64,000 nucleotides of DNA from Haloprofundus halophilus (GTDB lineage Archaea; Halobacteriota; Halobacteria; Halobacteriales; Haloferacaceae). This document shows, piece by piece, positions 1 through 64,000 of the stretch. The position numbers and the translations under genes were made by a program. The stretch's first letter is position 1. Each line of letters starts with the position of its first letter. Location of the stretch: assembly GCF_003439925.1 (NCBI RefSeq), contig NZ_QQRR01000001.1:1116001-1180000 (forward strand). The letters run 5' to 3'. The notes beneath the pieces were generated by a model. That model saw only the letters and a program-made list of their open reading frames with translations, made no database searches and was not told the DNA's origin.

Positions 1-1
1 T

Positions 2-1405
2 GGGGCCGTTGGAGCGTTACTTGCCTCACCGCATAACGCGACGATTCTTGAGGAAGGTGGCGTTGAGTTCGGCGTTCACAAAGACAACCGGAGTCCCGTT
101 GTGATTGACCCGTTTGCTCGTGAGAACGGGTATGCAATGTTCACTATCGGCGATCCCGGCTCGGGCAAGTCGTTCGGGTCGAAACAGAACTTCATTCGCT
201 CCATCGAACAGAGCGAGGACCGTATCGGTATCATCCTCGAACCACTGAATAACTGGACTGGGGTTGCGGAAGCCCTCGGTGCAGAACGAATTACGGTTGG
301 TGGGAATATGGGACTGAATCCGTTGGAATTGAAGCCGACACCTGAGCGTGTTCGGCGAGCGATGGGAGAAGACGCCAGTCCATTCAAAGACAAAAAGGAC
401 GATGCGCTGAGCTTCCTGATGAACTTCTTCGCACTCCGGGGTGTGGAGCTTGGGGATCGCCTTACAACGGTTGAGACGGCGCGGGATGAAGCGTATGCTC
501 GCAAAGGAATTACTGACGAGATAGATACGCACGACAACGAGAGTCCGACGCTGCGTGATATGATGGACGTCTTCGAGGAGATGATCGACCAGCCTGAAGG
601 CTTCGTCGTTCGCTCGGATGCTGAAGCCGGAAAGATTCGAGACGACGCGAAGTGGTTGCTGGATCAGTTCCGTCCGTTCGAGGAGGGTGGCCGGTATGCG
701 AATCTCGGGAAACAAACGGAGTTTGATATTCGTGACGAGGACATCATTTACCTTGACTTCGGGCAGAAAGACGGCAGCGTCGGTGGCAGTACGAGTCTCA
801 TCATGCAGCTTCTGATTTCGCTTGTGTATGAGCGGGCGAAGGAGACCGAGAAAGAGATCGTGTTCGTCATCGACGAAGCCCGCTATATCATGCAAGATAC
901 GGCGACGCTGCAGTTCCTCGAAACGGTGTTCCGACATCACCGCCACCACGATCTCTCGATTCGGCTTGTGACGCAGACGGTCGACGAGTTCTTCCAGCAC
1001 GACGAGTCAGAGGCGATTCTCGATCAGTGTGCGGTCAAGCAGTTCCATCAACTCGATGGCATGGACGAACACTGGGCCAACGAATTCGGGTTGAACCATG
1101 CTCAGATGCGGTACGTTCAGAATGCGGTATTGGGGAGCGAGGAAGTCGGGTATTCTGAGGCGCTCGTTGGAGTGGATAACGACTGGCGAGGAATTGAGGT
1201 TCGAGCATTACCGAAGGAGCAGCAGGTTATCGACTTCGACGCGAAAGAGCAGTCGAAAGTGGAGTTGCCTGGGGTGACTGACGCAACTTCGCAAAACAAG
1301 TGTGACAAGACGGTCGAATCTCATGGCGAGGCCGATACGCACTCGAATCGAATACGTGCCGAGACTGACAGTGGGGGCTGTGGATTCACAGGTTCTCGGC
1401 GGTGA
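2..1405 (+). CDS. VirB4/TraC-like conjugation ATPase, 5' end outside window
   Basis: The reading frame is open from base 2, so the gene begins upstream of the window and only its C-terminal ATPase half is present; the GTG at 101 is internal. A Walker A motif (GDPGSGKS) lies just after it and a Walker B (IVFVIDEARYIM) near base 860, followed by a VTQTVDEF stretch typical of VirB4/HerA-type motors. VirB4 proteins power type IV secretion and conjugative DNA transfer at the membrane. A VirD4-like ATPase at 49939-53538 is the likely partner in the same transfer apparatus. The last ~60 residues are low in complexity and probably a flexible tail. The family call is confident; the substrate is inferred. 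Confidence 0.85.
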   Translation, partial: GAVGALLASPHNATILEEGGVEFGVHKDNRSPVVIDPFARENGYAMFTIGDPGSGKSFGSKQNFIRSIEQSEDRIGIILEPLNNWTGVAEALGAERITVGGNMGLNPLELKPTPERVRRAMGEDASPFKDKKDDALSFLMNFFALRGVELGDRLTTVETARDEAYARKGITDEIDTHDNESPTLRDMMDVFEEMIDQPEGFVVRSDAEAGKIRDDAKWLLDQFRPFEEGGRYANLGKQTEFDIRDEDIIYLDFGQKDGSVGGSTSLIMQLLISLVYERAKETEKEIVFVIDEARYIMQDTATLQFLETVFRHHRHHDLSIRLVTQTVDEFFQHDESEAILDQCAVKQFHQLDGMDEHWANEFGLNHAQMRYVQNAVLGSEEVGYSEALVGVDNDWRGIEVRALPKEQQVIDFDAKEQSKVELPGVTDATSQNKCDKTVESHGEADTHSNRIRAETDSGGCGFTGSRR

Positions 1406-1692
1406 ATAAAGATCGCATCAGGATGTCGTTGGTTACTAAGTCACGATGAGTATAGTGGAGCCGGAATTGACCCACAATCGGAAAGAGCAGTACAGCTGTG
1501 AAAGCCACACCGTTCAAAGGTGAACACTACTCGGAGTCAGGTTCTCGACTAGGTACCGTAATAAGCGTGAGATCATGACTACGCCTGAGTGTTGCGCGGT
1601 AGCAGCCTAACCAAGGTCGGGTGTCACAGACTTTTCTAAATTCGATAATGTATATGAAGAGGTCAAATACTTGCCCAGCGTATATTCTGGGT

Positions 1693-1920
1693 ATGGACCC
1701 AGAAGGTTTTCAGCAAATGTTTGAAGCGATGCCAAATATTGGGGTTGTAGGCGGCTTCGGTATCGTTGATGATGCTGAGGTAACTCCACCTGAGACCACG
1801 ATTTATATTCGTGGCGAGAATGGTGGTGTCCGGGTTCCATTGGATGCGGTTGTTGCTCAGGATATGGCTGAATTGTTTGAGCGGTTGGCAAAGGACCTCG
1901 CCGTGAACGCTGGAAAGTGA
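1693..1920 (+). CDS. small acidic hypothetical protein
   Basis: No family recognised. From the ATG at 1693 the protein has 75 residues, beginning MDPEGFQQMFE, with a Gly-rich central part and a C-terminal amphipathic helix. Longer starts exist in frame (GTG 1621, ATG 1648), but a TATA-like stretch around 1648-1656 lies about 40 bases upstream of 1693, which suits a short-leader haloarchaeal transcript. The gene stands alone between the VirB4-like gene and a decayed reading frame. It is probably real because codon use is normal and the frame ends in a helical, charged tail, but function is unknown. Confidence 0.5.
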   Translation: MDPEGFQQMFEAMPNIGVVGGFGIVDDAEVTPPETTIYIRGENGGVRVPLDAVVAQDMAELFERLAKDLAVNAGK

Positions 1921-2300
1921 TTGGACCCACCAAGAGAATCAGAAACCGGGCAACCGGACTTGATTGTCCTAGAAATGACCCCGCAGACAGCAACGAGCGA
2001 GAGTACTTGATCACGGAAGGGAAGAACAGCACACGAACGGATACCATTCGGCAAGGCATCAAAGAGGCACTCGAATACTTAGCACTCCTTTGAGTGAACG
2101 GAAAGTTCGTATTTGGAGATGAGACAGATTGGGACTACTTCGGCGATTAATCCAATGGAATGCTCGTAATTTAGGACCTCCCAGAAGAGACGGCTGATTT
2201 GGAGAAACAGGCAGAGAGTGCGATAACCAGACTACAGGCATCTGAATTGGAGAATGAACTTGGGAATGTATTATGTAAAATTATACAACCACCTGGGTAA
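1920..2300 (+). pseudogene. decayed gene with three in-frame stops
   Basis: One frame (first base 1920) reads protein-like over its whole length but is broken by TGA at 2091, TAA at 2148 and TAG at 2172 before ending at TAA 2298. The pieces look like real protein: REYLITEGKN and TRTDTIRQGIKEALEYL before the first stop, VNGKFVFGDETDWDYFGD between the first two, and DLPEETADLEKQAESA plus a helical tail after the third. No frameshift is needed to join them. No family is recognised. It is most simply a gene inactivated by successive point mutations. Confidence 0.55.
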
Positions 2301-2399
2301 ATTGGTGTCTGGAGTGAAATAGTCCAGCCACTCAGTCGGTTTCTTCGCAAACAACTATTTCTAGATGTAAGAAAATTACCAGTCTGCCTCTCTGGTAGA

Positions 2400-3674
2400 T
2401 CAGGCGAGTAGTTCTCGTAGCTCGGTCTCAATTTCTGATTCGATGGAGTCGCAGAAATCAGCATATGAGGGTGGTTCGTGTCCCGGAGAAGCATGCCCAG
2501 TCTCAATTTTGGTCACACGGAGTGGTGTGTTTCTTTCGTCGTTTCTCGTGTACCTGTAATGCTCTTTTATTTCACCAGATGTATCAGGGTAAACGAGTAA
2601 TCCGGACGTTCCTTGCTGTGCCTGATATGCTGACATTTGGTACAGATCCTCCCGAGATGGTCGTCTCGCGTTTTTCCACTTTGCATCTCCGACAACTACC
2701 ACGCGTCGTGCGTCCCCACGGAGGATGATGTCCGGGTCGAGCCTCTGAAGATGTGCCCCTGAATCTGTTTGCAATAGATTACCGATTGAGCGATCAGAAC
2801 TCTCCTCTGGATTTCCATCTCCCCCGATAATCAATCCCATCTGTTCTGCTACACGCTTAACAGCGCAGAACACGACGTTCTCGAAGAGAATCTCTGTATT
2901 GAGGAGAATTCGATCTATGTCAACTGATCCTCGACTCACATCCTGAATATATACTTCTGAGAGAATGAGTTCGGCCAGCCGTAATATCGAATCATAATGG
3001 CTGTTTAGCCGTGTGAGTTCGACTTCAGAAGGGTCCGGACAGATCGCTGGCGTCGAGACTTGTCGATGAAGGCGGGCGTAAGAGCGTCGAAGGTCACTTT
3101 GAAGCGACCGTGAAGTCACAGCAGAACTGAGAATGTCTGTCGCTTCTAGTAGTATTTGATTCAGGGGAATATCTGCTGTCAACTCGTCAAATCTGCACTC
3201 GAATCGTGCATTCCGAAATCCTCCTTTCTGAAGTTGCTTGTTGACATCGAGTGTTCCACGGATGTAGCTCTCTGATTCCTCTTGCAGGCTGTACTCTCGA
3301 TGGATACCTTGCTGGAGAATGTTTTGAAGCTCTTTGAGAAATAGCCATCCCAGGAGATCCACAAATGATCGTCCCTCGTTCACTGTTGCTTCTCGACCGA
3401 CTGAAACTTCGTCTATACGCCCGGTATACGCAAGAAAGTATAGCAGGTTACAGTCTATTTTGGGGCGAATTTCGAGTAGACGTCCACTTGGGAGTCTGAC
3501 CACTCCTGTGTAATGGCTGGGTGTGACCATCGCACTCGTCTCTGAGAGTGGTTCTACGTCGAATTCGTTAAGCGCACTGAGTGACTGAATGTCGGTCTGT
3601 GTGAGATGTTTGATGACTCTCCCAGTACGCTCGACAAGTGGCGCTGTGTCATCGGTTGCTAACCCTGTTGTCAT
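2400..3674 (-). CDS. mcrC: McrC-family subunit of McrBC restriction system
   Basis: McrC is the nuclease subunit that, with the GTPase McrB, cleaves DNA carrying modified bases. The 424-residue length fits the family. The N-terminal part contains the typical segment PSHYTGVVRLPSGRLLEIRP. The C-terminal PD-(D/E)xK nuclease core is visible as DPDIILRGD followed by VVVVGDAKWK. The start overlaps the stop of mcrB by four bases (ATGA), so the two genes are translationally coupled. The system lies back-to-back with a putative base-modification locus starting at 6082, so its targets may include foreign modified DNA. The call is confident. Confidence 0.92.
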   Translation of the reverse strand: MTTGLATDDTAPLVERTGRVIKHLTQTDIQSLSALNEFDVEPLSETSAMVTPSHYTGVVRLPSGRLLEIRPKIDCNLLYFLAYTGRIDEVSVGREATVNEGRSFVDLLGWLFLKELQNILQQGIHREYSLQEESESYIRGTLDVNKQLQKGGFRNARFECRFDELTADIPLNQILLEATDILSSAVTSRSLQSDLRRSYARLHRQVSTPAICPDPSEVELTRLNSHYDSILRLAELILSEVYIQDVSRGSVDIDRILLNTEILFENVVFCAVKRVAEQMGLIIGGDGNPEESSDRSIGNLLQTDSGAHLQRLDPDIILRGDARRVVVVGDAKWKNARRPSREDLYQMSAYQAQQGTSGLLVYPDTSGEIKEHYRYTRNDERNTPLRVTKIETGHASPGHEPPSYADFCDSIESEIETELRELLA

Positions 3675-5824
3675 TCGTTGTTTGCAAGCTGAATCAGATC
3701 GCGGTTTGTGAGGACTAAGTCTTTCAACACCGTTCGGAGGGTTTCGACGGTGAAATCCGCAATATCCTCTGTTTGTTGGTCGAAGAGATCACAATCAGTA
3801 GATCCGAAGACCAGGCGTTGCATACTGTCGAACTCTCCAAAGAAATACTCCTCGAGTAGGGTCAGTATATCGTACCGCCAGACATCCACGAGGGCACGCT
3901 CTCTACTCACCTCTGAATGGTCCCACTCTCCAGGGAGCAAATACGAGTGTCCTATACGCATTCCTTTTCCAAGACCAGCGGTCTCTACGATCCTTCTATT
4001 AATGACCTCTAAACTGAGTACTGACGCTGCTTGCAGAGCGTCGAAATTTACCCTCCCTGTCTCGAGTAATTCCAAAGCCTCTGCCCGACTCTCGAACGGG
4101 AACTCACATGAGTTATACAAGACTGAATATTCGGGTGGGGCTGCGATCGCTGCAAATCGACGTCTAATAGCAGCATCGACAAGTGCGATTGATTGGTCTG
4201 CAGTGTTCATCGTTGCGATCAAATAAACATTTCTCGGAATTTGGAACGGCTGGCCAGAATGTGCTAACTTGACGCTTTCTCCCCGCTTGCTGTACTCTGT
4301 GACTTTAATAATCTCGCCAAGGATTTTAGCGATATTGCCTCGGTTTACTTCGTCGATGACGAAAACGTATTTCGGAATCTCTCCTTTCTGACCACTTTCT
4401 AACCAGGAATCATACTCGTCTTGTGCATCCTCGCAAAATTCTTTGAACACACCATCCTTTAGTCCAAAACTGCCGGCAGAATTCACATCCCCACCGTTGT
4501 TTCCGGCCTCTTTAGCATCGGTGACGATCGAATATCCTTCCATGAAGTCTTCGTAGGAATACGAGGGATGGAAAGTAACCTCCTCAATGCGCTCTTCACT
4601 GTCTACATCACAATCTTGGACTCCCGTCCACCACCGAGCGAATGTGTCTGCTGTGTACGTTTTTCCGGTTCCTGGTGGACCGTACAGTAGCACTTGCCCC
4701 TTTCTCTCGAGTTGTCGTTTGACCTTCTTTGCGAGATCTGTATCTACGGGCCATTCTTTCAGATCCCAATAATTGTAGAGAGTTTCTTCTATGGATTCTG
4801 AAAGGAAGGTATCCAATGAGCCGTAGGTAGCAGCGATTTGGGTTTTGTAGTCGTCCAGTGGCGTCCATCCGTCATTGGGATGGTCACCCCAGTCGAGCAC
4901 AGCGTCACTGAAGAAATGGTCCGTATCGATTGATGGCTTCGAGACGTTCGAGAGGTAGATAACGTAATTGAATGGATCATCAGCTACGAAGTTCGGCCAA
5001 ATCTCTTCATAGAGACGAGCTGCTTGAGCAGAGTTATACTCTTCAGCGAAAAGGACCTCTGCGAGAGCGATATAGCCGTCCTGGCCTGAGTAGAACAAAA
5101 GAACATCGCCTTTCTGCACGCGCTTGTCCGCAATTGTCGTCGATCGATTCCCCCAAATACGGAGGTCAGTTCGGTCAAAAGTATCTCCAGTAACACGAGA
5201 AACCGCCTCTGCAGAGACATCAGATGCGACAGTTTGCTCATAATGCTCTCTCATCCCCTCTGAATTAGACACTTTGATGGTCACAAGACGCCGATTATCG
5301 GTTGAAGTAGCAATATACCCGTTTTCGTCTTCCAGTAGATCAATGCCAACTGAGGTCAAGTGGCAACGGTCACCATTGTACGCGATCGCATCGAGTCCAA
5401 TAAGCCAATCCAAGACCAACTTGATTGTCTCTTCACGCTCTTCCTCCTCAAATTCAGAGGTAATCTTCTCTGTTGGTGCAGGACCAGACTGAAGATACTC
5501 AAGTACTCCAACTAACTCTGAATTGTTCTCTGCAATCCATTCGAAAATCAGCGCTGGATCTTTCTCCCTGTAATAGACCTCACCCCGTTCGGCAACCTTA
5601 TATCGTCCACTGCTTTTTTCAATCAACTCTATACTTTGAAGAAAGCGTATAATCTGGAGAATAGACTCTTCGCTATCGGGTTGATCAAAGGTTCCGTTCC
5701 ACCAATCCGTGATCTGCCCTCGTGTCGGCGATTGGTGTTGGGTGTATTTTAGAATCCGTGAGAGAGAGTCAAGGTATCCGCTAGGAGATCCCGGAAGAGA
5801 CGAAATCGAGTGAGGCTTGCTCAT
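3671..5824 (-). CDS. mcrB: McrB-family GTPase with N-terminal recognition region
   Basis: McrB is the AAA+ GTPase that recognises modified DNA and drives McrC cleavage. The AAA+ core begins near residue 385 with Walker A GPPGTGKT, followed by Walker B VFVIDEVNRGN and the family signature TMNTADQSI with RRRF. The N-terminal ~180 residues look like winged-helix repeats. A region around residues 190-330 (IWGNRS, KGDVLLFYSGQDGYIALAEV) resembles EVE/PUA-type base-reading domains. ATG at 5824 is preferred; a GTG at 5836 would add four residues. The gene is transcribed with mcrC and away from the dpdA-like gene, sharing the 5837-6081 intergenic region. Confidence 0.92.
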   Translation of the reverse strand: MSKPHSISSLPGSPSGYLDSLSRILKYTQHQSPTRGQITDWWNGTFDQPDSEESILQIIRFLQSIELIEKSSGRYKVAERGEVYYREKDPALIFEWIAENNSELVGVLEYLQSGPAPTEKITSEFEEEEREETIKLVLDWLIGLDAIAYNGDRCHLTSVGIDLLEDENGYIATSTDNRRLVTIKVSNSEGMREHYEQTVASDVSAEAVSRVTGDTFDRTDLRIWGNRSTTIADKRVQKGDVLLFYSGQDGYIALAEVLFAEEYNSAQAARLYEEIWPNFVADDPFNYVIYLSNVSKPSIDTDHFFSDAVLDWGDHPNDGWTPLDDYKTQIAATYGSLDTFLSESIEETLYNYWDLKEWPVDTDLAKKVKRQLERKGQVLLYGPPGTGKTYTADTFARWWTGVQDCDVDSEERIEEVTFHPSYSYEDFMEGYSIVTDAKEAGNNGGDVNSAGSFGLKDGVFKEFCEDAQDEYDSWLESGQKGEIPKYVFVIDEVNRGNIAKILGEIIKVTEYSKRGESVKLAHSGQPFQIPRNVYLIATMNTADQSIALVDAAIRRRFAAIAAPPEYSVLYNSCEFPFESRAEALELLETGRVNFDALQAASVLSLEVINRRIVETAGLGKGMRIGHSYLLPGEWDHSEVSRERALVDVWRYDILTLLEEYFFGEFDSMQRLVFGSTDCDLFDQQTEDIADFTVETLRTVLKDLVLTNRDLIQLANNE

Positions 5825-5836
5825 ATTACCACTCAC

Positions 5837-6081
5837 AGAACTGTAGACAATCTACATGTAGCTTTCGCGAAACAGTCACACTTCCAAATAGCTATAGATG
5901 GCTCCAAGTGTGGTTCTATGACAGGTAGAAAGATAATTAACGGATCACGAGATAGACAGCTACAGATACTCAAATTTATGATCTTGAGAACTTCTCCTCA
6001 CACCCAACCAACTCATTGCTGTACGAATGACTGCCAAGTTCGCACCCACTATAATTCCTGGATTTTACAGAGAGGTGAATA
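5837..6081. promoter_or_regulatory. divergent promoter region between mcrBC and dpdA-like operon
   Basis: This 245-base AT-rich gap separates the leftward mcrBC genes from the rightward dpdA-like run, so it must hold promoters for both. A TATA-like stretch (CAAATTTATGATC) lies near 5970-5983. A purine-rich GAGAGGTGA at about 6069-6077 sits just before ATG 6082 and is a good Shine-Dalgarno match. I see no clear operator palindrome. Confidence 0.45.
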
Positions 6082-7086
6082 ATGGATTTCTACGCTGCCC
6101 TCTCAGTCAATCGATCTTCAATACGGAAAATCGCAAAACGCCTTGAAGAGGAGTACTCGTCCTTTGATCCACTCCAAAATATTATCTTCACCCCCATTAC
6201 TCAGGGAGAAACGAGCCACCAGGAGATCCGGCGAGTCGCCGAAAAGTATGACGTCAATCTCATGTTCGACTCGGGAGGATACGAAGTACAGACCGGCCAT
6301 TTTGAATTTGATGATCTTTACGAGTATCTGATTGACTATTATTCTGATAACCAGTGGGCATCTCGATACGTTCTTCCAGACAACGTTCCCGTTTCTGGTG
6401 ACTCACCGGAGGTTGTCGAACAGAAGGTCACTGAGACACTGAGTGCGTCTCGAAGTTGCTTCAAACGTCTCCCAGAATTCGTTCAGGAGAACGCTGTAGG
6501 AGTTATACAAGGCCACACCCGCGAGCAAATTTCTCGGTGCGTAAACGAATACTCGGAGTTTGAGAACCTCAAACACCTCGGGTTCGGGAGTTTCGCGACG
6601 AGTGGGGGTCAGAACAGCGTGAATATGCTGACCAGCGAGTCCCTGCAGAACCTCCGTTGGGCGGTCAAATTAGCGAAAGAACACGGATTCACCATCCATG
6701 CATTCGGAATTGGAGGGCCGACGAGCATTCCACTTTTGGAAGAAGCTGGTGTAGACAGCTTTGACACCTCATCGTGGATGAAATCCAGTGGATACGGTAA
6801 CGTCTTTTTCCCTTTCAAGAGTCGGTACAATGCCTCACACAGAACGCTACGAAGTGGTAAAGTACTAATGGCAGATAACTTGGAAGATCTCAAGGAAGAA
6901 ACGAACCACGATTGTCCGTTCTGTCGTGATGTTGCAAAGCTTCGTGAGGACCGTCTCACGAGGGTCATGCACAATTTAGTTGTGACTCACGAACTCAGCA
7001 ATCGGGTATCCGGGATGGCTCGTGATCAGATGGCTGGACAAATGGACACTAACTCGATGTATCGACGTCGTTTAGAAACCATGTGA
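6082..7086 (+). CDS. dpdA: DpdA-like TGT-family 7-deazaguanine transferase
   Basis: The protein belongs to the tRNA-guanine transglycosylase superfamily but, at 334 residues, has the short DpdA-like form that exchanges guanine for a 7-deazaguanine (preQ0) in DNA. Visible motifs are DSGGY at 63-67 (base-binding Asp), VIQG at 141-144, FGIGGPTSIP at 208-217 and GVDSFDTSSW, whose Asp228 matches the TGT nucleophile. A metal site is suggested by Cys278, Cys281 and His297 in MHNL. No RNA-binding PUA domain is present, unlike the archaeal tRNA enzyme. It heads a seven-gene rightward run with ATPases and a PglZ-like gene, and a QueF-family gene faces the run. DNA as substrate is inferred from length and context. 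Confidence 0.82.
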   Translation: MDFYAALSVNRSSIRKIAKRLEEEYSSFDPLQNIIFTPITQGETSHQEIRRVAEKYDVNLMFDSGGYEVQTGHFEFDDLYEYLIDYYSDNQWASRYVLPDNVPVSGDSPEVVEQKVTETLSASRSCFKRLPEFVQENAVGVIQGHTREQISRCVNEYSEFENLKHLGFGSFATSGGQNSVNMLTSESLQNLRWAVKLAKEHGFTIHAFGIGGPTSIPLLEEAGVDSFDTSSWMKSSGYGNVFFPFKSRYNASHRTLRSGKVLMADNLEDLKEETNHDCPFCRDVAKLREDRLTRVMHNLVVTHELSNRVSGMARDQMAGQMDTNSMYRRRLETM

Positions 7087-7139
7087 TCAAACTGTACTGA
7101 ACAGCAACATACTTGGCAGATGCCAGAAGATTGTGGTCA

Positions 7140-7979
7140 ATGTCCAACAAAATCCACATAGAGGGCGGGGATCGACGACCCGTGGCCATGCGGGATTATC
7201 TCGATTTGATTGAGCAGTATGAATATGAGTCAGAAGAAGACGTCATTACTGACGCGTATCAGCAGGGATACGAACTCGGAGAAATTCCGACGAAAAACAT
7301 GGTTTCGACCCTCTCAAGCTTGGGTATCGTAGCTGAATCAGATGGACAAGAACTGACCGACTTCGGGCGAGACTTAGTTGACGTTCTCCTCTATGATGAG
7401 CAATTGTTCTATGAGATGCTCCACTTTCGGTTTTCAACAGTATATGGAATTAATCCGAGTCCTAACAACATGATGTCCTGGGCGTACTACGAAGTTTCAA
7501 ATATTCTCTACAATACTGCTCCGATTGAATCTTTCTCGGATATCAAGCAAGATCTCGCAGATGATATCATTTACCGATCTGATCAAATGACTGGGCCAGG
7601 ATTCGATGACGGTGAACCGGGTGCTTTCAGTAGAAAGAGTATCAATGGGTATCAGAAATTCATCGAAGTCCTCGAACCTCCGGTAATTGAAGGCGGTGTA
7701 ATTGATCTTCGGAGCTACGCGCGAGAAGAACTCATCATCTCCGCAATTGACTATATCTACCGTTCAGAAGTGGTTGCACCGACGCTCTCGTACGGTGATT
7801 TGCTGGAACTTTCCAACGAGATTGAAGAAGTTATTGGAACAGTCTGTCTTCTTGCCCCCCAGTCGATTGACGAAATGATTGAACAGACTGCAGCTGGGTA
7901 CGACTCTTGCTCTGTCGAATCTGATCACCGCGTGCGTGTACGGTTACGCGAAGAGGTGAATCTGAGTGACCTCACCTAG
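7140..7979 (+). CDS. unknown protein of the dpdA-like operon
   Basis: No family is recognised with confidence. ATG at 7140 (MSNKIHIEGG) is preferred over a TTG at 7113. The first ~90 residues look like a winged helix (PTKNMVSTLSSLGIV followed by LTDFGRDL). The rest is predicted mostly helical and ends in a charged RVRVRLREEV segment. It lies 53 bases after the dpdA-like gene and overlaps the next gene by 14 bases, so it belongs to the same transcript. Bacterial Dpd loci also carry an uncharacterised protein (DpdG) beside an ATPase (DpdH); equivalence is only a positional guess. Confidence 0.7.
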   Translation: MSNKIHIEGGDRRPVAMRDYLDLIEQYEYESEEDVITDAYQQGYELGEIPTKNMVSTLSSLGIVAESDGQELTDFGRDLVDVLLYDEQLFYEMLHFRFSTVYGINPSPNNMMSWAYYEVSNILYNTAPIESFSDIKQDLADDIIYRSDQMTGPGFDDGEPGAFSRKSINGYQKFIEVLEPPVIEGGVIDLRSYAREELIISAIDYIYRSEVVAPTLSYGDLLELSNEIEEVIGTVCLLAPQSIDEMIEQTAAGYDSCSVESDHRVRVRLREEVNLSDLT

Positions 7980-8358
7980 AGCCTCACTTCTACGTACAAC
8001 AAATAATCTCAAGCGGCAACTCGATGAGTCACTTCTCACGGAAGCTCAGGCCAGTGCATTAGAACAGATATCCACAGCTCGTGAGGAAGGCCATCATCGA
8101 ATCAATCTCTATGGACCATCAGGTGCTGGGAAGACAGTACTGTGTTGGGTATTGCAAGAAGTCCAGAATTGGGAATATCATCCCTTCCCTGAGAAGCAAC
8201 CAAAACAAACGTCAGTGATTGTGGATCATGGCGACCATAAACGATCTTCGACGCGCCGTCTTCGAAATTACATGAAGCTTAACGGTGTAAGTTTTCTCTT
8301 GTATGTGACAAACCAACCCGCAGATGAGATTTATCCAAGATTGAAACTAACTGACTAA
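7966..8358 (+). CDS. small P-loop NTPase of the dpdA-like operon
   Basis: This 130-residue protein has a clear Walker A (GPSGAGKT, residues 50-57) after a helical N-terminus, but is far shorter than a normal AAA+ protein. No classical Walker B is evident; the end contains LLYVTNQPADEIY. The GTG start lies inside the last codons of the preceding gene, giving a 14-base overlap that suggests translational coupling. It may be a regulatory or loader subunit for the large ATPase that follows. A truncated ATPase is possible, although the ending does not look abrupt. Confidence 0.65.
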   Translation: MTSPRASLLRTTNNLKRQLDESLLTEAQASALEQISTAREEGHHRINLYGPSGAGKTVLCWVLQEVQNWEYHPFPEKQPKQTSVIVDHGDHKRSSTRRLRNYMKLNGVSFLLYVTNQPADEIYPRLKLTD

Positions 8359-8389
8359 TTTACTTACTATGCTTTGAACTGATTCGGAA

Positions 8390-8410
8390 AACTTCATATA
8401 TGCTTATTGA
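8390..8410 (+). promoter_or_regulatory. possible internal promoter before the large ATPase gene
   Basis: The 90-base gap between the small P-loop gene and ATG 8449 contains a TATA-like stretch (TTCATATATGCTTATT) about 50 bases upstream of the start. The other gaps in this run downstream of 8449 are at most 37 bases. It may let the ATPase/PglZ/HerA genes be transcribed separately from the dpdA-like part. Confidence 0.35.
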
Positions 8411-8448
8411 CTGAACCATAGTACGAATATCGCATCGAAGATACATAC

Positions 8449-11400
8449 ATGAGTTCACTAACAACAGAGCGCGTTGACAAGCTTAAGGAGCTGATTGATC
8501 GGGACGATGGAATTCTCTCTACCTATTCTTCTCGAGACCTTGTAGACAACCCCTACGCAGTGAATGACGATTACAGCCAATACTCTAATACCCACATCTC
8601 GATGGGTGATACTTCTGATTTTGAAAACAACATTTATTCATCCATCACTGAAAGTGACACACCAACGAAAGGTTTCATCTACGCCCCCTACGGGTACGGG
8701 AAGACCAGCACCGCTGTCAACATTTGGCGCAACCTTTCTGACCGAGACATCATAGCAGTACCTCCGTTCACGTTTACGAGTTTCTCGGACCTATTGCATG
8801 CAACCTACGGATGGATGCGGTACGAGCTGGATAGAAACGCCCCAGACTACGTCGATGATCTCGAAGAGATCCACGCAAAGTACCTCGAACGTGAGCTGGA
8901 GGAATACGCTCAGGAGAAAGGGACGAAATACGGCAAACTCGACCTTGAGCAGCTTGAGGATCTCTTTTCCGACATGGAAAGCGAGGTAGGACTCGATCTC
9001 AGTGTAGATCCGGTTACTCTTGTTGACTTCTTCAACGATTGTACTGAACTCGCTCTTGAAGCAGGTTATGAGGGTCTCGTCATTCTTCCAGACGAATTGC
9101 AGCAATACTTCAAGGGCGCACGGAGTCGCCAGGATGCGGAGGCAGACTTTCGTGACCTCGTCTTCGACATGCACTCTGGGGCCAAAATCTCGGCTCGCTT
9201 CGGATTCATCGTCTCTATGCCCGACACGACGAAAAGTACGCTGGACTCACAAGCTGGCGACGTTGTTCAACGTCTTCAGAGTGACAATCTCACGGTTAAT
9301 CTCAAAACCGTATATGGGGTAGACTTCCCTGCGGAGCTTTGGGAGCGCTATTCCTCAGAGTTCGGTTTCTCGGACAAAAAGTACGAGATAATCTCCGAAG
9401 ATGCTCTAGATGCGATCGGTGAAATCTGCTCTCGCCAAGATCTCAGTGCAGGACCACGGACGGTGATTGATCTGTTCCGAATTGCACTCACCGACCATCT
9501 CAATTCAGAGTCTGGTGAGACATTTACACCAGTCCTCCTAGCAGACGCGTTCTATGAGGGAAAGGTCCGCTACGACCAAAATGCGAAGATACAGTCTGCA
9601 ATCCGTGATGGATTACAACACTCTGAGGTACAGACTGACAGCCACAAAATAGTGATAAAACTGTGTGGTGTCTTTCCCCAGGAGGGTCTCCCCTCCGAAG
9701 TTGCTGAACGGCATGGAGTCGACGAGACGTATTCTGACCTTCAGAAGAAACTTCATGGGGCCGTCCTCACGTGGATATCAAAAGGGTATGTCTTGACCGG
9801 TGTTACCCCTGACGATGAGCAAAGTTCAGTCCGTCGGGATCTTCTTCGACAGTTTTGGAATCAGTATGACACTGACGACGTCAACGCGAAATATGCTGTG
9901 AAGGCTTTCGCTGATTACGCCATTGATGAGAAGATCTTCGAGTCAAAGCGAGGAACCCTTACTGGATGGGCAACTGGAGGTGGGTTCGATCCTATCGATA
10001 GCCGGTTATACAAACTTCAAACTACCGGGACATTCAACGGTAGGTATCCGAAACGCGTAGCCAGTCTTATTGCGACTGATCAGTCGCATAGTGGCAGTGT
10101 CTCAAGTCTTCACGATGAGCTTGGTGCAGGATTCAACAGTCCTGACGTGGGCTTCAACTTCGTTCTTGATTGGCAGTCAAAAGACGAGGGAAGGATTGAG
10201 AAAGTCTCTGAACGCGAATATACGTTCGTTCTGAACGGCCTCAAGGAGTTTGAGGAACTGCCAAATGGTCTTCAGTACTTGCGTGAGTCGATGAATCCAG
10301 AGGAAGTAACTCCTTTCCTCATGCTCAGTCTCACGCGATTCATCGACGAGCAAGACCTCGAGTTAGATGCGAGTGAGGAACAGAATCTCGAAGCGCTTCA
10401 GGATCGACTTGTCCTCGAAGCGATCAATGAACTCTTCGACAAAGAACTGATTCACAACGCTCCTTTCGAGATCCGCCGAGCGGGTGTACAGACTGTGGAG
10501 AAAGTCTTCGAGGAGTCTATGAAATCAGTATACGAAGACTACGAAACTCTCCTGGTTAGTACCCAATACTCTCAGCTTATTGGTGACTATATCAACTTCC
10601 TCCACAGCCTCGACACTGTCTCTTTGCGCCGTGGAAGCACGCCACTAGAGACAACAAAGAAAGATCTTGCGAGTCGATTTAATCTCAAAGGGACGTCTGC
10701 GTTCAGGGGGAGAGTCAAAAAGCAGTACGCCAACCTCCTCGAACTCGAGGAATGGGATGGGCAAAATGCAACCGCTCGAGCAAAACTCCACCCATTTGAA
10801 GAATACATCATCAATTTGCTTGAAGACCAGCAGGAAACGCTCAGCTACGGTGAGTTCCTCGACCTTGCATACGAGCGTGGTTATCGTGAAGAAGAGGTCG
10901 AAGTTATAAGCCAACTCTTGGGGAGTCGTGGTCTCTTAGAAGTCAACGACGAGAACGAGCTTGCCCTCATTGAGACTGAAATTGAGATCTCTGATGTCTC
11001 TAGTCGAGTTGATCAGTGTGAATCCCTCGTAGACCGGATTTCCGAGTTGGACGAAGGTCGAATCCGAGATGAAGATCGAGAATGGATCCAGACCACTAAG
11101 GATGAACTCGAGAATCTCACTAATGATGACGGTGAACAACTCGAAATAATCGATGTTCATGCACGTCAGTTCATCGAACGGATGAATGACGTGGTCGCGG
11201 ACCTTCACAACAAATACAAGAGCGAGTGTCAGGATACTCAACGCGAGATTGAACGTACACGGCGTGGGTTCACACCTAGTCACGTCGACGACGAAATCCA
11301 GGGTGCAGTCCGCTTCGTAGGGAACCTCAACGACGTCCGCACTCGCTTGAAAACTAAATTCGTCGGACTCAAGCGTGATCTCACAGATCTAGATGACACA

Positions 11401-12402
11401 CTCTCTACTGAAATCAGCGAGAAATCGGACCCGATTATCGAAAATGCTGAAGAGCTGAAAACAGCTAACGCTTCCGTCAATAGCACTCTCTCTGATATCA
11501 AGGATGAACGCGATGATCTTGTTGATCAAGCCGAGGCACTCAAACAGTGGAAATCCTTGACAACTCGAACTGCGAACGTCAAACGGAATATCATCTCGTA
11601 TTCCGAGGTATTCGACAATCAGATTGAGGAAGAAGATCAGATCGAGGAGTTCATCGCCAATGTTGCAGAGCAACTCACAAACAATCCAAGTGGCGCAATA
11701 ACGAACGTTAAGACCTTCACACAGCGACTCGAGCAGATAGAGAACTCTTACACACAGCGAAAACGAGAGCGTCGAGAAGTCTTCGACGAAAAGAAGGAGA
11801 TATTGAAGGATATCCTTCAGACAGCGACTGGCCAACGGTCCCGAGGACTTCGGCGTGCGAAGTTCAATATTGACGACCCTGATCAGTCGCGCAAGGATCT
11901 CATGTCTGACTTCAGAGAGGCTTACACAAGTCAAGTTCTGGAGAAAATCGTGAAGGACCTCGAGAATAGCGAACAGGATCTGGAATATGCGCGCATTGTG
12001 GGGGCTGGTTCGCATCTCGATGAGAATCCGTCGACGGTAAGTGATCAAATAGGCCAGCTACAGCGTCGAAAGGAGAAACTTGAGCAAGAACTCAGTCGAT
12101 TCACGTATGAACAGATCGGTGACGAGACAACACTTGGTGAGGAAGGCAACGAAATCCTCACAGGAGCGAACGACCTCCGGAGTGAGTCTCGAGAGTTCCT
12201 TGCTGAAAAAGAGCCTACAGACACTGACCTCAAAGAATTACTCGAGGAAATCCAAGAGCGCGATAAAGTCCAATTCAAGAAGCTCCTAATGGACTTCCAT
12301 GGCCGTGGTGAAGAAATAGATCCCGAGACTCTCCTCGAGAGAATCAATGAACTGTTCCAACTCAACCAAGTCGACATCCAAATCTCAAGTCGACGAAGAT
12401 AG
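8449..12402 (+). CDS. 1317-aa PglY/BrxC-like P-loop ATPase with long coiled coil
   Basis: This giant protein has an N-terminal P-loop ATPase domain: Walker A is APYGYGKT (79-86), in the YGxGKT form seen in PglY/BrxC proteins, and Walker B is probably LVILPDELQQYF around residue 210. The middle part looks helical with winged-helix-like segments. Roughly residues 850-1290 are rich in heptad-like Glu/Leu/Lys patterns, that is, a long coiled coil. PglY/BrxC ATPases work with PglZ in BREX-type phage defence, and a PglZ-like gene follows after 10 bases. Distant relatedness to DpdH is also possible. Size, P-loop form and neighbour support the call; detailed orthology does not. Confidence 0.7.
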   Translation: MSSLTTERVDKLKELIDRDDGILSTYSSRDLVDNPYAVNDDYSQYSNTHISMGDTSDFENNIYSSITESDTPTKGFIYAPYGYGKTSTAVNIWRNLSDRDIIAVPPFTFTSFSDLLHATYGWMRYELDRNAPDYVDDLEEIHAKYLERELEEYAQEKGTKYGKLDLEQLEDLFSDMESEVGLDLSVDPVTLVDFFNDCTELALEAGYEGLVILPDELQQYFKGARSRQDAEADFRDLVFDMHSGAKISARFGFIVSMPDTTKSTLDSQAGDVVQRLQSDNLTVNLKTVYGVDFPAELWERYSSEFGFSDKKYEIISEDALDAIGEICSRQDLSAGPRTVIDLFRIALTDHLNSESGETFTPVLLADAFYEGKVRYDQNAKIQSAIRDGLQHSEVQTDSHKIVIKLCGVFPQEGLPSEVAERHGVDETYSDLQKKLHGAVLTWISKGYVLTGVTPDDEQSSVRRDLLRQFWNQYDTDDVNAKYAVKAFADYAIDEKIFESKRGTLTGWATGGGFDPIDSRLYKLQTTGTFNGRYPKRVASLIATDQSHSGSVSSLHDELGAGFNSPDVGFNFVLDWQSKDEGRIEKVSEREYTFVLNGLKEFEELPNGLQYLRESMNPEEVTPFLMLSLTRFIDEQDLELDASEEQNLEALQDRLVLEAINELFDKELIHNAPFEIRRAGVQTVEKVFEESMKSVYEDYETLLVSTQYSQLIGDYINFLHSLDTVSLRRGSTPLETTKKDLASRFNLKGTSAFRGRVKKQYANLLELEEWDGQNATARAKLHPFEEYIINLLEDQQETLSYGEFLDLAYERGYREEEVEVISQLLGSRGLLEVNDENELALIETEIEISDVSSRVDQCESLVDRISELDEGRIRDEDREWIQTTKDELENLTNDDGEQLEIIDVHARQFIERMNDVVADLHNKYKSECQDTQREIERTRRGFTPSHVDDEIQGAVRFVGNLNDVRTRLKTKFVGLKRDLTDLDDTLSTEISEKSDPIIENAEELKTANASVNSTLSDIKDERDDLVDQAEALKQWKSLTTRTANVKRNIISYSEVFDNQIEEEDQIEEFIANVAEQLTNNPSGAITNVKTFTQRLEQIENSYTQRKRERREVFDEKKEILKDILQTATGQRSRGLRRAKFNIDDPDQSRKDLMSDFREAYTSQVLEKIVKDLENSEQDLEYARIVGAGSHLDENPSTVSDQIGQLQRRKEKLEQELSRFTYEQIGDETTLGEEGNEILTGANDLRSESREFLAEKEPTDTDLKELLEEIQERDKVQFKKLLMDFHGRGEEIDPETLLERINELFQLNQVDIQISSRRR

Positions 12403-12412
12403 AGAGACATAG

Positions 12413-13522
12413 ATGGCGACATACGAGGAGATTCGGTCGTTAGCTCACAAAGAGCCGGTTATTGTTGATCTCCCGCCAGTCTCCTCGGTTTACTTTACCG
12501 ACTACGAAATTTACTCGAACGTCCAGTCCTTCGAGGAAAACCTCTTCGACCCAGATTATCTGTTTGAATCGGATGTGATTATCGACAGTACCGAACGTTC
12601 GCCTAAATACACCAACTTAGAGTGTGACTTTAACCCACTCACATCAGAGTTGGACTCGGTTATCGATTGGTCCTCCCCAGATGACCATGATCAATTGCGG
12701 GATTCGTTACAGATACAATCTCAGATAAAAAACCTCGTTGTAGAGAAGTCATCGGCAGAGGTTGTTGTACTTCTTGCAGTAGATGGCCTCTCTTTTGAGA
12801 CCATACAGCAAGTTAGCGATTATTGGCCGTTGGAAACCGAGACACTGCCTGTTTTTGCGGATGGAGCGACTACGACATCAGAAGGGTTCCGTCGTCTCTT
12901 CTATGGAACGTCAATCGAATCAGTGCACTCTATGATGGCCACAAGAAAGGGCTATCTTTCACATCAAGGCTATCTGCAGTGGAGTCAGAATGAGAGTACC
13001 GAACCAACTTCTGCATTCACATCTATGAACGAACGGAATATTGTGCGAGGCGAATCTTTCGATACGATACTCAAGGAGATCGAGACAGAAGGGTCTGTTA
13101 CCTCAAAGACGTACATCCAAATCGTTCGTGACGGTCTCTCTCGTGATACCTATCCAGATGTGCTTGACAGGAATGAAGCTGCGAAAGAACTCATAGACGA
13201 TACTGTTCGACTTCAAAAACTCTTGGAGACCATAACAGAGACGGCCCAAATCTTCCTCACCGCGGGTCATGGTCTTCTCTGGCAGGAGCACATTGAAGAT
13301 ACCTGGCGAATAATAGATGATTCGGAAACACATCATCCGCGATATATCGAAACGCAGCATGATACCGAACATGGACTTACAAAGCGGACTGCACAGGGCA
13401 ATACAGTGACGGGACTTGCGAAGCCATTCCTCACTCGCCCACTCCAGGATGACGAGGTTGCAGTCTCTGGCGGATTTTCATATCATGAGTCTATTATCCC
13501 ATTTGTAGAGGTTTCGAAGTAA
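12413..13522 (+). CDS. pglZ: PglZ-like alkaline-phosphatase-superfamily protein
   Basis: The protein has the core of an alkaline-phosphatase fold: VVVLLAVDGLSFET near residue 120 supplies the metal-binding Asp, and FLTAGHGLLW near residue 285 matches the TxDHG metal motif of the superfamily, although its Asp is replaced by Gly. HHPRYI follows. PglZ proteins are the hallmark of BREX and related phage-defence systems, where they pair with PglY/BrxC ATPases. At 369 residues it is much shorter than canonical PglZ. It lies 10 bases after the large ATPase and 13 bases before the HerA-like gene, so all three are probably co-translated. Confidence 0.7.
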   Translation: MATYEEIRSLAHKEPVIVDLPPVSSVYFTDYEIYSNVQSFEENLFDPDYLFESDVIIDSTERSPKYTNLECDFNPLTSELDSVIDWSSPDDHDQLRDSLQIQSQIKNLVVEKSSAEVVVLLAVDGLSFETIQQVSDYWPLETETLPVFADGATTTSEGFRRLFYGTSIESVHSMMATRKGYLSHQGYLQWSQNESTEPTSAFTSMNERNIVRGESFDTILKEIETEGSVTSKTYIQIVRDGLSRDTYPDVLDRNEAAKELIDDTVRLQKLLETITETAQIFLTAGHGLLWQEHIEDTWRIIDDSETHHPRYIETQHDTEHGLTKRTAQGNTVTGLAKPFLTRPLQDDEVAVSGGFSYHESIIPFVEVSK

Positions 13523-13535
13523 GGAGACCACAAAA

Positions 13536-14699
13536 ATGCAATTATTCATCGGCGAAGATCAGGAATCAGGAGAAGACGCCTACATCAGCGCAGAACGTGC
13601 ACGTACTGTGCTCGCCTGCGGGAAACGAGGCACTGGGAAAAGTTACTCGATGGGCGACCTCATTGAGGAAATCCACACTGAAACCCGGGAGATCGTTCCC
13701 CTCGTTATCGACCCAATGGGCATCTACTGGACGATGGCCAGTGGAAATGAAAGCCAAGAGCAACTACTCTGGGACTGGGGTCTATCACCAGAGGAATTCC
13801 CAATCAACCTTCTGGTCCCAGGCAATCCAGAGGATCGCTACGGACGAGAAGTATTGGAAGAACTTCAACGCCGCAACATCGATGTCAACTCTCTTGGTCT
13901 CAACCCCTCTGACCTTTCACCCGACAATTGGTGTGATTTGTTCGATTTAAACATCAACAAGCCAATGGGTATCACCCTCTACCGAGCGGTACGGCAACTG
14001 AATGAAGAAGAAGATGAGTTCTTCTTAGATGATATCATTCATAAAGTCGAATTAGATGGAAACGCAGGCGAACGGACGCGAGAGGCGCTCATCAACCGTC
14101 TGCATATGGCTGGTCAGTGGGACGTGTTCACCGATCGCTACGAGAATATTTGGGATACAATTGATGTTGATCGTATCAACGTGTTGGATTTAAGTGTTAT
14201 CGAGCCAGGGAAATACGGTCTCCGAAACCTAGTTGTTGACGTTCTCGCGCGTAACATCTTCCGACAACGCGTCGAAGCTCGTAGACGTGAGGAGTTGAAT
14301 CTCCCAACGAATATACCAAAAGTTTGGATGTTTATCGACGAGGCTCACAACTTCGTTCCGAGTAGCGGCTCCTCTCTCGCCAAAGATACTTTGATTCGAT
14401 GGGTCAAAGAGGGACGCCAACCTGGTCTCTCGATGGTCGTCGCATCACAGCAACCTTCTGCAGTAGATAGTGAGCTCCTCTCACAGTGCGACATTATTCT
14501 TTGTCACAAGATTACAACGAAGGAAGACATGAGTTCACTGAACAAGCTTAGCCAAGATTACATGGGAAGTGAATTGAAGACTTTTGTACGAAATCTGGAT
14601 GGTATTGGAGAAGCAGTCTACGTAAATGACGACGAAGAGACAGTAAGAATGGTCAAAATGCGTCCTCGTAAAAGCCAGCATGGGGGAGGCGAAGCGTAG
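13536..14699 (+). CDS. herA: HerA-like (DUF87) hexameric ATPase
   Basis: HerA proteins are FtsK-related ring ATPases that translocate DNA and often pair with nucleases in repair or defence. Walker A is GKRGTGKS (29-36) and is followed by the family motif PLVIDPMGIYW; Walker B is VWMFIDEAHNFV, with WVKEGRQPGLS and ASQQP after it, both typical of HerA/FtsK motors. At 387 residues it is short and lacks an obvious N-terminal HAS barrel extension. No NurA or other nuclease is adjacent, so the PglZ-like protein, the large ATPase or nearby McrC could supply the effector. Confidence 0.82.
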   Translation: MQLFIGEDQESGEDAYISAERARTVLACGKRGTGKSYSMGDLIEEIHTETREIVPLVIDPMGIYWTMASGNESQEQLLWDWGLSPEEFPINLLVPGNPEDRYGREVLEELQRRNIDVNSLGLNPSDLSPDNWCDLFDLNINKPMGITLYRAVRQLNEEEDEFFLDDIIHKVELDGNAGERTREALINRLHMAGQWDVFTDRYENIWDTIDVDRINVLDLSVIEPGKYGLRNLVVDVLARNIFRQRVEARRREELNLPTNIPKVWMFIDEAHNFVPSSGSSLAKDTLIRWVKEGRQPGLSMVVASQQPSAVDSELLSQCDIILCHKITTKEDMSSLNKLSQDYMGSELKTFVRNLDGIGEAVYVNDDEETVRMVKMRPRKSQHGGGEA

Positions 14700-14736
14700 C
14701 CTATTTTGTTGAGTCCTCCGTTGTCTCGTTCTACCG

Positions 14737-15210
14737 ATGTCTGACGAATTTCCTGTCTTATCGGCTTCAGAACCGGAAACCATTGAGTTTCTTCTTAACT
14801 TCTTTAATTCCCCGACCATCAAGAAAGAACTTCATTGGTTCACTCATCGAGCGACGGTCGAGCGTGCATTTGAGCGAGACGATCGTGAGCTATTTTATAC
14901 AGTTAATTCTGGTGACAACACAATCATAGGGGGACTCATGGTGTGGTGTGAATCGCGCGTGCTTGAGCCGCACGAGGCACAAATTCGTCTCGTAGCTGTA
15001 GACCTGGATTATAGAGACTGTGGGATTGGAAAACAGCTTTGCGACGCAGCAGAGGGCTTTGCGAAGGAGTGTGAAAAGAAAGCGATGATTGCCGACGTAG
15101 CGGAGAAATCCCCTGCAGTCTCATTCTGGCATGCTTGTGGCTACAAAACGCAGAAAAAATGGAGCACGAAAAATGGAAGACCAATGCTCCGCGTAGAAAA
15201 ATCACTCTAA
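14737..15210 (+). CDS. GNAT-family N-acetyltransferase
   Basis: The 157-residue protein shows the acetyl-CoA binding motif A (VDLDYRDCGIGKQL) and the C-terminal SFWHACGYK segment of GNAT enzymes. It follows the HerA-like gene after 37 bases and ends 21 bases before the convergent QueF-family gene. Substrate is unknown. Because QueF-type reduction produces an aminomethyl group, acetylation of a modified base is an attractive idea, but an ordinary protein or small-molecule acetyltransferase is equally possible. Confidence 0.82.
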   Translation: MSDEFPVLSASEPETIEFLLNFFNSPTIKKELHWFTHRATVERAFERDDRELFYTVNSGDNTIIGGLMVWCESRVLEPHEAQIRLVAVDLDYRDCGIGKQLCDAAEGFAKECEKKAMIADVAEKSPAVSFWHACGYKTQKKWSTKNGRPMLRVEKSL

Positions 15211-15231
15211 GAAAACATATCCCTGCCAACC

Positions 15232-15594
15232 TTACTCTCTAAGGTGTTTGTCTCCAAGTTCTACGGTCTCTTCGATACCTCCCCGTCTAGCTTGTTCGAG
15301 CCTCAGGTAGAGATGATTTGGTTCAATAGCATTTACCAGAGACTCGTACATTTCGGCACCCAATTCTTCAGCCGTAATTTCAACATCTCGGAATGCCTCG
15401 AGATACTTCTTGAGACTTTTACTCTCTATAGCAAGATTGTTTGGTGAGTAGATGAGTGTCATCTCATAATAGTCTGGTCCTCCAAAGTCGAATGGGCAAA
15501 GAGCAGATAGTTCAGAAGTCTCAAATTTGTAAATTTGATCTGCGTTCGCAGTTGGAGCGTCAAATGTTTCTAAAGTCGCGTTGTCGTTGGTCAT
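15232..15594 (-). CDS. queF: QueF-family 7-deazaguanine enzyme (QueF or QueF-like)
   Basis: QueF reduces the nitrile of preQ0 to preQ1; archaeal QueF-like proteins instead add ammonia to form archaeosine. The 120-residue protein shows the family core: LCPF with Cys33 (nucleophile), GPDY with Asp41, the QueF signature ESKSLKKYL at 57-65, and RRGGI at 103-107. In an ungapped hand alignment with the Bacillus enzyme the catalytic Glu is kept (Glu76) but the preceding His is Ala75. The gene is convergent with the dpdA-like run and ends 21 bases from its GNAT gene. tRNA archaeosine synthesis in haloarchaea normally uses ArcS, so a DNA role with the DpdA-like protein is likely. Confidence 0.85.
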   Translation of the reverse strand: MTNDNATLETFDAPTANADQIYKFETSELSALCPFDFGGPDYYEMTLIYSPNNLAIESKSLKKYLEAFRDVEITAEELGAEMYESLVNAIEPNHLYLRLEQARRGGIEETVELGDKHLRE

Positions 15595-15727
15595 AGTCTC
15601 TATGGACTGCTTCGACTAGTTACTCTTTTGCTTTGTGAAAAAGATCGACTGGTCAGCTTGAACAACTCAGCAATTGTGGGTTCTACAGGGTTACTCTCGG
15701 AATACAATCTGTATGTCATTCAGATAC

Positions 15728-15887
15728 TCTTCACCTGGGCCTTGTTTAGACGCGGTACAGTTCATCCTCTATGACCTTTTGACAACCAACAAAATGGGGG
15801 TGAGAGTCACTCACGAATGGGTGCTGTCCACCCGACAGAGCAACCAACCGCCGCTATCTCGAGCGTCTAAACAAGGCTCTTCACCTG
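15728..15887. mobile_element. MITE-like element, 15-bp inverted ends and 10-bp target duplication
   Basis: A perfect 15-bp inverted repeat GCCTTGTTTAGACGC occupies 15739-15753 and, inverted, 15863-15877. Immediately outside lie direct repeats TCTTCACCTG at 15728-15737 and 15878-15887, which look like a target-site duplication. The element itself is about 140 bp (15738-15877) and carries no gene. A 10-bp duplication fits IS4-type haloarchaeal transposons, but no parent element is in the window. Confidence 0.75.
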
Positions 15888-15913
15888 TATGGACCACAAA
15901 CATACCGAACCTG

Positions 15914-16069
15914 TCATTTTGAACTGTTCGTGAATTTCATCATGAGGAGTACTCCTAGAAAGACGCCGATCATCGAGGACAAAAATAATCCAAGAAGGAT
16001 ATCAGGGGAAGGGTTCCCTGCTAAAGATCGCTTGATATCTGTCCATTTTTTGCAATCCTGTTCCAACAC
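15914..16069 (-). CDS. small single-pass membrane protein
   Basis: From the GTG at 16069 the protein has about 51 residues: a short charged N-terminus (LEQDCKKWTDIKRS), then one hydrophobic segment (ILLGLFLSSMIGVFLGVLLMM) and a short tail. An in-frame upstream ATG at 16117 would extend it to 67 residues and overlap the region upstream of the opposite gene. No family is recognised. The clean transmembrane helix supports a real gene, but its short length keeps confidence low. Confidence 0.4.
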   Translation of the reverse strand: MLEQDCKKWTDIKRSLAGNPSPDILLGLFLSSMIGVFLGVLLMMKFTNSSK

Positions 16070-16141
16070 GTCTCTATCGCCTGGTTTGTGAAAAGAGTGA
16101 TACAAACAACAGAACAATATGCGCTCAATTTCTACTTGTCG

Positions 16142-16522
16142 ATGATGGCTGAAACCGAGAGCGGGGAAAGGGACATAGATCTCCTACTGACTGAACTGAA
16201 TGATTTTGAAAGAAAAGTTTCCAATGACGATGATGAGACGATATGGTACAAACTCGTTTATCACCGGAAAAAGGGTGATGCAAATCATGAGGGCAAATTG
16301 ATAGAGTTCGGCAAACTTGAGAATACTGGTCATGCTGACTTAGCGCCCCTCTCGTCAGAAGGCTACACTCATTATGGAATATTCCGCCTAACTGACCGAT
16401 CAACGACAACGATCGTCGAATCAGAGGATGGAAATTTGAACAAGGTATTCTCGTTTAGCCGATCAGATGCAAACGTTTCACACGATGTGGAAATTTCTCC
16501 GCGCGATCACAAACTCCCATAG
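16142..16522 (+). CDS. hypothetical acidic protein
   Basis: No family recognised. Starting at ATG 16142 (MMAETESGERD) the protein has 126 residues, beginning with an acidic helix (DIDLLLTELNDFERKV) followed by what looks like a beta-rich domain (IWYKLVYHRKKGD, YTHYGIFRLTD). The next upstream in-frame ATG at 16088 would add 18 residues. It is divergent from the small membrane protein gene at 15914-16069. Confidence 0.5.
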   Translation: MMAETESGERDIDLLLTELNDFERKVSNDDDETIWYKLVYHRKKGDANHEGKLIEFGKLENTGHADLAPLSSEGYTHYGIFRLTDRSTTTIVESEDGNLNKVFSFSRSDANVSHDVEISPRDHKLP

Positions 16523-17431
16523 TGCCGAGGTGCGTGCGGCTCTCAAATTTTAGGACGGATCGACACCTACTCAACGCGACACAGGGGCATCACAGCGGGA
16601 CTGTACTCTGATTCCACTTCCTCTGAGCCGCTGTCTTCTCTCTCGATTAGTGCTATATTCCGAGGGACCTCATTGGGTGGTTTCGTGTTCAGGGGGCAAG
16701 ATCTGTTCTCGGTTGACGCTACGACGAGACGCAACGACTTTGTCTAATCACCTTTCGCACTTATTGTCAAATGGGAAAGTCGTCGCCGTCGTTGTTTTTG
16801 CAGCCGGTTGGAGACGAGTGGACAATGCGATTTCTCGTTGATGGCGACCAGAATTGCTGTCTGTTGTCAGAGGAGTCTTCCGAAAGTTCGCTACGAACAG
16901 CATGCTTGCGGGTGGGATTTGAATCGAATAGGTCGCGGTGGACGCACCATGAGAATAACGCAGAGACGATGCTGTAGTACGCATGTGCGCTACTGGCCGC
17001 GATAGCATCAGTCTGTACTCACTATTTGAGATACTGTGCGTAGTTTCCTAGTACATGTTTGTCAACGTGGTCTACTGTCTGAATTCCACGCTCATGTGAC
17101 CAATTTAATCATCGAGCAAGAACTGAGCGTGCGGTATCACTGTAGGTGCCACCAACTCTGGCCTTGCTTTTAGAGACAAGAAAGGTCTCAATAGCATCCT
17201 CAGGGGATGTTCTAGGACCACTGAGTGAGTAGGGGAGGCTTAGAGTTGTTCATGATTTGGTTTATGTAGGTACCTGCTGATGGCGTAAGGCCACTGTATT
17301 TTACCAGCCTGCAGTCAGTCTATGTGGACTGTGGCACCGGTGACTACGGTACGAAGAATGGCAGAGATTTCTGTAATGGATCTCGGTTCAGAGTTCTATA
17401 TTGAAGGCCGTGTGCTCATATCGATAGTGAG
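16523..17431. other. gene-poor region
   Basis: About 900 bases with only short overlapping frames on both strands and no convincing gene. I see no transposase motif or long inverted repeat. It probably consists of decayed sequence. Confidence 0.5.
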
Positions 17432-17851
17432 CTAGTACCCAGTCGTACTGTATTCCTCGATCTTTTTATCCATCAAGCATTCCATGCAGAGGTCGTCACC
17501 AACACACCCAGAATTCAGGTACGGGCACCGACGAACTGTTTTTGATGATGAAAGGCCCTTCATCTCTAGTTTCCATTCCGCTTCCCAGTGTTCGATATCG
17601 CCGTTTCGGTCGGAGTTATAAACAACGGTGCCATCGCGGCTGATAATTTTCTGGCAGACAGATTCTCCTTGCCTCGCCTTCTTTACGAGCGGGATCGCTT
17701 CGGCTATGGAGCCAACCTTCGTTCGTTTGCGAGTGGTTTCGTATAGCTCGAGTACTGTCACGCCCCCCTCTTCGTGCAGCGCAGGATCAATCATACACTC
17801 ACTAATATAAACGATCTTCATGAAGCTGTCGCTGAAGATTAGAAAACGCAT
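17432..17851 (-). CDS. hypothetical protein with C-terminal Cys cluster
   Basis: No family recognised. The protein has 139 residues from ATG 17851, or 129 from the in-frame ATG at 17821 (MKIVYISECM). Four to five cysteines cluster near the C-terminus (CPYLNSGCVGDDLCMEC), which could bind zinc or an iron-sulfur cluster. The middle contains predicted helices (SIAEAIPLVKKAR) and a beta-rich stretch. It stands alone; the flanking DNA is gene-poor. Confidence 0.5.
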   Translation of the reverse strand: MRFLIFSDSFMKIVYISECMIDPALHEEGGVTVLELYETTRKRTKVGSIAEAIPLVKKARQGESVCQKIISRDGTVVYNSDRNGDIEHWEAEWKLEMKGLSSSKTVRRCPYLNSGCVGDDLCMECLMDKKIEEYSTTGY

Positions 17852-18300
17852 TTGAGTGGGGTCGGTCGAGAGATCTTCGAGGTACAGGCCGGATGCGGAG
17901 TGTGTTGGTAGTCCTGGAAGCAGTGAAAAGCGTTGGAACGTAGTTTGTGAAGGGTTCGTGGTTAGTTGACAGTGTAGGGGTGGGTCAGTCCACTTGTGTT
18001 TAGTGATTTAAGCGTAAGTGGATCTTACCAGCTGCTTATTGTTTGATATTACCCTCGAGAGCACTCCAGGTTCCAGAAATGTTCGTAGAGGGGGACTCAA
18101 TAAATGTGTCTCATTACACTAAACGCTAAGAACCGGTAGATATTGGACTAAAAAGTCGATCTTGTAAATATTGCTTATGGATATTGTATTCTTGGCCATG
18201 AATAAGTGTTTTTGCCGCTGGAAACTACCTAACGCTGATTCTGTAGTTATTAGTTCAAAGAGTGTAACTCGAACACCCTCACTAATTTATTCAATGGATA
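17852..18300. other. gene-poor intergenic region
   Basis: No gene seen. The region contains a weak stem (CCACTT near 17990 and AAGTGG near 18016) but nothing I can name. Confidence 0.4.
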
Positions 18301-21177
18301 TTAGTCTGTGGCTGCTATGCCCTGTTGCTCAACTTCTATACCTCTCACTTCCTCTATAAGGTTTTCTTGAGTCATTGGCGCTATTTCAACCACGTCACCG
18401 GTAGCAGTGTAGTAGATTGATGCCGAAACCTCACGGTCTGGATAGACTTGCCCCATCACGTGATAGTACACGCTGAGCTGCTTTCGATACTCAGATTCCG
18501 CATGTCGACCACGATCGGTCTTGTAGTCGATTATCTCGACTCGATCCGGTAACACATGAACTAAATCAGTGATCCCAGAGATGGTGACCTGTTCTCCATC
18601 GAGATCCAGGGGAAGATAGGCATTTTCTTCAGCAATCAACTCTCCATCAAGCGAGTCGATTAACGAGACAACGTTTGCCTTGTCGGGCGTTTCCTCGTCA
18701 TCAGGAATCGTCACATCCTCACCGTTCGCATAGGCTTCTGCGAACTCGTGTACTTCGTCACCGAATTCGGTCCCCATCCCCTCTGTAATGTCCTCGAAGA
18801 CGTCGTCGCGCATGATCGAGTGTGGTGACTGTCGGTCTGGCCCAGCAGCCGCTGGAACCTCTATCTTCAACGAAACGTCTTCACGCTCGTCCACCACAGC
18901 CACAGACACCTCTGGCTCAACATACTCCACCCCCACGGGTAGTTCCTCAAGGAACATGTTTGGATTCTCTCCGGCCGAAAACAGGACGTGACTCTCTGCT
19001 CGCGTAATAGCCACATACAGCAACCTGCGTTCTTCGTCGTACTCACGAGGTAAACATTTCTTCAGGACGTCTGTCTGCCAGTCGTCGTAAATATGTGCCA
19101 GTCCATCGTGCTCAGCAAACTGCTTGCGTTGGCGTAGCCCGACTGGGTCCTGGTACGAAACCACCGAACTGCTACTCCCGCGAGGCGGGAAGCGCCCATC
19201 ATTCATGTTCGCAACGATCACAATCGGATATTCGAGGCCTTTCGCGGCGTGAATCGTCTGTACCGTCACCGAATCCATATCGGCGTTCACGTTCACCTCG
19301 TGAATGGTTCCGTTCTCGATTCCACGTTCGATGAATCGAATGAGGTCGCCACGGGTGAGCATGGTCTCGTTGTGGACGGACTGAATCGTCTGTAGGACGG
19401 TGTCTGCAATCTCACCCGTATACCCATATTTCGAGAAGACACGTCGAGAAACAGCGCCAACCGTCCCAAGTGAGTCAAGCGACTGCTTGAACGATACCAT
19501 CGCAGACGGATACTCCTCTGTCTCCAGGATGTGAGCAATTTCATCGAGTGAATACCCAGCCTGCTCTAAGACGACAGCCCAACCTCGCTCAGTATCCCCC
19601 TCCAGGATTCGCAGCCATGCGAGCAGTAGTTTCGCTTGATTAGTCTGGAAGAGTTCGATCCCACCCTCATACGCTATTGGGAGTCGATACTCATCGGCGA
19701 CACGCTGGAGTTCCCGACCAAAGTCACGCGTTCGCGTGAGCACCGCGATATCCTCATAGCTCGGTGGACGAAGCGACCCCTCTTCCTCGACAGCATACTC
19801 GTCGTTGCCGACGATTTCTTGAATCTGCCCCAGTATCGCTTCGTGTTCGTCTTCGGCGTGGATCGCTTCGATCCGTGACTGTTCATACGTCGAGTTCGAC
19901 GACAGCGAGACAATCCGATCACGCACCGAGGCCGTATTGACCTCATCACTACTTGCAGCCGGAACTAAGAGCCCGCTCTCGGAAAAGTCGAGAATCTCCT
20001 GGGTCGAACGATAGTTCTCTACCAGCTCAATCGTCTCAATTGGCGTAGGTTCGAACTCAACCCGGCCGTAGTCCTCATTGAGTTCGTCGATGAACACAGA
20101 CAATCGCGTCTCGAACTCAGTAATGTTCTCAACGGCAGCGTACTGGAAGCTGTAGATGCTTTGTTTCCAGTCACCGACGACACAGAGGTTCTTCGTCCCA
20201 GAAAGCAGGAGGGCGAGTTTGAATTGAATCTCACTGGAGTCCTGGAACTCGTCGATCATCATGTACTCAAACGTAATCTCATCTCGGAGTCGATGATTCT
20301 CACATAGCAGTACAAACGCGAAGAGCTGTAGGAACCCGAAGTTCAGGTAGTTTCGCCGCAGTGCGAATTCGAGATACTCGTAGTAGAGGTCGTGGACGAA
20401 CGACTTGAGCGAAGACCGATCGACGTCAAAGACACGTGCTGCAACGTCCTCTGGAATCTGCTTTGTCCGATCTCCCCTTATTTCACCCTTCTCTGGCGCG
20501 TCCGGGAGATAACATTTGTTCTTCCCGTATCGTCCAAGCTTCTTGCGCAGCTTCGACTGCTTTCGCCCGCCATTGCGAGGCTCGTTATATGAGTCAAAGA
20601 TCGACTTGAATGCATCAAAATCACCGTTGAGTGCTCGCTCACCATTTCGATACCAGCCATCCGCGGTCGGGAAGACCCCTTTCGCAGTAAGCTGGCGAAT
20701 CAACCCCAGTAACTCAGACGGATCCGACACCACCCGGAAGTAATCGCTGTACTCCGAGTGTTCGTCTACGAACTGGTCATAGAACTCAGTGAACAGTGCC
20801 TCTTCGACGAGTTCGTCACTAATGAGCCGAGTCGAGTCCGTGATTCGGTCATCGATTCCGAGGTAGGTTGGTGCGTCGACGCCGTGTTCTTCGAGGATGT
20901 CGTGACAGAGACTATGGAACGTCTGGATGGGAGCGTCTCGAAGCGTTCGCATTCCATACTCACAATGGCTGACGATCCGATCGCGCATCTCACCCGCTGC
21001 ATTGTTCGTAAACGTAAGCAACAGCACATCGTCTGGCTCAACCCCATCCTGGTCGACGATGTTCGCGTAGCGTCGCGTGACAGTGAACGTCTTTCCAGTA
21101 CCAGCGCCGGCGTCGACGAGATAGAGCCCGTCAGTCTGGTCGATGAGCGCTCGCTGTTGCTCGTTCGGACTCGTCAT
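18301..21177 (-). CDS. AddA-like UvrD-type helicase with RecB nuclease domain
   Basis: This 958-residue protein joins a superfamily-1A helicase to a PD-(D/E)xK nuclease. Helicase motifs appear in order: Walker A DAGAGTGKT (residues ~17-25), motif II DEFQDSS, motif IV-V TIHAAKGLEYPIV and motif VI RRLLYVAITRAE. The C-terminal nuclease shows FGDEVHEFAE, GITDLVHV and EIIDYKTDRG. Its start overlaps the stop of the upstream AddB-like gene by four bases. Such pairs process DNA double-strand ends for recombination or degrade foreign linear DNA. It may be a repair complex or part of the defence island. Confidence 0.88.
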   Translation of the reverse strand: MTSPNEQQRALIDQTDGLYLVDAGAGTGKTFTVTRRYANIVDQDGVEPDDVLLLTFTNNAAGEMRDRIVSHCEYGMRTLRDAPIQTFHSLCHDILEEHGVDAPTYLGIDDRITDSTRLISDELVEEALFTEFYDQFVDEHSEYSDYFRVVSDPSELLGLIRQLTAKGVFPTADGWYRNGERALNGDFDAFKSIFDSYNEPRNGGRKQSKLRKKLGRYGKNKCYLPDAPEKGEIRGDRTKQIPEDVAARVFDVDRSSLKSFVHDLYYEYLEFALRRNYLNFGFLQLFAFVLLCENHRLRDEITFEYMMIDEFQDSSEIQFKLALLLSGTKNLCVVGDWKQSIYSFQYAAVENITEFETRLSVFIDELNEDYGRVEFEPTPIETIELVENYRSTQEILDFSESGLLVPAASSDEVNTASVRDRIVSLSSNSTYEQSRIEAIHAEDEHEAILGQIQEIVGNDEYAVEEEGSLRPPSYEDIAVLTRTRDFGRELQRVADEYRLPIAYEGGIELFQTNQAKLLLAWLRILEGDTERGWAVVLEQAGYSLDEIAHILETEEYPSAMVSFKQSLDSLGTVGAVSRRVFSKYGYTGEIADTVLQTIQSVHNETMLTRGDLIRFIERGIENGTIHEVNVNADMDSVTVQTIHAAKGLEYPIVIVANMNDGRFPPRGSSSSVVSYQDPVGLRQRKQFAEHDGLAHIYDDWQTDVLKKCLPREYDEERRLLYVAITRAESHVLFSAGENPNMFLEELPVGVEYVEPEVSVAVVDEREDVSLKIEVPAAAGPDRQSPHSIMRDDVFEDITEGMGTEFGDEVHEFAEAYANGEDVTIPDDEETPDKANVVSLIDSLDGELIAEENAYLPLDLDGEQVTISGITDLVHVLPDRVEIIDYKTDRGRHAESEYRKQLSVYYHVMGQVYPDREVSASIYYTATGDVVEIAPMTQENLIEEVRGIEVEQQGIAATD

Positions 21178-23771
21178 TGTTCAGCCTCCGTCAGATGGTC
21201 GTTCATTTCAAGCAGCAAATCACGGTGGTCGACGTAGCGATAGTTTGGCTCACTAGCATGCCCCTCAACTGGGAAGCGCTCGCCCTCTGTCCGACAGTCG
21301 TTGAGGTCAGCCAGGCACTCCTCGACGAAGATCTCGAAGGCATCCAAATCTTCCTTGAAAAAGTTCTTCTTTCGCACGCCATTCAACGCTCGAATTGCTT
21401 GGTCACAGCCCTTCTCGGCATCGACGTCACTCGTCGCATCCGAGACCAGCGACTCGAACTGTGTGGCGAACTCCGACTCCCGTAGCTCTGATTTCACACG
21501 CGTCTCTGGGAACGTGAGCTCACCCATAATCTCACAGTACGCATCCAGCCCAAGGTTGCCGAATGTTTGACTGCAGTCTTTGTAGCCGTCCAAGAGCACG
21601 TCGTAGGCGGCTTCGGTCCCGACATAGTCGTCGAAGGTCTGTGGATAGTACGTGACCGTCGTCAACGTATCTGCGAGGTTCCCGTTGCCCGCAACGACGT
21701 CATCTAGGTTCTCAAGGAAATGGAAGAACGTGAACTCAAGCTCTTCACCTGGTTGTTCCGATCGCAGGTGCATCAAGTACAGCAGCGCCTGAAAGTTTGC
21801 TTTGTCAGTCGGTGGATCGCTGGCCGAGTGCTTCACGATACTGTATGCCGACTTCTTCGACCCACTCTTGTAGTCCAATAGTTGCGTTGGCTCGTGATGC
21901 AGATCGATTTTACCCTTCACGCCGAGTTCATCGTTTTCGAACCATCGCTCAGTCAACGGTGAGGAGAGCTCCACACCGAACTGTTCTGCGACGGCGTTTG
22001 ATTTCCAGCCGCCGTCTGCAGTCACGAGATGGTCGTGTGTTGGCTGATTTGCATCCAAGTACTCGATGATCGTCTCCAATCCAATCTTGTACTTCGTTCG
22101 GCGCACCGCGTCGTTGACGTCGTGATAGAACGCTTCTGTCTCCGAGAGCATCCATTCAACCACATCATCTAACCGACCATCCACGAACGATGGGTCGTTG
22201 ACATAGCATTCAGCAAAGTCGTGGAACAGATTTCCTTCTTTGAAGTAGTCTTTGTCGGGGTTGTCGACGAGTCGGCTAAAGAAGTAGTCGCGCGGTGAGT
22301 TCGTATACGAGTTGAGACTCGACTGCGAAATCGACCCCACAGTCTCTACGTCCACATCCACAGGTTCTCGCGTAAACCCAACCTCATTTCTCTTAACACG
22401 CGAATGGTACTGTGATGATGGGAGGTCGCTGAACTGCTCGAATGACTCCTCGAGGAGTTCGTCGAAGTACAAACACGGCGTAACAGGGGTTGCACCTGCT
22501 GTGTCTTGGACGAGGTAGTGTTGGTCGACGCCGCTTTGGATGAGTTGCTGGAACTGCCGAATGTTGCGCTCAAATTCTTCGTCACGGTCGACCCATGGAC
22601 GACGCGGCGACGAGTGCGTCCAGCCTTCGTCAAGCCCGAGATAGAATACGAGTGGTCGACCCACGAACGCCGCAGATTTTGCATCTGCAAGCAACACACC
22701 CTCATTCTCACGCTCAATCGGAACTTCATACGTCTGCAGATAGAAGTCGAGTTTGTCTAACGACTCAGAGGAGACTGGCATGTCGTCAATACCCAACGTC
22801 TCCAGTTCCTCGTGGAACGTCTCCAACTCGCACTCAGCAAGTCTCTCAAAGGCACTCAGAGCCTCACTGATCGTTGCGTCCTCGGTCTGCGTGCAGAAGG
22901 ACTCGTATGGTTCAAGTTCGTCTAAAGCAAGCGTGGAGACCCGTTTGCCGTTGTGCTCAATATCAATCGAGATACCGAGTCGCTCCAATGCAGGTCGTAC
23001 TTCGGATACTCGGGTATTCGATCCGGTGAAGGTCGCACGAAGCAGCTGTAAGAATGCCCGGTGGTCTGCTTCGTCGGTGAATCCGGCCCCACCATAGAAC
23101 GGAATGTCTTCCGCCTCAAACGCAGATTCAACGAGCGGCGAATACTCGCTTTGTGCGTCGAGAACGATTGCAATCTCTTCGGCGTTTTCTTCATCAATCG
23201 TCTCGAGCAGCGTCTCAACGATGGCTGTTGGTGAGTCGAAGATACGGAAGGGTGGATGCTCAAACGGCTTACCATCGAGTACATCGTAGGTGTCGTACTC
23301 AGTTGGGAGGATTGAGCGTTCGAGTGTTGTCAGTTGTGCAGGCTCAACAACGGCGACGTCCACCTCTTCGTCAATCTTGTCTTCAGAAAGGCTTCGAGAT
23401 GTCGTCTCAAGCGATTCGAAGGTTTCGACAATCGTGCGTGTAGCTTCGGTGTCGAACGCTTCGTACTCTAATATCGCATCCAAGCGTCCGGTGTGTTCCC
23501 AGCACTGGAGGATGTTCCCGACGATATAGGCGGTCTCTTTCCAATTGAGGTCGGTGGAGTTGACGACGTCAAGAAACGCGAGACGATCCTCAGCCTGTTC
23601 GCGTCGACCAAAAGCGAGTCGACGTGGTGTGGTTGCTAAGTCACCAAAATGGGGTCTGTCAAGTCGTCCGTTGAGTGCACTTGCAAGCGGTGCGTCAGGG
23701 ACGATGACCAAGTCATGGTCTTTGACTGCAGCGTAGAGGTGGTCGATAGACTTTGCACGTGAGAGTGGCAC
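21174..23771 (-). CDS. AddB-like PD-(D/E)xK nuclease subunit
   Basis: This 865-residue protein has an N-terminal inactive-helicase-like region without Walker A (VPDAPLASALNGRL at the start) and a C-terminal RecB-type nuclease: ISQSSLNSYTNSPRDYFF, GNLFHDFAECYV, GKIDLHHEP and LLDYKSGSKK are the ordered motifs. This is the layout of AddB, and the gene is translationally coupled to the AddA-like gene by a four-base overlap. I do not see the four iron-sulfur cysteines of bacterial AddB. Both subunits therefore carry nuclease sites, as in AddAB. Confidence 0.82.
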   Translation of the reverse strand: MPLSRAKSIDHLYAAVKDHDLVIVPDAPLASALNGRLDRPHFGDLATTPRRLAFGRREQAEDRLAFLDVVNSTDLNWKETAYIVGNILQCWEHTGRLDAILEYEAFDTEATRTIVETFESLETTSRSLSEDKIDEEVDVAVVEPAQLTTLERSILPTEYDTYDVLDGKPFEHPPFRIFDSPTAIVETLLETIDEENAEEIAIVLDAQSEYSPLVESAFEAEDIPFYGGAGFTDEADHRAFLQLLRATFTGSNTRVSEVRPALERLGISIDIEHNGKRVSTLALDELEPYESFCTQTEDATISEALSAFERLAECELETFHEELETLGIDDMPVSSESLDKLDFYLQTYEVPIERENEGVLLADAKSAAFVGRPLVFYLGLDEGWTHSSPRRPWVDRDEEFERNIRQFQQLIQSGVDQHYLVQDTAGATPVTPCLYFDELLEESFEQFSDLPSSQYHSRVKRNEVGFTREPVDVDVETVGSISQSSLNSYTNSPRDYFFSRLVDNPDKDYFKEGNLFHDFAECYVNDPSFVDGRLDDVVEWMLSETEAFYHDVNDAVRRTKYKIGLETIIEYLDANQPTHDHLVTADGGWKSNAVAEQFGVELSSPLTERWFENDELGVKGKIDLHHEPTQLLDYKSGSKKSAYSIVKHSASDPPTDKANFQALLYLMHLRSEQPGEELEFTFFHFLENLDDVVAGNGNLADTLTTVTYYPQTFDDYVGTEAAYDVLLDGYKDCSQTFGNLGLDAYCEIMGELTFPETRVKSELRESEFATQFESLVSDATSDVDAEKGCDQAIRALNGVRKKNFFKEDLDAFEIFVEECLADLNDCRTEGERFPVEGHASEPNYRYVDHRDLLLEMNDHLTEAEQ

Positions 23772-24071
23772 TAACCGAATAGTCCAGAGAAATCACATAA
23801 AACTGTCGTGTATTCTGGTACGGATTCTGAGGGCGTCGTCGGCTGCTCTTGCTATTCGGATTCAAGGTCTATCGGTTAGTCTTGGTGCGCGGCGACTGTT
23901 CGCCCCGTTTCCTCAGCCTGCTCACTACGCGACATACTACATGCCGCGAGTGCTTCGTCAACTGCCCGATTAAGACTCATTGGCTAATCTAATCTTGACC
24001 CTTCTAGTCTGGAAGCGTTCGTGTCATCCCAGAAAAACTCGGCTAAGTCTGTTCGTTCGAATGCCTCGACA
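23772..24071. other. intergenic region without gene
   Basis: Holds the promoter side of the addB-like gene and the 3' side of the PIN gene. No coding frame is convincing and no strong repeat is seen. Confidence 0.4.
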
Positions 24072-24524
24072 TTAGTTACTGACCGTATAGAATTCCGAGA
24101 GAATTTCCTCGGGTACTGGATTCACATACTCGAACGATTCGTCAACACAGAGGTCTTCGAAGTCTCGGTCTGTCGTAACGAGTTGGTCAGCATCTGCTTC
24201 TCTTGCAAGGGCTAGATAGAAGCAGTCGTAGACATCGTGATTCTTCTCTGCGCTGATTTCGTATGCGGTGAGGATAGTATCGGGCATCACTGTCACAGAT
24301 TCCATCGGATACTGCAGTAACGATGTCACCGCATTTCGCGCATCGATCGTCTCAAACCCGATATCCTCGAGCACCCACTGAACACGGAGTGGGAGATATC
24401 CGAACATCAAGAGTGTCTCTTCTCCCGTTAGCGCGGGGACGAGATGTTCTGCGATGTAGGGATGGCCAGGATGGTCGTCAATCAACTGAATTGCGAGTGC
24501 GTTGAGATCGGGGAGAATCCGCAT
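24072..24524 (-). CDS. PIN-domain ribonuclease, VapC-type toxin
   Basis: PIN toxins cleave RNA using a cluster of acidic residues. Here the first Asp is in MRILPDLNAL (Asp6), a central Asp is in NHDVYDCFYLALA, and the C-terminal TTDRDFEDL supplies the last acidic pair. The 150-residue length fits VapC. It starts five bases after the stop of the AbrB-like gene, so the two form a typical antitoxin-toxin operon. Confidence 0.88.
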   Translation of the reverse strand: MRILPDLNALAIQLIDDHPGHPYIAEHLVPALTGEETLLMFGYLPLRVQWVLEDIGFETIDARNAVTSLLQYPMESVTVMPDTILTAYEISAEKNHDVYDCFYLALAREADADQLVTTDRDFEDLCVDESFEYVNPVPEEILSEFYTVSN

Positions 24525-24529
24525 TTCAG

Positions 24530-24793
24530 CTACCTACCTCCGAACGTCGACTCGCCTGCGTCACGAAAGGCTTTGTCGCCCCATTCGTCACGAGATTTCC
24601 CAGAGGTGAGGGTGTGTAGTTCAGGAAGTTGTCGAACCAACCGGATATCGCTCCCTTCGCGAACAACTTTGAAAGTGGTACCACCTTCAAGCTGAAGTTC
24701 GTCTCGGAGCGTTTTTGGGATCGTCAGTCGGCCCCGATGGTTCAGTTCAGCTGTTCCATACTCCTTCTCACCGTCTTCATTAGTCGTGCTCAT
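24530..24793 (-). CDS. AbrB/SpoVT-type antitoxin
   Basis: The 87-residue protein carries the swapped-hairpin AbrB motif (HRGRLTIPKTLRDELQL) followed by a beta strand (FKVVREGSDIRLV) and a polar tail that would contact the toxin. It lies directly upstream of the PIN-domain gene with a five-base gap. Such proteins neutralise the toxin and repress their own operon. Confidence 0.88.
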   Translation of the reverse strand: MSTTNEDGEKEYGTAELNHRGRLTIPKTLRDELQLEGGTTFKVVREGSDIRLVRQLPELHTLTSGKSRDEWGDKAFRDAGESTFGGR

Positions 24794-24842
24794 GCAATCA
24801 CCACTATTCTATCAGAAGAACTCAGTCACCATAGATTTTTCT

Positions 24843-25321
24843 GATCCAATTTATCAGATTTGGTCTCTATTCTTCAGGAATCCGAGTTCTTTCACGACAC
24901 GGTGAACAAATCTTATCATCGATGTTTCTAATATCGTGAACAGTATTCCTCATCTGGCTTGCTCTGAAGGACTACTCGCGCTCATACTGTTCTGCCGCCA
25001 ATCGACGTCGGTCCAGCACTTCTCCACAGCGCTCACAGGAACGAATGTACCACCCCCGATAAGGTGTGTATCTCGGTCAGGGGTCGGATGGTCGCACGAT
25101 GCTGGAACTCATACTGAAGGCCGTCGACCAAGCGTGTATAGACGTCGAATCCAAGTACGAACGATACGGTTGTCGAACTTCGAAAGTTGACTCACTGAAT
25201 TGCCCTCCACCCATTTGAGGCCGATAAATTCTCCGTCGCAAACTCGACCTTGCCCAACCGTTTGGAGGAGAATTCATTCGAGATCCAGTGTGTGAGGGTA
25301 ATCTATTGCCAGCATATAGAC
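24843..25321. other. gene-poor region containing an old repeat
   Basis: No gene is convincing. Most of the right half is a degenerate repeat annotated separately at 25047-25300. Confidence 0.45.
25047..25300 (-). repeat. degenerate repeat, copy 1 (also at 47918 and 49640)
   Basis: The stretch 25047-25230 resembles 47918-48110 closely enough that both strands can be aligned by eye: GTCGAATCCA, CGAAAGTTGAC, CACTGAATTGCCCTCC. The stretch 25262-25295 (GGAGGAGAATTCATTCGA, GTGTGTGAG) resembles 49650-49683. On the minus strand all copies read in one direction with shared residues GGGQFS and STF.VRQ, which hints at the decayed end of a transposable element or old gene. Confidence 0.5.
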
Positions 25322-25861
25322 TTACTCGTCGTCGCCAACGTAGTGTGTGTCTTGGGATGGATGGGTGGGTGGTTGTTTTCTGCGAAGACGACGGAGTTGG
25401 CTTGTGGTTCGTCTGAGGAGGTAGGAGGCACCAGATGTTGGTGGGGCAAGCCGGATTTGTGCTTCTTTGGCTTCGGTGAGCATCCAGCCGTCGACACCGT
25501 TGAGTTCCATGAATCGAAGAATGTCTTTGACGCCAGGGGTTGCGACGAGTAGTCGTTTGTCTCCGTGTTCTTCGATGAGATGTGCTGTCTGTACTGCATC
25601 CTCTTCTGCAACGACGGAAGCAGGTGCAAGCTTGTCAGTGGGCACGAATTCGCCATCAGCATTTTCAACGGGTAGTGGATCGGCATAGAAGACGCCGTCG
25701 AGATTGCACCAATATAGGTCGTGTTTGCGTGCGGTCATCCGGAGCTCAGAGAGTGATCCGGAGTAGCGGACCGAGATACTGTCAGACCATACAGCACACT
25801 CGATGACGCTTGATAGCTGCTGGAGGTCGCGTGCTGCGGCCTCAAACCGATTGTTCGGCAT
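25322..25861 (-). CDS. hypothetical haloarchaeal protein
   Basis: No family recognised. ATG 25861 (MPNNRFEAAARDLQQL) is preferred because the further upstream frame reads hydrophobic and unlikely; that frame extends to 25987. About 180 residues: a helical start, then beta-rich segments (VWSDSISVRYSG, LYWCNLDGVFYADPLP) and a helical region (DAVQTAHLIEEHGDKRLLVA). The basic C-terminus (RRTTSQLRRLRRKQ) overlaps the repeat edge and may be an altered ending. It is divergent from the gene at 26002. Confidence 0.5.
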   Translation of the reverse strand: MPNNRFEAAARDLQQLSSVIECAVWSDSISVRYSGSLSELRMTARKHDLYWCNLDGVFYADPLPVENADGEFVPTDKLAPASVVAEEDAVQTAHLIEEHGDKRLLVATPGVKDILRFMELNGVDGWMLTEAKEAQIRLAPPTSGASYLLRRTTSQLRRLRRKQPPTHPSQDTHYVGDDE

Positions 25862-26001
25862 ATCGATATCGGTGAAATGGACGTACTGGTATAATTCTCG
25901 CTCGATTTTGAGACCCCCAGACTTGGTCCTGAGATGAAATAGACTTTTCCAGAGACTTGAGAACAATAAAATACAACACATAGTCAAATAATCTGACTGT
26001 A

Positions 26002-27042
26002 GTGTATCTTTACACGCCTGATGAAATCGATCGAGAACGGGCGCACCACCAGGCCGTAATCCAAGGTGCTAACAGCTTAGACGTCAAACGAATTGGGAAT
26101 CTCGGCGAACTCGCATTCGAGCAATTTTGCCGTGAATACCTCCCGGTAGAGATGTGGGAGTGGGAAAACGAGGAAGCGATGCGCCGCTGTAATCCCGAGA
26201 GTTTCTCTGGCCACGACTTCGAGGTGTTCGGCTACAAGGTTGACGTCAAAACCTCCCGTGACGTCTCTGCATTCCGACCTGCGAACATCCTCGAAAACGA
26301 TCCCGATGACGACATTATCGTCATGGTGTGGCATCGAGATAACGAGGATGCGCTCATTCTTCTCGGTTGGGAGCGAACTGAGACGCTCAAATCGAAGGTC
26401 AAGACACAAGAGGTGTACTCCGGTGAGGAACCAGAGAAGCTCGCACACCTCGCTGCACGACCGATGAACGAACTGCACGATCTCGGGCCGAACACAGCGC
26501 ATCTGAATCAGAAGCCACAGAATCCGTTCTCCCCTGGAGACCGTGTAGTGAAAGCTGGTGACGACGATGCATCGGTCGCGGTCGTCATCGAGGTCCTTCC
26601 CCCTGAGAAAAACGTCAACGTCTACGGGCAGACGATGGATGGGGAGGCAGTCAGCGTCGCGTTCCCAGACATGTTAGACGACGGTCCTGCGAATTGGCGT
26701 GAAATCCATCCTGCAAAGCTCGCTTCGTACTGTGATGACCAAGATATCAGACTCTATACGTACAAGCATACCAATCTGGAGTCGGCAGCGAACCCATTCA
26801 CGCCCGGAGATTACGTTATCAAGCCGGATTACCACGACCCAGATTTAGCCGTTGTACTTGAGGTTTCAGAAGAGGATGGTGATGACGAAAATATCTGTAT
26901 CGCATTCGTCGACCATCTCAAAGAACATCTCGGAAAGGACCCATACCTTTTGCCATCAGAACTCACAGACTATTGTGACGAAAAGGAGATCAAGTCATAC
27001 ACGTACGAACACGTGGACTTGAGTTTCGAGCACCAGTACTGA
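26002..27042 (+). CDS. probable restriction-endonuclease-fold protein with duplicated C-terminal domain
   Basis: The first ~130 residues look like a PD-(D/E)xK nuclease: NLGELAFEQFCREYLP, then GHDFEVFGYKVDVKTSRD, where the Asp/Glu and VDVKTS match the catalytic strand pair. The rest contains two related domains, about 172-252 and 262-336, each beginning NPF.PGD.V.K and ending with YTY.H..L, joined by Asp/Glu-rich text. The GTG at 26002 is the only good start and the upstream gene is divergent. Cellular role is unknown; a nuclease acting on DNA or a housekeeping endonuclease-like protein are both possible. Confidence 0.6.
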   Translation: MYLYTPDEIDRERAHHQAVIQGANSLDVKRIGNLGELAFEQFCREYLPVEMWEWENEEAMRRCNPESFSGHDFEVFGYKVDVKTSRDVSAFRPANILENDPDDDIIVMVWHRDNEDALILLGWERTETLKSKVKTQEVYSGEEPEKLAHLAARPMNELHDLGPNTAHLNQKPQNPFSPGDRVVKAGDDDASVAVVIEVLPPEKNVNVYGQTMDGEAVSVAFPDMLDDGPANWREIHPAKLASYCDDQDIRLYTYKHTNLESAANPFTPGDYVIKPDYHDPDLAVVLEVSEEDGDDENICIAFVDHLKEHLGKDPYLLPSELTDYCDEKEIKSYTYEHVDLSFEHQY

Positions 27043-27391
27043 GTCGACAAATCGCTAATATCAAAAAAATTAAGAAACCAAGATTCCGGAAATCACGATT
27101 TCTATTTCCAGAGCCTGCCCTCTCATTCAGCTAGCTGCTCCCATCATCGCGTAGAATAATCTATGGTTGTTTTGAACTATTGTAGTCTAGGCTACGTAAC
27201 CGCGAGCGTCACGTACAGGTTCGTAGAACTGGAGAATATGCCGACGTTCGTGAACCACCTCGAAGTCAAGTGGTTCGAAGCTCGGGGCGTCTCGCCATCA
27301 CGAAAATCGGTGACCTCTCTATCAGAGTGTTTGAAGCGGCTGTAGATAGATTAGCTGCTTATCCTGAGGCGTGAGCCACAAATCGGACGCG
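27043..27391. other. intergenic region, possible gene fragment
   Basis: A rightward frame of 60 residues at 27163-27345 reads partly protein-like (MPTFVNHLEVKWFEARGVSP) but has no upstream or downstream continuation. I treat the region as non-coding or as a decayed fragment. Confidence 0.3.
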
Positions 27392-27802
27392 CTACTCGGT
27401 AGGACGTGGCGCATTCTCGTACTTGATCATCTTCTCTGGCTTGTCAGAAATAGTCTCGTAGATTCGCTGGAGCGTGTCCTCTGCTGCGACCAGGTTGTGT
27501 TCATCGAGGAACTCCCGACCCTCCTCAGTAAGACCGTAAAACTTCCAGGGGTAGCCCTGCCGACGCTCACCGTCGTCCAGGGCAACTTCCTTGACGATGC
27601 CAGCGTCGATCAGCTTCTGGATATGCTTGTAGACAGTAGCGTCGCTGACGCTGGGATTCAGCTCCTCTAATTCGTACATCGAGGGAAGCTGTTCGGGGTG
27701 CTGGAGGATGTTATTGATGAGCGCAAATCGCGTCTGTTGGGTGACAAAATGGACGAGTCCTCGGGTTTCTGTTCCCGTAGCACTCTCAAGATCGGTGCTC
27801 AT
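27392..27802 (-). CDS. winged-helix transcriptional regulator
   Basis: The 136-residue protein has a winged-helix core: QTRFALINNILQHP, then the recognition region SDATVYKHIQKLIDAG and the wing GERRQGYPWKFYGLTEEGREFL, as in PadR/ArsR-like haloarchaeal regulators. Just upstream (27832-27900) are three related TTTAC-type half-sites, which suggests it binds its own promoter. The divergent reading frame starting at 27925 could be the original target gene. Confidence 0.85.
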   Translation of the reverse strand: MSTDLESATGTETRGLVHFVTQQTRFALINNILQHPEQLPSMYELEELNPSVSDATVYKHIQKLIDAGIVKEVALDDGERRQGYPWKFYGLTEEGREFLDEHNLVAAEDTLQRIYETISDKPEKMIKYENAPRPTE

Positions 27803-27831
27803 AGGTCACAGTAGACGGTCTGACGACGAGT

Positions 27832-27900
27832 AGTTTACCCTTGAGTAAATCACCCCAAGGTAAACTAAGTATGTTTGAGTCGGTGATTTACTTTGGGAAT
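27832..27900. promoter_or_regulatory. operator cluster between winged-helix gene and divergent frame
   Basis: A perfect inverted repeat AGTTTACC (27832-27839) / GGTAAACT (27859-27866) spans 35 bases. A third related half-site TTTACTTTGGG lies at about 27887-27897 and forms a second inverted pair with CCCCAAGGTAAA (27854-27865). The sites lie 30-100 bases upstream of the regulator start, as expected for autoregulation. Confidence 0.6.
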
Positions 27901-27924
27901 CAAATCTCTAGACGACGCGACTGA

Positions 27925-28031
27925 ATGCGTATGACTGACGAGAAGTCGCCTATCCCCAAGGAGATCCTCACGAGCACAAAGGAGCAACTCGACGAGATCG
28001 AAATGTTCCGATTAAACTCGTACCGACGATA
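27925..28031 (+). pseudogene. 5' fragment of gene divergent from the regulator
   Basis: From ATG 27925 the frame reads a plausible acidic N-terminus (MTDEKSPIPKEILTS, then KEQLDEIEMFRL) for about 35 residues. It then runs into the antisense of the TFB gene end at 28032 and loses protein character. It is probably the start of the gene once controlled by the winged-helix regulator, truncated when the TFB segment arrived. Confidence 0.4.
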
Positions 28032-28964
28032 TCATAGCCCCACTCCCTGTAGTTCTGCGTATCGCCCTCGAAGTGTTACAGGGGATGTCCCAGCTGTCTC
28101 TGCAATCTCTGCTTGCGTAATCGCCTCACCAAATTCGTCGACAGCCATGTAGATACACGCTGCTGCGATGCCTGAGGGCGCTCGCCCGTTCGCAAGTCCC
28201 TCACTCCAAGCAATATCTGCGAGTTCGAGTGCCCGTCGTTCGGCCAGTCGGGAGATATTACAAGAAGACGCAATCCGCGGTACGAGTTGCTTCGGTCGCT
28301 GTACCGCTGTCGCTAACCCCAACTCGGCGTTGAGCACTTTGTAGTCGTTTTTCACGCGCCCGCGTCGACACGCAGCTGCCCGTGCAACTTCGTCGAGCGT
28401 CCGAGTTACCTTCGTACATCGACACGCTGCGTACAGACTTGCTGCTGTCATCGACTCGATTGATCGTCCGACCAGAAGGTTCTCTTTTTGAGCCGTTCTG
28501 AATACTTGCGAGGCGAACTCGGTCACGCTTTTGTCAACTCCGAGCGCACTGGCCATTCGCTTGATCTCACCGAAACCATGTGCGAGGTTCCGTTTTTGTT
28601 TTGAGTCAAATCGAGCTCGACTCTGCTGCTTGCGAAGCCGTCCGAACTCTCGTCGCTTCTTCCCAGAGAGCGTCTTGCCGTATCCGTCCGTTTTGTAGCC
28701 GATTTCGGTCGACAGTCCACGGTCGTGACGGCTCACAGTGAGTGGCGCACCAGTCCGTTTTCGACTCCGTTCTTCCGATGAAAACACCCGCGGCTTCGAT
28801 GCATTGGCGATCCAGTACTCATTGACGATCAACCCGCACTCGCTACACTGGTGTTCACCACCTTCAGTTCGGAGCCTGCCGTCGCACTCAGGGCAGTGTT
28901 CGGCTTGGATGGTCTGTCCGTTCGATTCGTCAAACGTTGTCGTGTAGACGTTTCTCGTCGTCAT
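28032..28964 (-). CDS. tfb: transcription initiation factor IIB (TFB)
   Basis: TFB bridges TBP at the promoter and RNA polymerase. The N-terminal zinc ribbon is visible (CPECDGRL then CSECGLIV), followed by the B-reader region (RVFSSEERSRKRTGAP, GLSTEIGYK) and two cyclin folds (around residues 105-190 and 205-310). ATG 28964 (MTTRNVYTTTFDE) is preferred; a frame extension to 29003 runs into the GC-rich leader. Haloarchaea carry many TFB copies; this accessory one may direct transcription of plasmid genes. Confidence 0.95.
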   Translation of the reverse strand: MTTRNVYTTTFDESNGQTIQAEHCPECDGRLRTEGGEHQCSECGLIVNEYWIANASKPRVFSSEERSRKRTGAPLTVSRHDRGLSTEIGYKTDGYGKTLSGKKRREFGRLRKQQSRARFDSKQKRNLAHGFGEIKRMASALGVDKSVTEFASQVFRTAQKENLLVGRSIESMTAASLYAACRCTKVTRTLDEVARAAACRRGRVKNDYKVLNAELGLATAVQRPKQLVPRIASSCNISRLAERRALELADIAWSEGLANGRAPSGIAAACIYMAVDEFGEAITQAEIAETAGTSPVTLRGRYAELQGVGL

Positions 28965-28992
28965 CTTTGATCTCGGGACGACCACTTTCTGA

Positions 28993-29026
28993 CCGCCCCG
29001 CACCCCTCGGGGGCGGCAATAAAATT
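28993..29026 (-). promoter_or_regulatory. GC palindrome plus TTTTAT leader upstream of tfb (shared element 1)
   Basis: Read on the minus strand this is AATTTTATTGCCG followed by CCCCCGAGGGGTGCGGGGCGG, a TATA-like box joined to a GC stem. Nearly the same arrangement precedes the ardC-like gene (41011-41044), and a related form the SWIM gene (33383-33420). It is probably a common promoter/leader class. Confidence 0.5.
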
Positions 29027-29220
29027 CTCTGAGCTACCGTCTCACAGTCATCCCAGGTCGGATGAACCGCGATTCGGCAAGACAGTCGATCTCGTAGACA
29101 CTGCCAACTAGTGAAATCATCCACAGGAGGTTTTGAACAGTATCTTCAAATATTCATATGGCGTCTAAGACTTAGAGGGCGGTGGCTGGGCGAACGATTC
29201 AGTGCCGCAATCATCAACTC

Positions 29221-29847
29221 ATGCCGACGTTTACAGACGAAAAGCGGGCACAAGTTCGTGAGTCACTCCGAGAGGCCGGCCGTGAATTGTTTGTTCGCTA
29301 CGGGGTACGGAAGACGACGATTTCGGAACTCACTGAGTCAGCAGGGATTGGCACTGGGACGTTCTACCGATTCTACGACTCGAAGGAGGACCTCTACGTC
29401 GACATTCTTGAGCAGTATAATGAGGCGCTGATTCCTCGACTCCTGCGTGAGTCTGTCGAAACGTACGACGACCCAGAACAAGCTATCGCGGCGCTCCTCA
29501 ATGTAACGCTTGACGAGTTCGAGTCGAACCCACTGCTCCAGCGGATTCTCGCTGAAAACGAAGTCGACCATCTCCGTAACAGCGTTTCAGATGAAAAACT
29601 CCAGGAGGAACGCACTCACTCGATGGGGTTCTTCCTTCCGTACATCACAGACTGGTACGACAAAGGGAAGGTTGTTGGACCGGATCCTGAGACCGTTGCG
29701 GAGACAATTCGCGCGGTCAGTCGCATCGCCCTCCAGAAGGAGCAAATTGGTGAGAAACGGTATCCAAAGGTTCGAGACACGCTCGTTGCCGCCGTCGCGT
29801 CGGGACTGACCCGAGGGGGCGATTCCTCGGAGGATTCTGATGAGTAA
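29221..29847 (+). CDS. TetR-family transcriptional regulator
   Basis: The N-terminus has the TetR helix-turn-helix: ESLREAGRELFVRYGVRKTT, ISELTESAGIGTGTFYRFY, followed by the usual DSKEDLYVDILEQY. The remaining ~150 residues form the helical ligand domain. ATG 29221 (MPTFTDEKRAQV) is preferred over 29182. The gene overlaps the next one by eight bases, so it probably represses and is co-transcribed with that enzyme gene. Confidence 0.92.
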   Translation: MPTFTDEKRAQVRESLREAGRELFVRYGVRKTTISELTESAGIGTGTFYRFYDSKEDLYVDILEQYNEALIPRLLRESVETYDDPEQAIAALLNVTLDEFESNPLLQRILAENEVDHLRNSVSDEKLQEERTHSMGFFLPYITDWYDKGKVVGPDPETVAETIRAVSRIALQKEQIGEKRYPKVRDTLVAAVASGLTRGGDSSEDSDE

Positions 29848-32566
29848 CATTGGAGACGCAGACTCCCGCGGAGTCGGCGGTCCGTACGTCGTCTCGTTAC
29901 GCGACCCGACAGCGACAAACCGCGCGCTCGTCGGTGGGAAAGGGGCGAACCTCGCTCGACTCGTTGAGGCAGGACTTCCAGTACCCGACGGATTTTGCGT
30001 GACAACTGTCGCGTATTGGGAACTCGTCGACGACGAGTTAGTCAACGAGCTGCGCGACGACCTCTTGGACCTTGATCCAGCGGACACCGAAAGAATCACC
30101 GACGTAGGGTCGTCGCTTCGCGCTCGCATCAACGCTCTCGACGTACCGACACCGATTCAGGAGGCTATCGAGGACGCACTTGCCGACATAGAATCCGAAA
30201 GCGAGACCGAGACAGCGTATGCTGTACGTTCCTCGGCGACAGCTGAAGACCTTCCAGACGCCTCCTTCGCCGGTCAGCAGGAGACGTTTCTCAACGTCCA
30301 AGGTATTGATGAAATCGTCGACAGCGTTCGGGCCTGCATGGCGAGTCTGTTCACTAATCGTGCCATTTCATACCGCACGAAGAACGGAATTTCGCACGAG
30401 AACGTTGCACTCTCAGTCGTCGTCCAGCAGATGGTCACCCCGAGTATATCTGGAATCTTGTTTACTGCCGACCCTACCAGCGGCAATCGTCGTATCGCCG
30501 CTATCGAGGCCGTCCTAGGGCTTGGGGAGGCACTCGTCTCGGGTGAGACTGCGGCTGACGCCGTTCGGGTCGATACCCCAACCGGAGACATTATCGATTA
30601 CCAGATAGGTGACCAGCGAATGGCGGTTCGACCGCGTTCCGAAGGGGGCGTCGAGACAGTCGAGCTTTCGGCTGCCGAGCGCTCGAATCGCGTTCTCACA
30701 GACGAGCAAGTGCGGACGCTAGTCGAACTAGGGACGAAAATTCAAACGTTGTTCGGGTACCCTCAGGATATAGAGTGGTGTCTCGAAGACGGCAAAATCC
30801 AAGTCGTTCAGTCGCGGCCGATAACCTCGCTATTCCCGCTACCCACCCCAGAGCCGACGGACGACAGACTTCACGTCTATTACAGCCTGGGGCACGCGCA
30901 GGCGTTCGCTGAGGCATTACCCCCGCTGGTACGAGATGTCTGGATGTCCTACACCGAGACCACGTTCGAGGCGTTCGGGTTTGATGGTCGCGGCCCATGG
31001 GGGGTCGAGGCGGGCGGACGGGTGTATATGGATGCGACGAACCTCTTGCGGATTAGAGTCCTCCGGAATCTAGTCCCGAAGCAACTTGCGGCCACGAGCG
31101 AACCGATGGGGGCCGCCATGGAGGCTATCCTCGAGCGACGTAGCGAGGAGTTCCATCCCGACCGGTCACTTATAGAGACGCTGGCGGCGACACCCACGCT
31201 CGTCCGTAGAACTTGGCGGGGACTGACGGCCAGCCAACCACTCCTATCGGCGATGACGAACGGATTGCTCGGCGCGTTTGTCGAAACACCAGCCTCACCC
31301 GAACACGAGGAAGAGAAGTGGACAGTGTGGGGTCAAGAGATCGCATCGCAGGTCCGTGAACAAGAGACACCAGCCGAGCGGGTCCGCACAGTCTTTGATT
31401 TACTGGACGTCGCTATCGACTTTCCTCCTACTGGCCCGCTGCTTGGGGCATTCGTAGCCGGCGAGGTTTTGGAAGGAATGTTCCCGGACGCCCCCGAGGA
31501 CGTCAATGCCGTCGGTCGGGGATTCCCAAAAGAAGTGGTGACTCGGATCAATCTCGGACTCGGGGACCTTGCGGACATAGCTCGCGACAATCCTTCGGTC
31601 GCGGCCGCACTCCGTGAGGGAGCCTCGATTGACGCAATCGAGTCGCTCGAAGGCGGTGAAGAATTTCGCGCCGAACTCGACAGATTCCTCGACGAGTTCG
31701 GACACCGCGCAACTGGCGAGATTGACGTGAGCCGTCCTCGGTGGCGTGAAGATCCCTCGGTGTTGCTCGCAACGATTCGTGCAAACCTCAACCACGCCGA
31801 GACAGGCGAACACCACAAGCACGTCAGACAGATGGAGCAGGAGGCACTCGCAGCAGCTGAACGGTTAGAGCAACGGGCTGGACGCGGCCTCCTCGGCCCG
31901 CTACGTCGACGAGTCACTCGGCGACTAATTCGGACCTACCGGGGCTACATTCAGACCCGTGAGTACCCTAAGCAGGGAGCCGCACACATGTTCGCAGCAT
32001 GGCGTGAGGCGTTTCGCGATGCAGGTGATATGCTTGTCACAGAAGGACACCTCGACGACCCGACAGATGTCTGGTTCCTACGCATCAACGAACTGCTCAC
32101 CGCACTGGAAGGTGAATCAATTAGCGTTGACATCGCCGCTCGGCGAGTCGAGTTCAAGCATCACAAGTCGATAGACGCCCCGCCTGTGTTGACGAGCGAA
32201 GGCGAAGCACCCAGGGGAGAAATTGACCGTGGAGACGTCCCTGAAGGTTCACTCGTCGGTACTGGCGTCTCCGGTGGTGTCGTTGAGGGCATCGCACGGG
32301 TCATCCGTGATCCTACAGAGGAGACCATCGAGAAAGGCGAAATTCTTGTCGCACCGTCGTCTGACCCCGGTTGGACGCCGCTGTTTCTGAACGCTGCGGG
32401 CATGGTCGTTGAGGTCGGCGGTCGAATGAGCCACGGCGCACTCGTCGCTCGCGAATACGGAATCCCGGCCGTTGTCTCGGTACCTGAGGCGACACACGAG
32501 ATAAAAACTGGCCAACGAGTTCGGATTGATGGTACACGTGGCCTCGTCCAGATCATAGACGGCTGA
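29840..32566 (+). CDS. PEP synthase/rifampicin-phosphotransferase-like dikinase
   Basis: The 908-residue enzyme has an N-terminal ATP-grasp domain (VGGKGANLARLVEAGLPVP, AVRSSATAEDLPDASFAGQQ, EWCLEDGKIQVVQSRPI), a long middle domain, and a C-terminal phosphohistidine swivel domain with His865 in RMSHGALVAREYGIPAVV. This order is that of PEP synthases lacking the PEP-binding barrel, that is, rifampicin phosphotransferase-type enzymes, which transfer phosphate from ATP to a small molecule. TetR control by the overlapping gene upstream suggests a drug or metabolite substrate. The family is sure; the substrate is not. Confidence 0.88.
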   Translation: MSNIGDADSRGVGGPYVVSLRDPTATNRALVGGKGANLARLVEAGLPVPDGFCVTTVAYWELVDDELVNELRDDLLDLDPADTERITDVGSSLRARINALDVPTPIQEAIEDALADIESESETETAYAVRSSATAEDLPDASFAGQQETFLNVQGIDEIVDSVRACMASLFTNRAISYRTKNGISHENVALSVVVQQMVTPSISGILFTADPTSGNRRIAAIEAVLGLGEALVSGETAADAVRVDTPTGDIIDYQIGDQRMAVRPRSEGGVETVELSAAERSNRVLTDEQVRTLVELGTKIQTLFGYPQDIEWCLEDGKIQVVQSRPITSLFPLPTPEPTDDRLHVYYSLGHAQAFAEALPPLVRDVWMSYTETTFEAFGFDGRGPWGVEAGGRVYMDATNLLRIRVLRNLVPKQLAATSEPMGAAMEAILERRSEEFHPDRSLIETLAATPTLVRRTWRGLTASQPLLSAMTNGLLGAFVETPASPEHEEEKWTVWGQEIASQVREQETPAERVRTVFDLLDVAIDFPPTGPLLGAFVAGEVLEGMFPDAPEDVNAVGRGFPKEVVTRINLGLGDLADIARDNPSVAAALREGASIDAIESLEGGEEFRAELDRFLDEFGHRATGEIDVSRPRWREDPSVLLATIRANLNHAETGEHHKHVRQMEQEALAAAERLEQRAGRGLLGPLRRRVTRRLIRTYRGYIQTREYPKQGAAHMFAAWREAFRDAGDMLVTEGHLDDPTDVWFLRINELLTALEGESISVDIAARRVEFKHHKSIDAPPVLTSEGEAPRGEIDRGDVPEGSLVGTGVSGGVVEGIARVIRDPTEETIEKGEILVAPSSDPGWTPLFLNAAGMVVEVGGRMSHGALVAREYGIPAVVSVPEATHEIKTGQRVRIDGTRGLVQIIDG

Positions 32567-32659
32567 CACTCGGTTCAACGTCCGAATCTGGAGGAACTAC
32601 GCTGAAATTAGCAGAACCCATCTCGCGTAGACTCTATTACTCAGACCCTTAGACAAAGT

Positions 32660-32795
32660 TAGTGGAGGTGTTTTTATACTATGTATACGGAGGTGGCATT
32701 CAGAAACCACTCCGTGAAAAACGGTGCCCAATAGTATACTTAGCACCTCCCCTGTAGCCACTCCGTAGTATACCTCTGAAAGGTGGTCACCTATC
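32660..32795. repeat. cluster of GTATAC / CACCTCC repeats
   Basis: Three copies of a GTATAC core lie at about 32682, 32733 and 32768, each flanked within ~15 bases by GGAGGTG or its complement CACCTCC, in both orientations. The cluster sits between the 3' ends of convergent genes, so it is not an obvious promoter. It may be a protein-binding array or a remnant of a small element. Confidence 0.4.
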
Positions 32796-32809
32796 GACTG
32801 TCTACTTCA

Positions 32810-33358
32810 CTATCTCACAGTCGTCCCTGGCCGGACGAACCGCCCATCCGGCCTAGGCGTCTTTCCGGCTCGAATCTCCATATCGACCCGACGAATGTGC
32901 TTACACCCATTCTTGGGTTCCCGTTTCTCGTAGTCAGGGCAGCTACAACTCCGTGTAGCGATGTCGACAACGTACGTATTGCCGCTCCCGCTTTCGACAA
33001 CATACTGCGGTCCACACACTCCGAAGCGAACGTTGATGTCTTCGGTTATTGCCCGACGAGTTCGCGGGTCGTCAATCGAGTACCCGCCGTCGGTTACGGC
33101 GTCAGTTGATGACTCGACAGTGCATCGCTCAATGAAGTCCTCAACGTCGTTGCGCTCTTGTCCGCACTTCTCACAACGCCAGTAGCTCGTACGGTACTCT
33201 CGTACCTTCGGGTCTGGGAGTTCTACGTAGCTGTCTGTTGGTTCTCGGCCAGGAATCCATTCGACGACTCGAAGGAGTTGGTGTTGCTTCCAGTTTCGAG
33301 AACGGCTGAGTTGGTTACTGGTCGGTTCTACCCCTACGTGCTGTTTCTGACTCGACAT
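32810..33358 (-). CDS. SWIM zinc-finger protein
   Basis: From ATG 33358 (MSSQKQHVGVEP) the protein has 182 residues. The C-terminal part has the SWIM motif CSCPDYEKREPKNGCKH (CxCx..CxH), a zinc module that binds DNA or protein in haloarchaeal plasmid genes. An earlier CEKCGQERN pair could be half of a second zinc site. A GC-palindromic leader lies directly upstream. Confidence 0.82.
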   Translation of the reverse strand: MSSQKQHVGVEPTSNQLSRSRNWKQHQLLRVVEWIPGREPTDSYVELPDPKVREYRTSYWRCEKCGQERNDVEDFIERCTVESSTDAVTDGGYSIDDPRTRRAITEDINVRFGVCGPQYVVESGSGNTYVVDIATRSCSCPDYEKREPKNGCKHIRRVDMEIRAGKTPRPDGRFVRPGTTVR

Positions 33359-33382
33359 GGCAAACACGGAGACGACTACGTG

Positions 33383-33420
33383 AATTTCGCGCCTCCGGCC
33401 CTCCGGGGGCGCGAAAAACT
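33383..33420 (-). promoter_or_regulatory. GC palindrome and AT box upstream of SWIM gene (shared element 2)
   Basis: On the minus strand the sequence reads AGTTTTTCGCGCCCCCGGAG followed by GGCCGGAGGCGCGAAATT; CGCGCC and GGCGCG form a stem. It sits 25-60 bases before ATG 33358 and resembles the elements before tfb and ardC. Confidence 0.45.
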
Positions 33421-33528
33421 GGCTCAAGACGAGTCTCGAGGAACTGCTACAGCGGCACAAAAATGACCCAGTCGGAACGGCGGAGCAACGAGGAAAACGG
33501 AAAAAAGAACGAGGAGAGACGAAGAGAG

Positions 33529-34098
33529 CTACCCGAGGATGTAGTCGAGCTTCGGGTATTTCTCGATGAGTGCGACGCCGTCGATCTTGTACTGTTCGAC
33601 GAGCGCGTCGAGTCCGAGGATGCGGCCAGCGCCGAACGCCGCGACCGCGAGGAACACCAACGCGTACATGAAGTCGCTGTTGATGAACCCGTGGGCGAGG
33701 TCCCAGTTCCCGAAGTAGAACAGAACCATCATCATCGCGCCGAAGAACGCCGCCAGGCGGGTTAGCAGGCCGACCATGATGCCGAGACCGATGGCGACTT
33801 CACCCCACGGAACGGCGACGTCGACGAAGCTGACGAACCACGGCGTCTGGCTCATCCACAGGAACATCCCTGCTAGAGGATTGCCGTTCGTCGCCGCGAC
33901 GTTCGCGAGGTAGCCTTGGGAGGCGAATCCACCGAGGACTTTCGTTGCCCCCGAGTAGAAGAACGCGAAGCCGATGACGAGACGCAGCGCGAGGACGAAC
34001 CACGCACTAAGGCTGTGGGCCTGTCCGCGAATGGTGTAGCCGCCGATAGAGCTCTCGAAGGAATTTACAGTAGTTGTTGGAATGGTGTTTGCAGACAT
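33529..34098 (-). CDS. DoxX-family membrane protein
   Basis: The 189-residue protein has four hydrophobic helices: ALRLVIGFAFFYSGATKV (a DoxX hallmark), a second around VPWGEVAIGLGIMVGLLTR, a third AAFFGAMMMVLFYFGNW and a fourth ALVFLAVAAFGAGRI. DoxX proteins are small quinone-linked or thiosulfate-related membrane subunits, often with unknown exact role. It stands alone. Confidence 0.88.
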   Translation of the reverse strand: MSANTIPTTTVNSFESSIGGYTIRGQAHSLSAWFVLALRLVIGFAFFYSGATKVLGGFASQGYLANVAATNGNPLAGMFLWMSQTPWFVSFVDVAVPWGEVAIGLGIMVGLLTRLAAFFGAMMMVLFYFGNWDLAHGFINSDFMYALVFLAVAAFGAGRILGLDALVEQYKIDGVALIEKYPKLDYILG

Positions 34099-34216
34099 TG
34101 GGAGAAAACCTCCTACCTATCTTGACGTTTGCCCAGATAATAAACACATATTGACTGACTGTATCACGCAGCCAAGAAATACGCACGATCGTATTCTACG
34201 ACGGAAGTGGTCTCAG

Positions 34217-34270
34217 TAGCTCTGTCGAAATCCTCGGAATTTGATAGGAGCTACGTGCTGCATACAGAGC
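34217..34270 (+). repeat. interspersed ~60-bp repeat (family G), copy
   Basis: Begins GTAGCTCTGTCGAAATCCTC and ends GTGCTGCATACAGAGC, the two conserved blocks of this family. Confidence 0.5.
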
Positions 34271-34499
34271 TTCTCTTCAGCAGGACCCGATGCTGATGCG
34301 CCTACTAAATGTCGGAGCCCCTGTTCGCAGGCAGTCGGCAGAACGAGAGGACAGTCGATGGCCTTTAGATTCACAAAATCAGTTCACTACTGACAGCAGA
34401 CAGTCACCCGCGAATTCATTAGATGGTTTTAGTCGATGGAACGAGATGCATGAATATGGACACGCTACAATCGAACGGCAGTACGTTCCGGGGGTACCG

Positions 34500-35831
34500 A
34501 TGGTAAACATCGCGCTCTCAGCTGCACAAATCGTCTTAGCGCTGTTTCTCGTGGTGCTCAATGGCTTTTTTGTCGCTGCAGAGTTCGCCTTCGTTCGGAT
34601 TCGGGGGACATCAGTTGACCAGCTCGTTGAGGAAGAGCGGCCCGGCTCGGGGACGCTCCAAGATGTGATGACGAACCTCGACAACTACCTCGCCACAACG
34701 CAACTCGGCATCACCATCGCCTCGCTCGGACTGGGATGGGTCGGCGAACCCGCAGTAGCGGCGCTCATCGAACCCGTACTGGAATCGGTTCTCCCGGCGA
34801 ATCTCATCCATCTCGTTGCGTTCGCAATCGGTTTTAGCATCATCACGTTTCTCCACGTCGTCTTCGGTGAACTCGCGCCGAAGACGCTCGCAATCGCCCA
34901 GACCGAGCGACTCTCGCTGTTCCTCGCCCCGCCAATGAAGTTCTTCTATTACGTACTTTATCCGGGAATTGTCGTCTTCAACGGCGCAGCCAACGCGTTC
35001 ACGCGGTCGCTTGGTGTGCCGCCTGCGTCCGAAACGGATGAGACACTCGGCGAGCGGGAGCTCCTTCGGGTACTAACACGATCGGGCGAGGGCGGGGACA
35101 TCGACATGGCAGAAGTGACGATGATCGAGCGCGTCTTCGATCTTGACGACACCGTGTTGCGAGAGGTCATGGTCCCACGACCGGACGTGGTGAGCGTTCC
35201 GGCGGATGCCACGCTCTCCGAACTACATTCGATCGTCTTCGAGTCCGGTCACACGCGCTATCCGGCTCTTGACGCCAACGACGGTGACCAAGTGGTCGGA
35301 TTCGTGGACGTCAAGGACGTGCTGCAAGCGGAGGTGGACGATGGGGATGCCGAGGTAGTCGGTGACATCGCCCGCGAAATTCTCATCGTCCCGGAGACCA
35401 TGTCAATTAGCGATCTCCTGATACAATTCAGGGAGGATCGCCAGCAGATGGCCGCAGTCATCGACGAGTGGGGGGCGTTCGAGGGGATTGCGACGGTCGA
35501 AGACATCGTTGAGGCCCTCGTCGGAGACCTTCGAGACGGGTTCGACCTCGATGAGCGCGAACATTCGATACGTCAGCGTGACGATGAGGGGTACGACATT
35601 GACGGCGGAGTCCCATTGTCGAAAGTTTCCGACGCCCTCAATGGCGACTTCGATAGCGAAGTGGTCGAAACGATCGGTGGGCTGGTGCTGGGACGACTCA
35701 ATCGCGTGCCAGAACCTGGTGACCGCGTCGAGATCAACGGTCACGTCGTTGAGGTAACGGGCGTCGAGGGGACCCGAATTTCGACGGTATGGGTCCACGA
35801 AAGAGATATCGACGATCCAGCAGTGGACTGA
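34500..35831 (+). CDS. CNNM/CorC-type transporter (DUF21-CBS-CorC_HlyC)
   Basis: From ATG 34500 the 443-residue protein starts with a DUF21 membrane domain (AAQIVLALFLVVLNGFFVAAEFAFVR, ATTQLGITIASLGLGW, FSIITFLHVVFGELAPKT), then two CBS domains (VMVPRPDVVSVPAD; GAFEGIATVEDIVEAL) and a C-terminal CorC_HlyC domain (VVETIGGLVLGRLNRVPEPGD). This is the layout of Mg2+/Co2+ efflux proteins. An in-frame upstream frame reaching 34290 reads non-protein-like. Confidence 0.92.
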   Translation: MVNIALSAAQIVLALFLVVLNGFFVAAEFAFVRIRGTSVDQLVEEERPGSGTLQDVMTNLDNYLATTQLGITIASLGLGWVGEPAVAALIEPVLESVLPANLIHLVAFAIGFSIITFLHVVFGELAPKTLAIAQTERLSLFLAPPMKFFYYVLYPGIVVFNGAANAFTRSLGVPPASETDETLGERELLRVLTRSGEGGDIDMAEVTMIERVFDLDDTVLREVMVPRPDVVSVPADATLSELHSIVFESGHTRYPALDANDGDQVVGFVDVKDVLQAEVDDGDAEVVGDIAREILIVPETMSISDLLIQFREDRQQMAAVIDEWGAFEGIATVEDIVEALVGDLRDGFDLDEREHSIRQRDDEGYDIDGGVPLSKVSDALNGDFDSEVVETIGGLVLGRLNRVPEPGDRVEINGHVVEVTGVEGTRISTVWVHERDIDDPAVD

Positions 35832-36061
35832 CAGGATTTGCGTGGATCCTCATACTTTCCAGTGTAGCAGATCACAAATCTGTTAAAATCGGCGTGCAGG
35901 ACTTAGAGGATAAGTTCAGCACAACGACTCCGTTTGTTTCACGTCGAAACCGGTGACTACTCGCTCACTACACCTGCGTACTGTTCGATGTTCTCCAGTA
36001 CTAACACTCAGATTACGCCGTCACCAACACTGCTTATGGAGCGAGGAGGTGTCTCTCCTTT

Positions 36062-36781
36062 ATGACCGATTCGGGTAGCGACGAGTTCGACCCAACAGCA
36101 CCAGATCAACGGGAGATCGGCCGCGAAATGGTTGACGACAGTACGGGACTCGGTTCGGTGATGGCCCACGCCTATCGCGGAGAGGTAGACCGAGTAGGAA
36201 CGTGGCGGCAGCGCCTCGACGAGACGACGACGTGGGCGGTGACGCTGATGGCAGCAATTCTGACGTGGGCGTTTTCGAGTGCTGATAACCCACACTATAT
36301 TTTGCTGATCGGGATCGTTGTCGTCACCATCTTTCTGGGCATCGAAGCACGGCGGTACCGGGACTACGACGTCTTTCGCTCTCGTGTTCGAGTCATCCAA
36401 GAGAACTTATTCGCAAACGCCCTCGATCCATCGCAAGGCACTGAAAGTCACGACTGGCGAGCTGAACTGAGCGGGGACTATCGCAGGCCGACGCTGAAAG
36501 TCTCGTTCTACGAAGCACTCGCAAACCGGCTCCGGCGTGTCTACCTCGCGCTGCTCAGTGTCCTCTTGGTCGCGTGGGTCTTTAGGATTACAGCGTTCGC
36601 GCCGCGCCAAGACTGGCTGACAACCGCTGGAATCGCCCGTCTCCCTGGGATTGTTGTGGTTGCCGTTGTGGGTGTGTTCTACGTCGTACTGCTGGGCGTC
36701 ACTTTTTGGCCCCGCGAGCGCCATGCCAAGGGTGAATTCCGTGAGGGTGATCCGGACGACTGGAAAGAGACGGACCGATAA
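36062..36781 (+). CDS. DUF2270 membrane protein
   Basis: The 239-residue protein matches the DUF2270 family: two adjacent helices at about 58-95 (WAVTLMAAILTWAFSS, ILLIGIVVVTIFLGIEARR), the motif YRDYDVFRSRVRVIQENLFA and two further helices near residues 160-225. Function of the family is unknown. It begins a rightward cluster with the DUF4177 and a further membrane protein gene. Confidence 0.85.
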   Translation: MTDSGSDEFDPTAPDQREIGREMVDDSTGLGSVMAHAYRGEVDRVGTWRQRLDETTTWAVTLMAAILTWAFSSADNPHYILLIGIVVVTIFLGIEARRYRDYDVFRSRVRVIQENLFANALDPSQGTESHDWRAELSGDYRRPTLKVSFYEALANRLRRVYLALLSVLLVAWVFRITAFAPRQDWLTTAGIARLPGIVVVAVVGVFYVVLLGVTFWPRERHAKGEFREGDPDDWKETDR

Positions 36782-36853
36782 ATCCGTTCTCCGTATATGT
36801 ACCATCTCGGTAGTGGAACGGGATATAGAGGGCTGCAGTACCTACTAGGAGTG

Positions 36854-37060
36854 ATGTCCGAATCAGAAGTGACCCGCTGGGAGTACGAGACGCTTCGCCC
36901 ACCGCGCGATGAGACCCAAAAAGAAGCAGAGGATCCGAAAGCAGAGTTGAATCAACTCGGTGCAGAGGGCTGGGAGTTTGTGGGGACGATTGACTACGAA
37001 GGAGGCGGCACCAAGTACCTCGTTTTCAAGCGACCTACCCAATCGAGTGAGCCAGTATGA
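36854..37060 (+). CDS. DUF4177 small protein
   Basis: From ATG 36854 (MSESEVTRWEYETLRPP) the protein has 68 residues with the DUF4177 pattern: WEYETL at the start, LNQLGAEGWEFVG in the middle and YLVFKRP at the end. It overlaps the next gene by four bases (ATGA), so they are co-translated. Role unknown. Confidence 0.8.
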   Translation: MSESEVTRWEYETLRPPRDETQKEAEDPKAELNQLGAEGWEFVGTIDYEGGGTKYLVFKRPTQSSEPV

Positions 37061-38073
37061 CTGACGAGACCGACATCAGTACGGCCAACACGATGCGTGA
37101 GCGCTCGGGCGAGAGTCGGATTAAACTCTGGTTGCTGCTGCGCGCGAACCGCCTTCTCGTCTCCAGCGTCCTGACCAGTGCCGTGTTCGTCGCATTCGTC
37201 ATCGCCGTCGCTGTCCTCGAGCCACCGTTTTCACGGCAAATAGAGTCCGGCGACATGATCGAAACGATGTTCTCGACGATGATCACGGTCATCGTGACTG
37301 GGACGACACTCGTCGTCACGATCGGGCAGCTCGTCCTCTCCCAAGAGAACGGCCCGCTCGGCGATCAACGCGAGCGTATGTCCAGTTCGATGGATTTCCG
37401 GGATTATACTGAAGAATTAATCGGATCTCCGAGTCCTGCCGATCCATCCGAATTCCTCCGGCAGATCATCGGAATCACGGCACAACGAACTACGGCTCTT
37501 CGAGAGTCGATTGACAAGAATGATAACGAAAACCTCCGAGAAGAGGTCGATGAGTTCGCTGAAAGCGTCACTGGGAACGCTGACACGGTCCGTGACCAAC
37601 TTGAGGGTGCGCAGTTCGGCTCGTTCGATGTGCTATTCGCCGCATTGAATTTCAATTATAGCTGGAAAATTTTCCAAGTTGAACGTCTCGCGAACGAATA
37701 CGAAGAGAGCCTCAATGAGGAAGAACACGGCTTGCTTGATGACCTCAAAACAGCGCTGTCTCTGTTTGGTCCGGCGCGCGAACACATCAAGACGCTGTAC
37801 TTCCAGTGGGCACTCATCAACATGTCTCAGATGATTCTCTATGCTGCAGTCCCGGCATTGGCCGTTGCGGGTATCATGGTCGGAATCGTCGATGCGGGGA
37901 CGTTCCCGGGAAGCACACTCGGTCTCGATCACATCATCCTCGTCGTGGGCGGTGCGTTTGCGGTGACGCTCGTTCCATTCATGCTGTTCGTCTCGTACGT
38001 CCTTCGCATCGTCACCATAGCAAAACGGACACTTGCCATCGAGCCGCTGATCCTCCGCGAATCACAACGCTAA
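37057..38073 (+). CDS. haloarchaeal membrane protein, four predicted helices
   Basis: The 338-residue protein has two N-terminal hydrophobic helices (SSVLTSAVFVAFVIAVAVL; MITVIVTGTTLVVTIGQLVL), a ~150-residue cytoplasmic charged domain with helical segments, and two C-terminal helices (MILYAAVPALAVAGIMVGIV; VTLVPFMLFVSYVLRIV). No enzyme motif is visible. It resembles conserved haloarchaeal integral membrane proteins; role unknown. Confidence 0.75.
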   Translation: MTDETDISTANTMRERSGESRIKLWLLLRANRLLVSSVLTSAVFVAFVIAVAVLEPPFSRQIESGDMIETMFSTMITVIVTGTTLVVTIGQLVLSQENGPLGDQRERMSSSMDFRDYTEELIGSPSPADPSEFLRQIIGITAQRTTALRESIDKNDNENLREEVDEFAESVTGNADTVRDQLEGAQFGSFDVLFAALNFNYSWKIFQVERLANEYEESLNEEEHGLLDDLKTALSLFGPAREHIKTLYFQWALINMSQMILYAAVPALAVAGIMVGIVDAGTFPGSTLGLDHIILVVGGAFAVTLVPFMLFVSYVLRIVTIAKRTLAIEPLILRESQR

Positions 38074-38135
38074 GATCCGACGCAGTATCTTGCTCCTCTG
38101 TACTTAGCGATTTGACCTCGGCATCTTGAGCGACA

Positions 38136-38198
38136 CGCGCTCTGTATGCAGCACAGCTTAGGAACAGATGTCAGTAAGTGATGAGTTCCAACAGCGCC
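38136..38198 (-). repeat. interspersed ~60-bp repeat (family G), copy
   Basis: Minus-strand copy: GGCGCTGTTGGAACTCATC at one end and GTGCTGCATACAGAGCGCG at the other. Confidence 0.55.
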
Positions 38199-38277
38199 TT
38201 CTCAGTATCTGACCTGAATATCATAATATCACTTAGACAGTCGTGAAACTTTTGCGTAATGCCCCCGAGTCAGGAGT

Positions 38278-39735
38278 ATGACCGGTCAACGGGCACTCTT
38301 TGCTCTCGTCGTTGCACTACTCGTCGTTGTATCAGGATGTGCGGGGAGTGGGATGACGGATTCGTCAATAGAATCAGAAACCACGTCGTCAACAACCACT
38401 GCTTCGACCCACACAGCGACCGAATCGACATCTACTGCAAACGGTACTGTAGATGTCCACTACATTAACGTGGGGCAGTCCGCGAGCACACTCATCGTCA
38501 CACCGCAGAATGAGACAATACTCATCGATACGGGTGACTGGCGTAATGACGGAGAGTACGTCCTCGAGTATCTGAAGCAACAGAACATCACTCGAATTGA
38601 TCACCTCGTCACCTCTCATTCGGACGCCGACCATATTGGTGGGCACGCAGCTGTTATCGGGTACTACGAAACGCAAGCCGATGGCGTTGGTGCTGTTTAC
38701 GATCCAGGACTTTCGTCGAGTTCGCAAACATACGAAGAGTACCTTGACGCAGTAGAGACGCACAATGTCCCGCTCTATCAGGTAGCCTCAGACGATACAC
38801 TTCCTGTTGCAGGGGTCAACGTCGCCGTCCTTGCCCCACCAGAGGAACCGCTTGCGGGCGGGCAACGAAACGAGAACAGTATCGCGCTGATGGTGACACA
38901 TGGTGAGCAGCGGTTCCTCTTTACGGGCGATGCAGAATCCGAAGGAGAACGCTATCTCGTCGACAAGTACGGTTCACAACTCAACGCGACTGTGTTCCAA
39001 GCCGGCCACCACGGAAGCCAATCAAGCAGCAGTGATGCCTTGCTTGAGGCGAGTTCGCCACATCTCACCGTTATCTCTAGTGCGTATGACTCTCAGTACG
39101 GACATCCGCACAGTGAGACGCTGACCCGATTCGCTGACCGTTCGATTCCGGCCTACTGGACGGCAGTCCACGGCAATGTAGTCATTTCGAGTGATGGTGA
39201 GAACCTCACCGTCTCAACGCAACGGAACGCTACGACAAATCCTACTGAACTGCGCTCTGCAGACCCAATCGAACCCGGAAGCGATGATCCGATTGTAGAA
39301 CGTATCACGTTAGCTGGCGGGATCAGCAATCCAGAGCCAATTGTCACCGATGGCGGAACGGAGACGTCGACACCAACCGAGACTCCCAGCGAGTCAACCG
39401 ATGCAGCACTCGCACTCATAGACGTTCACGCGGACGCCGAGGGGAATGATAACGAGAACCTCAACGACGAATATCTCGTCTTCGAGAATACAGGTGACGA
39501 ACCACTCGATATGTCCGGTTGGACCATCGAAGACGAAGCGGGACACACGTACACCGTTCCCTCGGGCTTCACGCTCGAACCCGGTACGCAAGTAACCCTC
39601 TATACGGGAAGTGGGACGGATACGGACACAGAGCTATACTGGGAATCCAGCAGCGCAATCTGGAACAACGGCGGTGACACGGTGATCGTCACCGACGATG
39701 CTGGAACGGTGGTAGTAGAGGAGAGCTACGAATGA
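38278..39735 (+). CDS. secreted lipoprotein: ComEC-like metallo-beta-lactamase hydrolase with lamin-tail domain
   Basis: The N-terminus is a lipoprotein signal (hydrophobic run then VVSGCAGS lipobox), followed by a Thr/Ser linker. The central metallo-beta-lactamase domain has HSDADH (114-119) with IGGH, FTGDAESEGE and AGHHGS, as in the ComEC/Rec2 hydrolase domain that degrades one DNA strand. The C-terminal ~110 residues are a lamin-tail domain (DEYLVFENTGDEPLDMSGW, NNGGDTVIV). It overlaps the DUF3006 gene by four bases. An extracellular nuclease is the likely role. Confidence 0.9.
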   Translation: MTGQRALFALVVALLVVVSGCAGSGMTDSSIESETTSSTTTASTHTATESTSTANGTVDVHYINVGQSASTLIVTPQNETILIDTGDWRNDGEYVLEYLKQQNITRIDHLVTSHSDADHIGGHAAVIGYYETQADGVGAVYDPGLSSSSQTYEEYLDAVETHNVPLYQVASDDTLPVAGVNVAVLAPPEEPLAGGQRNENSIALMVTHGEQRFLFTGDAESEGERYLVDKYGSQLNATVFQAGHHGSQSSSSDALLEASSPHLTVISSAYDSQYGHPHSETLTRFADRSIPAYWTAVHGNVVISSDGENLTVSTQRNATTNPTELRSADPIEPGSDDPIVERITLAGGISNPEPIVTDGGTETSTPTETPSESTDAALALIDVHADAEGNDNENLNDEYLVFENTGDEPLDMSGWTIEDEAGHTYTVPSGFTLEPGTQVTLYTGSGTDTDTELYWESSSAIWNNGGDTVIVTDDAGTVVVEESYE

Positions 39736-40019
39736 CTGAGAAAACAAACACCCTCGTACTTGACCGATTCGAGGAGGACGACGCTGTCCTGTTGGTCGAA
39801 GAAGACGGCGACCTCATCGACGAAATCGTCCTCCCCAAAGCGATGCTTCCGGCAGACGGACAGCATCAGGATGCCATCTTCTCGGTTCAGCAAACGAACG
39901 AGGCAGTAACGGAACTGCAGTACGAGCCGGAGCAGACCCAGGAGCGAAAAGAGAGTGCGCAAGACCGGTTCAATCGACTCTCACAACGTCTTCCGAGTGA
40001 AGACGTGGACGACGCCTAA
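39732..40019 (+). CDS. DUF3006 protein
   Basis: The 95-residue protein matches DUF3006: LDRFEEDDAVLLVEEDGDLIDEIVLP at the start and a helical C-terminus. DUF3006 genes very often follow ComEC-type metallo-beta-lactamase genes, and here the start codon overlaps the stop of that gene by four bases. It may be an accessory or inhibitor of the hydrolase. Confidence 0.85.
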   Translation: MTEKTNTLVLDRFEEDDAVLLVEEDGDLIDEIVLPKAMLPADGQHQDAIFSVQQTNEAVTELQYEPEQTQERKESAQDRFNRLSQRLPSEDVDDA

Positions 40020-40036
40020 ATTCATCCCCTCTGGTT

Positions 40037-40969
40037 TTACTCGGTGATTGCTGTCCATACTCGGCCGATGAGTTCTTCCGCTGTACTACTGATTCGCTGC
40101 AACCGGTCAGCGATTGCTTCAGGGTCGTCGCCTTCCCACGCGGCCAGGTACAACGCGGAGCCGCTCATATCGAGGTCGAAATACCGACCGACGATGTACG
40201 CCGTCCCCTCAGCTTCGACCTCCCGCTTCGCTCTCTCTGTTTCGTCAAGCGCCGTGTCGTGCAAAATTGCATGCGCGATTTCGTGAATCAGCGTTCCTGC
40301 AACTGCAGCGTCGTCCGGTTTCTGCTTGACCTTGATTTTCTGGTAGAGGTCTGATTCTTGGTACTTGCAGATTCCGTCTGCCTCACCATGTTCCCACTTG
40401 ACTGGTGGAACGATGGAGACGTCGGCGTCATATTTCGGAGCGACTTCGAGGAGTGCAGGGAGAATATCTGATGCATCGCCACGTGCGTCTGTATCGAGTT
40501 CTGGAAGTGATTCGCCCTCCGTCTGTGAGACATCGAAGACAGGAACTGGTCTGAATCCGACGACGCCTCTGTTCCACTCTTCAGGTGGTGTCTCGTCGTA
40601 CTCACAATCTGTGTTATTGTGATAGGAAGGACTGTTCCCGCACTCCGGGCATTTGTCGGTGATGATGGGGGCCCAGATCCAGATTGCCTGTTCGCCCTCT
40701 ATGACGTGCCGGTCGAACTCCGTCTGCCACGTCCGGTAGCCTGCGACCCTCGTTGCATGCGGGCACTGCTGTCTGATGAGGAGTGTATTCCGGTAGGAGT
40801 AGTCGTGGAACCGACTCTGAACATCCAGCCATGTCTGGAACTCCGCTGTCGTTCTGGCTTCGTCGACGAGTGCTGTGAGATCCTCGATCCACTCGTCGAT
40901 TGATGCCTGCATCTGGTCGTTGCGTGTTTCCGATTCGTCGAACGTGACTCGTTTTTCCGTTGTTGACAT
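40037..40969 (-). CDS. ArdC-like protein with ImmA/IrrE-type metallopeptidase
   Basis: The N-terminal ~110 residues match the ArdC single-strand DNA-binding domain (FQTWLDVQSRFHDYSYRNTLLI, VAGYRTWQTEFDRHV). Cysteines in CPECGNSPSYHNNTDC form a possible zinc site. The C-terminal part has HEIAHAILHD with a downstream Glu in EVEAEGTAYIV, a zinc peptidase active site. ArdC-type antirestriction proteins protect entering plasmid DNA. A shared GC-leader promoter element lies upstream at 41011-41044. Confidence 0.85.
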   Translation of the reverse strand: MSTTEKRVTFDESETRNDQMQASIDEWIEDLTALVDEARTTAEFQTWLDVQSRFHDYSYRNTLLIRQQCPHATRVAGYRTWQTEFDRHVIEGEQAIWIWAPIITDKCPECGNSPSYHNNTDCEYDETPPEEWNRGVVGFRPVPVFDVSQTEGESLPELDTDARGDASDILPALLEVAPKYDADVSIVPPVKWEHGEADGICKYQESDLYQKIKVKQKPDDAAVAGTLIHEIAHAILHDTALDETERAKREVEAEGTAYIVGRYFDLDMSGSALYLAAWEGDDPEAIADRLQRISSTAEELIGRVWTAITE

Positions 40970-41010
40970 TCGTCGAGATACCTCTCAACGGAACGCTCAC
41001 GCCTACTGGA

Positions 41011-41044
41011 GCGCCCCGCACCCCTCAAGGGTCGATAAAATTTG
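41011..41044 (-). promoter_or_regulatory. GC palindrome plus TTTTAT leader upstream of ardC-like gene (shared element 3)
   Basis: On the minus strand it reads AAATTTTATCGACC followed by CTTGAGGGGTGCGGGGCGC. It is nearly the same as the element before tfb and lies about 40-75 bases before ATG 40969. Confidence 0.5.
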
Positions 41045-41151
41045 TCAGTGAGAGGGTCTCTAGGGAGTTCTCAGGTAATACAGATGCGTTCTTCAGATTC
41101 GCCCGTGGAAGAAGTCATCGCAGTTTTGGAGGTCACTATTCCGCTTGCCGG

Positions 41152-41670
41152 TCACTGCTCGCAATTACAGACGCCGCCTTCACGAATCTGGTTGGTGACG
41201 TGTCGGTGGATTTCGCGCGACAACCGATGCACCGTTTCAGCCTGGCGCTTCGTTGGATGGCGACCACCGTAGTAGCTGTCCGTCCGATTGTCACCGTACA
41301 GATCTTTGAGTTCACGCGTCAATTCTCGTGTGAAGAGGCCGAACTGCGCCGCCCGGTCGTAACAACGGTCGTGTGAATCTGTCTGGAAGTCTCGCAACGT
41401 ATCGCCTCCCTCCACGATAACAAACGCTTCCAGCGACCGCTCGATGATGCCGAAGCACAACTCGACAGTCGCAGTGTAGTAACCAATGCCCTCGAGTTCC
41501 TCGACAGCGGCGAGGAGCCGACACCCCTTGGTAAGTTGGGTCTTCCAGTCCGCGTTCGTGTCGATATCTGGTTCTCGAATCGGAATGCCGTGCCCCTCCT
41601 CGTTGAAGGCATCAACAGCCGCATCAAGTGCCTCCCTGACGACAGTTGGGTCACTCACCGGAATCACCAT
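41152..41670 (-). CDS. HEPN-domain protein of an MNT/HEPN pair
   Basis: ATG 41670 (MVIPVSDPTVVREAL) gives 173 residues and a 20-base overlap with the upstream nucleotidyltransferase gene. The body is helical as in HEPN proteins, with GYYTATVELCFGIIERSLEAFVI and a region DNRTDSYYGGRH that matches the catalytic or AMPylated site of minimal HEPN toxins. HEPN proteins in such pairs are ribonuclease toxins held in check by the MNT partner. Confidence 0.82.
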   Translation of the reverse strand: MVIPVSDPTVVREALDAAVDAFNEEGHGIPIREPDIDTNADWKTQLTKGCRLLAAVEELEGIGYYTATVELCFGIIERSLEAFVIVEGGDTLRDFQTDSHDRCYDRAAQFGLFTRELTRELKDLYGDNRTDSYYGGRHPTKRQAETVHRLSREIHRHVTNQIREGGVCNCEQ

Positions 41671-42343
41671 GCAGAACCATGTTGCAGACAGTGTCGAACT
41701 CGTCTGTTTGGTGGACAACAATTCCGTTGCGTAGAATATCTTGCAGGTCGTCTACGTAGTTCGGAACGGCTTGCAGACCCTCGACATCAATCTCGAAGGC
41801 ATACCGGTTGCCATCGAACGTGTCCTCTTCGAGTGATTTCCTGACGTGGTTCGCCCGTCGCTGATTTTTCATTCTGTCCTCTCGCACCAACACCCAGAGG
41901 TCAATGTCGCTGCGGCGATCAGCCTCGCCACGAGCGACGCTTCCGTAAAGAACAACAGCAAGGACGCCATCAAGTTCTCCCGTCAGTGCCTCTGTCGCTG
42001 CCTTTACTGGAGCGTGAAATTCCACCTGTGGGATTTCGAGAAAGGCGTTGTCTGGGATAGTTAACCGGGCGCGGTTGATTTGTACGAGTCGACGCGACCC
42101 GTTGCGTTCCTCAACAACGAGGTCGTTGTTAGAGAGGCGATCGACTGTTTTGGTAATCGTCGGTCGCGAGTAGTTAACTGCCTTAGCGATCTCGGTTATT
42201 GAGAACGACTCGTCGTGATGTCGAGTTAAAAAGAGAAGGATGTCGTCTGTGGCTTTACCCTTGAATAATTGGCTGTCTTGAAGGGGTATATCGAGCAATA
42301 TCTGGGTACCATCATTCGAGTTACTGTTCGACTTCGTTATCAT
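41651..42343 (-). CDS. MNT nucleotidyltransferase with N-terminal winged helix
   Basis: The 230-residue protein has an N-terminal helix-turn-helix (SITEIAKAVNYSRPTITKTVDRL) and a minimal nucleotidyltransferase core GSVARGEADRRSDIDLWVLV. The antitoxin of MNT/HEPN systems adds AMP to the HEPN partner; the added DNA-binding domain suggests autoregulation. The HEPN gene follows with a 20-base overlap. Confidence 0.87.
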   Translation of the reverse strand: MITKSNSNSNDGTQILLDIPLQDSQLFKGKATDDILLFLTRHHDESFSITEIAKAVNYSRPTITKTVDRLSNNDLVVEERNGSRRLVQINRARLTIPDNAFLEIPQVEFHAPVKAATEALTGELDGVLAVVLYGSVARGEADRRSDIDLWVLVREDRMKNQRRANHVRKSLEEDTFDGNRYAFEIDVEGLQAVPNYVDDLQDILRNGIVVHQTDEFDTVCNMVLHGDSGE

Positions 42344-42610
42344 TGTTAAGGTAGTCTTTACACTACTTCTTAAAATTTATTACTAAATAGGGGGAGGGGA
42401 GCATCCTCATGTGGTATTGGTTGTTCACAACAATGAGCATAGAAACACGATACGAAAACCCTCACAAACATTGAACGTGGCAGTATGACTTCAGACATCA
42501 TAGACAAGCTCCATGACAGCGAGGAGGCATTGTTGAGATCCTTTGAGGAGACACAAACGGCCTGCTGACTACAAAGAAATGAGCTCAGTAGCTTCGGGGT
42601 CACACTAAGC

Positions 42611-42934
42611 TTACTTGGTCTGTCCTTGTCGCTTCTCGTGGAGATAGAATTCTTCTGGGTAAAATACATTAGCGGAACTCAGGTTCACATGCAGTGCCTC
42701 ATCAAATGGATCTGAGTCGGTGAGACTGAAGCTGAGAAGATACTCTCCGCCTCGATTACCCTGCAGTTCCATCTCCTTTCGCTTATCGCCAGAACGTGAA
42801 GACCGAATTGTTATCTGCACCACTTCAAGAGGCTGTTTTCGACGACTCTGCCCCTCAGTTTTGTAGGTAACTAGATCTCCCACTTCAACGTCGTTGATTG
42901 CCTTCCTTCCGGAGGATACCCAGTTCACCGTCAT
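42611..42934 (-). CDS. hypothetical small protein
   Basis: No family recognised. The 107-residue protein begins with a beta-rich part (INDVEVGDLVTYKTEG, LEVVQITIRSS) and ends with a basic tail. It resembles small beta-barrel or SH3-like modules. It is alone between the MNT gene and the Orc1 gene. Confidence 0.55.
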   Translation of the reverse strand: MTVNWVSSGRKAINDVEVGDLVTYKTEGQSRRKQPLEVVQITIRSSRSGDKRKEMELQGNRGGEYLLSFSLTDSDPFDEALHVNLSSANVFYPEEFYLHEKRQGQTK

Positions 42935-43035
42935 ACTTGACTATTCAAATTACTATCAATTAAAAGTGGGTCGAATCATCCACTTACCTCTGTTATCCGA
43001 CTAAGGTTTCAACCCATCATCTTCGACGACTAATA

Positions 43036-43096
43036 CGCGCTCTGTATTCAGCACGGCTTCACCGAACTATCAGTAACTGAGAGTTTCAACAGAGCC
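43036..43096 (-). repeat. interspersed ~60-bp repeat (family G), best-preserved copy
   Basis: On the minus strand it reads GGCTCTGTTGAAACTCTCAG at one end and GTGCTGAATACAGAGCGCG at the other, 61 bases in all. The ends share inverted GCTCTGT. Confidence 0.6.
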
Positions 43097-43150
43097 AGCA
43101 AGGGTTATTCTCTCGTACAGTCGCTTCTGTCGTTCGGAGTCGAATTTGTG

Positions 43151-44374
43151 CTACTCGTCTTTCGCAATCCGGCACGCCTCAATTACGAGTTCAGGGTCGT
43201 CAACGAGACGGTTTACATTCCAGATACCTTTTCCGCGCCCGCGTCCGCGACGTTCCTGCTCGATGATGGACAGAAATTCGAGCTCAGAAAGGATATCTCG
43301 AAGCCGGCGCTCCTTGAGTGGATCGCTACCCTCCTGCTCGCAGATGTGGCGATACGTCCCGAAGACGTCGTTATTCGGAATCATCGCATCAGGGTCGGGA
43401 TCCTGTTGTACGCGGAACGCTAATGCGAGGAGAATGTACCGCGCGTGAACAGGTGACTCGGCAATGAGTTCCGACAGACGGTTCTGTTCTTCGCGGCGTT
43501 GGGCTTGCTCAACGTGTCTTTCACGAACCGTTTCATCGCCTTCATCCTCAGCGATTTCGCCAGCAAAACGCAGAATATCAATGGCTTTCCGAGCATCCCC
43601 ATGTTCTCTCGCGGCGAGGGCAGAGACGCGTGGGATTACCGAGTCGTCGAGCACGCCATCAGCGAATGCATCCGACCGCGAGACAAGAATTTCACGGAGT
43701 TGAGTCGCGTCGTACGGTGGAAACACGTAGTCGCGCTCACACAGGCTTGATTTGACCCGCTCGGTTAGTTCTTCCTTATACCGGATTTTGTTCGAGATGC
43801 CAATGGTGGCGAGTTTGGCATTCGAGAGCTTCCCTGACTCGTTGGCTCGCGAAAGTTGCATTAGGATGTTGTCGTCGCCCAACTTGTCTACCTCGTCGAG
43901 GATTATGATGGCAACGTCGTACTGGGCATCGATTGCCTTCCAGAGACGTTTATAGAACACCGAAGTAGCGAGACCCGTTTCGGGTATTGTCATCCCAGTC
44001 ACCTTGGAGTTGTTCAGTTGTTCGGCGGCCGTCTGTACGGCTTGCGTCTCGGTCGGGTCCTGAAGACAGTCAACGTAAGCGAATCCAACGTTTACGTCGT
44101 TCTGGTCTGCGCGGTCGATAACCCGCTGCGTGATGAACTTCGAGCACAATGATTTGCCAGTGCCCGTTTTGCCATAGATGAACACATTATTCGGTGTGTT
44201 CCCGGTGAGCGCAGGACGAAGCGCAGATCCGAGATTCTGGAGTTGATCGTCGCGGCCTATAATACGCGCATCGTCGCGCGGGAGATGGGAGATTTGGAGG
44301 AGTTCCTTGTCGGCGAAAATCGGATTCTCAGCGCCAAAATAATCTACTTTGTCCTCCATCTCTGTGTCAGACAT
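43151..44374 (-). CDS. orc1: Orc1/Cdc6 replication initiator
   Basis: The 407-residue AAA+ protein has Walker A IYGKTGTGKS near residue 70, Walker B AIIILDEVDKLGDDN, sensor 1 ATIGISN, and a C-terminal winged helix (DVFGTYRHICEQEGSDPLKERRLRDILSEL split over two helices). It binds origin recognition boxes and loads MCM. The box-like repeats directly upstream at 44417-44900 are its probable origin. Confidence 0.95.
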   Translation of the reverse strand: MSDTEMEDKVDYFGAENPIFADKELLQISHLPRDDARIIGRDDQLQNLGSALRPALTGNTPNNVFIYGKTGTGKSLCSKFITQRVIDRADQNDVNVGFAYVDCLQDPTETQAVQTAAEQLNNSKVTGMTIPETGLATSVFYKRLWKAIDAQYDVAIIILDEVDKLGDDNILMQLSRANESGKLSNAKLATIGISNKIRYKEELTERVKSSLCERDYVFPPYDATQLREILVSRSDAFADGVLDDSVIPRVSALAAREHGDARKAIDILRFAGEIAEDEGDETVRERHVEQAQRREEQNRLSELIAESPVHARYILLALAFRVQQDPDPDAMIPNNDVFGTYRHICEQEGSDPLKERRLRDILSELEFLSIIEQERRGRGRGKGIWNVNRLVDDPELVIEACRIAKDE

Positions 44375-44416
44375 CTAGTTAGGAGTATAAAATCGATTTG
44401 GTTTTCCGGACACCAG

Positions 44417-44905
44417 AATGCCGCTGTAAATCCCTTTTGTGCCGCTGTATGACGCCAGATTCTGGATATAGACGCACTCTAGCCGCTGGTTCCACCACCA
44501 TGATGCCGCTGTAACACACCGCAGTGCCACTGTAACGAGTTGGGCGGCAGTGCACACACCCCGGAGTGCCGCTGTAAGAATCACAGAGATATCTTCACTC
44601 AAAGGAACAAAACGAGGCGAATAATATGGGTATCTCGCCTTACGGCGTGAAACAACGGAAATAGAAGAGGTCGGTGGTTCAACAACACTAGGTGCGACCT
44701 ACGGTGCACCTCTATTTTGCGACGCACTTAGTGAGCGGTGACACACAACAGGTTGTTATATCTATCTCTTCGGAATGTCCCGAGAACAGAGGTGGCTGTC
44801 TGACAATTTATGAGCCGAATGCCATGTGAAAGCCATCACCCCATAACTCATGGGCTATAGCTTCTCTTACCCCGTCTTACAGCGGCACTCCGGGGTGTGC
44901 CTGAA
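44417..44905. other. replication origin with Orc1/Cdc6 binding boxes
   Basis: The core TGCCGCTGTA recurs at 44419, 44440, 44504 and 44567, with a variant TGCCACTGTA at 44525. The box ending at 44578 is long: CACACCCCGGAGTGCCGCTG continues with TAAGA, and the same 25 bases occur inverted at 44875-44899. The two long boxes face each other across about 300 bases that include AT-rich stretches (GGCGAATAATATGGG), which fits a DNA unwinding element. The Orc1/Cdc6 gene is adjacent. Confidence 0.85.
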
Positions 44906-45042
44906 GGTGAGAATTTAAACGACTCCCGTAAGGTCGTGGCTGCGCGCGCAGCGACCACCGGGAGCGAGCACGGAGCGGAGGGTGGGGCGGTGGGGTCTGG
45001 GTCGGCCCGGTACATAGCAAAAAAAGAAGCCGCGTTAGCTGG

Positions 45043-45942
45043 CTACGCGTCCCACCACCGGTCGCGCTCAGGGAAACAGATGTCCGACCATCCGGTGACA
45101 GCCAGTGAGACACGTCCCTCGTACCAATTCCGAGCTGCTCCGTGAATGCGCACCTTCTCGCCTTCTTCGATCCACGGTGCATCCGATTTCTCCCAGATCG
45201 TCACACGAGTCCGGCCACTGTCGTCCGCGATGAGCCCAACTTGGCTAATAGCTGAATGCGAGGGAGTCCACAACGTCTCGACCCGACCCTCGATACTCAC
45301 CTCTCGCCGATTTACGTCTTCGAGTCTCCCGATAGGAACCACTTGCCCAGGTGCCGTCTGCAACTCCTCGAACACGCTGACGACCGCACTCATCATGTCC
45401 TTTCCATCGAGTACCACTTCGGCCAATCGCCGACTGACCGCCGCCTGCGACCAGCCATTCAATTTCTGGCTCAACCGCATCGCTTGCGTATTCACCGCCG
45501 CCAACTGCTCTCGACTGAGTTCGACACGAGGGTCCGGACAATCCGGGTCGAACACTGGGTTCACGCTCGCCGCACGCCGCTGGAACTCCACCCGCCGCGC
45601 TGCGCTCTGTTGTGCAACGACATCTCGCGTCCGCATCTCACGACCTTCCTGCGTCCCGAACGTCGCTCGGGCACTAATGCGCTCCAATTCAGCTTCCCGC
45701 GCTCTGATGCGCTCTTCCTGTTCGAGGGTCACACCGTAGATCCGTTCCTCGCTGGTGTCGACCATCCCGTTTGGGTGGTTCGCATCGACTTTCGCCTGAA
45801 TCTCCATCTGCACCGTTGGCTGGAACTCCGGCGTCTCGTCGACAACCTCGAAACCGTCCTCGTCGACCGCTCGTCCGTCCGACTGTTCGAATGCCTGTTC
45901 ATCGACCGAAACTACATTACTGGTTACGTGCTTACTTGACAT
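45043..45942 (-). CDS. OB-fold, RPA-like DNA-binding protein
   Basis: The C-terminal ~100 residues form an OB fold of the RPA type (REVSIEGRVETLW, QVGLIADDSGRTRVTIWEKS, GEKVRIHGAARNWYEGRVSLAV). The N-terminal ~190 residues are charged and helical, with Arg/Glu-rich text (EERIRAREAELERISARA). It lies next to the origin and probably helps replication or plasmid maintenance by binding single-stranded DNA. Similar genes occur on haloarchaeal plasmids. Confidence 0.75.
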   Translation of the reverse strand: MSSKHVTSNVVSVDEQAFEQSDGRAVDEDGFEVVDETPEFQPTVQMEIQAKVDANHPNGMVDTSEERIYGVTLEQEERIRAREAELERISARATFGTQEGREMRTRDVVAQQSAARRVEFQRRAASVNPVFDPDCPDPRVELSREQLAAVNTQAMRLSQKLNGWSQAAVSRRLAEVVLDGKDMMSAVVSVFEELQTAPGQVVPIGRLEDVNRREVSIEGRVETLWTPSHSAISQVGLIADDSGRTRVTIWEKSDAPWIEEGEKVRIHGAARNWYEGRVSLAVTGWSDICFPERDRWWDA

Positions 45943-46025
45943 TGGGATCTGACCAGATTCCGAAGGCGCTCACTCGGCGTCTTCTTCCGACACCACGACT
46001 CTCCAGCCGTGGCTGTCCACACAAA

Positions 46026-46048
46026 CCAACCAACCAACCAACCAACCA
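46026..46048. repeat. CCAA tandem repeat
   Basis: Five and three-quarter copies of CCAA in a row just upstream of the OB-fold protein gene, next to a strong GC hairpin. Confidence 0.8.
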
Positions 46049-46050
46049 TC

Positions 46051-46105
46051 GCGCGCTCTCGCTCGCGCCTTCACGAGCGCCCCCTGGGCGCGAGTGAGAG
46101 CGCGC
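46051..46105. other. long GC-rich hairpin
   Basis: GCGCGCTCTCGCTCGCGCC (46051-46069) pairs with GGCGCGAGTGAGAGCGCGC (46087-46105): 18 of 19 positions are complementary, with a 17-base loop. It may be a terminator, a plasmid structural element or a repeat remnant. Confidence 0.7.
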
Positions 46106-46540
46106 CATAGGGAAAGCACAAAACCAGCACCGCGCGCTGACCCACCTGGAGCGAGCGGCCAGCGGAGTGAGGGTGAGCGTGTTCTGAGCACCGCCAGGAG
46201 CGCAAGAACCGCCGCCCTCACCCGCTGGCGTACCGGGAAGGTACGAGCGACGCGTACGTCTCGTGAGTAACACGAACGAGACGTCGGTGAGCTCTGCTCA
46301 CCGGAAGGTGGCACGCAGCGAGCGGGGCGTGCCGAGAACGTCAGCCGAGGAAAACTATGAAAGAAGTAGCAACCGAGCGATTCACGCCCATTCAAGCGCT
46401 GCGTTGTACTCTGCCAAGTGCTCTGAACTGAGTCCTACTTCAGACAGAGGCAACTGCTCCCCCGCTTGGTCGAGAATCGTCCGCTTCAAAAGATCACTCT
46501 CAGTCTCGAAAGTCGGATTCACACAGATTCGAGGAGGAAG
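46106..46540. other. GC-rich non-coding region before TnpB element
   Basis: No convincing gene. The DNA is GC-rich and low in complexity (repeats of GAGCG and GCGCC type) up to about 46340, then becomes normal. Confidence 0.4.
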
Positions 46541-47903
<1,363 letters not shown>

Positions 47904-47917
47904 ATGACACGAACGGA

Positions 47918-48130
47918 TGTACCAACCTCCGGTGAGGTGGGTCTCTCGGTCAGCGGTCGGATGCTGACACGATGCTGGAACAGGTACTGTAGGCCGTCGC
48001 CCAACCGACCTCAGATTTCGAATCCAGAGACGAGGGATACGACTGTCGAACTGCGAAAGTTGACGCACTGAATTGCCCTCCGCCCGTCAGGAGGCGGATA
48101 AACTCGCTGTCGAAAAGATCGAATCCGGGC
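47918..48130 (-). repeat. degenerate repeat, copy 2
   Basis: Resembles 25047-25230: shared blocks include GAGGTGGGTCTCTCGGTCAG vs GTGTGTATCTCGGTCAG, CGAAAGTTGAC and CACTGAATTGCCCTCC. It starts 15 bases after the TnpB element. Confidence 0.5.
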
Positions 48131-48181
48131 TTATGTGTGAAGAGATTCGAACAACAATCGTCGGAATTGTGGTCGCAAGTC

Positions 48182-49573
48182 CTATTTGGGAGAAAAGATG
48201 GTGTCGATATCTTCGAGCGTGAACAGCGACCACGTTTCGGGAAGACCATCTTCGAGACCCTCAACGAAGCCACTCTTCGAAAACAGCGCGAATCGTTCTT
48301 CCCGATTGCTTGATCCCCAGCGGACGCTCTCTGCTTTCTCGCGTAAGCTCCCAACAAGCGCGTCTCCGACAGGTTCTGACGTCCATTTACATTCAGCAAG
48401 CAGTATCCGGTCCTCGTTCGGCGCGAGTCCCACAATATCGATTTCGTCTTCTTTGTACCACCACCGCCCAACCTTCGAATACGGTTCGAACTCACCACGT
48501 CGAGTCGCTTCCCAGACGGCTTCCTGACAGATACTCTCGAAGGTAGTTGCGACGTGAGTTGGAAGGTCTGGTGCAATCGTTCCGTTATAGACAACAGCAG
48601 GCGCTTCTTCGATACTCGAGCGATTCGGCTCAATGTATCGAAACCAGAATCGGAGGAACTCGTCTGCAACCCCGTATCGTGATCGCTTTGACTTCTTACC
48701 CGACGCAGTTACGGGGACTTCCCGCTTGATGAGTCGCAGTCGACGAAGCGTCTGCAAGTATTTCGAGAGCGGGCCTGAGTTTATGCCGGTCGTTCCTGAA
48801 ACCTCGTTTGGCGTTGTATGTCCGAGTGCGATTGCTTCGAGGATACTCATATACCGGGCAGGACTGCGAAGCTCTGTTCGAAGCAGGAACTCTGGTTCGT
48901 TGTACAACACAGCTGTCGGCGATAATACCTGTGACCGGACGTTTTCTCGGAGTGACTGTCCGTAGTCAAAGAGTGTGAGGTACATCGGTGTCCCACCGGT
49001 AATCGCGTATGAACGAACTGCATCCACGGCATCGTAATCGATGACCTCCCGTGCCTGTTTGAATGAGAAGGGCTGTACATCAAATTGTGCGGTACGGCGG
49101 CCGTATAACGGACTTTCGTGGCCGAGAACTTCTGACTCCATCGTGCTCACGCTGGAGCCACAGAGGACTAGCATCGAGTCTGTCTCTTGGAGGTGCTCGT
49201 CGACAAATCCTTGGAGGTACGATGGAATCGAATCATTCTCTGCAACGAGATACGGGAATTCGTCGATGACGACCACCAGGTCTTCGGTGTGGAGTTTTTC
49301 TGCGAGGTACCCGAAGGCGTCATCCCAGCCGTCGATTCGTGGAACGCGTTCGTCGAAGTAGCTCGCGACTTGCTCGACGAACTTTTCACGTTGCCGATTT
49401 TCAGCTTCCTGTGCGGCAAGAAAGTAGATGTGTGGCCGGTCGATACAGAATTCCTTGAGTAACTCTGTCTTGCCGACGCGACGTCGTCCGTAGACAACGA
49501 CAAAATCAGAGTTTGGAGACTCGAATGCTGACGTGAGTGCGTCGAGTTCCTTAACCCGGTTGAAGAAGGTCAT
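48182..49573 (-). CDS. archaeal STAND-like ATPase with DUF234 nuclease-like domain
   Basis: The 463-residue protein starts FFNRVKELDAL and has Walker A YGRRRVGKTEL near residue 30 and Walker B VVVIDEFPYLV near residue 100. A winged helix follows (NEVSGTTGINSGPLSKYLQTL) and the C-terminus is DUF234, a PD-(D/E)xK-like domain (DEIDIVGL, LLAECKWTSEPV). This family is common in archaea and often linked to mobile DNA; a role as regulator or nuclease is guessed. Confidence 0.88.
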   Translation of the reverse strand: MTFFNRVKELDALTSAFESPNSDFVVVYGRRRVGKTELLKEFCIDRPHIYFLAAQEAENRQREKFVEQVASYFDERVPRIDGWDDAFGYLAEKLHTEDLVVVIDEFPYLVAENDSIPSYLQGFVDEHLQETDSMLVLCGSSVSTMESEVLGHESPLYGRRTAQFDVQPFSFKQAREVIDYDAVDAVRSYAITGGTPMYLTLFDYGQSLRENVRSQVLSPTAVLYNEPEFLLRTELRSPARYMSILEAIALGHTTPNEVSGTTGINSGPLSKYLQTLRRLRLIKREVPVTASGKKSKRSRYGVADEFLRFWFRYIEPNRSSIEEAPAVVYNGTIAPDLPTHVATTFESICQEAVWEATRRGEFEPYSKVGRWWYKEDEIDIVGLAPNEDRILLAECKWTSEPVGDALVGSLREKAESVRWGSSNREERFALFSKSGFVEGLEDGLPETWSLFTLEDIDTIFSPK

Positions 49574-49938
49574 ACTCTAAATAATCATTATCACGGTAAT
49601 GCTTAGAGCTTGCGGGAATGAATCCTCCGCAACAACTCACTAGCCATTCGGAGGAGAATTCATTCGAAATCCGGTGTGTGAGAGTGATATGTCGGCGTCG
49701 CAAGCAGCAGACCAGCGCTGAGCAGACACTCCGACAATCCTCCCGACAGGGTGGGAATGAACGGGGCCGGTGTCGTCGCGGTCCCCCGACGACGTAAGCA
49801 CCGAACGAAGCGAGGCGCGCAGCGAGTCGCGGGGCTCGACGACACCGGGGGCGTTCGGAGACAGGAGCACTTATGACCGATTCCTGACTCACCAAAATTA
49901 CGCACAAACAGACGATTTAACACCTCTAGCTATCGACA
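49574..49938. other. GC-rich upstream region of virD4-like gene
   Basis: Contains a repeat fragment (49640-49690) and an inverted repeat CCGGTGTCGTCG (49767-49778) / CGACGACACCGG (49837-49848) around a GC-rich, GAGCG-like core. No gene is convincing. It probably holds the promoter of the large gene at 49939. Confidence 0.45.
49640..49690 (-). repeat. degenerate repeat, copy 3 (partial)
   Basis: GGAGGAGAATTCATTCGAAA and the following GGTGTGTGAG match 25262-25295, with few differences. Only the right part of the family is present. Confidence 0.5.
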
Positions 49939-52900
49939 ATGGCCACCGACGATAATTCTACTAAAAATGCTGACACAGAAACCGACGACCAATCGTCCAA
50001 ATACATCGAAATCACACCGAGTGACGACACAGTCGACCCAGACAACGTCGCAAGACATTGGAAACGTCTCCACAATCTCGAATACAGCGTCGACGGTAGC
50101 TGGCTCACCACGCTCTTCAACGACACCCACAAACCCACGCTTGAATGGTTGCTCGTCAGTGATGGCGGAAGTGACCCGAGTGTCACCTACTACGTCGGCC
50201 TCACCACAGAAACGCAAGCAACCGAAACCACAGACTCGCTTCTTACGCAACTCGAACGGATTCTCCGTGGACTGTTCCCGGAGACATACGAGTTCGAGCG
50301 CACACAATTCGCCGAACATCCACTCGACAAAGCCACCGAACCAGAAGCCTGTGCGGCAGTCGAGTTCTGTGGCGACGTCGACCGTTACGACGACTGGCAG
50401 ACACAACTGACGCCACTTGCAGACTTCTCCGACGACGACACCGCCCGCGTCCCGCTCGCTGCAGTCGTCGAAACGATGGCCAACCAACCGCTTCCTATCA
50501 TTTACCAAGCGCTCGTCTATCCATATCGCGACTGGCGCGGTGACGCCAGCTATCGGAAACATCAACTCAAGAACGGCGAGGACACGGCCACACAACGCGC
50601 TGTTGCAACGCTGTTTGGGCCGACGACAACAGAGACCTCGCCAGAGAAGACTCAGATACCGGATAGCGCGAAGCCTCGCCTCGAAGAAATCGACGCCCGA
50701 GACGCTCGCCATACGTTCGTCGTGAACGCCCGTGCCGTCGCCATTGACCCCGCCACCGTCGCGGATGAAAACTCCTCGAAACCCAGTTCACCAACCCCCA
50801 AAACCGTTGCTCAGGGGCTCAGCACGACACTAAGTGACGTTGGCCACACGAACTATGAGATCACCGGCGTGGTTCGAACACTCGACTCCAAACGCAGCGT
50901 ACGAGAGATACTCGACGACATCCGAACCCAAACACTCCATCAGCCTGATTACGACACTCTCAAAACGCGACTTCCCTGGACACCGACGCGCTCGAAAGCC
51001 ATCATCGCTGACCCCCAGGAACTCGGCAACTTCACCGTCCTCGATGGCTCGGCGCTCACTACTGCAGCAAAACGCGCCATTGACCCAACACTCGGCGAAC
51101 GGACGGCACAACCGCGACCTCCAGCAAGCGAACTCACGCACTACCACGGAGAGGGTCTCACGCTCGGCCAGCCACTCACCCAGGACGGCACACCTGACGA
51201 CGACGCACTCGTCCTACCGCCGTCGCTCCAACCACTGCACGTTGCGTGGTTCGGGAAAACTGGCTCAGGCAAATCGACCTCACTCATCAACGCAATACTC
51301 TCGAACCACGAGGCCACAGACGGCGCAGACATCCTCATCGACCCGAAAGGTGACGGGATGCCCGTTGAGTACCTCAGAGCGCACTACGCCGAGTACGGCA
51401 CCCTCGAAAACGTCTACTACTTCGATTGTGCGAAGGTCCTCCCCGCACTCCCGTTTTTCGATATTCGCGACCAACTTGACGCAGGTATCGACCGTACGAC
51501 TGCCGTCGAAGACGTTGTCGACCACTACATCGAAATTCTGCAGGGTATCATGGGCAGAGACCGGTTCGAGCAGGCCGTCCGCTCACCAGACATAATTCGG
51601 TATCTCGTCAAGGCTCTGTTTGACCCGGTGCATGGCTCGGACGCCTTCAGCCATCGTGAGTTCCAGCACGTCACCGGTCGAATGCACCAGACACGCGATG
51701 CCCCACCAGTGAGCGACCCGGACCTCCAGGGAATGCTCGCCGGTGTTGCATCCAACAGCCAACGGTCGTTCGACGAGTTGATGCAGGGTGTCGCAAACCG
51801 GATCGAGAAGATTCCAATCGATGACCGTCTTGGTCGTTTGTTCAACCACGTCCCTGAGGCCAACACCGACCCCGAACTCGATTTTCGAGAGCTAATCGAC
51901 GAGGACGCAGTCATTCTCATCGACACAGGCGGGCTCAGACCGGAGAGTCGCCGCGCGATCACGCTCGTCCTCCTCTCGAAACTCTGGAGCGCACTTCAGC
52001 GCCGCACCCGTGAATCAGACTCGAAAGAGCATCCACTCGTCAATCTCTACCTGGAAGAAGCATCCCAAGTCGCTGCTACAGGACTGATGACTGACCTACT
52101 CGCTCAATCGCGGTCGTTCGGTCTCTCAGTCACGCTCTCGATGCAGTTTCCCGCCCAACTCCGTGAGCGGTCACGCGAAGCCTACGCGGAACTGTTGAAC
52201 AACGTCTCGACGATCGTCACAGGGAACGTCGCCGTCGACCGCGACCTCGCCCGGCGACTTGCGACCGCGGACATGGACGCAAAGGACGTGGGCAATCGCC
52301 TCCGAGCACTCCGTCGGGGCCAGTGGCTCGTCAGTCTCCCAGCGCCGTTCGACGAATCCGAACCACGGCCGTTCCTCGTCGGCTCTGCACCACTCCCACC
52401 AGGACACCCGGACGGAGACAACCCGCTCGGATACGCAGGGCAGACAGCGTTCAATGCGGCCTTCGATGTTGTGCGTGACCGAACGCGCCTCAACTATGGA
52501 CTCGAACTCTCCGCACCCGAAGGACGCTCCAGTACGAGTCTCACTACTGGCGAGTATGATGGTTCGACGCCACCACTGGACACGGCGTTCCCACTCACGA
52601 ATCGCCTTCCTGACGCGATTACGTACGATATCGGCTCGAATGCACTCGTCTGTGAGAACTGTGAGACGAGATACGACCCGACTCGACGAGGTATCCTTCG
52701 TGGGATTCGCTGCTGTCACTCACTCGCCGAGATCGACCGCGACGATATCCCGGTCTGCAGTGTGAACCTCAAACTCTCGACTGCAGAACGCCGACAGAGC
52801 GAGTACACAGATCGCCAACTCGCGTTCCTCCAAGTCGTCTACAATGCCCACCAACAGCGCTACGACACCGAGTGGGAGTACGACATCACTCGCGACAGCA

Positions 52901-53538
52901 TGGTCAGACTCATCGAGTACGTCGGTATCGAACGCGACGCCGTCGACGAACTCATCGACAATGGCCTGCTCAACGAGGACTGCACCCACCCGTACAAGCT
53001 CTACACGGTCACACCCGAAGGCAGAGCAGAAATCCAGGTGGGTCACCGCGAAGGAATTGCTCACGGCGATGGCCGAGGCGACCTCAGCGAGTCAAGTCTC
53101 CACGTCGCGATGGTTGAGGTGGGACGACAGTATCTCGAACAGGAGTTCGTCGAGAATCCGGAGTCGGAGGCAGTCGAGGTCGTCACCTACTACAGCGACG
53201 ATGATGATGACCACCGTCTCGATGCCGTCTGTCTCGATGAGGATGGAGTGGTCGTCGTCACGCTCGAAGCCGAGCGCATCAACCACGACCGACGCCGCGC
53301 TATCCCCGAAGATTTCGACAAGATGGCTGCGTTCGACCCCGAAGCAGCAATCTGGATCGTTCGGACGCGAGACGATGCTCACGACGTCGTCGAGATGCTC
53401 AATGACCCGCCTGAGGGCGAACCACGAGTCGAGAAAACATATAGTCGGAACTCACCACCACAGCGATTCAGTATTGACCAACCAGGACTGACCGAGATTG
53501 GGACGATGGGGTACGTTCGGGATACACTCCTTCAGTAG
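49939..53538 (+). CDS. VirD4/TraG-like coupling ATPase
   Basis: This 1199-residue protein has Walker A GKTGSGKS (about 439-446) followed by ILIDPKGDGMPVEYLR, Walker B NLYLEEASQVA near residue 703, and SRSFGLSVTLSMQFPAQL, the layout of VirD4/TraG coupling proteins and HerA relatives. The first ~420 residues are a separate helical domain. Near residue 895 a possible zinc ribbon (CENCETRYD ... RCCH) is followed by a winged helix and a C-terminal beta-rich domain. It probably links plasmid DNA to the transfer pore, as partner of the VirB4-like ATPase at 2-1405. Confidence 0.87.
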   Translation: MATDDNSTKNADTETDDQSSKYIEITPSDDTVDPDNVARHWKRLHNLEYSVDGSWLTTLFNDTHKPTLEWLLVSDGGSDPSVTYYVGLTTETQATETTDSLLTQLERILRGLFPETYEFERTQFAEHPLDKATEPEACAAVEFCGDVDRYDDWQTQLTPLADFSDDDTARVPLAAVVETMANQPLPIIYQALVYPYRDWRGDASYRKHQLKNGEDTATQRAVATLFGPTTTETSPEKTQIPDSAKPRLEEIDARDARHTFVVNARAVAIDPATVADENSSKPSSPTPKTVAQGLSTTLSDVGHTNYEITGVVRTLDSKRSVREILDDIRTQTLHQPDYDTLKTRLPWTPTRSKAIIADPQELGNFTVLDGSALTTAAKRAIDPTLGERTAQPRPPASELTHYHGEGLTLGQPLTQDGTPDDDALVLPPSLQPLHVAWFGKTGSGKSTSLINAILSNHEATDGADILIDPKGDGMPVEYLRAHYAEYGTLENVYYFDCAKVLPALPFFDIRDQLDAGIDRTTAVEDVVDHYIEILQGIMGRDRFEQAVRSPDIIRYLVKALFDPVHGSDAFSHREFQHVTGRMHQTRDAPPVSDPDLQGMLAGVASNSQRSFDELMQGVANRIEKIPIDDRLGRLFNHVPEANTDPELDFRELIDEDAVILIDTGGLRPESRRAITLVLLSKLWSALQRRTRESDSKEHPLVNLYLEEASQVAATGLMTDLLAQSRSFGLSVTLSMQFPAQLRERSREAYAELLNNVSTIVTGNVAVDRDLARRLATADMDAKDVGNRLRALRRGQWLVSLPAPFDESEPRPFLVGSAPLPPGHPDGDNPLGYAGQTAFNAAFDVVRDRTRLNYGLELSAPEGRSSTSLTTGEYDGSTPPLDTAFPLTNRLPDAITYDIGSNALVCENCETRYDPTRRGILRGIRCCHSLAEIDRDDIPVCSVNLKLSTAERRQSEYTDRQLAFLQVVYNAHQQRYDTEWEYDITRDSMVRLIEYVGIERDAVDELIDNGLLNEDCTHPYKLYTVTPEGRAEIQVGHREGIAHGDGRGDLSESSLHVAMVEVGRQYLEQEFVENPESEAVEVVTYYSDDDDDHRLDAVCLDEDGVVVVTLEAERINHDRRRAIPEDFDKMAAFDPEAAIWIVRTRDDAHDVVEMLNDPPEGEPRVEKTYSRNSPPQRFSIDQPGLTEIGTMGYVRDTLLQ

Positions 53539-53564
53539 CTTCAAACCCAATCATCTCACCCTGA

Positions 53565-54500
53565 GTGTTAATATCTCTCACAGAATACTGTCTACTGGAT
53601 GATGACATCAACGCTGCCCACTCACTTGGGAGAGACTCTGTTGTGAGTAGTCTTGACTCCAACTGGAGTGCCGTCGACGACTGGTGGGAAACGACGGAAC
53701 TCGGGAGTTCTGAGTCGCTTGCTAAGCTACAGACGCTATTCGACGGTTTGAACGAGCAGTGGCGCAAGAGTCCGTCATGTTTCGACCAAGATCCATTATC
53801 GAGCGACTGGCCTGACGACGGACCGCTTCGAACCAGTCAAGAAGAAAATTGGTCAAAATGGCTCGCACACCTCTGCCATACTGCCCCTGCAAACTTCGTC
53901 AGTGATATATTTGATGTCGCGGTTACTGACTCGCCTGATCGGGTTTCCTGTGAAGTCCCGCTTAGCTCGGATACTATCCATGACCGTCGTGCCGACGTTC
54001 TCATTCAATACCCAGAAGCGGGAATGTCAGTCGAAGTAAAAATCGACGACAACCACTATTCGAAAACACCGGAAACTGCTCGGTTGATCGAGCAACACGA
54101 CCAAAGACGGACGTGGAACCATTACTTGCTGCTTCCAGCCACCAACCACGAGACCCTTCGAGCGAACACAGAATCGCAACTTGATGAGGAAACGGGCGAT
54201 CACGCAATTCTGCGAGGGACGCAACCTAACGAACCCGACGTCACCATACTCTACTGGCGCGATATCAGCCAGAGTCTCCGACGAACACTACTCACAGACC
54301 CGTCTGCAACGACACATTGGCAAGCCAGTGCGTACTCGTTTATCGCGGTCATCGAAACCGTTCTTTGCCAGTTCCTTCCTGCTCGCCTCATCACTCACAC
54401 TTTGTCTGGAACCACCGGGTTCGCTGACCAAATACGGCTCCGAAACACACCGCTCACCGACCAGTACGCGTATCTCACCACCACCCACAATAATGACTGA
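53565..54500 (+). CDS. hypothetical protein with PD-(D/E)xK-like motif
   Basis: The 311-residue protein shows RRADVLIQYPEAGMSVEVKID near residue 145, in which the Asp and the EVK resemble a nuclease active site of the PD-(D/E)xK kind. The GTG at 53565 is the only sensible start. It follows the VirD4-like gene after 26 bases and overlaps the next by eight, so the three form an operon. A nuclease associated with DNA transfer or plasmid defence is a guess. Confidence 0.6.
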   Translation: MLISLTEYCLLDDDINAAHSLGRDSVVSSLDSNWSAVDDWWETTELGSSESLAKLQTLFDGLNEQWRKSPSCFDQDPLSSDWPDDGPLRTSQEENWSKWLAHLCHTAPANFVSDIFDVAVTDSPDRVSCEVPLSSDTIHDRRADVLIQYPEAGMSVEVKIDDNHYSKTPETARLIEQHDQRRTWNHYLLLPATNHETLRANTESQLDEETGDHAILRGTQPNEPDVTILYWRDISQSLRRTLLTDPSATTHWQASAYSFIAVIETVLCQFLPARLITHTLSGTTGFADQIRLRNTPLTDQYAYLTTTHNND

Positions 54501-55065
54501 TAAGACTCTCACAAACGGCCTCGAATCGGACCGGTATCTGAAAGCACGACAGCTCGTCTACGACTTCGAGACGAGACTCATCAGTATGCTCGAAACGACT
54601 GGGCGCGAAATGCTCCGCGAGGCAGGGTATCAGACTGACGTCTCCTTTCACGACAAAGCACTCGGTCCTGGGTTTACTACCACGCTCGCTACGATCCGTA
54701 CTGAAGCCCCGATCAGACACGATGACGCTGCAGACAGCACCACCAAACTCAACGTCGGCGTCGAATGGGTTACCCCGGATACTATCGACGACACATCGGC
54801 TGGCACGGACGCGTACTCGTACGTCCAGTACAAAATCCAACACGGCTCTCAAACCGTGTACGATACTGTTCGAGATGCCACGGTCCGCGACGATGAATGG
54901 CCTGATATCCGATTCTACGCCGATCAATGGTATAGCTCACAAAAACATGCGCCTGGTATAGTGGCAATCCCGCTTACTGAGCCTGAAGCGCTTGAAAACC
55001 ACCTCACGACACTCACAAACCACTTCGCCCACGTATACGCTCCAGCATACAAAGAGTCACTTTAA
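54493..55065 (+). CDS. hypothetical protein, partner of upstream nuclease-like gene
   Basis: No family recognised. From ATG 54493 the protein has 190 residues: an N-terminal helix (KARQLVYDFETRLISMLETTG), then beta strands with a conserved-looking NVGVEWVTPDTI and YSYVQYKIQHGS. The start overlaps the preceding gene, so the two are translated together. An immunity-type or subunit role is possible. Confidence 0.6.
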   Translation: MTDKTLTNGLESDRYLKARQLVYDFETRLISMLETTGREMLREAGYQTDVSFHDKALGPGFTTTLATIRTEAPIRHDDAADSTTKLNVGVEWVTPDTIDDTSAGTDAYSYVQYKIQHGSQTVYDTVRDATVRDDEWPDIRFYADQWYSSQKHAPGIVAIPLTEPEALENHLTTLTNHFAHVYAPAYKESL

Positions 55066-55102
55066 TCTCCCTAGCACAGATTCATGAAAATCTCGGGTGG
55101 AC

Positions 55103-55163
55103 GGCTCTGTTGAAGTCCTCAATCGGTAATGGGTGTGAGAAGTCATGCTAAGTACAGAGCGCG
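55103..55163 (+). repeat. interspersed ~60-bp repeat (family G), copy
   Basis: Begins GGCTCTGTTGAAGTCCTC and ends ATGCTAAGTACAGAGCGCG; it lies 43 bases before the methyltransferase gene. Confidence 0.55.
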
Positions 55164-55206
55164 TAGTAAGCAGAAAGGCTATTCTGTCGCTCATATACAC
55201 CCCGTT

Positions 55207-56031
55207 ATGAGAGAGTTTATCGAAGACAACCGCAAACATTGGGAGGAGCTCGCTGATCTCCATCCGGAGACTGACTACTACGAAGTCGAGGAGTTCCTCA
55301 ACGGGGAATCTACGCTTGATCCGATCGAATTAGAAGAACTTGGGCCAGTCGAGGGCAAATCGCTGCTTCACTTGCAGTGTCACTTCGGCCTCGATACGTT
55401 ATCCTGGGCGCGTCGCGGAGCGGACGTGACTGGAGTGGATATCTCGACCAGAGCCGTCGAAGCAGCACGTGAGTTAGCGGACAAGACTGGGCTGGGAAAC
55501 CAGGCCCGCTTCGTTCAGTCAGACGTGTATGAGATTGCCGATGGCTCGCCGATTGAAACCGAAGAATTCGATATCGTGTACACGTCGTTTGGGGTGCTGT
55601 TCTGGCTTCCCGATCTCGCGGAGTGGGCTGATGTTGTGGCACAGTTCGTTCGCAAAGGGGGTACGTTCTATCTCGCTGAACACCATCCGTTCACCAATAC
55701 GCTCAGCGAGGATTCGACAGGGGAGAACCTGCAAGCCCGCTATCCGTATTTCCGTGAGCGGATTAGTTACGACGCGACCGAGACAGGGAGCTACGCTGGC
55801 ATTGAACCAGAAGAACTCGAACACGGACCGACTCACGGGTGGTCTCACTCACTTGGAGAAATCGTCTCGGCCTTGTGCGAGTCAGGGCTCCAGCTCGAAT
55901 TTCTCCACGAGTACCCCTGGTCGACGTTCGAGGCTGTAGATGCGATGGAACGACGAGAAAACGGTCGTTATGTTCTCCCCGAACTCGAACACGACCTTCC
56001 GTTCGTATTTTCTCTTCGAGCCTCACGCTGA
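55207..56031 (+). CDS. class I SAM-dependent methyltransferase
   Basis: From ATG 55207 (MREFIEDNRKHWEEL) the protein has 274 residues with a Rossmann SAM site: LLHLQCHFGLDTLSWARRG (motif I), TGVDIS, SDVYEIAD and FDIVYTSFGVLFWLPDL. It belongs to small-molecule methyltransferases; no DNA-methylase motif is seen. An upstream frame to 55129 overlaps the family G repeat and is not used. Confidence 0.88.
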   Translation: MREFIEDNRKHWEELADLHPETDYYEVEEFLNGESTLDPIELEELGPVEGKSLLHLQCHFGLDTLSWARRGADVTGVDISTRAVEAARELADKTGLGNQARFVQSDVYEIADGSPIETEEFDIVYTSFGVLFWLPDLAEWADVVAQFVRKGGTFYLAEHHPFTNTLSEDSTGENLQARYPYFRERISYDATETGSYAGIEPEELEHGPTHGWSHSLGEIVSALCESGLQLEFLHEYPWSTFEAVDAMERRENGRYVLPELEHDLPFVFSLRASR

Positions 56032-56090
56032 ATCCACCCTCTGTATCTCGCACGGCGTTTCTGACTGAATCATGGTAGTTCGTAGAGGCG

Positions 56091-56108
56091 TTGCTGAATA
56101 CAGTGCGC
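56091..56108 (+). repeat. family G repeat end, fragment
   Basis: TTGCTGAATACAGTGCGCG matches one conserved end of the family. A reversed partial end (CCCTCTGTATCTCGCACGG) lies at about 56037-56055. Confidence 0.35.
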
Positions 56109-56200
56109 GTATCGGTCACCCGAGGTTCTGACGGTGCGCCAGTTCGACGGGCCAGATGAATTAAATTTATCCCAGTTGCTGGCTATTACCTCTATTATAA

Positions 56201-57231
56201 ATGCCCTCCAACAGTCGCCGCCGCTTCCTCGCAGCCGCAGGCATCGTTGGCCTCGCCGGGGTTGCTGGGTATTACGCGCATGGAAGCAGTCGTCCGGACG
56301 TGAACCCCGCGACGGGCCTGGCTCAGGATACCAGCCAGGCGCTCAACGACGAGGTAGTGTACATCGCTGGCGACGCCAGCGACCTTCCGAATCCGCCGGC
56401 AACGACCGAGTCACTCGAAGATGCGGACGCCGTGCTGGCAACCGCGACCGCAGATCGGACGAAACTCGCACACGCGTTTCGCGCCGGGAAGCCGGTCGCA
56501 GTCGCGGGTAGCGGCGCAAATGGTGCCGTTCACAGCCTCCTCGACAGCGTCCGAGAGGATTACTCGTTTGGCGTGGAGATGGTACGGGCGCGCCCCGTCA
56601 AGGTCGTTGTCGCGGATCCACGCGGCGACACCGTGGAGACGTACACGTTTGTCGCCGAGGGTGGGTGGGACGATCCAATTCTCGACCCGTTCGGATGGGT
56701 GCTCGTTGGTCGCGTTCCCGAATGTGACACGTTCGTCCCGGAGTCGTCTATGGATGATATGTTCGAGTACGCTGGCGCGGCGCACATCGTCGGCCGCCTC
56801 CCGACTGGCGAGACGTATGCCTCGCGTTCGGAGGCGTCAGTCAGTCGGCAGGACGCTGATCTATTTGTTCGCTTCCAGACGAAACTGCACGCCGCAGCGA
56901 CCGACGGATACGCCGTCGAGGAAGCCGTTCGGGAAGTGGACTTCGCCGACGACAAACGCCTCACGGAGGTCTATCCGAACACACACACGCGCAAAACGGC
57001 GTGCAGGTCGCAAATGTGTCGGATACGATACGGAGTATGTTCACAATTGAGGTCACACCTGCAAATTCGCGGGCCCGTAGTGGACTTACTGGCTGCGGGG
57101 GCCTTCAAATAGAGGGTGGACTTGCCTACGACCATCGCATGAGATTCCAGTGGAAGCGCGACAGACTCCTCGACACCGACCGGCACTACGGCAGCGCGAC
57201 AGGCCGTGGCGAGTGGGCAATCAACGCCTAA
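56201..57231 (+). pseudogene. frameshifted Tat-exported protein
   Basis: The N-terminus is a twin-arginine signal (SRRRFLAAAGIVGLAGVAGYY). The frame runs normally to about residue 260 and then becomes implausible and stops at 57112. If one AC unit of the (AC)5 run at 56979-56988 is removed, the frame joins a protein-like continuation (NGVQVANVSDTIRSMFTIEV ... TGRGEWAINA) ending at TAA 57229. So the ancestral protein had about 343 residues. No family is recognised. Confidence 0.7.
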
Positions 57232-57389
57232 CCGCGGAATCAGTCCCCGACCCTCTCAAGAACCCGGTATGGCAGGCTGAGTCATCGACGACGAGACCCT
57301 GCTCTCAGACACTCCAGCCTCAACAGACTCACCGTGATGTCGAGCTCCAACTCTTTTTCCTTCTCGTACTGACGGTTATGCTGAATCTA

Positions 57390-57441
57390 TCCTCTTTATT
57401 CAGCACGCATCTTCTATCATCGACTGAATGTTCCACAGAGT
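57390..57441 (-). repeat. family G repeat, diverged copy
   Basis: On the minus strand: AACTCTGTGGAACATTCAG then GTGCTGAATAAAGAGGA. Weaker than the other copies. Confidence 0.4.
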
Positions 57442-57450
57442 TGAGTGGAC

Positions 57451-58764
57451 CTATGTCCACGACAGGGCCGAACGAAGACGAGTAAGAAAACCCTCTGAGG
57501 TACCAGTACTGCTCCCGGTCTCCTGTTCAAGCGCTCGTCGACGAGAACGCTCTGCTTCGAGTTCTGTCTCTAAGGTCTCGATCTCACCACGAAGCCGTTG
57601 AATCGTCTGCTCTAGCTCTGTAATCGTCTCTATCCGCGCTTGCTCGCGCTCTCGAACGTTTTCGAGATGCGTCGAGTTAGCAGAATTCTCCGATACAGAC
57701 CCAGCGTTTCGATTACCGCTGGGAGATGACGATGACGGAGTAGCGGTCTCCGTCGATTGCAACGCCGTTTGTTCGGTACTGGTCTGCGGGCTATAGAACT
57801 CACTCGTCCCCGAAACCGCCCGTTCGACTGTTTTCTCACCGTACGTACTGCCGTCGGCGAAGTGCTGTTCGTCCCATTTCGGTCGCATCAATCCGGAGTC
57901 GCGGAACAAGTGGTCGATACGTCGCTCGTCACCACCAGTCCAGAAGGCAAGCAACGAACACAGCGCAAAATCAGCCTCCGACTGACTTTCGTAACCGCTT
58001 GTGTCCCCACGCCAGAGCCGGGAGAACTTCTCGCCGTTTCCAGCAATCTGTGCTTTCTGGAGGAGCGTCTCGTCGTCCAAATCGATGACTGGATTTGATG
58101 ACGATGGTGGTGTTGTCGAACCGCCTGAATCATCATCGCTCTCAGAGCGCCGTACAGGCTCACTGTCGTCGTCTTGAGTCAGTGTGTCCGAACGGTCTCC
58201 TTCAACAGAAGATGCTGATGTCGAAGCAACGTATGCTTCGTGGACGGCTCTGAGTTCCTCATCTCGTTCACAGACTGTCGACGGCGTCCCGTCGACGTAG
58301 TCGCCGGTAACGGTAAAGAAGCGTGCATCCTCGTACAGTTCGACGTCTCCCGATCGGTTTCTGTCACCGGGCAGCTTGCCGTGGACGATCACGTGATAGC
58401 CTGTTCCCGAGGGGCTGATTTCGGTGTATGAGTCGAGGGTGTTGATTATCTCGGTGGCCCAATCGACTCCCTCCTCGGTGTCGGGATCTCTACAGTCGTC
58501 GAGGTCGATACCGACGAGTGGATCTTCAGCAGTGAATACGAATCCAAGTCCGTATCCAGATTTTTCGGTCGCTGTTTCGTAGGCCACGTTGAATGATGCC
58601 CACGTGTCGGGGTCGGTCGTCGATGCGTAGCGTTTTGTTTCGGGGTTGACCGGAATTTTTGTTGGCTTCCCGCTGCGGTTCTCCTCGCGCCAACACACCC
58701 ATTGGTCACGAGCGAGGAGCGCTTCGGGGAGTGCCGCCCGGTCAGGCAACTCCACTGTCGTCAT
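57451..58764 (-). CDS. primase-polymerase-like replication protein with coiled-coil tail
   Basis: The N-terminal ~170 residues match the primase-polymerase fold of phage/plasmid enzymes: FVFTAEDPLVGIDLDDCRD (acidic active site), YTEISPSGTGYHVIVHGKLP and ELYEDARFFTVTGDYVDGT. Residues ~235-310 (LWRGDTSGYESQSEADFALC and following helices) resemble the helix-bundle domain of NrS-1-type polymerases. A helical tail (ELEQTIQRLRGEIETLETEL) forms a coiled coil near the C-terminus. It probably primes or replicates plasmid or viral DNA. Confidence 0.8.
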   Translation of the reverse strand: MTTVELPDRAALPEALLARDQWVCWREENRSGKPTKIPVNPETKRYASTTDPDTWASFNVAYETATEKSGYGLGFVFTAEDPLVGIDLDDCRDPDTEEGVDWATEIINTLDSYTEISPSGTGYHVIVHGKLPGDRNRSGDVELYEDARFFTVTGDYVDGTPSTVCERDEELRAVHEAYVASTSASSVEGDRSDTLTQDDDSEPVRRSESDDDSGGSTTPPSSSNPVIDLDDETLLQKAQIAGNGEKFSRLWRGDTSGYESQSEADFALCSLLAFWTGGDERRIDHLFRDSGLMRPKWDEQHFADGSTYGEKTVERAVSGTSEFYSPQTSTEQTALQSTETATPSSSSPSGNRNAGSVSENSANSTHLENVREREQARIETITELEQTIQRLRGEIETLETELEAERSRRRALEQETGSSTGTSEGFLTRLRSALSWT

Positions 58765-59731
58765 CTCTGTTCACTCGATGCAGATTGCGACTGACGCAAT
58801 GAGCACTTCGGATTCTCCATTTGACGGCGAATTGAAATCGGGCAGTACACCCATATTTCCATGTCGAATTCATGGTTTTCAGGGCTATTCGAAGCTAGTC
58901 ATTGATAGGTCCGGTGGCTGTACAGCGAGGCGTGTATCCGGAATAAACTGGTCTAGTGAGTGTGTACAGGATAGGTCGTCGACAAAGAGGAACACATGAA
59001 CTGAGCGAAGTCACACCGACAGGGAGATCGTCGCCCAGAGCGTCTCAGAACAGCATTTCGTGCCCGGGTTAATAACCAAAGGGTACCGCAAATTTGGCGG
59101 TTGTCGGTTTTACCAAACCGGTGTACGTGATGGAGTTGTACACTGATGAGAGAGGGGAAGAACGGATGATGAAGCAACACTAGAACAAACGTATCGAGGC
59201 GCTTTATCTCCCATTTGTGGGTTAGAGAAGCGCTGAAAGCGGCGTTTCTGAGTTAATAATCGGTCTCTGTCGACGACGACATTCGAAAGCCGTTCTTCCA
59301 TGAAATCATGGGCGAGAGCCCGAGTGTATGGAAAATTTGGATTCGCCGCATCAAGGACATAGTGGCTCGAAGAGATGGCGGTTTATCAGTGGGTCTCGTC
59401 AGGAGATTCGGCGTAGAGAGCCTCTGTTCGCCGTTTTATTTGGAGATATTCTTCGATAGTGATGACGGCACTAACTTAGACTGAATCTGAATCACCTACA
59501 CTGTACACATCGGCTGCACAGCAATGTTTCCGGATGCAGGATGATTGTACACTGCCTTGTGGTAGTTCTCCAGCACTCAAATTGCGATGAAGTGGTTCAG
59601 TTGATGCCCTCTATTCAACACTACCTGGCAAATAACCACTAACTGGAGAGCACAATAGAGCGAATGTACCGTCTCATCAACAGAGTCTGATGTACGAAGG
59701 AGCCAAATATCGTCTACAGCACTCTGTACAA
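58765..59731. other. gene-poor region
   Basis: About 970 bases with no convincing gene on either strand. I see no long inverted repeat or transposase motif. It may be decayed DNA. Confidence 0.45.
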
Positions 59732-60325
59732 CTAGGTTTTCTCACACTTCCCAGCAATGTGACTCGGCAACCCACCCTTCTTGACTTCTTCTCCGCAGAA
59801 CGGACAGTCCTGTGTTTGACCGCCGAATCCAGTCGGCCCACGAGAGTCGACATTTTCATAGTAGTCGTCAAGCACGTCGCTCGCAAGCTTTGACCACGAG
59901 CGACCCATCTGACCGAGTAACTGTGTGAGCGCACGGCGGTTTTTTGCTTCTACCAACTGTGAGTTCTCATCGAGAAACGCTCGGAGGACGGTTTCACGGT
60001 CGTGATCTTCGAGATAGGCGATTTTGGTGACGACACCGTTGAACGCCTGTGTACCACCTTGGCCTCTCCTTACTGCAAAGAACCGGAGTCCAGCTTCTCG
60101 ATGCCGACTCCGTGGGGTCGTCGGTAAGTCGCCTTCTGGTGACGGACCATGTTCCTGAAGATAGGCGATATTACGAGTCGGTTGAATCGGCACGATAGGG
60201 TTTCGAGGAGTAGGCTGTGTTATTTCTTCGATTTCGTGATGATTGTTGCTCTGTCTTCTATACCGACACTCCAGTGCAAGTTGTGTGCTCAACGAAGCCG
60301 AACAATTAGTAGTTCGAATTGCCAC
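59732..60325 (-). CDS. hypothetical zinc-finger protein
   Basis: The frame opens with GTG 60325 and encodes up to 197 residues. The C-terminus carries CPFCGEEVKKGGLPSHIAGKC, a C2HC zinc finger. The middle (VVTKIAYLEDHDRETVLRAF, then NRRALTQLLGQMGRSWSKLA) is helical. The first ~35 residues look less protein-like, so the true start may be downstream. No further family is recognised. Confidence 0.55.
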   Translation of the reverse strand: MAIRTTNCSASLSTQLALECRYRRQSNNHHEIEEITQPTPRNPIVPIQPTRNIAYLQEHGPSPEGDLPTTPRSRHREAGLRFFAVRRGQGGTQAFNGVVTKIAYLEDHDRETVLRAFLDENSQLVEAKNRRALTQLLGQMGRSWSKLASDVLDDYYENVDSRGPTGFGGQTQDCPFCGEEVKKGGLPSHIAGKCEKT

Positions 60326-60352
60326 CTACGATGGCCCAATTTCTGAAAGAGT

Positions 60353-60405
60353 GGCTCTGTTGAAACCCTCAGCATCTGAGAGGAATTGCATGCTAGATTC
60401 AGAAT
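60353..60405 (+). repeat. family G repeat, copy
   Basis: Begins GGCTCTGTTGAAACCCTCAG and ends ATGCTAGATTCAGAATA; the second end is diverged. Confidence 0.5.
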
Positions 60406-60567
60406 ATTATTGCAGTAGCATCGGCGAAAATTGGGAAAATTGCCGCTAATGGCGAACTGTATAATAAGGCATATTCAACAAGCAGGTGAATCGGTGAATA
60501 GTAGCATAATCAATTATTCCCTTGTTTAGAAAAGTCACTATCACCACCCTGCGTTAAGATATGGCCT

Positions 60568-60783
60568 TCACCGATAGCTTACTCTATTCCAACCTATACC
60601 GTCACACTTGGGGCATAACCCGACCCCATAGTGTCCACCACCTTCACAAGTTCCACATTTCAAAACTTCCTCATTGTGAGATACGCGAAACAAATGGACC
60701 CCGTCCCCGTTGCAGGCAGGACACATTCCAGTTCCAACTACCCCACCCCCACCACAAGCACCACAGGGTTTTCTTACAGCCAT
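60568..60783 (-). CDS. small protein with four CxxCxGxG motifs (DnaJ-type zinc finger)
   Basis: In 71 residues there are four CxxCxGxG repeats: CGACGGGG, CPACNGDG, CGTCEGGG and CPKCDGIG. This is the cysteine-rich region of DnaJ without J-domain or C-terminal domains. It binds two zinc ions and may act as a redox or RNA/protein-binding module. The start ATG 60783 is unambiguous. Confidence 0.8.
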   Translation of the reverse strand: MAVRKPCGACGGGGVVGTGMCPACNGDGVHLFRVSHNEEVLKCGTCEGGGHYGVGLCPKCDGIGWNRVSYR

Positions 60784-60846
60784 GTGATATCATCATTCTC
60801 GATGAATATAATCGTTTCTCCGCAGTTTTGACCCGCTACTGGAGAT

Positions 60847-60906
60847 GCGTTGTGTATTCAGCACGGGTACTGAAACCTATCACCGATTGAGGGTTTCAAC
60901 AAGGCC
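60847..60906 (-). repeat. family G repeat, copy
   Basis: On the minus strand: GGCCTTGTTGAAACCCTCAA at one end and GTGCTGAATACACAACGCA at the other. Confidence 0.55.
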
Positions 60907-60954
60907 GAACGAGTCGCTTTGAGAGTTTATCTACGGGCACTAGCCGTGCCCCGT

Positions 60955-61104
60955 ATGAAATCAAAATCCGAAGATGGAGCTACGTCTAAAGGGTACAGTC
61001 GAACCGGAAAGCAACTCACAGAGGGTGGTTTTAGCGGAGATACAGAAGTAATGACGGCACGCGGGCCCGTCGTGGTATCAAAACTCTCGTCGGGGTGGGG
61101 GTGA
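60955..61104 (+). pseudogene. short fragment, possibly cut by IS605 insertion
   Basis: The frame from ATG 60955 reads KSKSEDGATSKGYSRTGKQL then GGFSGDTEVMTARGPVVVSK and ends at 61104 inside the left end of the IS605 element. SGDTEVMT resembles intein/Hint block A, but a Hint domain would need ~130 more residues. It is probably the 5' remnant of a gene interrupted by the IS. Confidence in the identity is low. Confidence 0.35.
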
Positions 61105-61193
61105 AGCCGACCAACAGTTTTCAACTGCCGACGATGGTATGGACGGGGTTCCAACGCACTCTTTAAGCCGTCCGACTGTGATAGTATGCGTAG

Positions 61194-61621
61194 ATGGTAA
61201 AGAGTACCCGTCACGCGAAATACGAACTCTACTACCACATAGTGTTCGTGCCGAAATCTGGCGGAATCGAAGATTCCGCTGACCTCGCGGAACAGGGTTC
61301 CGCTCAGTATCGGCGTTCGCACCTGACGGAGAAGACGAAGGAACGTCTCAAAGCCATCTTCGCGGAAATCTGTGAAGACAAGGGCCTCGAACTGGCCGAG
61401 TCCGAGGTCATGCCCGACCACGTACACCTGTTTATCGGAAGTCCACCAAAGAACGCCCCGTCACTCATCGTCAACTGGGTCAAGGGCATCTCCGCCCGCA
61501 AGTACAATCAGCGGTACGACGACCGCGTGAAGTGGACTCGTTCGTACTACGTCGGAGCAGCGGGGAGCGCCTCAAAAGGCGCTGTCGAACGCTACATCGC
61601 TGAACAAGGGGATGAGGACGC

Positions 61622-61625
<4 letters not shown>
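61194..61625 (+). CDS. tnpA: Y1 HUH transposase TnpA with palindromic in-frame insertion
   Basis: IS200/IS605 TnpA cuts and joins single-stranded transposon ends with a Tyr and an HUH motif. Here the HUH is [10 protein letters not shown] and the Tyr is in AVERYIAEQ. The start is [21 protein letters not shown]; then the usual YRRSHL is separated from VPK by 17 extra residues ([17 protein letters not shown]), encoded by a 51-base stretch (61257-61307) made of two short palindromes. The insertion keeps the frame. The stop overlaps tnpB by four bases. Activity with this insertion is uncertain. Confidence 0.88.
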
Positions 61626-63209
<1,584 letters not shown>

Positions 63210-63634
63210 AGCGACGACCGGAAACTGCGGGACGGTGGCGCGACCGCAGCCCCACTGAGTGCGTGTAATGTCATATTTTTGCGTCAGAGTCCCGCGAGGC
63301 GGTTCGGTAATCCCCCGAACGATACAGCGATCACGAACATCTCGATACGTTATCGATATTCACAAAACTGTGGATGGTCCGCGTGCCTCGTCGGTGTGTC
63401 GCGGAACAGCAGTTGTCGTTCGGCCGACCTGGAGGCTAATATTGGTCGCTTGCGGACGACACGGAAGACAGAATGCCCCTCGTGAAAGTTTCAGAAGAAA
63501 ATCATGTATTTCGTGATACCCCTCTGTGGCGCCCAGAGGCTATGAGCCGCATAACAAGATAGCTGTTCGATATCGAACACTTGAGGGATTCACGGATGGG
63601 TGGAAAACACATAGAGGATAGTCATTCAGAGACG
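63210..63634. other. region without clear gene
   Basis: Only short frames on both strands. The sequence changes from GC-rich to more AT-rich around 63260-63600. I see no tRNA or named repeat. Confidence 0.35.
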
Positions 63635-63850
63635 ATGGCACCGTCTCTACGTCGTATATATGCGCCCAGAGGGGCAGTTAGAGAGGACGGAGAGAGTTAT
63701 CTTCACCGGATTCCGGCTCGCGCCGTACGGGACAGTTCGGACCCGACGACCGGCGTCGACCTCGACGCGAGTTTCGAGGCGCTCGGGGCGGGAAACGAGT
63801 TCGTCGTCGCGGCCGTCCACCGGTCGCTCCGGGAGGTCGAGACCGGATGA
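63635..63850 (+). CDS. small hypothetical protein
   Basis: From ATG 63635 (MAPSLRRIYAPRGAV) the 71-residue protein ends with the helical FVVAAVHRSLREVETG. It overlaps the next gene by four bases (ATGA), which supports both starts. No family recognised. Confidence 0.5.
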   Translation: MAPSLRRIYAPRGAVREDGESYLHRIPARAVRDSSDPTTGVDLDASFEALGAGNEFVVAAVHRSLREVETG

Positions 63851-64000
63851 GCCGAAAAAACACGGGGGACGCGGAGGACGAGAGCGCTCGACGGTCGAAC
63901 GCGAGACGCCTCCGAGACCGGTTCACCGCCGTCTCGAGGTCGCTCTCGGCGACGAACGTCGTTCTCGCTGCGGCGCTCGTGTTTTCGGTCGGAACGGTCG
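63847..64000 (+). CDS. partial membrane protein, 3' end outside window
   Basis: The frame starts at ATG 63847 (MSRKNTGDAEDESAR), has a charged N-terminus and then a hydrophobic stretch (ATNVVLAAALVFSVGTV) at the window edge. It is the start of a membrane protein gene coupled to the preceding small gene. Only the first 51 residues are visible. Confidence 0.6.
   Translation, partial: MSRKNTGDAEDESARRSNARRLRDRFTAVSRSLSATNVVLAAALVFSVGTV

Follow-up and report, generated by a model that had tools for sequence, protein, structure and literature searches.

A DpdA-type transglycosylase in a BREX-related operon of Haloprofundus halophilus: a possible link, through QueF and a GNAT, to an acylated 7-deazaguanine mark in cellular DNA

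The window (the whole 64,000-nucleotide stretch of DNA that was analysed) belongs to the 3.47 Mb, 99.35% complete genome of H. halophilus and contains at 6082-15210 a single operon on one strand, with the gene order TGT, DUF4007-like, P-loop, BrxC-like, PglZ-like, HerA and GNAT. The genes of this operon and the two that follow it are listed below with the evidence for each assignment.

6082-7086 (+): DpdA-type TGT, a predicted DNA guanine transglycosylase with no PUA domain (Pfam, alignment, fold model and tree)
7113-7979 (+): 288-aa DUF4007/SspB-like (BrxA-like) putative DNA-binding protein (fold, from a low-confidence model)
7966-8358 (+): 130-aa P-loop protein in the STAND/BrxF-like slot (intact Walker A; BrxF, E 0.012)
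8449-12402 (+): 1317-aa BrxC-like AAA ATPase (BrxC_BrxD, PF10923, in homologues)
12413-13522 (+): 369-aa PglZ-like protein of the alkaline-phosphatase superfamily, a candidate nuclease effector (weak matches to the PglZ profile and structures)
13536-14699 (+): 387-aa HerA/FtsK-type translocase (PF01935 above cut-off; PADLOC HerA, 1.5e-23, and DndH)
14737-15210 (+): 157-aa GNAT N-acyltransferase (PF00583, 2.2e-11)
15232-15594 (-): 120-aa unimodular QueF of the preQ0 reductase family, convergent with the operon (PF14489, 1.8e-15)
16088-16522 (+): 144-aa small protein with no assigned function (in related loci, homologues separate QueF/TGT from QueD)

The TGT gene is an open frame with an ATG start that encodes 334 residues. 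The protein matches the Pfam TGT family (PF01702) with 39.0 bits against a cut-off of 26.3, and a PUA domain was sought in the Pfam scan with no match. Matches to the PADLOC TGT and DpdA models and to the NCBIfam DpdA/TgtA models are weak; for the DpdA model NF041059 the score is 25 bits against a cut-off of 200, and the tree places the protein in the branch that contains DpdA (see below). The residues of DSGGY (Asp63), Asp100, Gln143-Gly144 and GVDSFD (Asp225 and Asp228) are invariant in all eight haloarchaeal homologues, the window protein counted, as is the HxCxxC...H site (His276, Cys278, Cys281 and His297); the other homologues share 43-59% identity with the window TGT. The structure model, computed with eight sequences, has the TIM-barrel fold (mean pLDDT 74), and TGTs account for all of its top PDB matches (E about 2e-8). 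The original prediction of a DpdA-like transferase that keeps the catalytic and metal-site motifs and lacks a PUA domain is thus borne out by the PF01702 match, the invariant residues and the missing PUA match, and the structure prediction that it proposed as a check returned a TGT-like fold.

A phylogeny, also proposed at that stage, was computed from 67 TGT-superfamily proteins. Bacterial TGTs (11 rows) and archaeal TgtAs (12 rows) each form a clade with support of 100/99. The third block (44 rows, 100/99) comprises haloarchaeal TGT paralogues, the DpdA of a Paenibacillus Dpd island, phage DpdAs (9g and others) and the clade of the window protein, which consists of the window and eight other haloarchaeal rows, three from Chloroflexi, Oscillatoria and Poribacterium (100/99). 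This clade lies outside the TGT and TgtA clades, on a branch common to bacterial and phage DpdA (100/98). Forcing it onto TgtA is narrowly rejected by the AU test (p 0.048) and attaching it beside bacterial TGT is not (p 0.106); on sequence evidence the protein is placed outside the known tRNA clades and grouped with DNA-acting enzymes, with a deep attachment that is not firm. An RNA-acting enzyme, that is, a TGT paralogue working on tRNA or another RNA with the cluster as a mere neighbour, would fit this second AU result and a fold whose top PDB matches are tRNA TGTs, but we consider it very improbable in view of the missing PUA domain, the grouping with DpdA, the presence of separate TgtA and ArcS genes on a different contig of the same genome, and the conservation of the operon with restriction-type genes in haloarchaea, several components of which also occur together in Chloroflexi and Oscillatoria.

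The remaining operon proteins resemble parts of BREX systems to varying degrees. The 288-residue protein has a conserved position in eight loci, and its homologues begin at a residue matching an internal ATG near position 7140. Foldseek searches with its low-confidence model matched SspB (probability 0.96-0.99, E 0.03-0.09), a DUF4007 protein (PMC12839542); the predicted resemblance to SspB is one of fold only. The gene for the 130-residue P-loop protein overlaps the preceding gene. Its product contains the invariant GKT of Walker A and is about 30 residues shorter than its homologues at the C-terminus, and its profile matches are of the P-loop type only, so that its STAND assignment is tentative. 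A frameshift hiding the C-terminal tail was rejected, as the three downstream frames are closed and none matches the tails of the homologues. The BrxC-like ATPase has an invariant Walker A (Gly84-Lys85-Thr86), an invariant Asp-Glu pair at 215-216 and a long coiled coil; comparison with solved structures returned coiled-coil chance matches only. BrxC_BrxD is matched in three of the eight homologues (best E 3e-4); the Haloplanus homologue is annotated as 'BREX system ATP-binding domain'. The PglZ-like family has invariant DGL, HG and GGxSYxES motifs and matches the PglZ profile in all eight homologues (best E 0.0013; window copy 0.099, below cut-off), together with a weak match to the PglZ structures 9zn5/9nv3. 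HerA is 62-73% identical across the homologous loci. A methyltransferase domain (PglX) is not among the Pfam matches of the genes scanned at 101-15594, and no PAPS-reductase match was found in the locus.

The window type of TGT is present in eight of the 391 haloarchaeal genomes of our panel. The complete gene order from TGT to GNAT recurs in the other seven (G245, G289, G134, G067, G042, Halorientalis regularis G167 and Halogeometricum limi G157), and an identical order is found on the Haloplanus sp. HW8-1 plasmid NZ_CP098519. A lone viral-type DpdA was rejected on the strength of this conservation, and the option that the enzyme acts alone, left open by the original prediction, is unlikely for a gene that is a constant member of a seven-gene operon. 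In Chloroflexi contigs the 288-residue protein comes after the TGT; two of these contigs end soon afterwards, and one extends past the BrxC-like protein as far as a GNAT. On the Oscillatoria plasmid a GNAT-TGT fusion precedes the 288-residue and BrxC-like proteins. QueC-QueE-QueD adjoin the operon in Haloplanus and G134; in the window genome QueC is on the same contig, 1.1 Mb distant. The G+C content is 47-48% across the locus, compared with mostly 55-57% farther along the window, which is consistent with horizontal acquisition.

Several flanking genes deserve mention. McrB and McrC (2400-5836, minus strand) lie directly upstream of the TGT in divergent orientation, so that modification-dependent restriction is encoded next to a system for DNA modification; they were rejected as a component of the latter, being missing from the other loci except for a weak McrB N-terminal match. 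A UvrD-type helicase/nuclease and a PD-(D/E)XK protein (18301-23771, minus strand) form a pair that is found beside the Haloplanus HW8-1 operon too (61% and 51% identity) and is absent from the other loci over the stretches fetched. A VirB4/TraC-type ATPase (101-1405, plus strand) and the low G+C content of 1-28 kb hint at an integrated conjugative element.

The DpdB model NF041060 was run against the whole genome, which is 99.35% complete, and matched nothing at E <= 0.001. This search found no DpdB elsewhere, either just outside the window or farther away, and the description of a cell-encoded DpdA-like enzyme with no DpdB-type gene stands. Among the PADLOC matches for the ten proteins at 101-14699, DpdA is the only Dpd model. 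A system of similar composition has been described from genomes by Rakesh & Krishnan (NAR, January 2026) as BRC, or BREX-Related Capture, with PglZ, DUF6079, STAND, DUF4007 and HerA, a GNAT and a TGT in a subset, and no DpdB/DpdC, in 45 taxa (PMC12839542). Pfam failed to identify DUF6079, in any of the eight BrxC-like members, or DUF4007, in the 288-residue protein; the BRC paper also used structure. By composition we class the locus as a BRC-type system, its DUF6079, DUF4007 and STAND parts being tentative assignments, and the TGT is very probably the DNA-acting enzyme of such a defence system. The original prediction was thus right about the enzyme class and the lack of DpdB, and overlooked the BREX-related defence nature of the locus and the queF gene. 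Its suggestion that a neighbouring P-loop protein may stand in for DpdB agrees with the BRC authors, who propose the STAND NTPase as a replacement for DpdB; the mark that they propose is dPreQ0 (PMC12839542). The main text of that paper names neither QueF nor queuosine/archaeosine biosynthesis (PMC12839542).

QueF is a constant companion of this TGT in haloarchaea. It was found above cut-off in 11 of the 391 genomes, including all eight that are TGT-positive, in which it is always in the locus; any QueF occurs in just three of the 383 genomes with no window-type TGT (Fisher p 1.3e-14 for the co-occurrence, ignoring relatedness). In seven genomes queF is directly 5' of the TGT gene, overlapping its start in six. 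It is 3' of the GNAT gene both on the Haloplanus plasmid, where the two share a strand, and in the window, where they are on opposite strands and co-expression with the operon is not implied. The open frame at 5810-6082 was considered as a remnant of an operon-head queF and rejected, since its sequence is unlike QueF and it is probably spurious. The QueFs of the loci belong to at least three lineages (operon-head, Halogeometricum and window/Haloplanus types), with modest support given the short proteins. Because the loci have drawn on several lineages, QueF was apparently recruited to them repeatedly, as far as these sequences indicate, and repeated recruitment of one function is a stronger argument than simple linkage. 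The window/Haloplanus type is found elsewhere too, for example on a 47.5 kb Natronosalvus halobius plasmid (L118, 9461-9913), near a gene that resembles C5-cytosine methyltransferases in its N-terminal sequence; the stretch of this plasmid that was examined gave no TGT match.

These observations bear on the published reading of BRC (PMC12839542), in which the TGT would insert preQ0 only, the P-loop/STAND protein would replace DpdB, the GNAT would act on a protein or another base and QueF would be incidental. Such a reading accords with the position of the window queF outside the operon on the other strand, and with the finding that neither the bacterial TGT loci (relatives L050-L053) nor the Oscillatoria plasmid gave a QueF match. 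We regard it as unlikely, though worth keeping in mind, since the loci of all eight haloarchaeal genomes, like the Haloplanus plasmid, include QueF, which is so rare in the other genomes and comes from several lineages. Moreover, of four bacterial genomes examined, three encode a QueF outside the locus and so have no need of one within it; a Chloroflexi MAG that has the TGT yielded no QueF match, such MAGs being incomplete. That these bacteria have QueF elsewhere and haloarchaea normally have none would account for its restriction to the archaeal loci.

The NADPH motif of QueF is E(S/L)K(S/A)hK(L/Y)(Y/F/W). The window protein has an NADPH-type motif, ESKSLKKY, that differs at one position; six operon QueFs have ELKSLKLY or ELKALKLY, and QueF-L has AIEEFKKM. 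The window QueF keeps the catalytic Cys33 and Asp41 and has lost the His of the HE pair. The profile of the family matches B. subtilis QueF at 1.6e-35 and the archaeosine-making QueF-L of Pyrobaculum at 5.7e-10, and the window protein alone matches QueF at 4e-9 and QueF-L at 3e-4, although QueF and QueF-L are not safely separable by sequence alone (PMC6884629). Two viruses with such QueFs, Dp-1 and HVTV-1, have dPreQ1 in their DNA, in HVTV-1 at about 30% of G (PMC6884629). A QueF that worked like QueF-L would convert preQ0, once inserted by the TGT, to deoxyarchaeosine (dG+) on DNA, as is achieved in phage 9g by a different enzyme. The archaeal host, the lost His and the fact that QueF-L acts on preQ0 after its incorporation into nucleic acid (PMC5485725) speak for this route, but we judge it improbable because the NADPH motif is retained, the fit to QueF is far better than that to QueF-L, and the viruses with such QueFs carry dPreQ1 (PMC6884629). 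The inserted base was originally assumed to be preQ0; the queF gene at 15232-15594 points instead to preQ1 or a derivative, and preQ1 rather than preQ0 or G+ is the likely base.

GNATs usually require an amine, and the side chain of preQ1 offers a primary amine where the nitrile of preQ0 offers none. The presence of a GNAT would be explained by QueF, because the preQ1 that it makes has a side-chain amine to acylate. At a threshold of E <= 1e-8, orthologues of the window GNAT are found in nine of the 391 haloarchaeal genomes, namely the eight with the TGT locus and G340, and all are near a TGT. In G340 the GNAT gene is beside a ParB-like gene. Two other TGTs, a TGT-DUF5591 fusion and one of 404 residues, are encoded there, the first of them about 2 kb from the GNAT gene, and are followed by GHKL-ATPase and GmrSD genes. 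No QueF match was found in G340, and the GNAT may not require preQ1 there. As a whole, the G340 cluster (L139, 5292-16675), with the fusion, the second TGT, DUF6884, the GHKL ATPase, a GmrSD-type restriction enzyme, the ParB-like protein and the GNAT of the window family, looks like a further 7-deazaguanine restriction island.

Among 50,697 phage records, relatives of the GNAT occur in eight records of the Druskaviridae only, haloviruses with QueC/D/E/F. In the two annotations examined, the GNAT is 4-6 kb from QueF and adjoins the QueC/D/E/F block. It also adjoins a family-B DNA polymerase in HVTV-2 and HCTV-1 (L129, 10027-10524; L130, 8531-9028), and in HVTV-2 an N6-methyltransferase too. The haloviral protein is orthologous in sequence to the window GNAT and is a candidate enzyme for the acylation or formylation of dPreQ1. 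Cui et al. (2023) reportedly found formylated dPreQ1 in phage DNA and described a predicted formyltransferase named DpdN, as well as a DpdA4 from an archaeal virus. Against acylation stands the description of the dPreQ1 in HVTV-1 DNA as mainly unacylated (PMC6884629). On balance, the evidence leans slightly towards acylation by the GNAT. An IMG/VR contig (3300006054; L128, 3953-5130) has overlapping genes for a GNAT and a short TGT that is 40% identical to that of the window. This adjacent viral pair, with the GNAT family and one QueF lineage common to haloviruses and mobile elements, would also suit a mark that served as weapon or camouflage, the locus modifying incoming DNA or deriving from a virus that protected its own genome. 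The PglZ, HerA, BrxC-like and DUF4007-like partners are defence-type proteins conserved together, however, and we hold this reading to be very improbable.

From the gene identities, the operon, the clade, the absence of DpdB and the co-occurrence of TGT, QueF and GNAT in the sequence, we infer a DNA substrate, preQ1, acylation, an order of steps and restriction. We consider it fairly probable that the TGT performs the base exchange in an archaeal BRC-type defence system in which QueF, TGT and GNAT make a self-mark, with PglZ, HerA and BrxC as the restriction arm. The locus QueF would reduce host preQ0, from the archaeosine pathway, to preQ1, and the TGT would exchange chosen DNA guanines for preQ1; alternatively, it would insert preQ0, with reduction following in the DNA. 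Acylation of the exposed primary amine by the GNAT would yield an N-acyl (acetyl or formyl) aminomethyl-7-deazaguanine as the self-mark. The DUF4007-like, P-loop and BrxC-like proteins might select and open the site in place of DpdB. HerA would capture unmarked DNA, and the PglZ-like protein would cut it. The full proposal, that cellular DNA carries an N-acylated (acetyl or formyl) 7-aminomethyl-7-deazaguanine made by QueF, TGT and GNAT and recognized by PglZ/HerA machinery of a BREX-like kind, the last step of its synthesis being common to haloviruses that imitate it, is put forward tentatively, as a possibility of almost even standing.

The BRC system is already known; the link to QueF and the hypothesis of QueF/GNAT chemistry are new. 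An acylated 7-aminomethyl self-mark on guanine has, to our knowledge, not yet been demonstrated in any cell. If correct, it would add a third self-marking chemistry to the two of the BREX family, methylation and phosphorothioation. The 2026 description of BRC, from genomes only, left dPreQ0 as the supposed mark and the acetyltransferase unexplained; the QueF link would explain the latter. Haloviral dPreQ1 may then be a counter-defence against the same machine. Other TGT clusters are present in haloarchaea. One, on the Haloferax alexandrinus plasmid NZ_CP106970 (L066, 8391-14449) and in L043-L047, encodes a DpdA-like protein of 964 residues (or 732 and 238), a 344-residue TGT, a 298-residue protein with no assigned function and a 385-residue BrxC/D-type ATPase, often near QueD; its 344-residue TGT forms its own clade, with similar proteins in about fifty of the 391 genomes. 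A Haladaptatus sp. YSMS36 plasmid (L068, 1-12286) has three TGT-annotated genes and ATPase genes within about 13 kb.

The locus can be compared with four known systems. Like the Dpd island (DpdA-K), it has a DpdA-type TGT, a predicted 7-deazaguanine in cell DNA and linked restriction genes, but it differs in the lack of DpdB from the window genome, a BREX-like restriction arm and a separate TGT clade. With the Druskaviridae (HVTV-1, HCTV-1/5/16) it shares QueF and the same GNAT family, and the DNA of HVTV-1 carries dPreQ1; these are viruses, however, with a complete QueC/D/E set and without BREX-like genes, and a search of them for the window TGT found no match. BrxC-like, PglZ-like, BrxA/DUF4007-like and P-loop parts are common to BREX types 1-6, whereas the present locus, with no PglX or PAPS-reductase match, has the TGT/GNAT/QueF set and HerA instead. 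The closest resemblance is to BRC, in the association of PglZ, a BrxC-like ATPase, a P-loop protein in the STAND slot, a putative DUF4007-type protein, HerA, GNAT and TGT in one locus and in the sparse distribution in archaea and bacteria; of the features used to recognize BRC, a TGT, a GNAT, HerA/FtsK, a PglZ without extra BREX-PglZ domains and the absence of DpdB are all found here. The differences from BRC are that DUF6079 and DUF4007 are unmatched here by Pfam, that QueCDE adjoin two of the loci and that QueF accompanies every one of the haloarchaeal loci.
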